Below, piece after piece: positions 1 through 64,000 of a DNA stretch of 64,000 nucleotides. This stretch comes from Panicum virgatum (taxonomy: Eukaryota; Streptophyta; Magnoliopsida; Poales; Poaceae). Under the pieces are notes generated by a model, which was not told the DNA's origin, searched no databases, and worked only from the letters and a program-made list of their open reading frames with translations. Numbering within the stretch: position 1 is the first letter of the stretch; each line of letters starts with the position of its first letter. Position numbers and translations under genes: made by a program. Where the stretch lies: assembly GCF_016808335.1 (NCBI RefSeq), contig NC_053150.1:28216030-28280029 (forward strand), in the 5' to 3' direction.

Positions 1-32
1 ACATTGCTCAGAAGTGCAAACTGCTCAACTAA

Positions 33-350
33 AAGAAAGCAACTCTAGATGCCAAAGCTGACATCTCCGAGAGTACAAGGCGGCTCAACCTCCTGGAAAA
101 GGAACTGATGGAACTAGAAGAAAAGGTCCGCACCACCCAAAGACTGATCCAAGAGGAGAAAGCCTCGATTGCAAACTCCAAGCAAGAAGCCCAAGAAATG
201 ACCGAGCATATATGGGCAGAGTTTGCAGAGATAAGCACCTTGAGTCAACAGATAGTAACAGGCGATGACAAGGACGACGAAGCGATCATCGCAAGAGCCG
301 ATGCCATACGTGCAGAATACATCCATGCCATAGAAGGGTTCCTGAACTAG
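33..350 (+). pseudogene. Antisense coiled-coil ORF, C-terminal part
   Basis: An open frame after the stop at 30-32 runs to a TAG at 348-350. It encodes about 105 residues rich in Glu, Lys, Ala and Leu with heptad-like spacing, so a coiled coil is likely. It is antisense to element A's gag-pol and converges on it, with the two stop codons 353 bp apart. Tat-lineage elements of grasses commonly have such an additional antisense ORF downstream of integrase. The stop at 30-32 may be a mutation, with the true N-terminus further left. Its function is unknown. Confidence 0.5.
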
Positions 351-475
351 TAGAACTATTCAGAAAACATTTAATGTTGCCTGTTAAACCTGAAACTTGT
401 ACTCATTAAAAACATCTTAAGTCGATGGTGACACATCGGCTGCCTTGCATCTCATAATTTATTTATTTTTTTGCT

Positions 476-549
476 GGCCAACTCAACGTGTTGGCCTCTC
501 TCTCTCTTTTGTTTTTATTTCTTTTACTGGCCAACTCAACGTGTTGGCC

Positions 550-643
<94 letters not shown>

Positions 644-666
644 CTGGCCAACTCAACGTGTTGGCC
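476..666. repeat. Three copies of a 21-bp hairpin sequence
   Basis: The sequence ggccaactcaacgtgttggc(c) occurs at 476-496, 529-549 and 646-666. Its arms GGCCAAC and GTTGGCC are perfectly complementary around a 7-nt loop. The first and third copies are both preceded by ttgct. The copies lie in the gap between the convergent antisense ORF and the end of pol. Confidence 0.9.
550..640. repeat. AT microsatellite
   Basis: An (AT)n tract of about 90 bp, interrupted by two single TAC units. It separates the second and third copies of the 21-bp hairpin sequence. Confidence 0.97.
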
Positions 667-703
667 TATTACAATACAGCCAGATGGATCTCATCGACTC
701 TTA

Positions 704-2059
704 TCACTCGCCTTCCCACATGCTCGGGAAATACTTCTTGAGGTGTTGGCCATTGACCGCCACAGGAAACTTGACACCATCCAATTCCTCAAGTATGTAT
801 GCATTTCCAGGCAAAACCTGATCAACCTTGTACGGTCCATGCCAAGTTGGAGACCATTTACTATACTTCCTGTCTTTAGTTCCCAATGGTAGCACTGCCT
901 CCCAAACTAGGTCCCCAACCTGGAATTCTTTCGGCTTGACCTTTTTGTTGTATGCACGAGCAACTTTAGCCTTGTTTTCCTTGATCTTCTCAAGTGACCA
1001 AAGTCTTAGCTCTGTAAGATCCTCCACATTATCGCTCATCAAGGCTGCATACTCTTCAGCCGATAGATCATTCTGAAACTCAACACGTCTTGATCCGGCC
1101 GTGATCTCCCATGGCAACACAGCGTCTTGACCATAGACCAAATGGTATGGTGACATCTTGATGGATCCGTGACACGAAATATGATATGCTCACAAAGCTT
1201 CTAACAACACCTCATGCCAGCGCCTAGGATATTCATCAATCTTCCTTTTGATCAGCTTGATAAGGCTCTGGTTGGATGCTTCAGCCTGCCCATTAGCCTG
1301 GGCATAATATGGGGATGATCTGATCAGCTTGAATCCCGTTTCATCGGCAAACTTTCTGAATTCCTCCGATATAAAGACCGATCCTCCATCGGTCGTAATG
1401 GTTTGAGGAATCCCAAACCTATGAATGATGTGCTCTTTAACGAAACTGATCACATCTTTTGAAGCCACCGACCTCGTGGGTACTGCCTCCACCCATTTTG
1501 TGAAATAATCCGTGACAGCCAACACCCATTGGTGACCTTTGCTAGATGGCGGGTTAATCTGGCCAATCATATCCATGGCCCAACCCCTGAACGGCCACGA
1601 CTTAATGATAGAATTCATTATTGATGCCAGTACCATCTGAATTTTGCCGAATCTCTGACATTCCTGACATCCCTTGTAATATTTAAAGCAATCCTCAAGC
1701 ATGGTAGGCTAGTAATATCCCGATCGTCTAATCAGCCATTTCATCTTATGAGCCGATTGATGAGTACCGCAAGCTCCTTCATGAACCTCATGCAAGAGCC
1801 GATTCGACTCCGAAGGCCCCAAACATTTAAGTAGCAGTCCTTCCAAAGTCTTGTAGAACATGTCATCCCCTATCAGAACATACTTCATAGCTTTGAGTCT
1901 TATCCTTCTGGGAGCCCCCCGAGCCGAAACCTTCAAATAATTGAAGATATCGGCTCTCCAGTCTCCAGGTTCTAGAAACTGAACCTCTATATCGACTCCA
2001 TCGGCTATTTCTTTGTATCCAGAAGCCATCTGTGCCAAGTCATTGGCTTCACTGTTCAA
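704..2059 (-). pseudogene. Element A integrase (broken)
   Basis: Three collinear blocks (1709-2059, 1190-1702, 704-1156) give the end of the RNase H linker, the zinc-binding H/C region (ending KGCQEC) and the DDE core. The core acidic residues are visible in VTDYFTKW, TTDGGSVF and NGQAEASNQ. A basic C-terminal region with HLKKYF ends at 704. Integrase joins element cDNA to host DNA. Stop codons separate the blocks near 2063, 1706 and 1187; two fall where the family usually has Trp, fitting G-to-A change. There is no chromodomain, as expected for Tat. Confidence 0.88.
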
Positions 2060-2065
2060 AGTCCT

Positions 2066-4152
2066 TCATATCCAGTGGAAATTAATGTACCTGAATTGTG
2101 ACATCAACTCACGGCACTGCATCCATATTGGAAAAAGAGCCTCGCTCTCACATTTATATTCTTCCGTGAGCTGAGAAATCACCAGCTTCGAATCCCCAAA
2201 TATTTCCACTGCTTCTGCACCAGCTTCCAAGAGTAATTCCATTCCCTTGCGAACGGCTTCATACTCTACTAAATTATTGGTGCATGGAGTAGCCATCCTG
2301 ATGGAAAAAGAATATGTCGCTCCACGAGGCGATACCAACAGAATTCCTACGCCGCACCCATCATCACAAGCCGATCCGTCAAAGAACATGGCCCAGACAT
2401 GTACAAAAAGTGCAGATACATCAGTGTTGACCCTGTCTGCAATAAGGTCCGCCAGTGCCTGCCCCTTGACTGCCTTTGCAGGTTGATATCGGATATCGAA
2501 TTTTGACAATGCAAACATCCATTTTCTCAGTCGGCCTTTCAGAATAGGAGCCGACAACATATGCTTGATGACATCCGACTTACATATAACGATCGTCTCC
2601 GCCGAGAGAAAAATATGTCGAAGCTTTGTACATGTAAAGAATAAACAAAGACAAAGCTTTTCGATCTCAGGATACCTGGTCTCGGCGTCCAACATGCGCC
2701 TGCTGAGGTAGAAGACAACCCTCTCCTGGTCGTCATGTTTCTGAATCAGAACTGAGGCGATGGAAGTGTCACCCACAGATAAGTACACGTAGAAGGGCCT
2801 GTCTTGTCGTGGAGGAACCAAAACTGGAGGCTTCGACAAATATTCCTTGATTTCATCAAAAGCCCGCTGCTGTTCTGCCCCCCAGTGAAACTCATCCTCG
2901 GACTTGATCTTCACCAGACCTATGAACGGCTCGATACGCCCAGACAGATTGGAGATAAATCGTCTAACCAAGTTGATTTTGCCGATGAGCTTTTGTAACT
3001 CCTTCTTCGTAGTAGGCGGCTTCATTGTCTTTACCGCCTCCTGACTCTTCAAGCTGATCTTGATTCCCCGCTCATGCACCAGGAATCCTAAGAACTGACC
3101 GGCTGACACGCCAAAGGCACATTTCTTTGGGTTCATTTTGAGCCCAAACTTCCGAGTCCGTTCCAAAACTTTACGAAAATCTTCCAGATGCCCCCAGCTG
3201 ACATGGACTTGACCACGACATCATCAATGTATATCTCTACCAGCTTGCCGATGAGATCATGAAAAATGTAATTCATGGCGCGTTGATATGTTGCACCGGC
3301 ATTTTTCAATCCAAAGGTCATAACCAAGTACTCGAACAAGCCGACCGCGCCTGGTTCTCTGAATGCGGTCTTGCTTATATCTTCTAGGGCCATGAAAATC
3401 TGGTTGTAGCCAGTGTTACCGTCCATAAAGCTAAGCATTTTGTGACTGGCAGTGGCGTTGATCAATGTTTCTGCCATGGGCATCGGATATTCGTCCTTTG
3501 GTGTTGCTCTGTTGAGGTCCCTAAAATCCACGCAGACTCTCCATCGGCCATCCTTCTTTTGAACAGGGACCACACTGGAGATCCATTCTGCATACCTGCA
3601 TGGCCTGATGAACCCTGCGTCCAACATCTTTTGCACTTCTTTCCTGACCTCCTCCAGGACTTCGGCTTTCATCTGCCTTGCTCGCTGTTGAAACAGCCGA
3701 AATCCTTTCTTAAGCGGGAGCCGATGTTCAACGATGCTTCTATCCAAACCAGGCATTTCAGTATAATCCCACGCGAAACAATCCCGGTATTCCTTCAACA
3801 GTGCTATCATCGGCTCACGCAGACTCGGGTCTAGCTTCTTGCTGATAAATGTTGGTCGCGGCTTATCCCCGGGACCGATATCAACTTCCTCCAAATCGTC
3901 AGCTGATGTAAACCCGTACCCCAACTTGCCGTCGCCTGTTAAATCGACTGTGGACGTAGGCGACTTGTCATCAACTGCCACGTCGACAGCAAACACGGGG
4001 AGATGACAAAAGAAAATTTTTGGCCGACCGCACGGGCCGGCCGTTTCTATATTACTCCTTGAAACTGAATGCTCATTAACTGACCAGCTACCGGAGCTGG
4101 CCATTGTTTGTACATAATGTAACAACTTTAACTCCAAACATATATTACTCAT
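2066..4152 (-). pseudogene. Element A reverse transcriptase and dual RNase H (broken)
   Basis: The frame 3133-4152 carries the RT with the VDFRDLN and YIDDVVVKS motifs; the YIDD aspartates are intact. A frameshift between about 3200 and 3133 moves the RT thumb into the frame 2066-3166. That frame continues with the classic RNase H (through KAVKGQALADLIAD) and a second, archaeal-type RNase H starting at AMFFDGSACDDGCGVGI. RT copies element RNA to cDNA and RNase H removes the template. The dual RNase H is the main reason for placing A in the Tat lineage. Confidence 0.9.
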
Positions 4153-4406
4153 TTTTTTGGGGCCGGTCGCTGGGACCAGCCTCTCTAATCTTGCTAGATT
4201 CCGTAGCTTGCTAGGATGTTTTTACTCTATGAGGCCAGTGGATAAGACCACCCTCAGCCCGTTTTTTGTCGCTTCGATCCGATCACAGTCTTCTAGCGCG
4301 ATCCCTGAGATCGGCTCTTGCCCTTCCACGTGGGATTATACCGAACCTCGCTGGAATCATCTGCGCGGACCACCTCCACTTCATTGCCATCCCATTGGAC
4401 CAAACA

Positions 4407-5600
4407 CTAGTGCATCGTGGAAGGAACACAACAATTGGTGTGAATCCAATCCCTCCCAAGCAGCACTGTGTACGTACTCTTACTGTTGACGATGAAGAAC
4501 GAGGTTGGGATGGTCTTGCGGCCGACTGTCAACTCCGCGCCCTGCGCCTCCAACGGTTGGCCGTTGAAATCATTGAGCATTACGTTGGTCTTGATGAGAT
4601 TAGCAGTAGAACGACCCAATCGGCGCAGTACTGAGTACGGCATTAGATTGACCGCGGCGCCAGTGTTGACCAACATCCTGTTCACCGGCTTGCCATCGAT
4701 GAAACCCTTGAGATAAAATCCCTTCAGGTGCTTGTAGCTTTTCTCCTTGGGATTCTCGAAGATGATTGGCTGTGGGCCAAGATCCAACTGCGCGACGGCC
4801 AATTCCTCCGGTTTGGGCGCCCGAAACTCCGATGGGAGCACGAACACCATGTTTACATCAGCCGATGGCTTGTCATCATCTCTTGGCTGCTTGGGGCGCC
4901 ACTCCTTCCTTGGAGGGCGCCTTTCCACCTTTCGCGGCTGCCTGACTTGCTCCGCGAGATCTGGATGTGCTTTGCTCAGCACTTTGAGGTACCTTGCTTC
5001 TGCTTCCTCAAGATTGCGTAGGTGCTGCATCCTGGGCTTCTGTGAGCGGCTGAGCCTGTCAGGACACCATCGTGGATGATGATACTTATCTTCCTCTTCT
5101 AGCTCAAGATCATCCCTGGATGGCCGCCTCACATGGTCATCGTGACGTGTTCTGGGCCCCAAGCGCTGGAACACCGATGTCTTGCCTTGCTGGTGTCCCC
5201 GAGGCCTGCACTCCAAGCAATCATCTATAGTAGGCAATCGGCTCATGCCGAAATTCCAACAGTTCCTGAAGAACGGGCAATGCCAGTGGTCGCGTATCGC
5301 CTGGCGCCTCCCCAGCGTCCTCCCTGTGCGGTGCTCATACTCCTCCTCTTCTGATTCATATCGGCGGCGCAACTTGTACTGGTACTTTTCCAGAAGCCGA
5401 TTGGAAGCTGGGAGCTGATTGCGAATATGACGTACTTGTTCTTCAGTAACATGTTGCTGCTCCAGCTCGTCTTCATCCCGGGGCCATTTGCCAGAAGCGG
5501 CCTCTTTCCTCTGCTCGTCACGGCGGCGCATGGGTCCCGCCATGTTGATCTGGAACGCCAAGTTCTGACCCACAGGTCCAAGATCCGACAGCTCCACCAC
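4407..5600 (-). pseudogene. Element A nucleocapsid-like region and aspartic protease
   Basis: A 397-codon open block. Its first half is Arg/Glu-rich with a Cys/His cluster (CPFFRNCWNFGMSRL then DDCLEC). Near residue 305 is the protease active-site region MLVNTGAAVNLMPY, followed by GRDWIH. The catalytic Asp expected before TGA is Asn here, so the protease should be inactive. A TAG at 4404-4406 cuts the frame where homologous proteins continue. In an intact element this protease would process gag-pol. Confidence 0.85.
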
Positions 5601-5606
5601 GTTAGC

Positions 5607-7320
5607 CTATGGGAACGGTTGACTGTCCACCTTCATCGTGTGTTGGGCCAGAATTAATCGGCCTTGCTCGATAGCCGATTGGATCTGCCGACGCAGCTCC
5701 TTGCAGTCATTCATGGCATGGGTGAACGAGTGGTGCCACTTGCAATACAGCCTCCCCTGCAGCTCTTGCGTCGTTGGTAGCTTGTGATTCTCTGGGAGCT
5801 TCAACTGCTTCTCCTTGAGCAGTAAGTCGAATATCTACTCTGCCTTGGCCACGTCAAAGTCAAAGCCCTTCACAAGCCCTTTCTGTTTGACCCACTTGCA
5901 CGGGACGGGATTTGCCCCCCGGGTCCACTCTGCCACGACCACTTCTTGTTCCCCGCCAGAATCATCAGAATCATCTGCTTGGGCCATGTTTACATGGCGC
6001 TTGAATTTTTCCTGGTACAGATCAGGGTGGTAGTGTTCATACGCCGTGAGCTTCTGCACCATATGTGCCAGAGAAGTGAATTCCTACTGAAAAGCCAGAT
6101 CCTTGATCGGCTTAGCGAGTCCCAGAACAGCCAAATCGACTGCCTCTTTCTCTGTGATGCATGATGAGTAGCATCGATTCTTCTCTAAAGCGCTGGACAT
6201 ACTCTGACACACTTTCTCCTCGCTTCTGCCTGACTTGGGCGAGGTCGGCAATCCCGGCTTCAGCAGCCTCTGAATGATATTGGGTGTGGAACTGATTTTC
6301 CAGCTGCCTCCAAGTCCGGATCGAATCTGGGGGCAGTGACATATACCATCCGAAGGCTGAACCCGTGAGAGACTGGGAAAAGAAACGGACCCTTAGAGGA
6401 TCCGACACTGAGATCATCCCAAGCTGCGTTAGGTATCGGCTCACATATTCGATAGAGCTGGCCCCTACTGACCCGCTGAACTTGGTGAACTCTGGGAGCC
6501 GATACTTGGGTGGCAACGGGATCAAGTCGTAATCACTTGGATTCGGCTTAGAATAGCTGATCGCCTTTCTCTTGGGCAGGATGCCAAACTGGTCTCTTAA
6601 TATTGCACTGATATGATCCACACTAAGAACTCCTGGGGCCGAGGGCTCAGCACTCGGCCCGGTAGCGTACTTCGCTAGCCATGCCTGCTTCTCTGCATCT
6701 GCTCCTGAAGCTCCTACACCCACCAGATGTCCCGCGCGTGTTGGGTTGATATTGTCAGGTATGTACACACACGTGTAGCCATGCGGGATCTCTTTAGGCG
6801 GCTCGTTCAGGAACTGGCCTTCTCCAGGGTCACCGCTGATTTTGTAGACGACGTAGATCGGTGAACCTTGCGGTCCTGGATTTGCGAGTGAGTACGATAT
6901 TGGCAGCCTAGACTGAAGTGAGGCCTCTCCCTTGTGACTCCCCAAGATTGGTCCTGATGGGGAGTACTAATTCTTGATCACCTCCTGGACGACACGATGT
7001 GCCACACGCTCGAGCTCATTCACCAGGCTTTCTGAGTGCCGATGAAGCGTGTGAGCCACCATGTAGTTCATCTCCTGGCATAGGGCTCTAGTGCGCTCCT
7101 CTGATGGCACAGACAGGTCAACGTTGTCGAGATCGCCTTCGGGTGAGAGCCCCTTCCACCTGATGCCATGGTTGCGGGTGCTCTCGAAAGAGCCGATGAG
7201 ATCGGCTTCGAACTGAGCTTTGACCTCATCATATTTTTGCTTGTGCTCTGGAGTCAGCTCTTCATACGTGACAGGTTTGGTGACCGGTGGAACCGGTGCT
7301 TGGTCCTGAAGTCCTGTCAT
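5607..7320 (-). pseudogene. Element A gag (broken)
   Basis: The likely start is the ATG at 7318-7320 just inside the LTR (MTGLQDQ); an earlier ATG at 7392 lies within the LTR. Blocks 6967-7320, 6112-6945, 5835-6062 and 5607-5804 give the gag N-terminus, the retrotransposon gag domain (FGWYMSLPPDS, then QKRGESVSEYVQRFRE) and a linker. A TAG near 6965 and frame changes near 6160, 5830 and 5603 break it. Gag would form the cytoplasmic particle shell. Confidence 0.87.
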
Positions 7321-7350
7321 CTCTGCGGCGGGCGTTGTTGCTGATGAAGG

Positions 7351-7367
7351 TCCCACCGGGCGTGCCA
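7351..7367 (-). promoter_or_regulatory. Element A candidate primer binding site
   Basis: On the minus strand the LTR end is followed after a few bases by TGGCACGCCCGGTGGGA. It starts with TGG, as expected for pairing with a tRNA 3' CCA, and lies where the minus-strand primer site should be. I could not assign the tRNA with confidence. Confidence 0.6.
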
Positions 7368-7372
7368 GAATG

Positions 7373-8590
7373 TGTTGTTGGTCAAAACCCACCGGCGAGT
7401 AGCGACAGGCAACACGAAAAGCCGGGAGGTCGCCGGGGCGCTGGCAGGCACTGCTCCCTCGTCAACGGCCCACAATTCCAGCACACGCCGCGGCTTTCGA
7501 AGACGCAGGGTGTGCCACCTGACCTATACCCAATCAAGAAGGTGCGAACGTGGTTGCGACGATTTGCCTGCATACACAAACACGTGGAAACGTAAGTCCG
7601 AGCCGTGGTCGGCTCCCCGAGACGACTCTTGCATCAGCTTTAAAGAGCCGATCGAGTCCCGGTGTCAGATTGGATCTGTTTGTATCAGGATATTTGATGA
7701 ATAAAGCAAATAACTGTTAAGCTGCTTCAATTAAATCTAGCTAATCTAATCCACGACGGTAAAAGCTTCACTGCTAGATCGGAACATCCTACACGTAATT
7801 AGGCCTAATGAACGCAATAAATAAATAAACCTTAACTAGAATAGAGGCCTAAGAACAAGCTAAAGTTGATTCCCGGATCAATTCCCTGTTAAGACTAAGG
7901 CAAAGCATCTAATACATCACCGGATCATCCAACCCGTTTGGAAGGCCTAACCTAGCAGATATTATGCCAACTCTTAAGTATAAGAGCGAACCATAACGGA
8001 CTAAATCTACTAAATATAAAAGAAGCAGGGTGTTATTTCCGCGCAACTAATTCTATGCAACAAGAATTAGCATAAGATTGAAACATGATTGCGCAGAGAT
8101 AACATGATATTCGTAGATGATAAGCAACACAAGCACGATAGATCTACTAAAAGCCATGCTACGAACATCAGGATAACTAGCATTACTCGCCATAAAAAAT
8201 GCTTCAATACGAGTAATACCAAGGTAAAAGCAAGAACAACGCTGCCCTGATCGCAAGAAGCGATCAGGGCAGCATGTCGCTTACTTGGATGAAACCCTAG
8301 AATTAGGGGTGGCGACGCGCCGAGAGTTGTTGATTGCAAACGTGATGACGTTCTCTTTTTACGAATATCATAGGGTACATATTTATAGTCTGGAGACTTG
8401 GGAAACAATCTAAACTAATGTGTCCATATCGGACTCTATCTCTAACTCAATCTGAACTAAATCTAAGGATACACGGCCCACATGGCCCAAATGCTCATGC
8501 AGGAGCCGATTCATAAGCCTTCTTCAATTTCTTCATTAAGCCCAACTCACTCGCGGCCCATTAATTAACCTGTTAAATTAGGCGATAACA
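7373..8590 (-). repeat. Element A LTR (5' LTR on the minus strand)
   Basis: It is bounded by TG...CA: tgttgttgg at 7373 and gcgataaca ending at 8590; 1218 bp. Read on the minus strand it starts TGTTATCGCC. It interrupts the RT codons of element B immediately at 8591. The exact inner border could be 2 bp further left (tgtgttg). The other LTR is outside the window. Confidence 0.85.
8380..8388 (-). promoter_or_regulatory. TATA box in LTR A
   Basis: The plus strand reads tatttatag, giving CTATAAATA on the minus strand, about 200 bp into the LTR. This is a plausible core promoter for element A. Confidence 0.6.
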
Positions 8591-9640
8591 ATTCGTCCAT
8601 AAACACCTTGTTCATGAGGTTCATGAAATATGCAGGTGCATTGGTGAGTCCAAATGACATTACGGTAAACTCAAACTGTCCGTATCTTGTGACAAAGGCT
8701 GTCTTTGGGATGTTGCTTTCCCTTATCTTGAGATGGAAATATCCTGAACTTAGATCAATCTTGGAGAAGTACTTGGCTCCTTTTAATTGATCGAAAAGGT
8801 CATCAATCCTGAGAAGGGGGTACTTATTTTTTATGGTAACTTCGTTCAGCGCCCGGTAGTCTACACACAACCTCATACTCCCATCCTTCTTCTTAACAAA
8901 TAGTACTGGGGCTCCCCAAGGCGATGAGCTTGGTCTGATGAACCCAATTCGTTGCAATTCTTCTAGTTGCTTCTTTAATTCTGCCAATTCGGAGGCTGCC
9001 ATCCTATAGGGTCTCTTGGCTATAGGGGCGGTTCCAGGGACAAGGTCGATGACAAACTCTATATCCCTATCTGGTGGCATCCCAGGAAGTTCTTCCGGGA
9101 AAACATCTGGGTACTCATTTATCACCGGGACTTCTTCTAAGGACTTGGCTTCCATGCTAAACACCATTGGGTCTGATCCACTTACCCGGGTATGGCAGGT
9201 CACTCGTACTCCTTCCGGGTTTGTTAGGTGTACTACCTTCTCAGTACAACCTATGAGACCATTGTGTCGGCTTAGCCAGTCCATTCCAAGGATCATGTCT
9301 ATTCCCTTAGACTTAAGTACTACTAAGTCTGCTAAAAATTCTACCCCACTTAAATTGATCCTTACCCGTAGACAACCTAGTTGACACTTGATGTCACCTC
9401 CAGGGGTGTTTTAGTAGTACTGTAGGTATATTGTGCTTTTCCACAAAACTCGAGGATATGAACGAGTGTGATGCTCTAGAATCAAATAGTACTGTTGCAA
9501 GAGCTGAGCTGACTAGGTACTCACCGAGCACTACACCCTGAGCTCCTTGAGCCTCCTGTGCGTTGATGTGGTTGACGCGGGCTCGTCCAAATGACTGCTG
9601 GGGCTGCCTCATCTGCTGACTGTTGTTGTTGGTGTTGCTG
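8591..9640 (-). pseudogene. Element B protease and partial reverse transcriptase
   Basis: The active-site region near 9520 reads LFDSRASHSFIS, where DTGAS or DSGAS is expected, so one conserved Gly is lost. After a stop and frame change near 9395, [12 protein letters not shown] leads into [39 protein letters not shown] and [11 protein letters not shown]. The gene ends abruptly after VFMDEL, before the expected IDD active site, where A's LTR begins. SGYFHLKI replaces the usual GYHQ-type sequence. It cannot be functional. Confidence 0.9.
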
Positions 9641-10792
9641 TTGTTGCGGATGGGCACTCGGTTAGTATCTGACAGAACTGGCCTTGGTCCATTCACCGTG
9701 TTGGAGAAGGCTGATGTAGCAGGCTTGTTCTTAGCATATGGGTAGTTTGCAATGAAATGCACTATCTCACAGTAGTTGAAACAGACCCTAGCATTGCTGT
9801 TGTTGGTTGTGACTTGGCTTGCATTGCTCTGCGGGGCCCTCATGGTGTTCTGGCTCCTGAGCTGTGTATTAGGGGCTTGTGGGCCTATCACCTGAGATTG
9901 AGTCCTATACTGCATAGGGGCTTGCAATGTAGTTGAAGCTTCTGGGTTTCTGGAAGCAATCCTGCTGGCGGGACTTGCTTTCCAGAAACTTGCGCTTGTT
10001 ATCCTTCCTCTCTTCAATTTTGGCCCTTTCTGTAAGAATGGCCTTGTTCATCAGTGTATCGAAATTAGGGTAGATCTGAGGGGTAAGCAGGGTCCAGAGT
10101 TCTGGGTTCAGTCCCTCCTTGAACATATCTTGCTTCTTCTCATCGTCATTCACTTCTTCTGGTGCATATCGGGCCAGCTCCATGAACTGATGGGTGTACT
10201 CTTCCACTGACATGCTTCCTTGCTGCAGAGCACGGAACTGATCCACCTTGCACTTCATGGTGGCCGAGGGAATATGATATCGGCGGAACTCCATCACAAA
10301 CTCTTTCCATGTGATGGTGGTGGCATCTTCGGCAGCTGCACAGTAATTTTCCCACCAGGCTAAGGCAGTCCCAGTGAGTTGGTGTGCTGCCAGAAGAACT
10401 TTGTCCTGATCTTGGCATTCAAACGGCTTGAGCTTCCTCTGGATCACACGTAGCTAGTCGTCTGCATCCAAGGGGTTGCTGGATCTGGCAAAAGTGGGCG
10501 GCTTGGTCATTAGAAAAGCTGTCAGCTTGTCGTTCATGGTTTGTTCACGAGGCCGCTTGTTTACAAGGGCATTGGCCAATGTTTCTAGGATGAGGGTCTG
10601 ATTGTGGATTATCTGTGCCAGGTCCCCGAGGGGTGGTGGTGGTGGCAGTGGCACTTCTCCTTGATTTTCTCCTTGGTTCTGACTCACTTCCTGTTCATCC
10701 TGAGGAGGGTTCTGTCCATTAGGCTGCACTCCCGTACCAGCGACTGCGGGGCTCCGAATGCGGGAGGCCCTCGCAACGCTTTGGGAAGCCAT
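9640..10792 (-). pseudogene. Element B gag (broken)
   Basis: The start at 10790-10792 (MASQSVARASRI) is preceded directly by CAG. A proline-rich N-terminal segment is followed, after a TAG at about 10453, by the gag domain (LTGTALAWWENY, VEEYTHQFMELARYAPEEV). After a frame change near 9990 comes a degenerate zinc knuckle (VCFNYCEIVHFIANYPYAK, last Cys missing). Gag would form the particle. The start choice is supported by the same CAG-ATGG arrangement in elements C and D. Confidence 0.87.
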
Positions 10793-11138
10793 CTGTAAAT
10801 TGGGTGGAGCTTTTGTGAGATTAGAATTAAGTGATGTTTAAGTTGTTTAGTTTGTATTTTTGAAAAGGCAGAATCTACCTTCTGCCGATAAGCACACAAC
10901 TAACAAGCACACAAACATAGCAAACAACAAGCACACACAACTTTATTATCGCAAGGGAGGGTACAACACGGGGTAAGACTAAAACACGTACTACATGTTC
11001 GGGTACAGGTTCATACTTAAGGGTACAACTTAAGCCAGTGGGGCTGGGAAGTACAACACTAGGATGGCGTCGGGCATTCTACTCGCGGGGCGAGCCTTCT
11101 TCCGGGGCGGTGGGTGCGAGTAGTTCTTGCTCGCTGTC

Positions 11139-11939
11139 CTATTGGTTTCCATTTGCCAGGGGTTGCGTAGCAGCTTCCCTTTCGATGGCGGCAGTAGGCC
11201 CTTCGGGGTTCTCGGGTGGGGCTTGTGGGGTTCCCAAGAGTGGTCCCCATCCTATGACGGGCATCCCGAGTAGAATATGGTCTTCCCCAATTGCCGGGAC
11301 TGGGGTTCCACTTCTGGTCCATTCTTGCATACGCCGGTCTCGGGCTTGCCTGAGGCTCTCCTGAGCAACTGCTTCACTGCTGACTGCAGCTGCGGCTCTT
11401 GCCTCGGCTTGGGCTGCTCGTATCTGTTGTAGTCTTACTGCGAGTTTTGCTTGCTCGGCTCGATGGGTCTGCTCCCTCAGGATGTTGGCTTGCTCGTCAA
11501 AGAGCTGATCTAAGGAGTCTAGGTAAATAGCCACTTGGTACAGGGGGTCTTCTTCATGGTGGCGCCGTTCTAGACTTCTCATGCGTGCCTCCCAGACTGG
11601 GGTTCTGATGGCCGGCGGAAAGAACCTCATTGGTGTGGAGGCGAGGTGTCTTTCAAAAATCCGGCATTGGTAACGGAGCGCCTTTCTGACAGCCAAGGGA
11701 TAGGTGTCTTGGTGCCTAAACCTTGTAGCAGTCACTCGCCATGGCTGGATGTCGGGGTAGCGATCACTTCTGGTGATGACTAGGATCACCCTGCAGCGGA
11801 GAGTGCCATGATGCTCGTACTCTTTGCTGTAGTACCTTGGGCGTTCTGTGACGCCAAGGCTTTACAGGGCATTGATCAAGAGGCTGGGGAAGCTAGGTAC
11901 AGCTTGGCAATTGCCCTGGGTCCATCATTCCTCAGCCAT
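11139..11939 (-). pseudogene. ORF0b: second copy of the extra ORF upstream of gag
   Basis: The frame starts at the ATG at 11937-11939, directly after CAG, and is open to 11139 apart from two stops in the first 27 codons (a TGA at codon 5 and a TAA near 11861). About 266 codons. It shares the core of ORF0a: YYSKEYEHHGTLRC, then DTYPLAVRKALR, then TPMRFFPP, followed by a Gln/Ala/Arg-rich coiled coil and a Pro-rich tail. No catalytic motif is visible. It is homologous to an ORF found upstream of gag in related grass elements; its function is unknown. Confidence 0.75.
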
Positions 11940-12090
11940 CTGAAAACAATGATAGGGTGAATACACTTGCACAATTATTTGGGGTACACAAAGGGAGTAG
12001 ATGATATTTATTATTGCAACATGGTGGGATACAGATTTCATGGATACACGATTATTAGGGCAAAGGTTCTAGCTTGGGGTGCTACTCCTA

Positions 12091-13008
12091 TCATGGGGAT
12101 TCTTCCTCGATCCTGATAGGGCGCTTCTTCAGTGGAAGACACTGACCCATCACATCATCTTCAGTCTGAGTAATCTTATCCCAATGGGTTTCTTCGGGTT
12201 CTTCTTCTTCAGTCTGTGTGCCTATGTCCCAATGGGTTTCTTCGGGTTCTTCTTCTTCGGTCTGAGTGCCTACATCCCATTGGGCTTCTTTGGGTTCTTC
12301 TTTTTCTTCCTCTATCCACCCACCTATTCCTCTGCGAGCCTCGTATTCTTGCATTCGGGCTTGGAGAGCGGCTAGGGAATTCTCGGCGCGTGCGGCTCTG
12401 GTCCGTTGTTCTTCCAGTTCTGCCTCACATTCTTGCATTTGGACTTGGAGAGCGGCTAGGGAGTACTCGGCGCGTGCGGCTCTTGTCCGTTGTTCATCCA
12501 GCTCTTGGGTTGCCTTTTCTGCTCTGTGGACCTATTGCTTCAGTTGTGCTGCTTGTTCACGGTAGAGCTCATCCAGGCCGGTGAGATAGATGGATAGGTG
12601 GGAGACTGTATCTTCTAGGTCTTCTTCTTCTCTTCCAAGTCCTCTCATCCGGGCAATCCATGTGCGTCCTCTTCCTTCAGTAGGCGGAAAAAATCTCATA
12701 GGAGTCTGCTGAAGGTGGTGCTTGTAGATCACACGCAGATGTCGGAGGGCTATACGGGCGGCTTTCCGGTAGGTGTCAGGGAAACGAAATCCAGTGGTGG
12801 AGATGAACCAGGGATCCACATCAGGGTAGCGGGTGCTCTTTCCCATGAAAATCATCACGTTGCACCGAAGAGTGCCCTTGGAGTCGTACTCCCGGTAGAC
12901 GTACTCTGGTGGGTCCACCATTCCAATACGTTCCAGGCTGAGTATCAATAACTTAGGAAGGCCGGGTTCTGCGTGACAGATTCCGTCAATCCATCCATTG
13001 TCAGCCAT
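12091..13008 (-). pseudogene. ORF0a: first copy of the extra ORF upstream of gag
   Basis: It starts at the ATG at 13006-13008 (MADNGWIDGICH), directly after CAG, and is one frame to 12091 except for a TAG at 12532-12534; about 305 codons. The globular N-terminal half has PPEYVYREYDSKGTLRC, DTYRKAARIALR and TPMRFFPP. The C-terminal half is a coiled coil with two near-identical copies of RTRAARAE-SLAALQ, then an acidic tail with three TQT motifs. It shares roughly half its core positions with ORF0b, so the two look like an old tandem duplication. Function unknown; a scaffold or adaptor role is only a guess. Confidence 0.78.
12180..12310 (-). repeat. 48-bp tandem repeat in ORF0a tail
   Basis: Units begin at 12180, 12228 and 12276 (plus strand cccaatggg or cccattggg), period 48 bp, encoding a 16-residue repeat with the core GTQTEEEEPEETHWD. 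The first two units are nearly identical; the third is diverged. Confidence 0.9.
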
Positions 13009-13135
13009 CTGGAACAGTGCAAGAACCAGTGGTGAGTGTTTGTGTGAAAGAAGGATTAAGGAAAGAAAAGTCCTAGAGTGAAAGGGCCTGAAAACGGGTT
13101 TCACTCCTAGGGTCACGTCCTATGGCCAACCTACG

Positions 13136-13147
13136 GCTCTGATACCA
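13136..13147 (-). promoter_or_regulatory. Element B primer binding site (tRNA-iMet)
   Basis: The plus strand reads gctctgatacca, so the minus strand has TGGTATCAGAGC, the standard sequence complementary to the 3' end of plant initiator tRNA-Met. It is 2 nt inside the LTR border. Confidence 0.93.
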
Positions 13148-13149
13148 CC

Positions 13150-14912
13150 TGAAGCATCCCCTCATAAGAGAAGACTTAAATGTGATACAAACATCAGTCT
13201 CCGGAGGCTGATGACACATTTATTACATCAGATGGTTCATCACCGTACAACTCTTATTTTTGGGCAATTTCCTAATGGCATGGCCAAAACTATGTTACGA
13301 GAATCGTGGTAAGGTTTTAGGTCGATCCGAGGTCGTTTGACGCATGAAATGATAGGTTATATAAAGGTTTATGGGTTAAATAAGGGGTCAGGGACCTATT
13401 TGTAATTTGTTCTGAGAGTGGAAGGGCCTGATTGTAATTTCTAGAAATATCTTGGACGTACTAAAAAGGTGTAGGGTTTATTAAGTATATATGGTGGGAG
13501 GGTTTATTTGCGAATAAAAGAATAGGAAGGGTCTCTTTTGTAAAAGGACTTTAGAGGTGAGAGGGTTCTTTAAGAAATAACGGGAAAAGTAGGGCCTAAA
13601 GGCAAAAATGCCTGTCTTCTCCCTTTTCCCCTCACTGGGAATCAGGGGAGGGGCGGTGGCGCGCCGGTGGCGGCCCTCGCCGGCGGTCTGGGCCTTGGGG
13701 GCGGCCGGGAGGAGGGGGAAAAGAGAGAGAGAGAGAGGCTCAAGGGGTCGATTCCCCCCTCGATTTTGGGGAAGGAGGCCCGCAGGGCGGATTCATGGCG
13801 GCGGGCGGCAGCAGGTGGCGGCGGCCATGGTGGCGCTGCGGTGGGGCTTGCCGGCGGCCAAGGTGAGGAGGGAGAGTGAGAGGGAGGCGATGAGGTCCTA
13901 ATGCACCTCTTACCCTGGGCAAAGGCAGCGCGAGGGGGCGGCTCCGCGGTGGCCGGTGTGCTCGGCGGCTATGGCGGTGGTGGCGGCACTGAGAGCTCGG
14001 GGAGGAGGCAAGGGATGGTGGTGGAGGTCGTGGTGATGGCGGAACGCGGCGTGGGGGGGGGGTCTATTTAAGGGCGAGGTAAGGCGGTGGGTGGTGGCCG
14101 CGTTGGTGGCGGCTCGGCGAACTTCGTGGCCGGCCTTAATGGCGCTTGGCCGTTACCGCGGTGTCGTGGAGCGGCGGAGCGGGCAGCGAGACGGCCACAG
14201 GATGACGCGACTGCTCAGGCAGGCGGCGAGCGGGGCCGGTGGCGCTGTGCGGCTTGACGGTGGAGGGCGCGGCAAGCAGTGCCGCTCATGTTGCGCGTGG
14301 GCGTGCACGTGGGCTCTGCTCGCGGGCTCGGGTGTCGAGGCAGGCAAGCGGCGAGTGGCGCGGCGGCGATGACGGCCCTGCGGTGCGTGACGTGGCAGGC
14401 GTGCGGAACGGCGGCGAGCGGCGCGGTGGCTGGCCCGGCCGCGTGGAGCACGCGTGTGCGCGTGCGCGTGGGTAGGCCGGGGCGTGCGCGCGCACAGGGG
14501 CTTGGGCGGGCGGGGTGGCTCGGACGCGCGCGGTAGAGCGAGGTCGGGGAGCCGAGCCGGCGTGCGCACGTGGCGAGCGGCGGTCGGGGGCAGAGGAAGG
14601 AAAGAGGAGAAGGGAGGAGGAGAAAAAAAAGAAAAGGAAAAAGAGGAAGGAGAGAGAGAGAGAGAGACGGCGGGAATCGCGGCGGCGGCTGTGACTGGAC
14701 TCGCATGCGCGCCGGTCGGGCGTGACGCGCGGGACGAGGACGAACAGGGAGACGGGACAGCGATGGATTTGGATGTCGGGACCGATTTTTCGAGAGATCG
14801 GGAGATTGGGCAGGGAATGATTTTGAGTGGACTGAGCTCAACGATGAAAAATTATTTTTTAAAAATTATTTTTAGCGTGTGATTTATTTGGTAAGTTTTT
14901 CAGGGTGTTACA
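13150..14912 (-). repeat. Element B LTR (5' LTR, short type)
   Basis: Bounded by tgaagcatcc at 13150 and cagggtgttaca ending at 14912; 1763 bp. On the minus strand it starts TGTAACACCCTG, like element D's LTR. The interior is AT-rich at the edges, with a very GC-rich block at 13600-14760 that includes GA runs near 13724 and 14655. That block creates many long shadow ORFs. The spliced ORF of the C and D LTRs is not present. Confidence 0.85.
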
Positions 14913-15504
14913 TCTATTCATAGCACATGCGACTAGCTGCCATACCATCGCACAAGTCTGTTGGAGATAAAAATGTTCCGATGATGAAAATTGTTCAAGA
15001 ACCAAATAATTTGTTTCCGAAACAAGATAAAAATATTCTCGAGATAGAAATTATTTCGGAAGAAATAAAAATATTTTAGAAAAATCTCATCTAAACATAA
15101 TTTGGATAACTTGATCGTGAGATAGAACATTTCTTTTGTTTCGGTGCACGGAAATTAAGACAAGTGAGCTGCGTCGACCCTCCTGTGCATTGCGTCGGCG
15201 GCAAGTCACGTGCGCGATAAATATCTTTCCCCCGCGGTGGGAGCCAAGCTGCCGGGTGGCAGGAGGCAACAATGCGTGGGAGAGCGCACCTTCGATTTCG
15301 CAGTGGCAAAGACGCCGAATTGCAGATTAGGGCACCTGCAACAATTAGGGCAAGTTGCTCTGTATTACACTGCCATCTCAGCTTGTAGAGAGTAAAAACG
15401 GCAACTACTCCATCAATAGTCTTTAGGAATTCATTTCCTATTTGCATGGGACCCACTCCTCCTCCATCCTCGTGACCTCATCCTAGCTTGCCGCACTTGC
15501 TAGT
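14913..15504. other. Unassigned sequence between elements B and E
   Basis: AT-rich to 15140, with repeats of the form ataaaaatatt, then GC-richer. CACGTG (G-box palindrome) occurs near 15207, followed by gcgataaatatc. No open frame looks real. It could be host flank or the remnant of an older element. Confidence 0.5.
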
Positions 15505-17264
15505 TGTCGGTGTTCCATATCACCGGCTAGTAAATTTGTAAGCGTGTCGCTACTCTAGATGGTAATACAAGGATTCGACATGAGGGTTTATACTGGTTCG
15601 GGCAGAATGTATCTACGTACAGTTCAAGCTCTCGCGCTTTTGCACTCAAAGTTTACAGTAGGGGTTACAAACGGGCAAGAGAGGAAATGGGCTCCCAAGT
15701 CTCTATTGGAAAACAAGTGGATGTACGCGTGTTTGTGTGGTTCTGCTGGTTGGTTAGGTCACCTCCCTGCATGGGGTACCCCCATCCCTTTTATAGCCCA
15801 AGGAAGACCGGGGGGTCGGATACAAAAGGAACGGAAAAGTGAGAAAGGAAAAGACTAAGGGGTCAGACGCATCCTTGCCATCCCTTCTTCTGGTTGGTTG
15901 GCCTCGGTACGGCACCTAGCCCCCCATTCCTTCGACTGCAATCTCATCCCCCGTCTTCCGCTCCTGGTGATCATGACGGGTGAAGGAAAGTTATGGCATG
16001 TTGTAGCCATCGTCCCATCGTGGGGGCACGTATTGATGATCGCTTCGCCGGCAGTACCGGCATTGGCAGGGGGGACGTCCTCCCCCTGTCCCCGAGGACG
16101 GTCTCCCATCCTTAGAGCTGACTTCGGGGCGACGAAGGGCATGCTCCGCCCCATCGGTGAGGCGTTGTCACGTCGGACTGCTGCCGCCCTTGCCCGAGCT
16201 CGTGCTGTGGCAGGGGCGAGTGGTCTTGTCAGCCCACGCAGGCCTTCCGTAGGCTAAGTGATGGTCCTCGAGCCTGTGGTTTGGTCAAAACATCTTGTGG
16301 GCCTGCTCTTACCCCTTCTGTGGGGGTCAGAGAGATATTTTCCCATGAGAACCTTGGGATTGCGAGTGTTCCTTCGTGAGGGTCGGGCGAGGCGGAGGTG
16401 CCTCCGCGAGGGTCGGCCTGAGGGCGGTGCTCCCCTCGGGGTTGGCTCCTTAGTGGGCTGGTTGCACCCTTCTTTGGTCGTGCTTATCTTACCCTTATTG
16501 GGCCTTTATTGCTTAATCGAGGGTTCCTGGGGGTACCCGTTACCTTTACCCCCAATAGTAGCTCCCGACCCCCGTCACACTTTAATCGCGTTAGCGTGTC
16601 GGGGGTAAAGTTCCGCGCATAGGAGCCACTTCGTGTTTAATGTCGCTTTCTTTCACGCGCACCCACTGGGTGTAGCCCCCGAGCCTCTAATCGAATCATA
16701 GATTCGCTCAATGGGTGATCCTGCCGCATTGAATTGCCTGGTGACGGGACGGGCTGTTCTGACTGTCTGCTCAGTGACGGGACGCGTCACTGTCCATCCG
16801 CCCTCCAGTGGGTGCGCGCTAGCACACCCAGTGGGTGTAGCCCCCGAGCCCCTGAGCGAGTTAGCGACTCGCTCAGAGGATGTAAGCTATCGATTACCCG
16901 CGTCAGGCGGTGTTATGTGACGGCCCGGCCGTCCTTTCCCATCGGTCCTTGCCCGCGCTTAGCTCTGAGCATGGCTCGCTACTCGGAGCCTGCCCTGGTG
17001 CAGTCGCTGTACGGCACACGGCTCGGGGGGCGGCACTGTTCTCCTTGTGAGGCGCCGCACCCCTGGTAGTAGAGCCTAGGCCCTTCCTTCGCTATAAATA
17101 GCGACCTTTTGGGAGCCTCCTTTTTCATCGATCTCGTCTTGCTTCCCACATTGCTTCCCTATAGAATGGCTAGGTTTTCCTCCCTGGTTCGTCCTCCTGA
17201 GAGGGATTTCGAATCCCCCGCGCCCTGGTGTTAGAAGAATGCTTGCGAGCAGCAGGTGATCGGC
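15505..17264 (+). mobile_element. Element E, segment 1: probable LTR start
   Basis: Starts TGTCGGTGTTCC at 15505, a typical LTR-like terminus, with tttatactggttcgggcaga nearby. It includes two dyads CACCCASTGGGTG (16660-16672 and 16825-16837), each followed by tgtagcccccgag, and a TATA box at 17093. The segment ends at the element C insertion; the last five bases, tcggc at 17260-17264, are the target-site duplication. I read it as the 5' LTR of a plus-strand element, but the other LTR was not found, so orientation and family are tentative. Confidence 0.6.
17093..17100 (+). promoter_or_regulatory. TATA box in element E LTR
   Basis: tataaata inside the short dyad cgctataaatagcg. A start of transcription roughly 30 bp downstream would be expected; AATAAA at 31013 is about 530 bp further on once element C is discounted. 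Confidence 0.55.
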
Positions 17265-17636
17265 TGTGGCAGCCCCGCCCGACATAAACCGGCTTAAGTG
17301 CGCTAACCATCATCAAAATGACAATCAGGGTTAACACGCACTTAAAACGGAGAAATCCGGCAGTGCTGTCGGGTAAATTCCCGATAAAACCACTTAAACC
17401 TGGATCGAACAAAGCAGCATCCCTCACGCGAAGGCGAGTCCAGAGATTACAACACGACACCAACAATTACAACACAGAGTTTAACGATCTGCAGTAATAC
17501 AAACCAAGTTCGACATTTAACAAAGTGCTTTGTACAACAACATAAAAGAAGTCCACCAGAGTTCTTTATTGCAGCGGAAAGTAAACACGTGAACTAACGA
17601 CGATATGGGTGTCACGATGAAGCCCGATTCGTGACA

Positions 17637-18834
17637 TCACTCGCTCTTGTCATCGTTGGCCGGGGACGGATCCCACTCCACGGACCAACCAGGCGGAAGG
17701 GTACAAGGCCAGGTTAAACTGGCAATCATGTCCTCAAAAGTATTTCCTGAAACAAAATGAGCCACAAGCAAGGCTGAGTATTCTAATACTCAGCAAGGCT
17801 TACCCGACTGAGGGTATACTTAGCCCTTTATCTAGACATGCAAGGCTTTTGGTTTGAGAGGTTTGTTTTGCCGAAAAGCAGTAAAGAGTAGATCCTTAAT
17901 TTCATATTTTAGCCTTCATGTTCTAGTTCAAATAACCATTCTAGGTGAGCATCTATCCAATAGCATCCATGGTGGAAACAATTATTTTTCATCAACCAAT
18001 CAACTATATTCATCATCATAATCATTCACTTCTTACTCTATGTGGCAAAAGGGTTAAGCAGTCCCAAACCGTGAGAAGCGGACGATTCGAATCGAATTTG
18101 TTAACCTGGCCAGGCAGACCTAAACACACGTCACGTGGTTACTCACAGAGTCACACGTGCAACATTTCCCTTCAATTCCCGCTTCACGGAACAGGCCCAC
18201 CGCCCTCAAGTACAGCAGTACGACGACTCTGTACTCGCCATTAGCCAGATGTGAACGAGTTCAAGACGGTGGGGAGTATATTCCGGCAGCGGTTCAATCC
18301 AGTACTTAAGCTTACCGATTACCATATTCTCGGCATGTGATTAGTACGTTCAAACGCTTAACCACCACTACCACACACTGCGGCCTTATCATTTTTCACT
18401 AAACAGACGGGGCATCCAGAGTATCACGACCCCGCCCGTAGACCTTATAGTGGTAGCAAGTAATAAACAACCAACCCCTATCATTTCTCGCGAGTGACCG
18501 GAAATCACTCGACTTCTACCGAACCTTTAGCATAGCTAACTAACGACCTGTACCAACTAGTGTTCAAGCATCGGTACCTAGGATTATGCAACTAAGGTTT
18601 CAGTCAACTCCTGTAACTTAAATGCACAAATAGATATGAACAATAATAAGTTGCATAATTTAAAATAGAGGGACATGCTCCGGGGCTTGCCTTCCTGGGC
18701 GTAACTGGATCTGGGCTCTTCCGAAATCGGGTTCGGGTCTTCAGTAACTTCAGTTAGATTCACCTGAGCTTCACGCTGCTCACTCTCGGACCCGGGCACC
18801 AGTTCGTAAGTTCCGTCAGCGAGAGTAGTAGTAT
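17637..18834 (-). CDS. Putative spliced LTR-encoded protein, C left LTR
   Basis: Two exons are proposed. Exon 18691-18834 follows the acceptor atttcatatag and ends gaag before a GC-type donor (GCAAGC). The last exon, 17637-17746, follows the acceptor tttcag and ends in TGA. Both junctions are phase 1, so joining keeps frame. The visible product is about 83 residues: DTTTLADGTYELVPGSES, then an acidic Glu-rich part (ISEEPRSSYAQE), then FEDMIASLTWPCTLPPGWSVEWD. Element D has the same exons, phases and a terminal exon of identical length (110 nt), with mostly synonymous changes. The upstream exon with the start codon was not found. No known domain was recognised; the role is unknown. Confidence 0.6.
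17773..17794. repeat. Perfect dyad near the LTR intron acceptor
   Basis: Arms GCTGAGTATT and AATACTCAGC around a 2-nt loop, 24 bp before the proposed acceptor of the last LTR exon. Also present at 27361-27382 (C right), 38322-38343 and 49504-49525 (D). Confidence 0.93.
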
Positions 18835-21059
18835 CTATATGAAATGCACATAAGTGAGTTGTTGTGATGGCAGTAATTAATGAATTATTTCATCATAAAA
18901 GCGTAAACCAATAAGACTCAAAACAGCAATAAACACTGTCATGTTTCTTCCATTGGGCAAACGTGTATAGAGTAGAAAATAATATTAGTTAGTGCATAAG
19001 TTCCGAGTGGAGTTTTCGTTATATACCAAAACATACAAAAGTGGCTTTCTTTAACAAAAATAACGATATCATGTTTTATCTAAAACTATAGTTACACATA
19101 GATTCTAAATCTCAAATTTTTGCAGAGGAGTCTACATATGATCCTCAACACACTTTAAATTTATCAGAAATTTTCTAGACGTAAAACAGGAGTAATAAAA
19201 TTGACAAATCCTACTCACATATAACAAGACTAATTAGTACAGATAGCTGCAAAGTGTTTTTGGCTCTAAAAATTTATATTCTAGCTTATCTTCTGAAGAC
19301 TAAGCCACAGTAAAATTTTCAGATTTTTCCAACAGCAACATCTATTTATCACAAAATAGCACCATTTTTAAGGATTAATTCACAGCGTTAGCTACACAAA
19401 TCTAAAAATAATGAAACTTGGACAGTGGTGTTCATTTAGTATTGTAAATATACATAAAAAGTTTCATACACAAATCTATATCATAACATCCAGAAATAAA
19501 AAGTAGATTATTCTACTAGATTTAGCCAAGACTATGGTTTCATCTAGTTACAAGTGTCAACTGGTGCTCAAATTTTTAAACAAAGCTAAACATGGCATGA
19601 AGTAGCTACTAGCCAAAAATCATCTATATACATTGAGTAGAACTCCTAGAATAAATATAGCCTATATAAACTAATCTTTTTCGTAGATTAAAATACAGAC
19701 AGAAAATAAATATGTGCAAGTAACAAAAGTTGTAGATCTTGTTGCAAGGATTCCAAAACATTTGGATTTGTATTTTTCTGATTTTTCTACGATTTTATTT
19801 CGAATTTACAAGTTTGCTGGTTTTGAAAACAAAAGAAAAAGGAAACGCAAACTTGCATCTAAGCCCCTGGAAGTTTGTTTCTTCTCAGCGTGGGTCCCTG
19901 GCGGACATTGGAGAACAGAGGAGGGTCGGGCGGCCGTTTTCCGGCGAGGAGAGGCTCCGGCGGTGGGGGAAAAGTTGGGGAAAAGGGAGAGGAGACTGAG
20001 CCGCACCTCTGGGTGTCCTTGGTTCGCGGGGAGGAGGTCCGAGGCGACGGCTCCGCGGAGAGGGGCGGCCGGCGGTGGACTGGGCTTGCGGCGGCGGCGT
20101 TCCGGCGGGCTTGGGCGGCGGCGCGTGGGTCGGGGAGTACCAGCGGAAGGTGAGGAAGCTAACTGCGGGGTCGAATGGGCGCGAGGGAGACCGGAGGAGG
20201 GAGCTCCGCGGGAGCCTATGGGGCGGCGGCGGCCATGGTGGCGGCAGCGGCCGTTCCAGGCGAAAGGGGGCGCGCGGAGCGGGGCTATCGAGCTCAGGAG
20301 GTGAGAAGGGAGGTCGGGGACGTCTCTGAGCTCGAGGGGAGGCTCTAGACGGTCAAGGCGCGAGGCGGGGGGCGAGGCACGGTCGTCGGGTCGTCACGGC
20401 GTCGCCGTGGCGCCTCGGCGGCCATCCTCGGCGTGCGCGCGGGGGATCGGCGACACGTGGAGAGGCCAAGAAGCTACGGGAGAGCTTGGGACGGGGCGCG
20501 GCGAGGAAGCGGCGCGTGGCCGGCGGCCTTGACCGGCGGCGACCACGGCTCAGCACAGAACATGGGAGGGAGGAAGAGAGAGAAAAGAGAGAGTATAGAG
20601 AGAGATTAAACTGATTCAAATTCAAATTTTCCTCAAAAAATCCTTTTGACACATGAAAAACTCCGAATACGAAAGTTGTAGAGAATTTAAAAACCTACAA
20701 CTTTTATTTCAGGAAAAAGTTTAATCGAGCAAAGGTTTAAAAGTTATTTTAAATTTTCGAAAACTATAAATCAAAACACTTATCATTTCATGTGATTTTC
20801 AACATTTGTACCCCTAGAGTTCAACTGGACATTTACCATTCTTTTCATGGTGAACATGTCTATAAATTTTCATCTGCAAGTTTGCCTTGGTGTGAAGTTA
20901 TTTGAGGTTCCTGACCTATGCACATATACACACATACATATGCACACACATAAGTTATTTTCCAAAAAGAAATGCATAATTTGAAATTCTCTTGTTTATT
21001 AAGCATGAAATCACGTTTAAGTTTTCTTGATTAGCATTTTAAAACTCTGAGATGTCACA

Positions 21060-21095
21060 GCCTACCCCCCTTAAAAAGAATCTCGTCCCGAGATT
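21060..21095 (-). promoter_or_regulatory. Element C polypurine tract and adjacent hairpin
   Basis: The minus strand reads AAGGGGGGTAGGC directly before the 3' LTR: the plus-strand priming site. Upstream is a dyad at 21079-21095 with arms AATCTCG and CGAGATT around 3 nt. The same arrangement occurs in element D. Confidence 0.9.
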
Positions 21096-21107
21096 CGAGT
21101 AACTAGG

Positions 21108-24100
21108 CTAAGTGTGGAAGGTTTGTGTACCTTGGAGAGAAGCTAGAAAACCACGGTAATGTTCATTCAGATAGGTTTCAGTTTCCCAAGTGGCTTCTTC
21201 TTCTGTGTGATGACTCCACTGGATTTTGTACATTTTAATTACTTTTCTTCTCGTTACTCTTTCTTTCCGATCCAGAACTTTGATAGGGTATTCCACATAG
21301 GAAAGGTCCCGTTCCACTCGTATATCCTCTTGTTCGACAATCTCCGTGGGAACTCGGACACATTTCTTAAGCTGAGAAACATGGAATATGTCGTGTATGG
21401 CGGATAGTTGTGGAGGAAGTCTCAATCTATAGGCCACGGGTCCACAAATTTCTATGATTTCATAGGGACCAACATACCGGGGAGCTAGTTTTCCTTTCAC
21501 TCCAAATCTTTGTACACCCCTGGTTGGGGAAACCCGAAGGTATACATGATTTCCAACTTCGAATTGCAAGGGATCTCTTCTTTTGTCGAAATAGCTCTTT
21601 TGCCTAGATTGTGCCGCCTTAAGATTTGCTTGGATTACCCTCACTTTTTCTTCTGCCTCAGTTACAAGATCAGGTCCAAATACTACTCGTTCTCCGACTT
21701 GCGACCAGCTCAAAGGAGTACGACACCTTCGACCATACAAGGCCTCAAAGGGTGCCATTTTCAAACTTTCTTGATAGCTATTGTTGTACGAGAATTCTGC
21801 TAGAGATAAACACTTATCCCAACTCTTGTCAAAGTGAATGACACAAGCCCTCAACATGTCTTCTAAAATTTGGTTTACTCTCTCTGTTTGTCCATCGGTT
21901 TGAGGATGATAAGCTGAGCTTCGAATCAGTTTGGTACCAAGAGATGCTTGCAATTGTTCCCAAAAGCGTGCTGTGAATTGAGTACCACGATCAGAAATGA
22001 TTGTTTTGGGTACGCCATGTAGGCAAACAATGCGATCGAGATAAATCTCGGCATATTTCTTGACCGTATAGGTAGTATGCACCGGAATAAAATGCGCCGT
22101 CTTTGTGAGCCTATCCACGATAACCCAAATGGAGTCGTGCTTTTGGGACGTGTTTGGCAATCCAACAATGAAATCCATACCTATGTCTTCCCATTTCCAA
22201 GATGGGATAGACAAAGGTTGAAGAGGGCCGGCTACCTTCAAGTGGCTGGCTTTTACTCGCCGACAGGTATCACATTCAGAAACATACTTAGCAATTTCTC
22301 TTTTCATCCTAGTCCACCAGAAGTTTTGTCTAAGATCTTGATACATTTTGTTACTGCCTGGATGAATGGAGAACTTGGAAAGGTGTGCCTCATTGAGTAT
22401 TTGCTTTCGTAGCTCATGATTCTTTGGAACGACTATGCGGCTCTCGAACCATAGAATTCCATTGTGGTCTTGGCGGAAACATTTATATTTCTCTTCCCCT
22501 TGGGAGAGCTTCTGCTTGATGATGTTAATACCTTCATCATGTAGTTGCGCCATGATAATTTGATCGTGAAGGGTTGGTTCAATGGAAATGTAGTTTAAAG
22601 TGCCTTGGGGAATCATTTCCAAATTGAGTCTTCTCATTTCAGAGCACAGTGTCTGGTCATAAGATTCCACAGCTAGGCAATTACAATGAGTTTTGCGGCT
22701 TAATGCATCCGCGACTACATTGGCCTTGCCCGGATGGTAATGCACCTCGAGATCGTAGTCTTTGATTAATTCCAACCATCTTCTTTGTCTCATATTTAGA
22801 TCGGCTTGAGTGAAGATATATTTGAGACTCTTATGGTCTGTGTAGATATTGCAATGAGTGCCCATCAGATAGTGTCTCCAAATCTTTAGAGCATGAATGA
22901 CGGCTGCTAACTCGAGGTCATGAGTAGGATAGTTCTGCTCATGTGGCCGAAGAGATCGTGAAGCATAGGCAATGACTCTATTGTCTTGCATGAGCACACA
23001 ACCAAGACCCGTACCCGACGCGTCACAATACACGTCAAAGGGCTTGGCATTATCAGGTTGAGCTAGGACAGGGGCCTTAGTCAGCAACTCCCTTAGAGTG
23101 TGGAAAGCTTTCTCACATCTTTCATCCCAGACAAATTTGATTCCTTTCTTCAACAGTCCGGTCATAGGCTTAGCAATTTTTGAAAAGTCCGGAATGAAAC
23201 GACGATAATATCCAGCTAGCCCAAGAAAACTGCGAATCTGATGAACGGAAGCAGGAGATTTCCAGTCCATCACTTCTTGCACCTTACTAGGATCAACGGC
23301 TATGCCTTCACTGGATATAGTGTGACCCAAAAATTTCACCCTGTCTAACCAGAATTCACATTTGGAAAACTTAGCGTACAACTGATGATCTCTAAGACGT
23401 TGAAGAACGATGCGCAAGTGTTTGGCATGGTCCTCCTCATTCTTGGAATAAACAAGGATGTCGTCAATGAAAACCACGACAAACTTGTCAAGATCAGGCA
23501 TGAACACCGAATTCATAAGGTACATGAAATAGGCAGGTGCATTTGTGAGGCCAAAGGACATGACTAAATATTCATATAGTCCATATCTTGTAGAGAAGGC
23601 GGTTTTAGGAATATCACAGGGTCGGATTTTGATCTGATGATATCCAGAGCGAAGATCCAACTTTGAAAACACCCTAGCTCCAGCCAATTGATCAAATAAA
23701 ACATCAATGCGGGGGAGAGGATATTTATTTTTGATTGTCACCGCATTGAGAGGCCGGTAGTCCACACACAACCTCAAACTATCATCTTTTTTCTTCACAA
23801 ATAGGGCCGGACAACCCCAAGGTGATGCACTAGGGCGAATGAAACCTTTGTCAAGAAGTTCTTGAAGTTGAATCTTTAATTCGGCCAATTCCTTAGGTGG
23901 CATTCTATAGGACCTCTTTGAAATAGGTGCAGTGCCTGGCTGCAATTCAATAACAAACTCTATGTCCCTATCCGGTGGCATTCCTGGCAAGTCATCCGGA
24001 AAAACATCGGCAAACTCGCATACCACTGGGATTTCTTCTAATCTGGATCCGCTCATGGCATATGCACAAGAATTTGTGCACTCTGGGGAGGGTAAATAAA

Positions 24101-25568
24101 GAGTAGTGGCTCCTTGGGTTGGAGAGTTTATTTCAACGGCTCGGGAAGGAATGTCTAGGGTTACTCCATGTCGAGTCATCCAATCCATTCCCAAAATAAC
24201 ATCCAAACCTTCCAGTCCTAAGATGACAAGATCACTGTTGATGATTTTACTACCCAGCTTGATTGGCACAAGGCGTATCATTTGATTAGAAGCAACTTTA
24301 CCACCGGGTGTTGATATCATGTATGATCCCTTCGTATGACAGAAATCAAATCCCATTTTTGCACCAAATTTTGCACTAATGAAACTATGTGATGCACCGG
24401 TATCAAATAATATCACTGTAGGCTTGTGATGGATAGAAAATGTACCCGTCATTACTGGCGCTCCTTCCGGCAGTTCTGCAAGAGTGGTGAAGTTGACTCG
24501 ACCTTGCTTGACCTGAATAGTCTGCCTTCTTCCCTTGTTCTGGTTGCTTTGAGTAGACCCTTGACCCTGGTTTTGTTTCTTAGGCTGCGGACACTCTCGG
24601 GCAAAATGAGTTGAACTCCCACAGTTGAAGCAACGATTTTTATCGCCTAGACGGGCTGGTGGTGGGGCAAATGGTCTAGGACCAGTTAGCTGAGGAACAG
24701 GAGGTCGCATCTCACCCTGTTGTTGCGGCAGCCTAAAAACCCAACGCCCTGGCTGAGGGGCCTTCTGAGGAATTGTAGGAGAAACATTCTGCACGAAACG
24801 ATACCTCGGTGACTGAGCACTCGAGGGTCCAGGTGGAGCCTTCCGCTTCTTCTCAGCACGATGAGCCACAATGCAATCCTCTTGGGTAATGGCCAGATTA
24901 ACCAACTCATTGTATGTATCGACTTTAATGGGGTTCAGACGTTCTTTGAGTTTAGTATTGAGTCCTCTGCGGAAGCGGTCACGCTTCTTAATATCTGTGT
25001 CAGCGTGATAGCCCGCGTACTGACAAAGACCATTGAAAGCTTGGGCATATTGGATAACCGTACGAGTCCCTTGAGTAAGAGCCAGGAACTCATTCAGTTT
25101 CCTTTCCATAAGACCTTCTGGAATATGGTGACCCCTAAATGCATCCTTGAATTCATTCCAAGTGACAATATGATCAGCCGGGAGCATGCCATGGTAGTTA
25201 TCCCACCAAAGACGCGCAGAACCGCGAAGCTGTTGTGCGGCAAAGAGAGTCTTATTTCCCTCCGAACATGGCACTGGAAGTAGTGCAAACTTGGACTCGA
25301 TTGTGCGAATCCAAGCATCCGCATCCAGTGGTTCTTCTGTCTTGTGGAACAGAGGAGGCTGGGTTGCAAAGAAATCCTGATAACCAGCAGCTTGAGGTTG
25401 ATGGGCGTGGTGTCCACCTCGCTGCTGCCCTTGGACAAGTTGGCGAAGCAACTCAGTCTGGGCGGCCAGGACTTCCGCAATGCCTGGTGGTGGGGGTGGC
25501 GGTTGCTGCGATCCGCTACCACTCGCGTTCACAAAACCCTCCGGATTGCCACGCGTAGATCCCACCAT
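21108..25568 (-). CDS. Element C gag-pol polyprotein, intact
   Basis: One frame of 1486 codons from the ATG at 25566-25568 ([12 protein letters not shown]). I chose this over an ATG 29 codons upstream because it follows CAG directly and matches the gag start of element D. Domains: gag about 80-240; zinc knuckle [14 protein letters not shown] 313-326; protease DTGAS 389-393; RT with VDYRPLNAV near 602-610 and FIDD 700-703; RNase H starting near [10 protein letters not shown]; integrase zinc region ([11 protein letters not shown]), core with SDRGTQF and GQTERVNQI; chromodomain near the C-terminus ([12 protein letters not shown] to EEATWETE). All catalytic residues I can check are present. It supplies particle, cDNA synthesis and integration, and may mobilise defective relatives. 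Confidence 0.97.
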
Positions 25569-26838
25569 CTGGAACATGCAAAAACTCTTTTGTGAGCAAG
25601 TAATATACAATGCCCCAAAATACAAAAGAGTAATGCAGATAAATGAAACTTGCATGAATTATATAACATCATGGACAAAAGGTTGTTCGTTTCAAGATCA
25701 GCTCTTGACAGCAGAGGGGTATTTTAACATTCTACTCAAGCACTTCGGCAAATAAAGTCCTTTGCTGAGTCCGGTAACTTCCTATATCCAGACACGGCAG
25801 ACAGAACAGAGTCTAGATAGACCTTAATCGTGAACAAAAATATCATGTGCTCAGGTGCAAACCTTAGTATTTCCCTATTACCCCATGTACTTTTATTGAT
25901 TTCCAGATTAAGATCATGATGCATGCACGACCTATTCGTCCTCACAAAACAAACAACTGCCAAATAGCTTTGGACTTACGGGGTTAGTGCCGGTAGCATA
26001 GCACAAAGTTACGTCTCTCCCTATATATGTCTAGCCGAATTCTAACCGTTCTTATCTTAACGAAATCGCGGTTAGTGTACCTGCAAAAGATGCATAGCAT
26101 GTATATATATGAATATTCATGACTGGACCCTTCGTGCCAGCACTCACGAACGGCCCCCATGTGTCCTACGCCACATGGGTAACGCATATGCAGTTGCCCA
26201 CATATTCACCCATACATTGCCATTCACTATAGAAACGGCAGCCATACAATTTTCCGCCGTATGGCCAACGTTAACATACGCTACCGAGATAGCGTATTCA
26301 CGAGTTCCTTTACTCCCAATATAATCGTCTGATGGTCGATATATTGGCAGCAGCTCAAGTAGGCCACTGCTTGAGCACAGCGTTCGGTTCGCATCACCGA
26401 CGGGAAGGTCAGACTCCCTCAGCTGACTGAGTATACTTTACTCCCAATATAGTCAACTGATAGTTGGTATATTGGCAGCACCTCAAGTATGCCATTGCTT
26501 GAGGGCAACGTTCGGCTCGCATCACCGATGGGAAGGTCAGACTCCCTCAGCTGACTGAGGATCCTTACCTCCTTACCTTAGCGTAGGTGCGTCGTTACAG
26601 AATTCAAGGGTTGATTGTGCACAAAATAAGGTCTGACAGAAGGTAAAGTGCTGGAAGCCAGGTACACACAGACATAAGTTAGATAGCCACCTAATAACTT
26701 CCCATAATTTCCCTAGGGCTTTACGAACTAGGCACCATCCTTAACGAACCAACGTATTTTGCAAACGCAATTGTTATGGCCAAATTTAATGAAAATCCTT
26801 CAAAAACTCGTCACAACCTCTGGTGCACGCTTTGTTCG
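25569..26838 (-). other. Element C leader: structured 5' untranslated region
   Basis: 1.27 kb between primer site and gag, with no convincing ORF. It contains a hairpin with arms CTAACCG/CGGTTAG (26042-26048 and 26069-26075), one with TTCGTG/CACGAA (26131-26136 and 26145-26150), one with GCCATAC/GTATGGC near 26240-26270, and a tandem duplication at 26308-26562. All recur in element D's leader. The 3' end, gtttttgcatgttccag, directly before the gag ATG, resembles a 3' splice site. Confidence 0.85.
26308..26562 (-). repeat. 128-bp tandem duplication in the element C leader
   Basis: Unit 1 starts at 26308 and unit 2 at 26436, both with ctttactcccaatata. Each unit holds three small dyads: CCAATATA/TATATTGG, CTCAAG/CTTGAG and CTCAG/CTGAG. 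Element D has the equivalent pair at 48462 and 48589. Confidence 0.95.
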
Positions 26839-26850
26839 GCTCTGATACCA
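26839..26850 (-). promoter_or_regulatory. Element C primer binding site (tRNA-iMet)
   Basis: The minus strand reads TGGTATCAGAGC, 2 nt from the 5' LTR; complementary to plant initiator tRNA-Met. Confidence 0.97.
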
Positions 26851-26852
26851 GC

Positions 26853-29800
26853 TGTGGCAGCCCCGCCCGACATAAACCGGCTTAAGTGCGCTAACCATCA
26901 TCAAAATGACAATCAGGGTTAACACGCACTTAAAACGGAGAAATCCGGCAGTGCTGTCGGGTAAATTCCCGATAAAACCACTTAAACCTGGATCGAACAA
27001 AGCAGCATCCCTCACGCGAAGGCGAGTCCAGAGATTACAACACGACACCAACAATTACAACACAGAGTTTAACGATCTGCAGTAATACAAACCAAGTTCG
27101 ACATTTAACAAAGTGCTTTGTACAACAACATAAAAGAAGTCCACCAGAGTTCTTTATTGCAGCGGAAAGTAAACACGTGAACTAACGACGATATGGGTGT
27201 CACGATGAAGCCCGATTCGTGACATCACTCGCTCTTGTCATCGTTGGCCGGGGACGGATCCCACTCCACGGACCAACCAGGCGGAAGGGTACAAGGCCAG
27301 GTTAAACTGGCAATCATGTCCTCAAAAGTATTTCCTGAAACAAAATGAGCCACAAGCAAGGCTGAGTATTCTAATACTCAGCAAGGCTTACCCGACTGAG
27401 GGTATACTTAGCCCTTTATCTAGACATGCAAGGCTTTTGGTTTGAGAGGTTTGTTTTGCCGAAAAGCAGTAAAGAGTAGATCCTTAATTTCATATTTTAG
27501 CCTTCATGTTCTAGTTCAAATAACCATTCTAGGTGAGCATCTATCCAATAGCATCCATGGTGGAAACAATTATTTTTCATCAACCAATCAACTATATTCA
27601 TCATCATAATCATTCACTTCTTACTCTATGTGGCAAAAGGGTTAAGCAGTCCCAAACCGTGAGAAGCGGACGATTCGAATCGAATTTGTTAACCTGGCCA
27701 GGCAGACCTAAACACACGTCACGTGGTTACTCACAGAGTCACACGTGCAACATTTCCCTTCAATTCCCGCTTCACGGAACAGGCCCACCGCCCTCAAGTA
27801 CAGCAGTACGACGACTCTGTACTCGCCATTAGCCAGATGTGAACGAGTTCAAGACGGTGGGGAGTATATTCCGGCAGCGGTTCAATCCAGTACTTAAGCT
27901 TACCGATTACCATATTCTCGGCATGTGATTAGTACGTTCAAACGCTTAACCACCACTACCACACACTGCGGCCTTATCATTTTTCACTAAACAGACGGGG
28001 CATCCAGAGTATCACGACCCCGCCCGTAGACCTTATAGTGGTAGCAAGTAATAAACAACCAACCCCTATCATTTCTCGCGAGTGACCGGAAATCACTCGA
28101 CTTCTACCGAACCTTTAGCATAGCTAACTAACGACCTGTACCAACTAGTGTTCAAGCATCGGTACCTAGGATTATGCAACTAAGGTTTCAGTCAACTCCT
28201 GTAACTTAAATGCACAAATAGATATGAACAATAATAAGTTGCATAATTTAAAATAGAGGGACATGCTCCGGGGCTTGCCTTCCTGGGCGTAACTGGATCT
28301 GGGCTCTTCCGAAATCGGGTTCGGGTCTTCAGTAACTTCAGTTAGATTCACCTGAGCTTCACGCTGCTCACTCTCGGACCCGGGCACCAGTTCGTAAGTT
28401 CCGTCAGCGAGAGTAGTAGTATCTATATGAAATGCACATAAGTGAGTTGTTGTGATGGCAGTAATTAATGAATTATTTCATCATAAAAGCGTAAACCAAT
28501 AAGACTCAAAACAGCAATAAACACTGTCATGTTTCTTCCATTGGGCAAACGTGTATAGAGTAGAAATAATATTAGTTAGTGCATAAGTTCCGAGTGGAGT
28601 TTTCGTTATATACCAAAACATACAAAAGTGGCTTTCTTTAACAAAAATAACGATATCATGTTTTATCTAAAACTATAGTTACACATAGATTCTAAATCTC
28701 AAATTTTTGCAGAGGAGTCTACATATGATCCTCAACACACTTTAAATTTATCAGAAATTTTCTAGACGTAAAACAGGAGTAATAAAATTGACAAATCCTA
28801 CTCACATATAACAAGACTAATTAGTACAGATAGCTGCAAAGTGTTTTTGGCTCTAAAAATTTATATTCTAGCTTATCTTCTGAAGACTAAGCCACAGTAA
28901 AATTTTCAGATTTTTCCAACAGCAACATCTATTTATCACAAAATAGCACCATTTTTAAGGATTAATTCACAGCATTAGCTACACAAATCTAAAAATAATG
29001 AAACTTGGACAGTGGTGTTCATTTAGTATTGTAAATATACATAAAAAGTTTCATACACAAATCTATATCATAACATCCAGAAATAAAAAGTAGATTATTC
29101 TACTAGATTTAGCCAAGACTATGGTTTCATCTAGTTACAAGTGTCAACTGGTGCTCAAATTTTTAAACAAAGCTAAACATGGCATGAAGTAGCTACTAGC
29201 CAAAAATCATCTATATACATTGAGTAGAACTCCTAGAATAAATATAGCCTATATAAACTAATCTTTTTCGTAGATTAAAATACAGACAGAAAATAAATAT
29301 GTGCAAGTAACAAAAGTTGTAGATCTTGTTGCAAGGATTCCAAAACATTTGGATTTGTATTTTTCTGATTTTTCTACGATTTTATTTCGAATTTACAAGT
29401 TTGCTGGTTTTGAAAACAAAAGAAAAAGGAAACGCAAACTTGCATCTAAGCCCCTGGAAGTTTGTTTCTTCTCAGCGTGGGTCCCTGGCGGACATTGGAG
29501 AACAGAGGAGGGTCGGGCGGCCGTTTTCCGGCGAGGAGAGGCTCCGGCGGTGGGGGAAAAGTTGGGGAAAAGGGAGAGGAGACTGAGCCGCACCTCTGGG
29601 TGTCCTTGGTTCGCGGGGAGGAGGTCCGAGGCGACGGCCTCCGCGGAGAGGGGCGGCCGGCGGTGGACTGGGCTTGCGGCGGCGGCGTTCCGGCGGGCTT
29701 GGGCGGGGCGGCGCGTGGGTCGGGGAGTACCAGCGGAAGGTGAGGAAGCTAACTGCGGGGTCGAATGGGCGCGAGGGAGACCGGAGGAGGGAGCTCCGCG

Positions 29801-30652
29801 GGAGCCTATGGGGCGGCGGCGGCCATGGTGGCGGGCAGCGGGCCGTTCCAGGCGAAAGGGGGCGCGCGGAGCGGGGCTATCGAGCTCAGGAGGTGAGAAG
29901 GGAGGTCGGGGACGTCTCTGAGCTCGAGGGGAGGCTCTAGACGGTCAAGGCGCGAGGCGGGGGCGAGGCACGGTCGTCGGGTCGTCACGGCGTCGCCGTG
30001 GCGCCTCGGCGGCCATCCTCGGCTGTGCGCGCGGGGGATCGGCGACACGTGGAGAGGCCAAGAAGCTACGGGAGAGCTTGGACGGGGCGCGGCGAGGAGG
30101 AAGCGGGCGTGGCCGGCGGCCTTGACCGGCGGCGACCACGGCTCAGCACAGAACATGGGAGGGAGGAAGAAGAGAGAGAAAAGAGAGAGTATAGAGAGAG
30201 ATTAAACTGATTCAAATTCAAATTTTCCTCAAAAAATCCTTTTGACACATGAAAAACTCCGAATACGAAAGTTGTAGAGAATTTAAAAACCTACAACTTT
30301 TATTTCAGGAAAAAGTTAATCGAGCAAAGGTTTAAAAGTTATTTTAAATTTTCGAAAACTATAAATCAAAACACTTATCATTTCATGTGATTTTCAACAT
30401 TTGTACCCCTAGAGTTCAACTGGACATTTACCATTCTTTTCATGGTGAACATGTCTATAAATTTTCATCTGCAAGTTTGCCTTGGTGTGAAGTTATTTGA
30501 GGTTCCTGACCTATGCACATATACACACATACATATGCACACACATAAGTTATTTTCCAAAAGAAATGCATAATTTGAAATTCTCTGTTTATTAAGCATG
30601 AAATCACGTTTAAGTTTTCTTGATTAGCATTTTAAAACTCTGAGATGTCACA
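26853..30652 (-). repeat. Element C 5' LTR (right copy)
   Basis: 3800 bp, from tgtggcagcc at 26853 to gatgtcaca ending at 30652, nearly identical to the left copy. Differences are almost all single-base indels in G, A or T runs, most in the GC-rich block. This copy would drive transcription of the element. Confidence 0.97.
27225..28422 (-). CDS. Putative spliced LTR-encoded protein, C right LTR
   Basis: Second copy of the LTR-encoded ORF, with exons 28279-28422 and 27225-27334. I see no difference from the left copy in coding or splice-site bases. This copy lies in the 5' LTR, so if transcription starts near the GC-rich block the exons would be in the 5' part of every full-length RNA, upstream of gag. 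The start-codon exon is not identified. Function unknown. Confidence 0.6.
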
Positions 30653-31042
30653 TCGGCGGGGCATGCCAGCCGTCCGTTCGGCGGCCGGGGCCTGTTTCTG
30701 GGGCACCTAAAGCGTCGAGTGCCCCAGGTGGCCCGGTTAACTACCCCTGCGAGGTCGACCGTCGTCCTTGCGGCGAGCCGATGGAGGGTGGCGGCTAAGC
30801 TGTCCGCGTTACCCACCTGCCGCGGCGCCCGTCGAGGGAGAGGCGTTAGAAGAAGGCTTGCGAGGAAGTTGTTCCTCCGAGCGCTTCTCTATCTTGCTGC
30901 CACCTCTCTCCAGACGGGGCGGATCGTCACCCCTTGCGGGGTGACTACATTTTTTCTTATCTGTAACAGCCGTTGGCCGCAGTGTAATTTGTGCGATTAT
31001 TCCTATTTGTTAAATAAATTCGCTCTTATTGTGTCTCATGCC
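30653..31042 (+). mobile_element. Element E, segment 2
   Basis: Continues E after the C insertion; it begins with the second copy of the TSD (tcggc, 30653-30657). AATAAA at 31013-31018 may be the LTR poly(A) signal. The last eight bases, ctcatgcc (31035-31042), are the left TSD of the hAT element. A block like gttagaagaaggcttgcgag near 30846 resembles 17230, just before the C insertion. Confidence 0.65.
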
Positions 31043-31054
31043 CAGGGTTAATGA

Positions 31055-31140
31055 AACCGGTGGGAACCGGTCCAGTTTGACTGGTTACCGGTCAAACCGG
31101 TCCGGCCCGGGTTACGGTTTGGGCCGGTATCAAACCGGCC
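31055..31140. repeat. hAT left subterminal ACCGGT repeats
   Basis: Several copies of aaccggt, accggtc and related motifs in both orientations within 100 bp of the end. A matching zone is at 35365-35528. Such arrays are typical binding sites for hAT transposases. Confidence 0.8.
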
Positions 31141-31861
31141 CCAATTCAAATTCAAATTTGAATTCAAAAAAATGAAAAAATTTCCAAAAATTTCCTAAAA
31201 ATACTTCATGGTGCGGCGAATCTAATGGTGTCAAATTATCTCAAAAATTCGCTCATTTAGTATAGTTTGCGGACATTTTAAATTAAATCGAAAAAGAAAA
31301 GAAAAAAAAGGGACGGCCCATTAAGGCCCATCGCATATGGCGACCTTCATAGCGGTTGTGGATGAGCTGGGGGGGTCGCGGCGACCCCAGAACCCTACAC
31401 TCCCCACCCCGAGCCCTGTTCGCCGCCCATAGTAGGTGACCGGCGCCCGCAGCCGGCAAGCCGCCGGGCGCGCACGGCTAGCCGACAAGCCGCCGTGGCG
31501 CGCGCGGCTAGCCGGCCGGTAGGGCCGGTAAGCCGGTCCGGTTGCGGATCCGGTGCTCCGCACTGCCGTAACTGGCGTGCAGGGCCGGCCGGATCGAGCG
31601 GTTAGCCAGTCGTAGGAGGCGGTAAGCCAGTCCGACGAAGGCAAAGGTATGAACTCTGATTTTTGAGTAGAATGATTTGTTAGGTGTATGATTTAGAATA
31701 TTAGATGATTTGTTTTAGAATTTAGGTAAGAGTTAGGTGTATGGCTGATATGTTTTAGGTTTTAGGTAAGATTTAGGTGTAGGATTTAGGATTTAGGTGT
31801 AGGATTTAGGATTTTATTTATGTGATTGATATGTTTTTATGTCCATTTATGCAGATAGACA

Positions 31862-34800
31862 ATGGCAGGCAGAGATAGAGATGTTGTATGGGAACACGGT
31901 GAAAATCTTTATCTCGGATGGCGATGCAACTATTGTCGTACGCAGAAAGGAGGAGGTGGTGTGACTAGACTGAAACAACATTTGGCTAGGCGCGGGGCGG
32001 AGGTGGTCCATTGCAGGAATGTGCCACCAGATGTGCGGGAGTTCTTTCAGCGTGACATTGATAGGCAAAGAAGGCCACTGCTTACCGGGCTCAAGAGAGG
32101 TTGAGACGGGAGAAGTCTGCAGCAGAGGGAAACTATCCCGTGATTGAGGAAGATGAGGAGGCTCAGCTACAACGTGCCTTGGATCTATCGAGAGCGGAAG
32201 CAAAGTTCCGACGGGGGGTGGAACAAAGAGGAGGTGCATATGAGCGTGGAGGGGGTAGTGGTTCGATGAGGGGAATGCTATGCAGAGGATGTTTCGAAGG
32301 GCCACTTCGCAGAGGGAGAGTCCTGTGGTGGAGGACTATAACTGGCAGCCGGTGGGAGAAGAGGAATGACGCAACCAAGGATTGATAAGACTCCTGGACG
32401 CAGAAGGGTAAGAATGCAAAGGAAGCTATTGGTAAGCTTGGTCAAAGTTTTTCCATATTGCAGGAGTAACCTAGAAGACAGGCTGACAGTCCATACTTTG
32501 TCAGCGCGGTCAGGGAGACACAGAAGTGGGGTAAGTTTTCTTTCATTGGAATGACACCTATGAGCTTATATTCTTGTATCTCATGATTTTCATATGGTTG
32601 CAGGTGAAGGTATCGCATCACCCACTGGACGGGATATTGATGGCAAGTACCCTTGATCAGAACGAGCAATACTTGAAGACGAGGTACGTAAAGTTTCAGA
32701 AAGACTGGCCCTTATTGGCATCACGTTGATGTGTGATTCATGGACTGGCCCGACGAGGATGAGTGTCATCAACTTTTTGGTATATTGCAATGGGGTCATG
32801 TGGTTCCACAAGTCTATTGATGTGAGTGGAAGAACTCAAGATGCCGCATATTGCTCAAGGTAGCCCCTAAACATGTTCCATTCACATTGAGTATGTTTGA
32901 CAGGTTACTAAAGAATCTATCTTTGTTTGCAGGAGATTCGAAAGGTCGTCGAGGAGATTGGACCGGAGAATGTTGTGCACGTAGTCACCGACAACGGATC
33001 CAACTACAAGAAAGCATGCAAGGAACTAAGAGAGGTGTATGAACACATTGCTTGGACACTTTGTCTAGCACACATCGTCAATTGATGTTGAAGGATATAG
33101 CTCGAAGGCCTGAACATGCTATTATGATCAAGCAGTTCAAGTGAATTTCAATTGGTTACACAATCATGGTCAGTTGAATACAAAGATGAGGAACGCAATC
33201 AGTGGTGAGTTGGTCAAGTGGAATGCCACTCGATTTGGAACCAACTACATGTTCCTAGATAGCATCTATCGGAAACGTGATCATTTCATGCAGTGGATGG
33301 CATCTATTTTTACATAGTAAATGGGCGGATACCGAAGATGGTATATTTACTCATGTAGGTTATCAAGTCTGGAGTGGTGGGATGGATTGAAATATATCAT
33401 CGACACAGTTCAACCAATATACAAGTTCCTTCGCTTTGCTGATCAAGACAAGAGGCCCAACATGTGCGAAATCGTGATGGCCTACCATACTATGAAACTG
33501 GAGCTGCAGTCTTTCTTTGGAACAAATGTTTCCACTCTGAAGGAGTATCTTGAGGTGGTGGATGAGAGGTTGGGCGACGTGTTCATAGGCACGTAGGTCG
33601 GTCTAGGTAAGAGACTATACGAGTCATCTATTTTTAATCTCCATTGACCTTATGCTTATTTGAAGTGATTTATATTTTGCAGCTGCTGTCCTAAATCTGA
33701 GGTATGCATATACAATGGATCCAACTCCAGAAATGTTTCGTGGACTCAAGGATACATCTCAGTGCATGATGGATCTCCCGAGCGCCATGCAGGCATTGCA
33801 GGAGCTTGACCTGTTTCGGCAGAAGGTTGGCGAGTTTGGCGGTGAAATGGCAATGAAAATGGCGATGGACCCAAGGACATCCCCATGTAAGAGTTATTTC
33901 GTACGACATTGTTTTTTGCTCTATTCGAATATATTGCTTACATACTCGGTTGCACATGCAGCGTCCTGGTGGATGATGTTCGGATCAAGTACTCCAAAGC
34001 TGCAGTACCTTGCCATGCGGCTTGTTTCACAATGTTGTTCGTCCAGTGGATGAAAGCAGAACTAGAGTATTTTTGCCTTGCTGCATACAAAGGTTCGCAA
34101 TTGATTATCGCACAAGAAACTTAACAAGCTTGTCTATGTCAACTACAACCTTCGTCTCCGACTTGAGGAGGTCTCCGGTCCACCGATGCGTGAAGAAGGT
34201 GATTTCATTGACCAGCTGGCCTATCTTTCTTTCTATGATGAGAATAATCCGGTGTGGGAATGGATGGAATATGGTAGATCTAACCGGGCTCCAGTTCTGG
34301 ACGAGGATGATGATGACGGCGACATCCCTCTCCCGTCCCATATTGTCAGAGATCAAATAAACCTCTCAGATCTACGTGGGGCTACGGGGGATGATTCCAT
34401 CAGCGATTGGGCACGTAAAAATGTGGGTGACACTCACATAGGGAAGAGGAAGCTCCAGAAGGGGCCTACGAAGGGTGACCCGAAGCGTCAAAAAGGAAAA
34501 GGCAAAGCAACAGCAAAACCAGTGAGCAGCGACACCGAGACTGATGATGGCGAAGGTGAGCGTAGTCTACCATATCAGGAGTCCAAGGATAGTAGCTCGG
34601 CCGATGATGGTGATGATAGTGACGGTGCTGATGCTGATGCTGATGCTGCTGGTGGTGGTAGTGGTGGTGGTGGTGGTGGTGGTGGTGGTAGTGGTGGTGC
34701 TCGTGGTGTTTGTTTCACAGGTATATAATGCTCCTATATATGCACACATGTTTCTGACTATGAGTACTAATTATGATATATGGTTGATTGCAGGGGAGAC

Positions 34801-35020
34801 TCAGTTCACACATGCTACTCATGACACCGACCATGGAGCACCGCAATCGCAGAGGGGAATGGTTGGACCGACGGACTACGACACTCCTCAGTACTCTTCT
34901 TCCTCCTACAGCGATTCCTCACAGTCTTTTCACTACTCCATATCTGACATCAGCATGCAGCCACCGACGAGATGGGTGTACGAATGGGAAGACCCCCATT
35001 TTTACACTATGTTAGTTTAG
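31862..35020 (+). pseudogene. hAT transposase (broken, multi-exon)
   Basis: The ATG at 31862 opens a BED zinc finger (CNYCRTQKGGGGVTRLKQH) broken by a stop at 32102 and frame changes to about 32540. After an intron comes a DUF659-like block (MCDSWTGPTRMSVINFL, 32720-32860), then VHVVTDNGSNYKKACKEL (32965-33030), EWWDGLKYIIDTV (33370), and the C-terminal dimerisation region WWMMFGS...RLVSQCCSSSG (33965-34053). Acidic, Lys-rich and Gly-rich parts follow, and a last exon ends at 35020 (EWEDPHFYTMLV). A stop inside the DUF659-dimerisation linker near 33080 adds to the damage. It would have moved this element; not functional now. Confidence 0.85.
34620..34700 (+). repeat. GAT/GGT trinucleotide run in the transposase
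   Basis: (GATGCT)n followed by a (GGT)n tract encodes an Asp/Ala stretch and a glycine run within the hAT transposase C-terminal region. Confidence 0.92.
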
Positions 35021-35364
35021 GAATGGGAGACAACATCGGCGTGGACGGGCCAAACTTAGCAACACTACAAGGCTGAGCTTCTTAGAGTGTGAGGTATCAC
35101 TGTGATGTCCACCGCCGAATACCATACCGCGTCCCAAATGGGGGTCTTCCCATTCCTACGTTGAACTTTTATTTGATGTGTATAAGTGTATGCACGCTTA
35201 TGACTCGGTATTTGTATGCACGCTTATTACTATTGTATTTGTATGCATGATTATAAATTGTTGATTTGGTACGGTCATTTACATTAATATGTGCATAGCT
35301 CATGCCAAAATTTCCTTTTATTTCACACTGGGGAACCACTTTTAGCCGTCGGAAATTATTGTTA

Positions 35365-35528
35365 AAACATCGGTAAACCGGTCATACCGGCTGGTAAACC
35401 GGTCAGAACCGGTAGCACTGGGGCTTTTGAATTCACATTTGAATTCAACCGGTTTGGACCGGTTTCCGGTCAAACCGGTCCGGTAAACCGGAACCGGAGC
35501 CCGGCGGTTTGACCGGACCGGTCGGGAT
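35365..35528. repeat. hAT right subterminal ACCGGT repeats
   Basis: Dense aaaccggtc, ggtttgaccgg and related motifs in both orientations directly inside the right end of the hAT element. Confidence 0.8.
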
Positions 35529-35872
35529 TAATAACCCTGCTAATGCCCCTTGAGTCTCACCGCGCCATCGTTTCTCCTGCAGTTGCGGCCTTCGATCGGT
35601 CGTGACGTGCCATGATGATAGAGAGGGGATCAAGGTGCGCCTCATCGTTGGTGGCCGTTCGGGCCCCGCCTGAGCCGCACCATTAGGGGTTTTAATCTTG
35701 TCACGACACACTTCTAGGCCGCCTCTGCGGCGCTCCTCGGGATGTGTGCGGAGGAGTGCGGCATTCTGGGTCCCGCCTTGGACCCGATCCTCTACCGGCG
35801 TTTCGCTGGCCCTGGCCATCCCGGGGTTGGGGGCGGGCCCGTCCACCCGTCTCATGGCCAAGTCGCCTTCCT

Positions 35873-36240
35873 CGCCATCCTCGGTGGACTCCGACGAGGG
35901 CCCTCACTGGGACATCCGGGACCTAGTGCGATAGGTCGCCAAGGCCCGCGAGCGCTACTCCGCCTCGTCATTGGAGGCTAGTCGGCTGGGCACCTTCAAC
36001 GCTGACCTCGAGTCCGCTCTCACGACCCTCTCCGAGACGGCGGTGAAGGCGTAGGGCGAGGCTGCCGAGGTTCGCGCCAAGGCAGCAGATCGAGAGCAAG
36101 TCCTTGCCGCTGCCCGCTGTGGGATCGCGTACATGGGGCTCCGCTTCGATGATCTTGAGAGCCACCTCCATGCCCTCGAGCACGCGTCGCTTCGCGCTGT
36201 GAACATGGCGCGGGTGCCAGGAAGCGAGGTGGTTTTTTGC
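35873..36240 (+). pseudogene. Coiled-coil ORF remnant in element E
   Basis: The plus frame reads VDSDEGPHWDIRDLV, stop, then about 45 codons, stop at 36052, then GEAAEVRAKAADREQVLAA and MARVPGSEVVF. The Ala/Glu/Arg/Leu pattern is coiled-coil-like. Because GC-rich DNA gives open frames easily, this is a tentative remnant; it may be the tail of an accessory ORF related to those found in grass Ty3/gypsy elements. Confidence 0.4.
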
Positions 36241-36709
36241 CTCCACGATCTCCATGCCACGTGTGGAGGGCTGTGAGCCTTGGCGCGACATCACACCCCC
36301 CCGTGCCCGGGGCTGACGCTTCAGGGACGGTGGCGCGCCTAGCAAGCCGGCCAGAGGAGCCGCTCTCATCTAGGGCAGCCGAGCCCCTGGGCCCAAACAG
36401 GCAGGGGATGCCCCTCCTCCCTGCGCGACCGTCGAGTCTCTGGCGTCCGTCGTGATTTTGGCGATAGCAGGGGCCGAACGCCGAGGCGTCTCGCTCGCCA
36501 CCATCTCTGACGACGCGGCGCACACCGACGACAACCTTTTGGTGTGCCGCCGAGGATGTATCCCCCTGGGCCTGATGCCAGTATACCTTCACAACCTTTT
36601 GGGGTGCCGCTGACAGAGGGGCAAGCCTACCTAAGGGGCTGGAAATAAGCGAAACCAACAAAGGATAAGCAAATTGAAATTGCTTAGAAAGAACCAAAGG
36701 GAAAATCAC

Positions 36710-37817
36710 TCACTGCGCGGCAGTCGGGCGGGACCTTTTCGGTTTGGGTTCGGCCGTCGAAGATCCGACCTCCCCCTGGCGCTTACCCAATACGCTAGGC
36801 GGGGGCCACAAACCTTGCGGCACTCCAAGGACCGTGGTGGCCGTAGAAGAGGATGGGGAGGACGAAGCTCCGCGTCCGGTCTCGGGGACTAGGCGCTGGT
36901 TGGCCGCGGTGGCCCTGGGAGCGGCACGTCTTTTACCCCTGCGCCGGCGGACGAGCTGATGGTCGGGCCGCTGAAGCAAGCGGTCGCGCCTTGCGATGGA
37001 GGGGAACAGTGATTGCTTCCATGACCGGGGGTCCCAGCGAGATCCCAGCGCTGATCCCTTCTCCATCCTCCTGCAACAAAGCCCAATCAATATGCTCCTC
37101 ACGGTCATGGTCGTCGTCGTCGTTGGCACTCCAGTCGGGCTCCTCGGGAGACTCGGTGTCACTGTCCACCTGCTCGCTGCACCTCCTACGCTGCTAGCGC
37201 TCTGCCCGATGGGTCTGCTGGGCAATATTCCATTTCCGCTTGTCATCTTTCTTCCTCTTCTTCTTATCGGCGGCGGTGTGGTTCATTGCCCATCGGGCCG
37301 CATCCCCAAGTGAGGGAGCGCGGGAGAGGCGAAAGCCGTATCCATCCTATGAGCGTAAGGCGGAACTCCCAAAGCCAAACGGTTCGACAAGCAAAGAGAA
37401 AAGGAAGAAAGGTGCTAGGAAAGAGCACTTACGAATCGGACGAACCCCACCTCCGGGCGCATCACCGGATGGCTGGGGATGGGGAACACGGGGTACGGCT
37501 TGTTGAAGGCCTCCCGGAGCCGCAAGGTGATCTCAGCGTCACTGATCTCGCCGACCGCCAACACCGTCCGCGCGACCGCATCCGCCAGCGCGTCGAGCCT
37601 CATCTCGTCCAACGGAAGCGCTCGCGCCATTATCGGTGCAACCCGCCGCTTATGGTAAGCGCCCACCACACCGGCGCCAGTCAAGCCCTGACTCTTTAGA
37701 ATCCTAATGGCGTCTAGGAGGCCGGAGAGCTTCTCCTGTTCCTCCTTTTCCGGGCCATACTCCCACACGGGCGGTTTGTCCATCAGGAATCGGCCGGAGA
37801 AGGCGGGCAGGGGAGCT
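36710..37817 (-). pseudogene. PF04195-like transposon protein, C-terminal part
   Basis: On the minus strand the frame 37817-37415 continues the gene cut by element D: LPAFSGRFLMDKPPVWEYGP and LPLDEMRLDALADAV. It reaches a possible donor (GTAAGT) near 37428. Further blocks to 36710 are acidic then basic (SPEEPDWSANDDDDHDREE, later KPKRSR) with frame changes. The N-terminal part is at 52389-52883. This family is annotated as 'putative gypsy type transposon'; its biochemical role is unknown. Confidence 0.65.
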
Positions 37818-40800
37818 GTGGCAGAACCGCCTAAATTATCCCGGCTCAAGTGCGCAGGCCATCACCATAAAGGCAACATTAGCTTAAACGCACTTCAAAC
37901 GGAACAATTTTTGGTCTGTCGGGTAACGTCCCGATACAACCACCGATTCTCGGATCGAACAAGCATACCCCGCACGAAGGCGAGTTCAGAGATATTACAA
38001 CCACAATTTTACAACACGGGCATAGTAAAGATTACAAACCAGTTCAAACGATTATTACAAAACCAACTTAAGTAAAAAAAGTTATACAAGCCATAAGTGT
38101 AAAGCTTCAGGGTTTAAACAGCGGAAGATAAAACACGACGGCTACAACATGTCGCAAAAAGGATACCAGGCTAGCCCAAGCATGGTATCACTCGTCATAG
38201 TCATTGCCGGTCGAAGACGTATCCCACTCTACGGACCAGCCAGGAGGCAACGAGCAAGGATAGGTCAAGCTAGCGATCTGATCCTCAAAACTCATACCTG
38301 AAAAAGGGTTTCAACAGCAAGGCTGAGTATTCTAATACTCAGCAAGACTTAACCGCCAACGGGTATAAGTAGCCCACCTTAGCTAGACTATGCAAGGCTT
38401 TGTGAGGCTCTGGTTTTCTTTTGCTGAAAAGCAATAAAGAGTATGTCCTTACTTTCAAGTTTTAGCTTTCAAGATTCTAGTTGATTAACCATTCTATGTA
38501 AGCAACTACTATCAAATCATGGTAGAAATCTAAGCAAACATCAAGATTGATTAAAGTGTTGTTGCTCTTCTTACTCTGTGTGGCAAAGAGATCAAGCAGT
38601 CTCATTTCATCGTGAGAGGCGGACGATTCTGAATCGAAATTCAACCTTGCAAGGATAACCTAGCACACACGTCTGGAACACCGTCGGGTCATTCCCAAAC
38701 AACCGTTGACCTTTCTTTCCGGCTTGTGGATAGGGTCACTCTCCCCGACTACAGGGCTCCAAGGCCGAACCTTGTCCCTTGAAGTCATGGTGTTGCGCAA
38801 CATAACAATAAAACCTATCCCTACTGAGAGAGTGAAAGGTATATCCACTCCCCGGTCCAATCGGCTACTAGGCTTGCCGCGTACCATATTTACGGCATGT
38901 GGCTAGTACTTTCAAAAACTTAACCAGCACTACCACACACCGCGACCTTAGCAAGTTCATCAATACAGACGGGGTCTCACATAAAGTCATGATGTCGAAC
39001 ACAACCCCGTCTGTTGTCCTTATATTGATAACAGAAAGGTAAACAATCAATTCCTATAAAACTCGCGAGTGACAGGCAATCACTCGACTTTTACCGGTCC
39101 TATAAGCTTAGCAAGTAGTCGAACTCAAGTCTAGTATTCAGTACATAGGTTCCTAGGATCATGCATCTAGGGTTTCAATTCAAATCCTAAGAACTGTAAA
39201 TGCATAAGCAAATAACAACCGTAAATGATAATAATTTGAAATATAGGTTATGTCTGGGGCTTGCCTTCTCGATAGTTGCTAACTATTTCAGCCCTAGGCT
39301 CTTCCGAACTTTGGTCCGGGGCTTCAGTTAGTTCAGCAGTGTTTACTTGAGCTTCGAGATCACCTCCGTCAGACTCCGGTATCAGCTCGTACGTCCCGTC
39401 CGATAAGGCAGTCGTGTCTACATGTAATGCAAGAACAGTATTATAAGCACACATGGGCAATCGTTTATAGAGTAGTTAAATAACAAATTTAACTACACAA
39501 GGCATCATGATCAACAGCACAATAGAAGTTGACTAACTTCATGAACAAGTGGGGGTGGATTCCTATAGCAATTACTTCCATGTTTGCAAATAAACATATA
39601 ACTCAAAGTACAAACAGTAATTAACTTACCAAAAATTACCCTAAACAGAACATGAACAGATTAAGCTACCCTGTAAAAATCATGCCAAGACATGTAGCCA
39701 TTTAATCACAACAAATCATTCATGCAGGCAGCACATAGAACAAACTTCAATTATACAGGTCAAACTAAAGCAAAACAGAATCTAAAAATTTAACAGTAGG
39801 TCAATACAGAAATAAACTAGCAACTGTGAATTTTTCATGATTTTATCTATACAGAAATAAATACAAAAAAATAAACAAAACAGACAACAGATTAGCAAGA
39901 TTTATTTTTAGCCCCTGATCTAGCCATGAACTGAAGCTCAAACTTCCTCGACAAGCTAAGATAATCCAGGTGAACACTCAGGAATAAATTCAGGATTTAT
40001 CAAGAACAGAAACTATTTATCATAACTAAAGTCTACTAAACAAAGATTAAATCAAATAAATAGCTAAACCAAAGAACTGATCATGAAATTTTTATAGAAA
40101 AACAAGTGTTACAAGAGTAAACTACCATAAAAGTTTCACTGCAAGACATGGCTTTATGCAGTAGTTAAGAAAAAGATGAAATCAACCAATATTTATGCAC
40201 TAGAAACACAAATCAAAATCTACAGCAAAAACTTGCAACTAAAGCCTAACATATTATGGTTCTACTGCATAGATCTCTTCAAGAGGATTCGAAAACATCA
40301 AGATTTGCTATTTTACGAATTTTCTACGAATTGATATTGAATTTCAAAGTTCACTGAAAATCATAGCAAAGAAGTCCCTATAGCACTATTCAAATGTGTC
40401 ACTGACTACGCAGATAACCCCCTGGGGTTTTTCAAATTCAAACACCGACGTCCCTGGCCGGGTCAGAGAGGGAAGGCGGGGTTTGACCGGCCGTTTCCCG
40501 GCGAGGAGCTCACCGGCGGCGAGGGGTGGGTTGGGGAAAACGGAGAGGAAGTCGAGGCGGTTCTGGGGATGTGCTTGGGTCGCGAAACGAGGGCGAGAAT
40601 AGGTCGGTCCACGGCGAACGGCGGCTGGTGGAGCTCGGAGCACGGCGGCGGGGTGTCTCCGGTGAAGTTCGGGCGAGGGGAGATGGTCTAGGAGTTGCGC
40701 GAGGGCGAGGCGGTGCTTGCTAGGGTGTCAGAGCGGGCGGAGGAGCGGCGGTGAGACGGCTCCGCGGCGGGGGTAAGCTCGCCGGGGTTCAAGCGGGGCG

Positions 40801-41646
40801 GCGGCGGCGTTCTGTGGTGTGAGAGCGAGGAGAGGGCAAAGGAACGCACGAAATCGAGTCCTGGGGTATGTGTAGTGCTCGGGCGCTCGCTAGAAGAGGG
40901 CGGCGAGCTCTGCCCGGGGCTGTCCACGGCGGCGTCGCGGTGGCGGCCGTCGAGGCGGCTCTGGAAGCTGCGGGGCGCGTGGCACGGGAAGAAGAGGGCC
41001 AGCGCGAGGCTAGAGGGCGGTGGAGGAGGTCGTCCGCGACGCGTGGGTGCCAGCGCGCGGCGAATTAATGGCCGGAATGGCCGGGAAGGCGCCGGCGAGC
41101 GGCGCTGTCGGTGGACGGCGACGAGAAGCAGAGCAGGGAGGTGGGAGATGGGGATAAGGGCGATTTTGCAATTTCCAAAAATTCCAGGGACTAAACTGTA
41201 AACCAGCGATAACTTTTAAACCAAAGCTCAAATGGAAAAGTGCCCAACATGAAAGTTGTTCAACTTTTCAAGATCTACAACTTTGATGTTGTGCAAAAAT
41301 TTATTTAGCCAAAGATTCAAGAGCTAAAATTAAAATCATTGAAGGGATTTTGAATTCTAGGAAATTTGTCTTTTTCAAAGCAAATTCACTTCAAACATAG
41401 ACTTAAAAGTAAATTTTTCTGCCAAGCATTAAATGCACTGAAATTTTGCAAAAACATCCTCCACAAAAGCTATATTCAGAAATAACTAAAGAAAGGACCT
41501 TGCATAAAATCATAATTACACATATAGCCTTTTATAATTACAAAAAGATCCTTTTTAAGCAATTCATGCACATGACGCATAGCAAACATACACAATTACT
41601 GTGCAGACACCTATTTAATTACTGTGTAGACACCCAGGGTGTTACA
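37818..41646 (-). repeat. Element D 3' LTR (left copy, full length)
   Basis: 3829 bp, tgtggcagaacc to gggtgttaca; on the minus strand it starts TGTAACACCCTGGG. It has the same gene-like order as LTR C, with a GC-rich block at about 40440-41200. Bases 39894-40338 are missing from the right copy. Confidence 0.96.
38188..39417 (-). CDS. Putative spliced LTR-encoded protein, D left LTR
   Basis: Exon 39265-39417 (153 nt, after acceptor attacatgtag, ending gaag before GC donor GCAAGC) and terminal exon 38188-38297 (110 nt, after acceptor tttttcag, ending TGA). Both junctions are phase 1. The product shows DTTALSDGTYELIPES, EAQVNTAELTEAPD, SSEEPR, then FEDQIASLTYPCSLPPGWSVEWD. Compared with element C, in the first 25 terminal-exon codons I count about 10 synonymous-only and 5 replacement differences. 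That bias and the shared phases argue for a real protein. The first exon was not found and function is unknown. Confidence 0.6.
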
Positions 41647-41681
41647 GCCTTCCCCCCTAAAAGGAATCTCGTCCCGAGATT
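41647..41681 (-). promoter_or_regulatory. Element D polypurine tract and adjacent hairpin
   Basis: The minus strand reads TTTTAGGGGGGAAGGC up to the 3' LTR. The dyad with arms AATCTCG/CGAGATT (41665-41681) directly precedes it. The stop codon of pol is the TAG inside this tract. Confidence 0.9.
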
Positions 41682-44600
41682 ACAGGAAGAAAAGGATTCA
41701 AAGACTTGGTACCTGGATTGGTTCTAAGAAAATCGTGAAAGTTTCGTTGGAGAAAATTTTCAGTCTCCCAAGTAGCTTCTTCTACAGTATGCTGATTCCA
41801 CTGGATTTTGTACATTTTAACTTTCTCCCTTCTAGTACTTCTTTCTTTGGTGTCAAGAATCTTGATTGGATACTCCGTATAAGATAGATCGGATTCAATC
41901 TCGATATCCTGTGGTTCAAGGATCTCAGTAGGTACCCTGGTACACTTCTGGAGTTGTGATACATGAAAGACATCATGAATGGCAGCCAACTGAGATGGAA
42001 GACGAAGTCGGTAGGCAACGGGTCCACAAGTTTCGATAATTTCAAATGGTCCGATGTATCGGGGTGCTAATTTCCCTTTTACGCCAAAGCGTTGAACACC
42101 TTTAGTAGGAGATACTCGCAAATATACGAAGTTCCCTACCTCGAATTGTAAAGGATCTCTTCTTTTGTCTGCATAAGTTTTCTGTCTTGATTGAGCTGCT
42201 TTAAGATTAACTTGGATAACTTTGACTTTCTCCTCTGCCTCAGAGACTAAATCTGGCCCAAAAATTTTGCGTTCTCCAGCTTGTGACCAATTCAAAGGAG
42301 TTCGACACCTTCGACCGTATAATGCTTCAAATGGTGCCATTTGCAAGCTGGATTGATAACTGTTATTATATGAAAACTCTGCCAGTGCTAGGCATTTAAC
42401 CCAGTTCTTGCCATATTGAATAGTACATGCCCTTAACATGTCTTCAAGGATTTGATTGATTCGTTCAGTTTGCCCATCTGTTTGTGGATGATAAGCTGAA
42501 CTACGAATTAGTTTTGTTCCAAGGGATTCTTGCATTTGCTCCCAGAAACGTGCAATAAACTGAGGCCCACGATCAGAAATAATCGTCTTTGGAATTCCAT
42601 GTAAACGAACAATCTGATCGAGATAAATCTCTGCGTACCTCTTGGCAGAATAAGTGGTGTGTACTGGAATAAAATGAGCAGTCTTGGTGAGTCTATCAAC
42701 GATTACCCAAACAGAATCATGCTTATGAGAAGTAGTGGGTAGGCCAACGATAAAATCCATACTGATGTCCTCCCATTTCCAGGATGGAATGGGTAAAGGT
42801 TGGAGAGTACCAGCTACTTTTAAGTGACTAGCCTTAACTCTTTGACAGACATCACATTCAGAAACATATCTGGCAATTTCTCTTTTCATTCGAGTCCACC
42901 AGAAGTTTTGTTTAAGATCGTGGTACATCTTGGTACCACCGGGATGAATCGAAAACTTCGATAGATGTGCTTCATCAAGGATTTGCTTTCTAAGCTGATG
43001 ATCCTTGGGTACAACTAGTCGAGATTCAAACCATAGAACTCCTCTATGATCCACTCGGAAACATTTGTACTTTGCTTCTCCTTGTGATAACTTTTCCTTG
43101 ATGATCTTGATACCCTCATCATGTAATTGTGCCATGATGATGCTATCATGAAGTGTAGGCTCAAGGGATATATGGTTCAAACTTCCTTGAGGTACCATTT
43201 CTAGGTTTAACTTCATCATTTCCTGGCATAGAGTTTCATTGAATGGTTCTACAGATAGACAATGGCATTGTGACTTGCGGCTTAGTGCATCCGCAACCAC
43301 ATTAGCCTTTCCTGGATGATAGTGCACTTCTAGATCATAATCCTTTATCAACTCTAGCCAGCGCCACTGTCTCATGTTGAGATCAGCTTGAGTGAAGATA
43401 TATTTGAGGCTCTTATGGTCAGTGTAAATATTACAGTGAGTTCCCATAAGATGATGTCTCCAAATCTTGAGGGCGTGAATAACAGCTGCTAACTCCAGAT
43501 CATGTGTTGGATAATTCTTCTCATGATTCCGGAGAGCTCTTGATGCATAAGCAATAACCCGGTTATCTTGCATAAGCACACAACCAAGTCCCATACCAGA
43601 AGCATCTCAATAGACATCAAAAGGTTTGGTACTGTCCGGTGTAGCCAATACTGGAGCAGTAGTTAATCGTGCCTTGAGAGTTTGGAAAGCTTCTTCACAC
43701 TTATCATTCCAAACAAACTTCACTCCCTTCTTCAATAGCTCCGTCATAGGCTTGGCTATTTTGGAGAAATCCGTAATGAACCGACGATAATATCCAGCTA
43801 AACCAAGAAAACTACGAATTTGATGAACTGAAATAGGAGATTCCCAATCCATCACTTCTTGCACTTTAGTTGAATCAACAGATATTCCATCACTGGAGAT
43901 AGTGTGGCCTAAAAATTTCACACTGTCTAACCAAAAGTCACACTTGGAGAATTTGGCATAAAGATGGTGATCTCGTAATCGTTGAAGAACGATATGCAAA
44001 TGCTCAGCATGATCTTCTTCATTCTTGGAGTAGATCAGAATATCGTCAATGAATACCACGACGAATTTATCCAGCTCCGGCATGAAGACTGAATTCATCA
44101 AGTACATAAAATATGCTGGGGTGTTGGTAAGACCAAAAGACATGACCAGATACTCATAGAGTCCATATCTGGTCGAGAAAGCAGTCTTTGGAATATCACA
44201 AGGCTTGATCTTTATTTGATGGTAACCAGAACGAAGATCAATCTTAGAGAAAACCTTAGCTCCAGCTAACTGGTCAAACAGAATATCAATGCGGGGAAGA
44301 GGATACTTATTTCTAATAGTGACCGCATTGAGTGGTCGATAGTCAACACATAGCCTCAAGCTGTTATCCTTCTTCTTCACAAACAGGGCTGGACATCCCC
44401 AGGGTGAAGAACTCGAACGTATAAATCCCTTGTCGAGAAGGTCTTGGAGTTGGACTTTCAATTCTGCTAACTCATTTGGAGGCATTCGGTACGACCTCTT
44501 AGAAATAGGGGCGGTACCGGGTTGAAGCTCAATAACAAACTCGATATCTCTATCAGGGGGCATTCCAGGCAAATCATCTGGAAATACATCCTCATACACC

Positions 44601-46180
44601 CACACAACAGGATATCTTCAAGTTTAATTTCTTTTGCGGCATAGGCACAAGAGTTAAAGCACTCTCGTTGTGGTAGATAGAGTATGGTGGCTCCTTGATG
44701 TGGTGAATCTATCTCAATAGCTCGGGAAGAGATATCTAATAGTACTTTATGTTTAGTCATCCAATCCATGCCCAGAATAACATCCATGCCTTCTAAATTC
44801 ATTAAGATCAAATCTGTCTTGATCAATTTACTACCCAGCTTAATTGGCACATGTCTAGTGATTTGATTGGAAGCTATCTTCCCACCAGGAGTTGTTATCA
44901 TAAAAGATCCCTTAGTATGACAAAAGTCCAATCCTACCCTTGCTCCAAATTTGGCACTTATAAAACTATGCGTTGCACCAGAATCAAATAATATGACTGC
45001 GGGTTTATTGTGGATAGAGAAAGTACCCGTCATTACTGGTGCTCCTTCTGGAAGGTCTGCAAGAGTAGTGAAGTTAACTCGCCCTTGCCGGACTTGCACC
45101 ATTTGTCTCTTGCCCTTGCCCTTGTTGTTGTTCTGGTTGGAGTTTTGCCCTAGATTATTTCTTCTGGGCTGCGGACAATTCTTGGCAAAGTGAGAAGTAC
45201 TACCGCAGTTGAAGCATCGATTATTACCATTCCCACTATTGAACCGTGGGGCATTCGGCCTTGGGCTAAATTGCTGCTAATGCTGCTGCTGCTGAGGCAC
45301 TGGAGGTCTGAATCCTCCTTGTTGCTGAGGCGGCCTAAAGACAAACCTGCCCACTGGGGCATTTCTTTGTGGAGGCCTGGGTGGAGTGTTTTGCACTAGA
45401 CGATATCTCGGTGGCTGGGCACTCGAGGGTCCCGTTGGTGCCTTCCGCTTCTTCTCAGCACGATGTGCAGCAATACAGTCCTCTTGCGTAATGGCCATAT
45501 TAACCAGCTCATTATAGGTATTAGGCTGAACCAAGTTTAAACGTTCCTTGAGCTTGGTATTGAGGCCACGACGGAAACGATCACGTTTCTTGGCATCAGT
45601 ATCAGCATGATGGCCCGCATACTGGCATAGATGATTGAAGGTCTGTGCATATTGTAGAACAATGCAGGTTCCCTGATCTAGAGCCAAGAACTCATTCAAC
45701 TTTCTTTCAATTAGTCCCTCAGGAATATGATGTGATCAGAAGGCAGTTCTGAATTCCTCCCAAGATATAATATGTTCAGCAGGCTGCATTGCACAATAAT
45801 TATCCCACCATATACGTGCAAGACCACGAAGTTGCTGAGCGGCAAAGTGGGCCTTGTTTGCATCAACACACGGTACTGCTAACAAAGCAAACTTGGAATT
45901 GATTGTACGGAGCCAAGCATCGGCGTCCAGTGGGTCATCAGCTTTGCTGAAAAGCGGAGGTTGGGTACCAAAGAATTCCTGGTAACCCGCTGGTTGTGCC
46001 TCACGTCCTCAATACTGTTGGCGTGGCTGATTTTGTTGCCCTTGGACTAGTTGGCGAAGTAATTCTGTTTGCATGTCCATTAACTCGGCCAGATTTCGAC
46101 GGGGGTGGCGGTGGCTGCTGAGATCCACTGCCAACTTCACAACCGAAGCCATTAGGCGTTCCACGAGTATGACCAACCAT
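41657..46180 (-). pseudogene. Element D gag-pol (broken)
   Basis: Collinear with the intact polyprotein of element C. It starts at 46178-46180 (MVGHTRGTPNGF, after CAG). Lesions: a frameshift near 46095, TGA at 46009, TGA near 45735 (an Arg position in C), TAG near 45274, a frameshift near 44605 and TGA at 43605 (a Cys position in C, after PFDVY). Otherwise the protease (FDSGATHSFIS), RT (FIDD), RNase H, integrase ([16 protein letters not shown]) and chromodomain are well preserved. The C-terminus reads through to a TAG within the polypurine tract. Not functional without suppression. Confidence 0.95.
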
Positions 46181-46769
46181 CTGTAATTATGGAAGACATC
46201 CATTAGATACATATTTCTCGCTTCCAAAATCAATGGTACTTGCAATGATCATACATTGGATAAAACAAAATCAGCAAAATTTAACTAGATGCGGTGTAGC
46301 ACAATATGCACAACACATAACTGTGCCACCCACAAAAATCAAAACTGGTCAGCTGTTAGATAGCTTCATGCTCCATCGTATAGAGACTCAATGCTGAGAG
46401 CAAAGGGTAAAGAAAATAATCTATCAATTCGTTCTTCATCGCTATGTGCTATGCTGCTAAACAACAGAGATCATAGAAGGGATTGGACTAAAATTTATTC
46501 TCACAGATTCAACAGGCTAACATATGATGAGCACACATGCCACAAAATTTGCAACATCTTTAGTATTCATCAAACGGCGTGAAAATGCACAAATGAAGAG
46601 ATTTGGTAGGTAGGAAGATCATGATTTCCAAACTGGTAGTCGTTACTTATTTCACATCCAAAGCAGCATTTTTCTTACAACCTAACATCACTCACCCTTA
46701 CCACATATAATACAACAAGTGGTACTCCTCCCTAGGGCTATCTTACAACATCTCTTTCCTATGTACAAG

Positions 46770-47716
46770 CTACAACAAGAGAAAACACGAACTATCTAGG
46801 ACTAGTCTAAGGCGCCTAGAAGTCGTCGAGGTTGCCCACAGAAGAGGCACTGCCGGAAGAAGAGTCGTCCGGCTGAGGTTAGGCTCAGCAAGTGCGTGCT
46901 CTGAATCTAGATCAGAAACTCCCTCAATCTCCTCGGGGTCCTCATCTGCTGCTGCAGGCTCAGCTGGAGCATCTAGTTGCCCCTGGAGCACACCAATATG
47001 GGCTAAAGCATCATCCCAATCTGCTTGCAGCTCATTCACCTGCCCCTGAAGGAAACCAATAACTGTGTTGCGCTACTCTATCTCAGCACCATGCTCCATA
47101 GCCTGATGCTCAAACTGTGCAATGGCAGTATCCCTCCCAGCAACGGCATCCTGAAGTCCCTGAATCTGAATATCCCTCAAACGAAGGCCTCACTGAAAAC
47201 TCTGGGCCAAGTCTATCACCTGGTCCATGTGTCGCTGCTGAAGTATCTAGTAGTGAGACTGAGCATTCATATATCTGACTACTGCCTCGATAGTCTCATC
47301 CGCTACATCTCCAATCAAGTGCCCAAAGTGTGTGACCCTGAACAGCCACTCTGCATTACCAGCACTGACTGCTGGAAACAAACCAATAGGATATGCAGCT
47401 ACCTCCTCGGGATGGTGCTCACAAAAAGTGGTGATAGCGTTGAGAGCTGCTTTCTCAAAAGCATCCACAAGACGGTACCCAATCACCTCAATCTCAATCG
47501 GTGGCCACTCCAAGGTGGGGTGCTGAGGAATGGTCATTGTAACTCTGTTCTTCTTAATTCCATCCTCAGAAAACTGGCGTCCCGTGTACTGGGGTGGATC
47601 TGGGTAGTGGAAGATACGAAGTGAATCCCAAAAATCCTCGGAAAACCCTCCCAGTATAGACAGTCGGTATGAGCATTTCCCTCCTTATCCCAAAAGACCT
47701 GGGAACAAGTCGCCAT
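46770..47716 (-). pseudogene. ORF0 of element D (broken)
   Basis: It starts at 47714-47716 (MATCSQVFWDKEG), directly after CAG. Blocks in successive frames give WEGFPRIFGIHF, then the core MTIPQHPTLEWPPIEIEVI, GYRLVDAFEKAALNAI, PIGLFPAV, then a coiled coil and an acidic tail (EPAAADEDPEEIEGVSDLD) near 46900. A frameshift near 47540 and stops near 47247 and 47190 break it. The core aligns with ORF0a and ORF0b of element B at hydrophobic positions. Element C has no copy. Function unknown. Confidence 0.7.
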
Positions 47717-47719
47717 CTG

Positions 47720-48984
47720 AATCAAAAAGGATTCAAATGTGAGTAATGTGATTATCTCAAGACTTCTCAAATAAAGCTTTAAGAAGACTGCGGAAAAAAA
47801 CAAATATGATTCTAAATCAAAAGATGATATGGTTCCAAACTCAAAGAATAATAAACCACAATCGGTACTGGTTCATCATTTGAGATTCTACGGAAATGAA
47901 AAGATCCTTGCAACAACAAGATGGGGCTTAGGATGAAGGCATGACTCAAAACCATAGTTTTCATCCAAAGAAACCTAAGCATTTAACAAGCATGCTTCTA
48001 AAATCAAAATTTCACTCACTCATGTTTTAAGCACACCAACACTTATCTTATAAGGATTCATACTAGAAATTCCTTAAAAAGCTCATGTAGCAACTTCAAA
48101 TATTATGAACCAATCAAACATCAACCAGATATGTATGCACGTCCTGACCGTCCTCACAAGAAAAACAATTGCCAACTATCGTTGGACTTACGTAGTTAGC
48201 ATGGTGGTATAACATAGATACGGCTCTCCCTATATAGCTAGTCGATACATTCTAACCGTTCTTAACTTATCGAATCGCGGTTAGTGTTCCTGCAGAAGAT
48301 TGACCGAACATATATATATATATATATCCAATGAACCTTTCATGCCAGCACTCATGAAAGCGTTCCCAAACATTACCGCTCACTATAGAAGCGGCAGCCA
48401 TACAATTCCCGACGTATGGCCAACGTTAGCATACGCTACTCAGAGGCGTATTCACAAGTTCCTTTACTCCCAATATAGTCGACCGAGATCGGTATATTGG
48501 CAGCAGCTCAAGTAGGTCACTGCTTGAGCGCAGCATTCGGTTCGCATCACCGACAGGAAGGTCAGACTCCCTCAGCTGACTGAGCACACTTTACTTCCAA
48601 TATAGTCAACTAATCGTCGATATATTGGAAGCACCTCAAGTAAGCCACTGCTTGAGGGCAGCGTTCGGCTCGCATCACCGACAGGAAGGTCAGACTCCCT
48701 CAGCTGACTGAGGATCCTTACCTTCTTACCTCAACGTAGGTGCGTCGTTACAAGAATTAAGAGTTGCTTGTGAGTATGGTTTGACAAAAATGAAACGTGC
48801 TGGAAGTCAGATAACATAAACCATACATAAATAACCACCTAGTAATTCCCGCAAATTCCCTAGGACTTTACGTTCTATGCACAACTCTTAACGAATCCAA
48901 CGTAGTTTTCCGAAATTCTTTATGGTTCCAATTTTATACGGAAAATGGTTTTTAAGGTTCCAACACCTCTGATGTACGCTTGCA
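47720..48984 (-). other. Element D leader: structured 5' untranslated region
   Basis: 1.27 kb, with the same order of dyads as leader C: CTAACCG/CGGTTAG (48252-48258 and 48278-48284), CTTTCATG/CATGAAAG (48337-48344 and 48353-48360), CCGCT/AGCGG near 48380-48400 and GCCATAC/GTATGGC near 48398-48420. A (TA)n tract at 48309-48327 and a tandem duplication at 48462-48715 follow. Confidence 0.85.
48462..48715 (-). repeat. 127-bp tandem duplication in the element D leader
   Basis: Units start at 48462 and 48589 (ctttactcc and ctttacttcc) and both end in the dyad ctcagctgactgag. Equivalent to 26308-26562 in element C. Confidence 0.93.
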
Positions 48985-48996
48985 GCTCTGATACCA
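48985..48996 (-). promoter_or_regulatory. Element D primer binding site (tRNA-iMet)
   Basis: The minus strand reads TGGTATCAGAGC, 2 nt from the 5' LTR. Confidence 0.97.
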
Positions 48997-48998
48997 GC

Positions 48999-51900
48999 TG
49001 TGGCAGAACCGCCTAAATTATCCCGGCTCAAGTGCGCAGGCCATCACCATAAAGGCAACATTAGCTTAAACGCACTTCAAACGGAACAATTTTTGGTCTG
49101 TCGGGTAACGTCCCGATACAACCACCGATTCTCGGATCGAACAAGCATACCCCGCACGAAGGCGAGTTCAGAGATATTACAACCACAATTTTATAACACG
49201 GGCATAGTAAAGATTACAAACCAGTTCAAACGATTATTACAAAACCAACTTAAGTAAAAAAAGTTATACAAGCCATAAGTGTAAAGCTTCAGGGTTTAAA
49301 CAGCGGAAGATAAAACACGACGGCTACAACATGTCACAAAAAGGATACCAGGCTAGCCCAAGCATGGTATCACTCGTCATAGTCATTGCCGGTCGAAGAC
49401 GTATCCCACTCTACGGACCAGCCAGGAGGCAACGAGCAAGGATAGGTCAAGCTAGCGATCTGATCCTCAAAACTCATACCTGAAAAAGGGTTTCAACAGC
49501 AAGGCTGAGTATTCTAATACTCAGCAAGACTTAACCGCCAACGGGTATAAGTAGCCCACCTTAGCTAGACTATGCAAGGCTTTGTGAGGCTCTGGTTTTC
49601 TTTTGCTGAAAAGCAATAAAGAGTATGTCCTTACTTTCAAGTTTTAGCTTTCAAGATTCTAGTTGATTAACCATTCTATGTAAGCAACTACTATCAAATC
49701 ATGGTAGAAATCTAAGCAAACATCAAGATTGATTAAAGTGTTGTTGCTCTTCTTACTCTGTGTGGCAAAGAGATCAAGCAGTCTCATTTCATCGTGAGAG
49801 GCGGACGATTCTGAATCGAAATTCAACCTTGCAAGGATAACCTAGCACACACGTCTGGAACACCGTCGGGTCATTCCCAAACAACCGTTGACCTTTCTTT
49901 CCGGCTTGTGGATAGGGTCACTCTCCCCGACTACAGGGCTCCAAGGCCGAACCTTGTCCCTTGAAGTCGTGGTGTTGCGCAACATAACAATAAAACCTAT
50001 CCCTACTGAGAGAGTGAAAGGTATATCCACTCCCCGGTCCAATCGGCTACTAGGATTGCCGCGTACCATATTTACGGCATGTGGCTAGTACTTTCAAAAA
50101 CTTAACCAGCACTACCACACACCGTGACCTTAGCAAGTTCATCAATACAGACGGGGTCTCACATAAAGTCATGATGTCGAACACAACCCCGTCTGTCGTC
50201 CTTATATTGATAACAGAAAGGTAAACAATCAATTCCTATAAAACTCGCGAGTGACAGGCAATCACTCGACTTTTACCGGTCCTATAAGCTTAGCAAGTAG
50301 TCGAACTCAAGTCTAGTATTCAGTACATAGGTTCCTAGGATCATGCATCTAGGGTTTCAATTCAAATCCTAAGAACTGTAAATGCATAAGCAAATAACAA
50401 CCGTAAATGATAATAATTTGAAATATAGGTTATGTCTGGGGCTTGCCTTCTCGATAGTTGCTAACTATTTCAGCCCTAGGCTCTTCCGAACTTTGGTCCG
50501 GGGCTTCAGTTAGTTCAGCAGTGTTTACTTGAGCTTCGAGATCACCTCCGTCAGACTCCGGGATCAGCTCGTACGTCCCGTCCGATAAGGCAGTTGTGTC
50601 TACATGTAATGCAAGAACAGTATTATAAGCACACATGGGCAATCGTTTATAGAGTAGTTAAATAACAAATTTAACTACACAAGGCATCATGATCAACAGC
50701 ACAATAGAAGTTGACTAACTTCATGAACAAGTGGGGGTGGATTCCTATAGCAATTACTTCCATGTTTGCAAATAAACATATAACTCAAAGTACAAACAGT
50801 AATTAACTTACCAAAAATTACCCTAAACAGAACATGAACAGATTAAGCTACCCTGTAAAAATCATGCCAAGACATGTAGCCATTTAATCACAACAAATCA
50901 TTCATGCAGGCAGCACATAGAACAAACTTCAATTATACAGGTCAAACTAAAGCAAAACAGAATCTAAAAATTTAACAGTAGGTCAATACAGAAATAAACT
51001 AGCAACTGTGAATTTTTCATGATTTTATCTATACAGAAATAAATACGAGAAAATAAAAAAAACAGACAATAGATTGAATTTCAAAGTTCACTGAAAATCA
51101 TAGCAAAGAAGTCCCTATAGCACTATTCAAATGTGTCACTGACTACGCAGATAACCCCCTGGGGTTTTTCAAATTCAAACACCGACGTCCCTGGCCGGGT
51201 CAGAGAGGGAAGGCGGGGTTTGACCGGCCGTTTCCCGGCGAGGAGCTCACCGGCGGCGAGGGGTGGGTTGGGGAAAACGGAGAGGAAGTCGAGGCAGTTC
51301 TCGGGATGTGCTTGGGTCGCGAAACGAGGGCGAGAATAGGTCGGTCCACGGCGAACGGCGGCCGGTGGAGCTCGGAGCACGGCGGCGGGGTGTCTCCGGT
51401 GAGGTTCGGGCGAGGGGAGATGGTCTGGGAGTTGCGCGAGGGCGAGGCGGTGCTTGCTAGGGGGTCAGAGCGGGCGGAGGAGCGGTGGTGAGACGGCTCC
51501 GCGGCGGGGGTAAGCGCGCCGGGGTTCAAGCGGGGCGGCGGCGGCGTTCTGCGGTGTGAGAGCGAGGAGAGGGCAAAGGAACGCACGAAATCGAGTCCTG
51601 GGGTATGTGTAGTGCTCGGGCGCTCGCTAGAAGAGGGCGGCGAGCTCTGCCCGGGGCTGTCCACGGCGGCGTCGCGGTGGCGGCCGTCGAGGCGGCTCTG
51701 GAAGCTGCGGGGCGCATGGCACGGGAAGAAGAGGGCCAGCGCGAGGCTAGAGGGCGGTGGAGGAGGTCGTCCGCGACGTGTGGGTGCCAGCGCGCGGCGA
51801 ATTAATGGCCGGAATGGCCGGGAAGGCGCCGGCGGGCGGCGCTGTCGGTGGACGGCGACGAGAAGCAGAGCAGGGAGGTGGGAGATGGGGATAAGGGCGA

Positions 51901-52383
51901 TTTTGCAATTTCCAAAAATTCCAGGGACTAAACTGTAAACCAGCGATAACTTTTAAACCAAAGCTCAAATGGAAAAGTGCCCAACATGAAAGTTGTTCAA
52001 CTTTTCAAGATCTACAACTTTGATGTTGTGCAAAAATTTATTTGACCAAAGATTCAAGAGCTAAAATTAAAATCATTGAAGGGATTTTGAATTCTAGGAA
52101 ATTTGTCTTTTTGAAAGCAAATTCACTTCAAACATAGACTTAAAAGTAAATTTTGCTGCCAAGCATTAAATGCACTGAAATTTTGCAAAAACATCCTCCA
52201 CAAAAGCTATATTCAGAAATAACTAAAGAAAGGACCTTGCATAAAATCATAATTACACATATAGCCTTTTATAATTACAAAAAGATCCTTTTTAAGCAAT
52301 TCATGCACATGACGCATAGCAAAAATACACAATTACTGTGCAGACACCTATTTAATTACTGTGTAGACACCCAGGGTATTACA
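48999..52383 (-). repeat. Element D 5' LTR (right copy, 445-bp deletion)
   Basis: 3385 bp, tgtggcagaacc to gggtattaca. Relative to the left copy it lacks 39894-40338; the junction at about 51077 shows an att microhomology. Confidence 0.95.
49370..50599 (-). CDS. Putative spliced LTR-encoded protein, D right LTR
   Basis: Exons 50447-50599 and 49370-49479, same lengths, splice sites and phases as the left D copy. The two D copies differ in this part by only a few single-base changes (for example ccggtatc against ccgggatc near 50562), none of which introduces a stop. The 445-bp LTR deletion lies upstream in the presumed first intron and leaves these exons intact. Function unknown. Confidence 0.58.
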
Positions 52384-54097
52384 GGAGCCTCCCCGTGATT
52401 CTTGACATAGAACCACGAGGAAGACCACCCCTTATTGTCCTTAGTGAGGGGGATCAGCATGTACTCGCCCGCTCGAGTGCTCTTGCCGCCGCCGCCGCCT
52501 CGGAGGTGGACGGTGGCGCATCCAATCGGGGCGTGATGAAGTTCATCCCCCACCCTCGCCTTGATGAGGGAGACGGAGAAGAAGTACAGGAAGAGACTGA
52601 AAATAGGGGGGGCGGAAATATGCTGGATCCCATTCGGATTCAGGTGCTGCAGCTCCAGCCCATAGAGCTGCAGCAGCCCCTGAAAGAACTGGGAGGAGGG
52701 TGACGCGAAGCCCCGCTCTTGGAAATGCATGAATGAGACAATGTATCACGGAGGCGGCGCTGGACTCCGCTCGCCCTGGGGGGCCTTCCACTCTTCCGCG
52801 TCCGTCAAAGGGGATAGCAGCCCCCTGGACACTAGGCCGTTTAGGGTGGCCTTGGTGACATCGGAAGAAGCCCAGATCGACATGGTGACGAAAGGAAAGA
52901 AGCTCAACGACGAGGAGAAAACAGGGGGACCGCCGACAACGGGAATGAGGGGTGAAAGGTGTGGCGGTTTCTTGTTTTTTCTCTCCTCCCCCATTTTTTC
53001 CTCTCTCATGCTCTTGATTGCAGAGTAAGCGTGGGAGGAAACTCGCCGCCGCCAGAATGCGCAATAAAAGAGATAAGGAGAAAAGTGAACCGCCACCTGA
53101 TTCCTGCAGAGAGGATCATTACGGCGCCTCCCATGACGCGCCGAACCCGCCAGAATAGGGACCCACGAACTCGGCGAGATGCGGACCACTGAAAATCGCG
53201 CCGACCGGCTCAATCGACCGTTCTACCCCAGGTAAGGCAGGGATCGGCGCCCTAAACGGGTCCGGCCGGCACAATAAAACGCCCCAGGGTTCGAAAGCAG
53301 GCCCAGCAATGGGCTCGAGGCTGCCCAGGGCACCAAATGAGTAAGTGGCAATGACGGATGGGCCCCCGGCAGCCAGTCCCGGACACCCAAAGGGCAATCT
53401 AGGCTTCCGGATTTGCGTCTAAGTCTTGATCAGATTCTGACCCATGTTTTCCCCCGAAGGAAGGCGACGAGCCGTTGGGGTCGGGCGAACGACCTCAGTA
53501 ACTGTGACGGTCGGGACATCGAGAGTTTCTAGGGTCAGTCACAAGCTGACAAGCTGACTCAGTCCGACCCCCTCCCCCGCACGGGTCGGGGCTCCACTTA
53601 GACAAGCCCGTTAGCAGCTCCATGAGTGCCGCACTTCGACCCCCAACGGAAAGTGCGGGTCAGCTTGGCTCTCCCACTTCGAGCGAAAGAGGTGTGTGGC
53701 AGAGTTAATCAGAGTAACATCGAAATGACTCCCGGCCAGCAACCTAATCGAACGGGGAGCCCGAGGGTCGGCATCGCAAAAAGAGGTCCACAACGGGATC
53801 GCACGACGGGCGTGGTCAGCCCGCCCGACCCTACGGGCCAGCTCAAGGGGGTTCAGACACTGAAGCGGAAGATAAGGCGGGCAAGGCTAGCTCGCACCCG
53901 AACATAAGGTAGTAGAAGTTGACCATAATTTACATACAAACTTATACTACTACTACTCATACAAACTAACATCAAAGTCTGATTGATAGAGAGACCACAC
54001 AGGGTCATATAGAAGCAGCAAAAGCTAAGATGCCCCGGGAAGCAAAACGCCATCGCCTAGCAGGAGGAGCACGACGCACGGGGACGGAGACCATGGG
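52384..54097 (-). mobile_element. Element E, segment 4
   Basis: Begins with the right TSD of D (ggagc, 52384-52388). Holds the N-terminal part of the PF04195-like gene, then about 1.0 kb of GC-rich noncoding sequence and a final 200 bp (actactactactcat near 53945). No matching LTR end was found, so where E stops before element F at 54098 is uncertain. Confidence 0.55.
52389..52883 (-). pseudogene. PF04195-like transposon protein, N-terminal part
   Basis: The ATG at 52881-52883 gives MSIWASSDVTKATLNGLVS and PLTDAEEWKAPQGE. A TGA at about 52744 is followed in frame by SFMHFQERGFASPSSQFFQG, YGLELQHLNPNGIQHI and NKGWSSSWFYVKNHGEAP. These are hallmarks of the 'putative gypsy type transposon' family. 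The frame is then cut by element D and resumes at 37817 as LPAFSGRF. One stop and the 14.6 kb insertion make it a pseudogene. A region near 52590 where the family usually continues (after ISAPPIF) also looks frame-altered. Confidence 0.75.
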
Positions 54098-55951
54098 TGT
54101 TGACGGCCATTATACGCTCATTTTGGCCGCCAACCATTGCCATTAATGAGGGAACTTGAAGAAGTTTTGATATAAAGTTCAATTTAAACTAATGAGTTCC
54201 ACGAGTTTTGTGTCCCACCTTGTTTTGCAAGGAATATAGGTAAAATGGTGCACAAATACCATTATTGGTGAAGTAGCAGTTGAGGCCATACAACATTCAG
54301 ACGTCTCGGTACAAATGACACTTGAACATGGTACAGAAGTTCCTAAAATCACATATTTGGTAGAACCATGTCAAAGAGCTCATCGAGATGATCAAAGTGG
54401 ACACTGGGATCACCCAATTCGAAGTCCGGATGGAAAAATTACGGCTCCGGGAAAATCACCGACGCAGCCCTGGCAGGCCGGTCGGCCTGACTTAGGCGGC
54501 CGGCCTGGACAAGGCCGGCCAGCCTGGCACCTCCACAAATGACCCTCCACTCTTCCTCATAGCCTTGGGGACTCACCAATGGACCCCCAAACACTTGGAG
54601 GCAAGCCAAAAGTGAAAGTAGGGCCGAAAGGCCTCATATGACCCTCCAATGGGCTCCCAAAATGGCCCTTCGATGTTGGGCTGATCATCCAAGGATGTAC
54701 CTGCACCTACATGCAAAGAAACACAAGAGGAACCAATGCCAACCATTGGATCAAGCTTAACACAAGTGGAGGGATGGATGAGCTTGTCACATGGATTGAA
54801 TGGCCAATTTTTTACATGAATAACGGCCAACCGACTAGAAACTGCCTTGGAAGAGGAACTCCACACTGTCCATCACACAATGGCGATTGATCCGAAGCCT
54901 GGGGAGAAAATCCCAGGCCGGCCGGCCTCATCTAGGCCGGGCGGCCTCACTTTTCGGCCGATCAGACCGATTCCAGTTGGTGGTTGCTCCAACCGACGTT
55001 GCAAGAAGAAACATTGGGCATTCGATCAAAAGTCGGTGGGTCAAGAGGCTGGCCGGCCTGACATTTTCACGCCATGTGCTCAACTTTGCGTGGAAGTTAC
55101 CTCAGCTGAAGTACCTGCGTGCAAGCCACGCATTGGCTCAAGTACCGACCTCCAAAGCACTATTAATAGCAGCCCTCACCTCACTTCCAAAGCACAGAAA
55201 ATTGAAGCAAGTCTAAGGAGAAGCATAACACTCCACATATCTTTATAAAATAGGGAAAGAGGTGAGGTGAGAGTCCGGAGAGGAGCCGGAGTGTCGGCCC
55301 CTCTCCAACTTTGTGCCTCCAAGGAATGAAGCTTCGATTCGAGTAATGTCCTCTTCTTTCATTAGTATTACTTTCTCTCCTTTACTTTATTAGTACTTGA
55401 ATACTTGGTCTCTCTAGTTGTGGGATCCCTTGTCTGCGTGGGTAGCAAGTTCTATCCATTTGGGGTTTCTTCTTGCCTTAACATGAGACAGAAGTCAATG
55501 ACTTGATAGTGTAGGCACGGTGCCTAGGCTTGATAGTTACCTTGGGTTGTGTTCCACCCCATGGAACTGCAGTGGTAGGCGGCAGGTGGTGACAGCCCTG
55601 TCCGTCCTTCGTAGTCCACCACGTTCGGGTGTTTTCATAGCAATAGTTGCAGGTTGCCGTTGGACTCCCCTCTCATCCCTTTCTGAAGTCCTTCCTCTTC
55701 CAGCCGCCGAAGCAACTAGAGTACAAGTCAAGTATTCTTGATAGGAGTAGTTAGTAAGATGCCGTTAGACCACCTATACCTCTTTTATCTAGACCTCTTC
55801 ACTCCCGTCACATCCCTTGGATAAACAAGAGTCACTACTGGTACACTTCTCGTTCCTTGAGGATTCGATACCCTGGAATACTCCAAGGTGAAAGCTACAT
55901 CGGTATCCGTACGCTTGCGGATTTATTCTGTGAGGCTAATGACTGCCAACA
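54098..55951 (+). repeat. Element F 5' LTR
   Basis: Starts tgttgacggccattatacgc and ends tgccaaca, 7 nt before the primer site; about 1854 bp. It contains GGCCGGCC palindromes at 54498, 54513, 54916-54927 and 55051, upstream of a TATA box at 55244. Confidence 0.82.
55244..55251 (+). promoter_or_regulatory. TATA box in LTR F
   Basis: tataaaat in a less GC-rich stretch of the LTR, with a GA-rich region downstream. A plausible core promoter. Confidence 0.6.
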
Positions 55952-55958
55952 AGCTTTC

Positions 55959-55977
55959 TGGCGCCGTTACCAGGGGA
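55959..55977 (+). promoter_or_regulatory. Element F primer binding site (tRNA-Asp type)
   Basis: tggcgccgttaccagggga matches the complement of plant tRNA-Asp 3' end with two mismatches (gttgccgggg expected in the middle). This is the primer type known for Athila elements. Confidence 0.85.
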
Positions 55978-56030
55978 CGGTAGCTATACTTGTATCGATT
56001 CAAGTTTATCCTATATCATCCACCTTTACC

Positions 56031-57656
56031 ATGGAGTCCATTACCCTTCTTGACTTCTCGGCTCCAAGCCGTAGTAGTCATCGTGAGGTTCCACCTTCAT
56101 GTCATCTCATCCTTATGCCAGGCTATGAGATCCCCACTAGTCTCGTAGCCATGGTTCGATCACAATCTTTTTCGGGGTGCAGGGATGAAAATCCCTACAC
56201 TCACCTACGTGAATTCGAGCAGAACTGCTCTATCATCTCAATACCAGGCATGCTCCATGAAACCGTGAAATGGAAGCTTTTTCCATTCTCGTTTTCTGGT
56301 CGTGCCAAAGATTGGTACTCCATAACTGTAAGAAGTGTAGAGGGCGATTGGAATGTTCTAAAAGAGAAGTTTTGTCTCTACTACTTCCATTTAAGGAAGA
56401 TCATTGCCCTTCGTATGGAAGCTGTCTCTTTTGAGCAACGAGAGGAAGAATCACTAGGAGCAGCATGGGTATACCCGAGGCTATACACTTGCAACATTTT
56501 GCCTATGGCCTTAGAACAAACAGTGCAATCTTTTTAGACAAGGCCTTCGGGGGTGTCCTTCTTGCACAAAACCGTAGGCGAAGCCAAAGCCATCCTTGAT
56601 AGGATCCTCAAGAATACCGAGTGTACCGGAATATACGAAGATCTGCCTAAAGAATCTCAGGAGCCCGCTGATAGAGCAAAACCTTTTGTTCAATCTCCAA
56701 CACCTTGCCCACAAAAGATTGTCGAACCAGAACCTACCACCTCAAATCCTAAACCCTTCAGCGAAGATCATCGACCTTTCTTCTTTTCCATGTTTGACGA
56801 TGATGAATCGACAGTGGACGGTGATGTCTCATCATTACCAAGAGAAGAAAGTGATGCTTATGGAGAATCTGAGGTAGTGACTCCCGATCCTAATGAAGAA
56901 TCCTTGCCCAACACTAATCAAGGAAAGGAGGATTCACCATTCCACAACGTGGAGTTCCAATTCTCGGAGGAAGAGTTTGAATTTTCTTATGAGGAGTTCA
57001 AAGCTCCTATCTCCCCAAATACCTGAAAACTCCAAGAATCATATCAATGCCTTGGACCAATTAGTGACTCAGAGGAAACATCTTTTCTTCTTGACCCGGA
57101 GAAATCCAAGGACTTCCATATTGAAGGCATTGATGCACCTCATGAATACTATACGCTAGAGCATAATGTTGAAAATATCTACTCTATGGATACTCTTGAT
57201 GCAGAAAACTCCATCTCGGATACGGAAGTCAATGATAACCATGAGAGTTTTATCTTGGAAGAACCACAAGATACATACTCCTTCGAGGAGACCCCATCTC
57301 CTCCTGCACTTAGCACACACCCCGAGTCCAGCCATCCCTTGCCCCTTTATCAAAAAAATTCAAAAGGGTGGTTGTGGATGATTTTGTCTATCATAAATAT
57401 TGCAAATATCGTTGTGGTTTGTTGTGTAAACCTTGCAGCTAGATATCATGAGCTTAATCCAAAGACTGGTGATGGAGGGAGCCACAGCACCAAGCTAGCT
57501 GCAACGTCAAGACGAGTCTCCCAAGGTCGAGCTTTTGACCATAAACAAGCACTGCCGGGAGGTAACCCGTATTTTTTTAGAAATAAAGAAAAACAAATTT
57601 CACTTCTATTTAAGAAAATGAAAATAAAAAAGATAATATTTTTTACTTTCCATTAA
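56031..57656 (+). pseudogene. Element F gag-like protein with C-terminal membrane segment
   Basis: A single frame of about 540 codons from the ATG at 56031, broken only by a TAG at 56535 and a TGA at 57024. The N-terminal part is Athila-type gag: SGCRDENPYTHLREFEQNC, WKLFPFSFSGRAKDWY, EGDWNVLKEKFC, then AILDRILKNTECTGIYEDLP. The middle is acidic and Ser-rich with no zinc knuckle. At 57369-57437 is a hydrophobic segment (WMILSIINIANIVVVCCVN) followed by RYHELNPKT. The sequence near the first stop suggests two nearby compensating frame changes. Gag would assemble particles; a membrane anchor is unusual for plant gag and its role is unknown. Confidence 0.78.
57556..57569 (+). other. Small hairpin at the end of the element F ORF
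   Basis: CGGGAGGTAACCCG: 4-bp stem CGGG/CCCG with a 6-nt loop, preceded by aagcactgc. Similar 'gggaggcaaccc' sequences are common after gag in Athila/Tat elements. Confidence 0.55.
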
Positions 57657-58960
57657 AATAAAATCAAATAGAGCTTTAAGACATAATACTAGGACTCGTT
57701 CCCTTCGGGTGTTTTTGTTACTAACCTTTTAGGCTGGGACTTAAATGACCGAACAGTAGGCACAATTCTCTAAAAGACCCACTTCCAGGCTTAAATGCAA
57801 AAGATCAAAGGAGACTATAACCTCAGGCGCTCAATTTTTGGCACCAAGTGTCGCAAAATAGGCGTGGGGGAGGACATGGCTTGACTAACAAGGTGCATCC
57901 ATGACTTCACAAGTGAACACGACTCTCGGTACCAATTGCAAAGCTCAAAGCAAGTCGTCAATGCTGGTTCACACTTCTTTCTCACTCTCCCCACTCGAGG
58001 TTATTTCATAAGGTTCATATCTTTTGTTGAAGCATCTTTTGCCTGAGAAAATTAACCATGTGTAACAAACTTGATCACAACTCCGCTTTTCACATGTTGG
58101 CAAGCACAAGTTTTATTCCTTAACTAGTACTCAATTCTTGTGGGATCATCAATTTAGGAGGATCTTGCCTAAGTTGTTGAAAAAGTGTGATATAATAAGA
58201 TTGAAGTATTTCTTTCCTTCTTGATTGATGATTGCTTGGAGAATTTTATTTTTGGAAAAGCTCAAAACCCTTAGTCTCACAATTCCTCAGTGGTTCAAGA
58301 TTCCTACCATAGCCAAAATGCTTTACATGAGCAAACCTATACAGATGCCACCTATATAGTTGTGTTGAGTTTTGTTAAAACTTGTGCCCTTATGAAATAG
58401 TGACATTTCAATACCGATCATTTCCTTTTTTCATTTGTCCTCGTTTGCTAGCCTTCCCATGTCTGGATATGCTAAGTTCTAATTTGGATTCTAGCATTCA
58501 TCTTCGCCAGACATTCCCCCATCAATCAAACCCAGATCACTTTGTTCACATATCCTTGATCTCATCCTACCCACAGATATGGCCTTTCAAAATAAATACT
58601 CCAGTCATGTCCCACAAGTCTCCCCCAAAATCCTTTTGAGAAAGGAGGCATTGAGCTATCGAGCAAAAAAAAAAACTACCCACAGGCAAAAAAAAAGGTG
58701 GTGATAGAGAGCTCCATAGTTTCAAGTCTCCAAAGTCTTAAGGGGATCCATGGAAAATAAGGAGTACCATTCAATGCCATATTCTTTCAAAGGCACGAAA
58801 CGTGGTTTGCTCACCACAATCCATTGAATTTGTGTTGTATCCATTTTCTCCGCCATCCTTGATTATCATTTCCGAATGATCGGAATATGAATTGTCACAA
58901 GTTTCACTAGGACCAATTTTTGACATAAAAAAAATACACAACATAGGTGAGTTTACATAC
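57657..58960 (+). other. Element F 3' noncoding region, first part
   Basis: About 1.3 kb, AT-rich, with no gene-like ORF and no trace of protease, RT or integrase. Two A-runs near 58663 and 58690 flank actacccacaggc. The last five bases, catac (58956-58960), are the TSD of solo LTR H. Confidence 0.75.
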
Positions 58961-60901
58961 TGTGACACCCTAGGTGTCTGAACAGTAGTTGTGTATTAAT
59001 TGTATGCATCATGTGCTCAATTGCTTGAAAAAGGATCTTTTTGTAAATATAAAAGGTTATATGTGTAATTATGATTTTATGTAAGGTCCTTTCTATAGTT
59101 TAATTTGAATAGGGTGTGCAATTATTGCTTTTGTGGAGGGTGTATTTGCAAATTGCAGTGCAATCATTACATGGCAGGAAAATTTTCAAATCAGCCTAAG
59201 TTTGAAGTGAAATTGCATTGAAAAAGACAAAATTCCTAGAATTCAAAATCCCTTTTATGTTTTCAAAATTAGCTCTTGAATCTTTGATCAAATAAATTTT
59301 TGCACAACATCAAAGTTGTAGATCTTGAAAAGTTGAACAACTTTCATGTTGGGCACTTTTTCATTTGAGCCCTATTTTAAAAGTTATCGCTGGTTTACAG
59401 TTTAGTCCCTAGAATTTTCAGAAATTGCAAACTAGCCCTTATCCCCTTCCTCCAGCTCCTTCCTCTATTTTCCCCACCGCCGCTGTGCAGTGCCGTCGCC
59501 GGCGCAGTGGAGAGCCAGCCCGGCCCCCTCTTGCTTCGCGCTGGCGCCCACGCGTCGCGCTGCTCCTTCCCCACCGCCCTCCTTTGCTCGCGCTGGTGCC
59601 CCCCCTGCCGTGCCACGCGCCCCGCTGAGCCCAGAGCAGCCCGCGCGGCCGCCACCTCACCGCCGCGGGTGGCGAGCTCACTGCAGAGGCCGCCGCCCTC
59701 TCCTAGCGCTGCGCACGGGCACTACAAAAACCCCAGCGCCCCATTTCGCCTACCCTTTCGCTTGCTCCTCGCTTCCAGACCCCAGAACACGCCGCCGCTC
59801 CACCCGCAACGCCGGCGAGCCCAGTCCCGCCGTCGACCCGCCATTGCAGCCATCCTCCGCCCGCTCTGACCCCCTAGCGAGCACCGCCGTGACCTCGCGC
59901 AACTCCCAGACCATTTCCCCTCACCCAATACTCACCGGAGCGCCGCCTCCGCCATTCTCCTCCGCCGCTGACCCGCCCTGCTCCGTCAAGCCGCCACCTC
60001 CGAGCCCCTCTCTGCACCCCAAGACCACCCAGAGGTGCGCCTTGGACCCCTTTAGCTCCCACTCCTATTTCCCCTCGCCGCCGGTGATCCCCTCATCGGG
60101 ATTTGGCCGGTCAACCACCGCCCTCCCCTCTGACCGGCCAGGGACCTCGGGATTGAAAGATACAAAACTCCAGGGGGTTATTTGAATAGACCGTGACAAT
60201 ATGAATAGTATCTTTAGGGACTCCTTTTTAATTTTTGCAGTGAACTTTGAAATTCCATAGAAATTCATAGGAAATTCAGAAAAATATAAAATTTGATGTT
60301 TTGGAATCCTTGAGAATAGCTCTTTGCATTAGAATCATAATAAGCTAGGTGTTTGTTGCAAGTTTTTTCTGTATAAATGGTTTTGTGTCACTAGGTAAAT
60401 AAATACTAGTTGTATTATCTTTTTCGTAACTATTGATTGAAGCCATGTCTTGCAGTGAAATTTTTATGGTGGTTTGTTCTTGTAACACTAGTTTGTTTAT
60501 AAAAATTTCGTGGTCATTTATCATGTGTAACTTTTTAATTGATTTAATGTTTGTTTAGTAAACTTTAATTATGATAAATAGTTTATCCTGATGTTAAATC
60601 ATGAAAATATTTATGAGTGATCTTTTTGAATAGATTAGCTTGTACATGAAGTTTGAGCCCCAGTTCCTGACTAGAACAGGAGCTAAAAATGAATCTTGCT
60701 AATCTGATGTCTGTTTTGTTTATTTTCTCAGAATTAATTCTGTGTAGATAAAATCATGAAAAATTCATAGTAGCTAATTCATCCCTGTGTAGGTCTTCTG
60801 TTAAATTTTGAGCTTCTGTTTTGCTTTAGTTTAACCTGTGTAATTCAATTTTGTTCTAGGTGTGGTCTAAATGGTTGATTTGTTATGAATATTTGGCTAC
60901 A
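58961..60901 (+). mobile_element. H: solo LTR of a Tekay-like element (short type)
   Basis: 1941 bp from TGTGACACCCTAGG to ggctaca, flanked by the direct repeat CATAC (58956-58960 and 60902-60906). Opposite in orientation to elements C and D. It is recognisably similar to the first half of LTR D in transcription order: terminal motif, the aaagttgtag dyad, a GC-rich block at 59450-60130 and the AT-rich part up to ggctaca. No internal sequence remains, so LTR-LTR recombination is likely. It ends where LTR D continues for another 1.9 kb with the coding exons. Confidence 0.9.
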
Positions 60902-60906
60902 CATAC

Positions 60907-61308
60907 CCTCTACATGAGCTCCACATAAGCCTATAGATTGTAGGGAGTGGCTGGCCAATGGCCTTAGTGAGGAATAAAATACCGCATGAGCGAATCAAGA
61001 GTGTCATCTGAGGAACATATGAGCTAAGGAGTTTATTTTGAAAAAAAAAATATCAACAAAACTCCAAGTATGGTTGATGAAGAGGGAGGTCATACCTTCA
61101 TTCGAGTTGTTCCACTTTTCAACTGCCGAAGGCAAGCATCATAGCCACCTCAAACCCCACAGGTATGAGAAATGTTTTGGAATAAATTTTATGCTAGCCA
61201 TTTACTTTGAGAAGTTGTGCATTAAAGTCTACCTTAGTTCTTGCTCGGCCTGGGTTTCTTGATCCTAACCTTTGCTCGGGACGATCAAAGATCTGAGCGT
61301 GGGGGGTG
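60907..61308 (+). other. Element F 3' noncoding region, second part, with polypurine tract
   Basis: Continues F after solo LTR H. Ends with gctcgggacgatcaaagatc and then gagcgtggggggtg directly before the 3' LTR, an Athila-type polypurine tract. An A-run is at 61041-61050. No gene seen. Confidence 0.8.
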
Positions 61309-61601
61309 TGTTGATGGCCATTATACGCTCATTTTGGCCGCCAACCATTGCCATCAATGAGGGAACTTGAAGAAGTTTTGATATAAAGTTCTATTTAAAC
61401 TAATGAGTTCCACGAGTTTTGTGTCCCACCATGTTTTGCAAGGAATATAGGTAAAATGGTGCACAAATACCATTATTGGTGAAGTAGCAGTTGAGGCCAT
61501 ACAAATGAAGGTTCATTCGGACGTCTCGGTACAAATGACACTTGGACATGCTACAAAAGTTCCTAAAATCACATATTGGAAAACACCATGTCGAAGAGCT
61601 C
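61309..61601 (+). repeat. Element F 3' LTR, truncated
   Basis: Matches 54098 onward (tgttgatggccattatacgc) with scattered differences for about 293 bp, to agagctc at 61601, then diverges completely. The remaining 1.55 kb of the LTR are missing. Confidence 0.88.
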
Positions 61602-62788
61602 GTTTGCTAGCCATTCTATCCATGCATTGTGAGTTTCTACACCGGGGAACATCGCAAACCTCGCTGGATATCCACCCGTAACCAAAAACATCTCTTTGTG
61701 AAACACCTCCTTGACCACAACCTATATATTGAGTATATATTATTATTTCGACGGCAAAACAATGGAATCAAGAGCAAAATTCAGTAAAACATAAGCTTGG
61801 GAAGCATCAAAGAGTTCGCTGCAGAAAAATCCGAAGAAGTGGCGGCCTACAGGCAGTAGGCTGGCCGGCCCCAACACCCCTAGGCCAGCCGGCCTGGGCC
61901 TTTTCCTCCTCTGTTGGCTTCAATCTTTTACGAGAAGATGCCCCATTGAATTCCAAAGTTGAGTCCGGAGAATTGATACGAGTTTTGTGCACTCACTCCA
62001 TCAGATTATCATCACTTCATTGCTTGGGGACAAGCAAACATTCAAGCATGGGGGGAGGTGGAGTAAGTGCATTGTGTTGCCAACGGTTCTGAGGAGCAAA
62101 AAAGAAAGAAAAAAAATGATGATGAAAAGCTCCTCGGTTCCGTTTGCTTCATTAAACTCCAAGTACTTTGAATATTACTCTATACTCAATTATTCCAACC
62201 ATGTGCAATCCGATAACAAGGACTTCAGTTGTGCCTTGGGATCAACCATTGCCATTTGCACATGTCCACCATCTAAAGTGTGTGTTCCATTCTCTCCCTC
62301 TCCACAAAGAAATTATTTTCCAATGGTCTTTTTGACGAGTCTCGGTAAATCCATAAGAAGTATTTCTTGTTTTGATAATATCTTGATTATAATATCTTTT
62401 GTTAGGACTAACCTTTCCAGAGCTCCAGATAAAGCCTCACACATATATATGAGAGAAAGAAAGGAGAAAGTTCTAGCAAGTTTGAGAGACAAGATGAGCT
62501 GAGAGTTTCCATGAGCAAATTGCAATGAGGTTTAAATTATTGACCTTGGTTTAGCATTATTTATGGAACTTACTTTCTTAATTCTGAGACTTCTTTAATT
62601 TTGAGAGCATGTGTTTAATAATTGTGGTGAAGCATTTAACTTGTATCTACCTTCCACATTGAAAAAGCTGGTTACAACTTGAACTATTAACTACAAAATA
62701 TTTTTGGGAGCATTGTGTTTTCTCGTGTATGATCAAGTGCAGGGATTGGACACCGAAAGGCAATACTGATTTTTATCAAAGACTTACT

Positions 62789-62820
62789 CGAGGACAAGCA
62801 AGGTTTAAGCATGGGGGAAA
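62789..62820 (+). promoter_or_regulatory. Element G polypurine tract
   Basis: gaggacaagcaaggtttaag followed by catgggggaaa, immediately before tgttggcgc. Standard Athila-type 3' end. Confidence 0.8.
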
Positions 62821-64000
62821 TGTTGGCGCTCCTTAAGTATTCATTTTATCCCCTATTTAACTTTGAAAATGGCATGAATTTAATATCAAAATCACTAACC
62901 ATCCTAACCTTGGCCCGATATTGGTCGTTTTAGTATTTGCACATATATTTTGGATGGTACTTCGTTTTTTGCAGGTTTTTGACCAATTTTGGAGCATGAA
63001 ATGACGAGGCACATGATCACGCAATAACACGAAGAAAGACGAAGGCCAAAGCCCAAACAAAGGACCCAAAGGACATGACGACTAGAAGCCCGTTCATGCA
63101 CATCCACCCTCCAATGAAGCCCAAAGGACAAAGCCCACAAGATGAGATCGAGATACTTCGGGGCTAAGCAAAGCAAATAGAGATTAAGGAAGGATTCTCC
63201 GTCCTATCCTTTCCCTTGAAGAAATCTCGAAGATAACGACATCCAATGGGGTGCAATTGTGAAAGGTATAAACTCCATAAGACTTGGGGAGAAAGGAGGA
63301 TGGAGGCAGCGAGAAAATGGGCCAGGCCGGCTGCCTGGGCCGATTGAGCCGGCCGGCCCAGGCCCTTTTCGGGGAGTCTCGGCCTCCCCTTCGACCTAGG
63401 GTTTCCTGAGGCTATTTAAAGACCCCTCCCCCAGGATCACGCAGAAAATCATTCGGGAGACGACGCCAAGGAGCAGAGAAGATAGAGGGACACCTCTCGG
63501 AGAGCCAACGGTCATGCTAGTTGTCTAGGGGCTTCCCTAGCCGACGTGGGAACCTTGCAAGGAAGACCACGTTGGAGTTCTGGAGCTAGGATCATCAAGA
63601 TCAAGGTAGGGCCCCGGGTGATTCTTTGATGTACAATCATTCATGGTGAAGTTACTTGTGATTCCGAATTTTTAGCGACCATGTTCTCTCTTTCGATTTC
63701 ATTCTTTTCTTTGGGTTTGCTTCATCCTAGATCTATTATCGAGATAGATCGCTTAGCATGATCTTGTAGTCATGGTGGCTAGAGGTTCATGGCGAACTAC
63801 CAAAGGGGTTCGACTTGCTTCAGGGTGCTTTCGTCCAAAGGGGGGCGTCGTGATAGGGCGTTGCTTTAGTAGATGGGGTATCGAAGGATCGGATTGGAGA
63901 TTTTGGGTTTAAAGATGCTTTTCATTGAGATTCACATCTATCTTGCTTCACTACATCTGGCTTGAACTACAACATATGCATGATCTAGGTGATCTAGATT
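62821..64000 (+). repeat. Element G 3' LTR, incomplete
   Basis: Starts tgttggcgctcc at 62821; no end by 64000. Has GGCCGGCC at 63351 in a ccggctgcctgggccg context and a TATA-like tatttaaa at 63413-63420, the same order as in LTR F. Confidence 0.72.

Follow-up and report, generated by a model that had tools for sequence, protein, structure and literature searches.

The stretch analysed here (the window) comprises 64,000 nucleotides of the Panicum virgatum genome and holds two complete LTR retrotransposons, elements C and D, with LTRs of about 3.8 kb (the 5′ LTR of D being 445 nt shorter). A putative two-exon gene can be read in each of the four LTRs. The features are as follows.

17265..30652, reverse strand: element C, complete, with LTRs and the 5-bp target-site duplication TCGGC
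21108-25658: open gag-pol frame of element C, 1516 aa
17565..17570, reverse strand: AATAAA of C, possible polyadenylation signal, 66 nt past the stop
17637..17746, reverse strand: C 3′ LTR, terminal exon 2, 110 nt, FEDMIASLTWPCTLPPGWSVEWD...E-stop
17747..18690, reverse strand: C 3′ LTR, GC-AG intron, 944 nt
18691..18834, reverse strand: C 3′ LTR, exon 1, 144 nt, with ATATAG before it and the GC donor after it
27225..27334, reverse strand: C 5′ LTR, exon 2, peptide identical to that of the 3′ LTR copy
27335..28278, reverse strand: C 5′ LTR, GC-AG intron, 944 nt
28279..28422, reverse strand: C 5′ LTR, exon 1, peptide identical to that of the 3′ LTR copy
37817..52383, reverse strand: element D, complete, with LTRs and the 5-bp duplication GGAGC
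38188..38297, reverse strand: D 3′ LTR, terminal exon 2, 110 nt
38298..39264, reverse strand: D 3′ LTR, GC-AG intron, 967 nt
39265..39417, reverse strand: D 3′ LTR, exon 1, 153 nt
49370..49479, reverse strand: D 5′ LTR, exon 2
49480..50446, reverse strand: D 5′ LTR, GC-AG intron, 967 nt
50447..50599, reverse strand: D 5′ LTR, exon 1
18954..18974 (C) and 39454-39474 (D), reverse strand: TATA-like motif TACTCTATACACGTTTGCCCA, its core present in 22/22 LTRs read

Pfam located Retrotrans_gag (residues 139-235), RVP_2 (383-511), RVT_1 (621-781), RT_RNaseH (870-968), Integrase_H2C2 (1080-1137) and rve (1161-1252, slightly under the cut-off) on the 1516-residue frame of C. The resulting order of gag, protease, reverse transcriptase, RNase H and integrase is that of Ty3/gypsy elements, and the LTR pair, primer site and target-site duplication of such elements were also found, the primer-site sequence TGGTATCAGAGC, which we take to be that of tRNA-Met, standing after the 5′ LTR. 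The gag-pol region of D consists of several shorter open frames. The LTRs of C are 99.5% identical, and C is young on that account; those of D are 98.6-99.4% identical (two blocks). A Chromo match lies in the expected place of the C frame (residues 1460-1500, E 0.0018) but scores 18.6 bits against a cut-off of 25.1, for which reason we call the elements only probable chromoviruses. Their long LTRs and layout are presumably those of the Tekay/Del clade, so that they are probably Ty3/gypsy chromoviruses of this clade. By first-look, unverified candidate counts in the genome (6971 for C, 5106 for D and 14889 for P0004, a database protein described below, as query) the family is high-copy.

The leader between the primer site and gag (26336-26619 in C, 48489-48772 in D) is 90% identical between the two elements, against about 75% for gag-pol; it holds a tandem repeat of about 128 nt and adjoins two tandem splice donors (AAG/GTAAGRAG/GTAAGG), and the likely gag ATG of C (25568) is immediately 3′ of CCAG. 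This arrangement is suggestive of an intron in the leader together with a packaging-type element, as known from retroviruses. Related copies were encountered elsewhere, namely one C-type and two D-type exon regions of 99-100% identity at G000:C15:30.32-30.34 Mb, about 2.1 Mb from the window, which represent a segmental or assembly duplication. The whole LTR at locus L045 is a mosaic of a C-type exon region and an AT-rich, D-like upstream part (75% over 1034 nt), and a D-like LTR fragment on the opposite strand of the window (58971-60901, forward strand) loses its similarity before exon 1.

The first-pass annotation had read two exons in all four LTRs, with a GC-type donor, defined acceptors, a phase-1 junction, a last exon of 110 nt and, in C, a downstream AATAAA, and all of these were borne out when the coordinates were re-read. 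In 4/4 LTRs, NTAG precedes exon 1, the donor reads GAAG/GCAAGCCC, the acceptor reads TTTCAG/G, the junction is in phase 1 and the 110-nt exon 2 ends in a TGA stop. The D LTR in the window has no AATAAA within 330 nt past the stop, where TTGTAA sites only were seen. The C peptide runs TTTLADGTYELVPGSES...EEPRSSYAQEG in exon 1 and NTFEDMIASLTWPCTLPPGWSVEWDPSPANDDKSE-stop in exon 2; the joined peptides of C and D are 61% identical, exon 2 (67%) more so than exon 1 (56%).

Copies were scored from the best 40 of 6971 candidates for C, the best 40 of 5106 for D and the best 150 of 14889 for P0004 (153 matches), the latter providing a third group, F (exon 1 from 9 of 10 loci, plus L059); whole LTRs were read for the four window LTRs, 12 C copies and 8 D copies only. 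Over 83 aligned codons (plus 4 gapped), C and D share 27 identical codons and differ by synonymous changes only in 24 and by replacements in 32. The earlier tally of 18 synonymous-only to 9 replacement differences over 41 codons came from a favourable subset, while the selection read from it holds. The 81 nucleotide differences over these 83 codons change the residue in 32 codons, where the null gives 47.8 on average, and counts as low as those observed arose in 0/2000 substitution shuffles for C-D, 0/2000 for C-L061 and 11/2000 for D-L061; for the close pair C-L045 the test was not significant (345/2000). Per site, pS is 0.59 and pN 0.26 between groups C and D. Using 18 of the 22 aligned rows (L042, L056, L059 and L069 were left out), dN/dS was 0.27 (C-D), 0.28 (C-F) and 0.31 (D-F) between groups and 0.26, 0.29 and 0.21 inside groups C, F and D, respectively; a dN/dS near 1, in combination with missing spliced reads, had been named at the outset as a sign against the gene, and all six group comparisons lie at 0.21-0.31. 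In the two pairs tested (C-D and D-L067), pS was well above pN in the proposed frame only, the shifted frames having no synonymous excess. Exon 2 alone gave no selection signal in group D (pS 0.021, pN 0.018).

Insertions and deletions follow the same frame. Relative to the D reference, 0 of 7 indels in exon 1 of the 22 aligned rows break the frame and exon 2 has no indels at all, against 45/64 frame-breaking indels in the 60 nt upstream, 259/308 in the intron and 47/49 in the 80 nt downstream (counted per row, a shared event once in each; the figures for exon 2, the intron and the downstream stretch exclude L059 and L069). Frequent frame-breaking indels in young, active copies had likewise been named as a sign against the gene, and none shifts the frame in either exon of 38 C and D loci (8 C and 30 D, including the window's own four copies and the near-identical ones 2.1 Mb away). 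Among these loci, 34 have the GCAAGC donor, 4 an in-frame stop and 2 a lost acceptor AG; in the 22 aligned rows the donor is kept in 20, and stops occur in L056 and L063, the latter also without the acceptor AG. Raw divergence across the 30 D loci is 3.97% in exon 1, 2.78% in the intron and 1.58% in exon 2, by which measure the exons are not better kept than the intron; since loci were picked by similarity to the exon stretch, the intron conservation within families is biased. Judged by its substitution and indel patterns, the proposed frame is coding and under purifying selection. Four copies, L030, L031, L037 and L027, have a changed donor (GC to AC in three, to CC in one), with the exons open in three and a stop in L031, and are possibly a sub-lineage lacking this splice.

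The first-pass annotation had also asked for a protein search with the joined peptide. The C/D peptide matched 1839 proteins at E ≤1 from 1848 candidates. Nearly all of the 120 matches listed have exon 1 continuing into the intron (EGKPRT), and four proteins among them (P0001, P0003, P0004 and P0007; 12 member sequences on 7 contigs) pass from exon 1 to exon 2 at the exact predicted GC-AG junction. A search with the end of exon 2 retrieved 35 proteins, 3 joined and 32 unjoined. JGI was the only source for 4/4 joined against 4/32 unjoined proteins (Fisher p 0.0012, post hoc); JGI data include metatranscriptomes. A degenerate junction pattern, which fits the in-silico joined exons of all four LTRs and which a joined copy changed at its fixed positions would escape, had 11 exact matches in the 1.13 Gb genome (627 contigs), none of them a joined copy of the LTR gene and all encoding a different sequence, EG-(I/T)-(D/G)-FED-(A/T/S)-FA. 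Likewise, 55 of 69 loci carry the unspliced form and 0 the joined form. Locus L059, considered as a joined copy, was rejected, as it has a shortened intron with both splice sites present. Because no joined copy was found in the genome, the joined proteins probably derive from spliced RNA; they may come from another species. The N terminus of P0001 is a close match to the LTR sequence ahead of exon 1 at locus L043, which indicates an LTR, rather than a host gene, as the source of P0001. The earlier claim of a conserved, spliced and selected protein gene in these LTRs is thus supported by independent copies, by a dN/dS specific to the proposed frame, by the distribution of indels and by proteins that span the junction.

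Other database entries showed further arrangements. In P0002, P0005 and P0006 an exon-1 segment is duplicated in tandem and in frame, and in P0152, whose longest contig is 11.8 kb, an exon-2-like stretch without the usual stop runs into a basic frame (ARRARNRARAVRRRR), which may reflect a fusion in a different species. Viral contigs gave 158 pattern matches, of which 0 were confirmed.

The 5′ boundary of the coding sequence was examined in the LTR copies. The frame is respected only from the NTAG before exon 1 onward, NTAG is kept in 22/22 copies and in 10/10 third-group copies, and from 14 nt before exon 1 onward C again resembles L059, and L043 again resembles D. The kept NTAG and the frame boundary support the first acceptor as earlier read, but the joined proteins do not share in its use, P0001 and P0003 clearly and P0004 probably reading through it unspliced and P0007 not reaching it. 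An upstream coding exon, for which the first-pass annotation had asked, was not found in the LTR copies. No start codon is conserved; an in-frame ATG leads straight into exon 1 in 11/22 copies and in 3/10 of the third group. Several candidates were rejected, namely an extended coding exon farther upstream, in the GC-rich LTR portion (16-56% divergence per 100-nt window, in a profile biased by the choice of loci for similarity to the exon stretch, and no 3-base rhythm by eye), a donor-like column in D (CGCCG/GTGAGC in 7/9 copies, GA or GC in the others, with the preceding frame not kept), an upstream C-D blastp match (E 5e-10, low-complexity) and a start supplied by gag (no strong gag-pol donor is common to C and D). 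A search for longer proteins with exon 1 gave 2 matches of 21 candidates, one consisting of the intron and exon 2 and the other of the C-terminal end only, and the N terminus of P0004 found nothing convincing in the window.

A start farther upstream would be sought if RNA from the 5′ LTR were spliced from the leader donors (26576/26568) to the acceptor before exon 1 of the 3′ LTR and then through the GC-AG splice, as for MMTV Sag, a precedent described in the portion of PMC3026287 considered here. The C internal region of 5.8 kb has 3 sites that score above 4 bits by a donor matrix, and the two in the leader, though not the third, are strong in D as well; the frame, kept only from the NTAG acceptor onward, and the presence of NTAG in 22/22 and 10/10 copies also speak for this route. 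Against this, a stop lies at most 2 codons before both leader donors, in C and in D, in the frame entering exon 1, so the leader could not supply the start codon and a leader-supplied start was rejected; moreover, use of the acceptor in front of exon 1 is not seen in the joined database proteins. We regard this route as unlikely.

The exons specify a product of 84-87 aa with a pI of 4.05 (19-21 D/E, 2-3 K/R) and, at the C terminus, the conserved core FEDxIASLTxPCxLPPGWSVEWD. With P0001, P0003 and P0004 as queries, no Pfam family attained its cut-off, P0001 had no match in the PDB at E up to 10, and an AlphaFold model from four sequences had a mean pLDDT of 35.7 and no confident fold; the product is perhaps disordered. 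A WW domain, whose start LPPGWSVEW resembles, was rejected, P0004 matching positions 1-13 of 31 (E 0.2, 12.2 bits against a cut-off of 26.9). A partner-binding accessory protein would be the most economical reading of these properties, and perhaps, with the chances about even, the product regulates element expression or RNA fate.

A small product with no confident fold would also suit a conserved-peptide upstream ORF, in which the spliced exons of the 5′ LTR would lie in the leader and the nascent peptide would control gag translation without acting as a free protein. The 5′ LTR exons do stand upstream of gag on the same strand, and exon 2, before the stop, is the better conserved of the two. 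The last residues before the stop, however, differ among groups, which is not known of typical arrest peptides; exon 1 is constrained too (C-D pS 0.61, pN 0.28), and the AUG that an upstream ORF needs is not conserved. This explanation appears improbable.

Divergence of the intron is lower than that of synonymous sites (0.316 against 0.593 for C-D; 0.101 against 0.360 for D-F), a constraint beyond what the gene model explains. The intron (17747-18690; 38298-39264) holds hairpins visible by eye, such as GCTGAGTATTAGAATACTCAGC, and alifold (15 windows, 60 shuffles each) gave z -3.9 at one hairpin and its lowest value, z -4.7, in a poorly aligned stretch; Rfam had no match in the window at gathering scores. 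The intron itself is probably functional; splicing control, export, packaging and strand transfer are processes in which it may take part. That there is no protein gene, the region being conserved as RNA or regulatory sequence with an incidental open frame and splice-like sites, would fit the intron constraint and the alifold windows (to z -4.7, the lowest in a poorly aligned stretch) but is highly implausible against the frame-specific dN/dS, the lack of frame-breaking exon indels amid many around them and the exon-joined proteins.

We consider it likely that elements C and D carry an accessory protein gene that is LTR-borne and spliced, the carrier being a probable chromovirus and the layout similar to that of MMTV sag. 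The gene, read in the direction of gag-pol, would be contained entirely in the LTR, with the LTR promoter on one side of it and the LTR polyadenylation site on the other, probably in the R region; it would stand at both ends of the full-length RNA and twice per element, with a spliced RNA as the source of its product. Nearly all copies read retain the GC donor, and GT was found in none. Such a kept donor would hold splicing inefficient, and we propose that unspliced RNA thereby stays available as the template for reverse transcription and that the LTR in this way keeps its intron. The small acidic product would most likely bind a partner protein and so regulate the element's own expression or RNA fate, a role that we put forward as a proposal.

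The TATA-like motif TACTCTATAAACGATTGCCCA, with close variants, is present in 22/22 LTRs and in L059, 57-149 nt before exon 1, and forms an isolated 30-nt match between C and D of the window. If this motif acts as the promoter, the exons and intron would form the R region. An extended form of the accessory-gene reading, which we hold as tentative and rather doubtful, is that the LTR is a self-contained gene with promoter, coding exons, weak GC-AG intron and polyadenylation site in one repeat. Every LTR, solo LTRs included, would then be a potential expression unit, and splicing in the R region would choose between a short mRNA for an accessory regulator and a full-length RNA that can serve for reverse transcription. 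Spliced RNA could not then give rise to new LTRs, as it would lack the intron.

Parts of this layout have parallels in known systems. MMTV sag is an accessory protein gene in a long 3′ LTR with a splice acceptor before it, according to the sections of PMC3026287 consulted, and shares with the LTR gene an accessory protein inside unusually long LTRs that is expressed through splicing. In C and D, by contrast, the host is a plant element and the coding sequence is split by an intron in the LTR with a GC donor; the likeness is one of layout, and the LTR gene is not filed as a sag member. In CRM group A chromoviruses, also plant elements with protein coding inside the LTR, the coding region reaches into the 3′ LTR as the end of the polyprotein (CR motif) running on from pol, as described in the sections used of PMC3059260, whereas the LTR gene has a frame to itself some 2.2 kb into the LTR, complete with intron and stop. 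The additional ORFs of plant LTR retrotransposons (env-like, Grande gene23, RIRE2, Retand) are likewise extra conserved genes without assigned function, but they are located internally, most of them between pol and the 3′ LTR, and none is described inside an LTR in the sections of PMC7264820 considered. Ogre, in the excerpt used of PMC6317226, is a plant Ty3/gypsy element with partial splicing of its own RNA, as we propose for C and D.

No published report of the LTR gene was found in the open-licence literature, peptide motifs included, although this says little about whether one exists. The LTRs of plants are generally regarded as regulatory sequence, and solo LTRs as inactive remnants. That a high-copy family carries a spliced gene under selection in its LTRs suggests a need of the element for the protein. 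Gene searches confined to the region between the LTRs would miss such a gene. The LTR gene provides a candidate accessory factor in plant Ty3/gypsy elements, and one may ask in turn how an intron can persist within the LTR of a retroelement.
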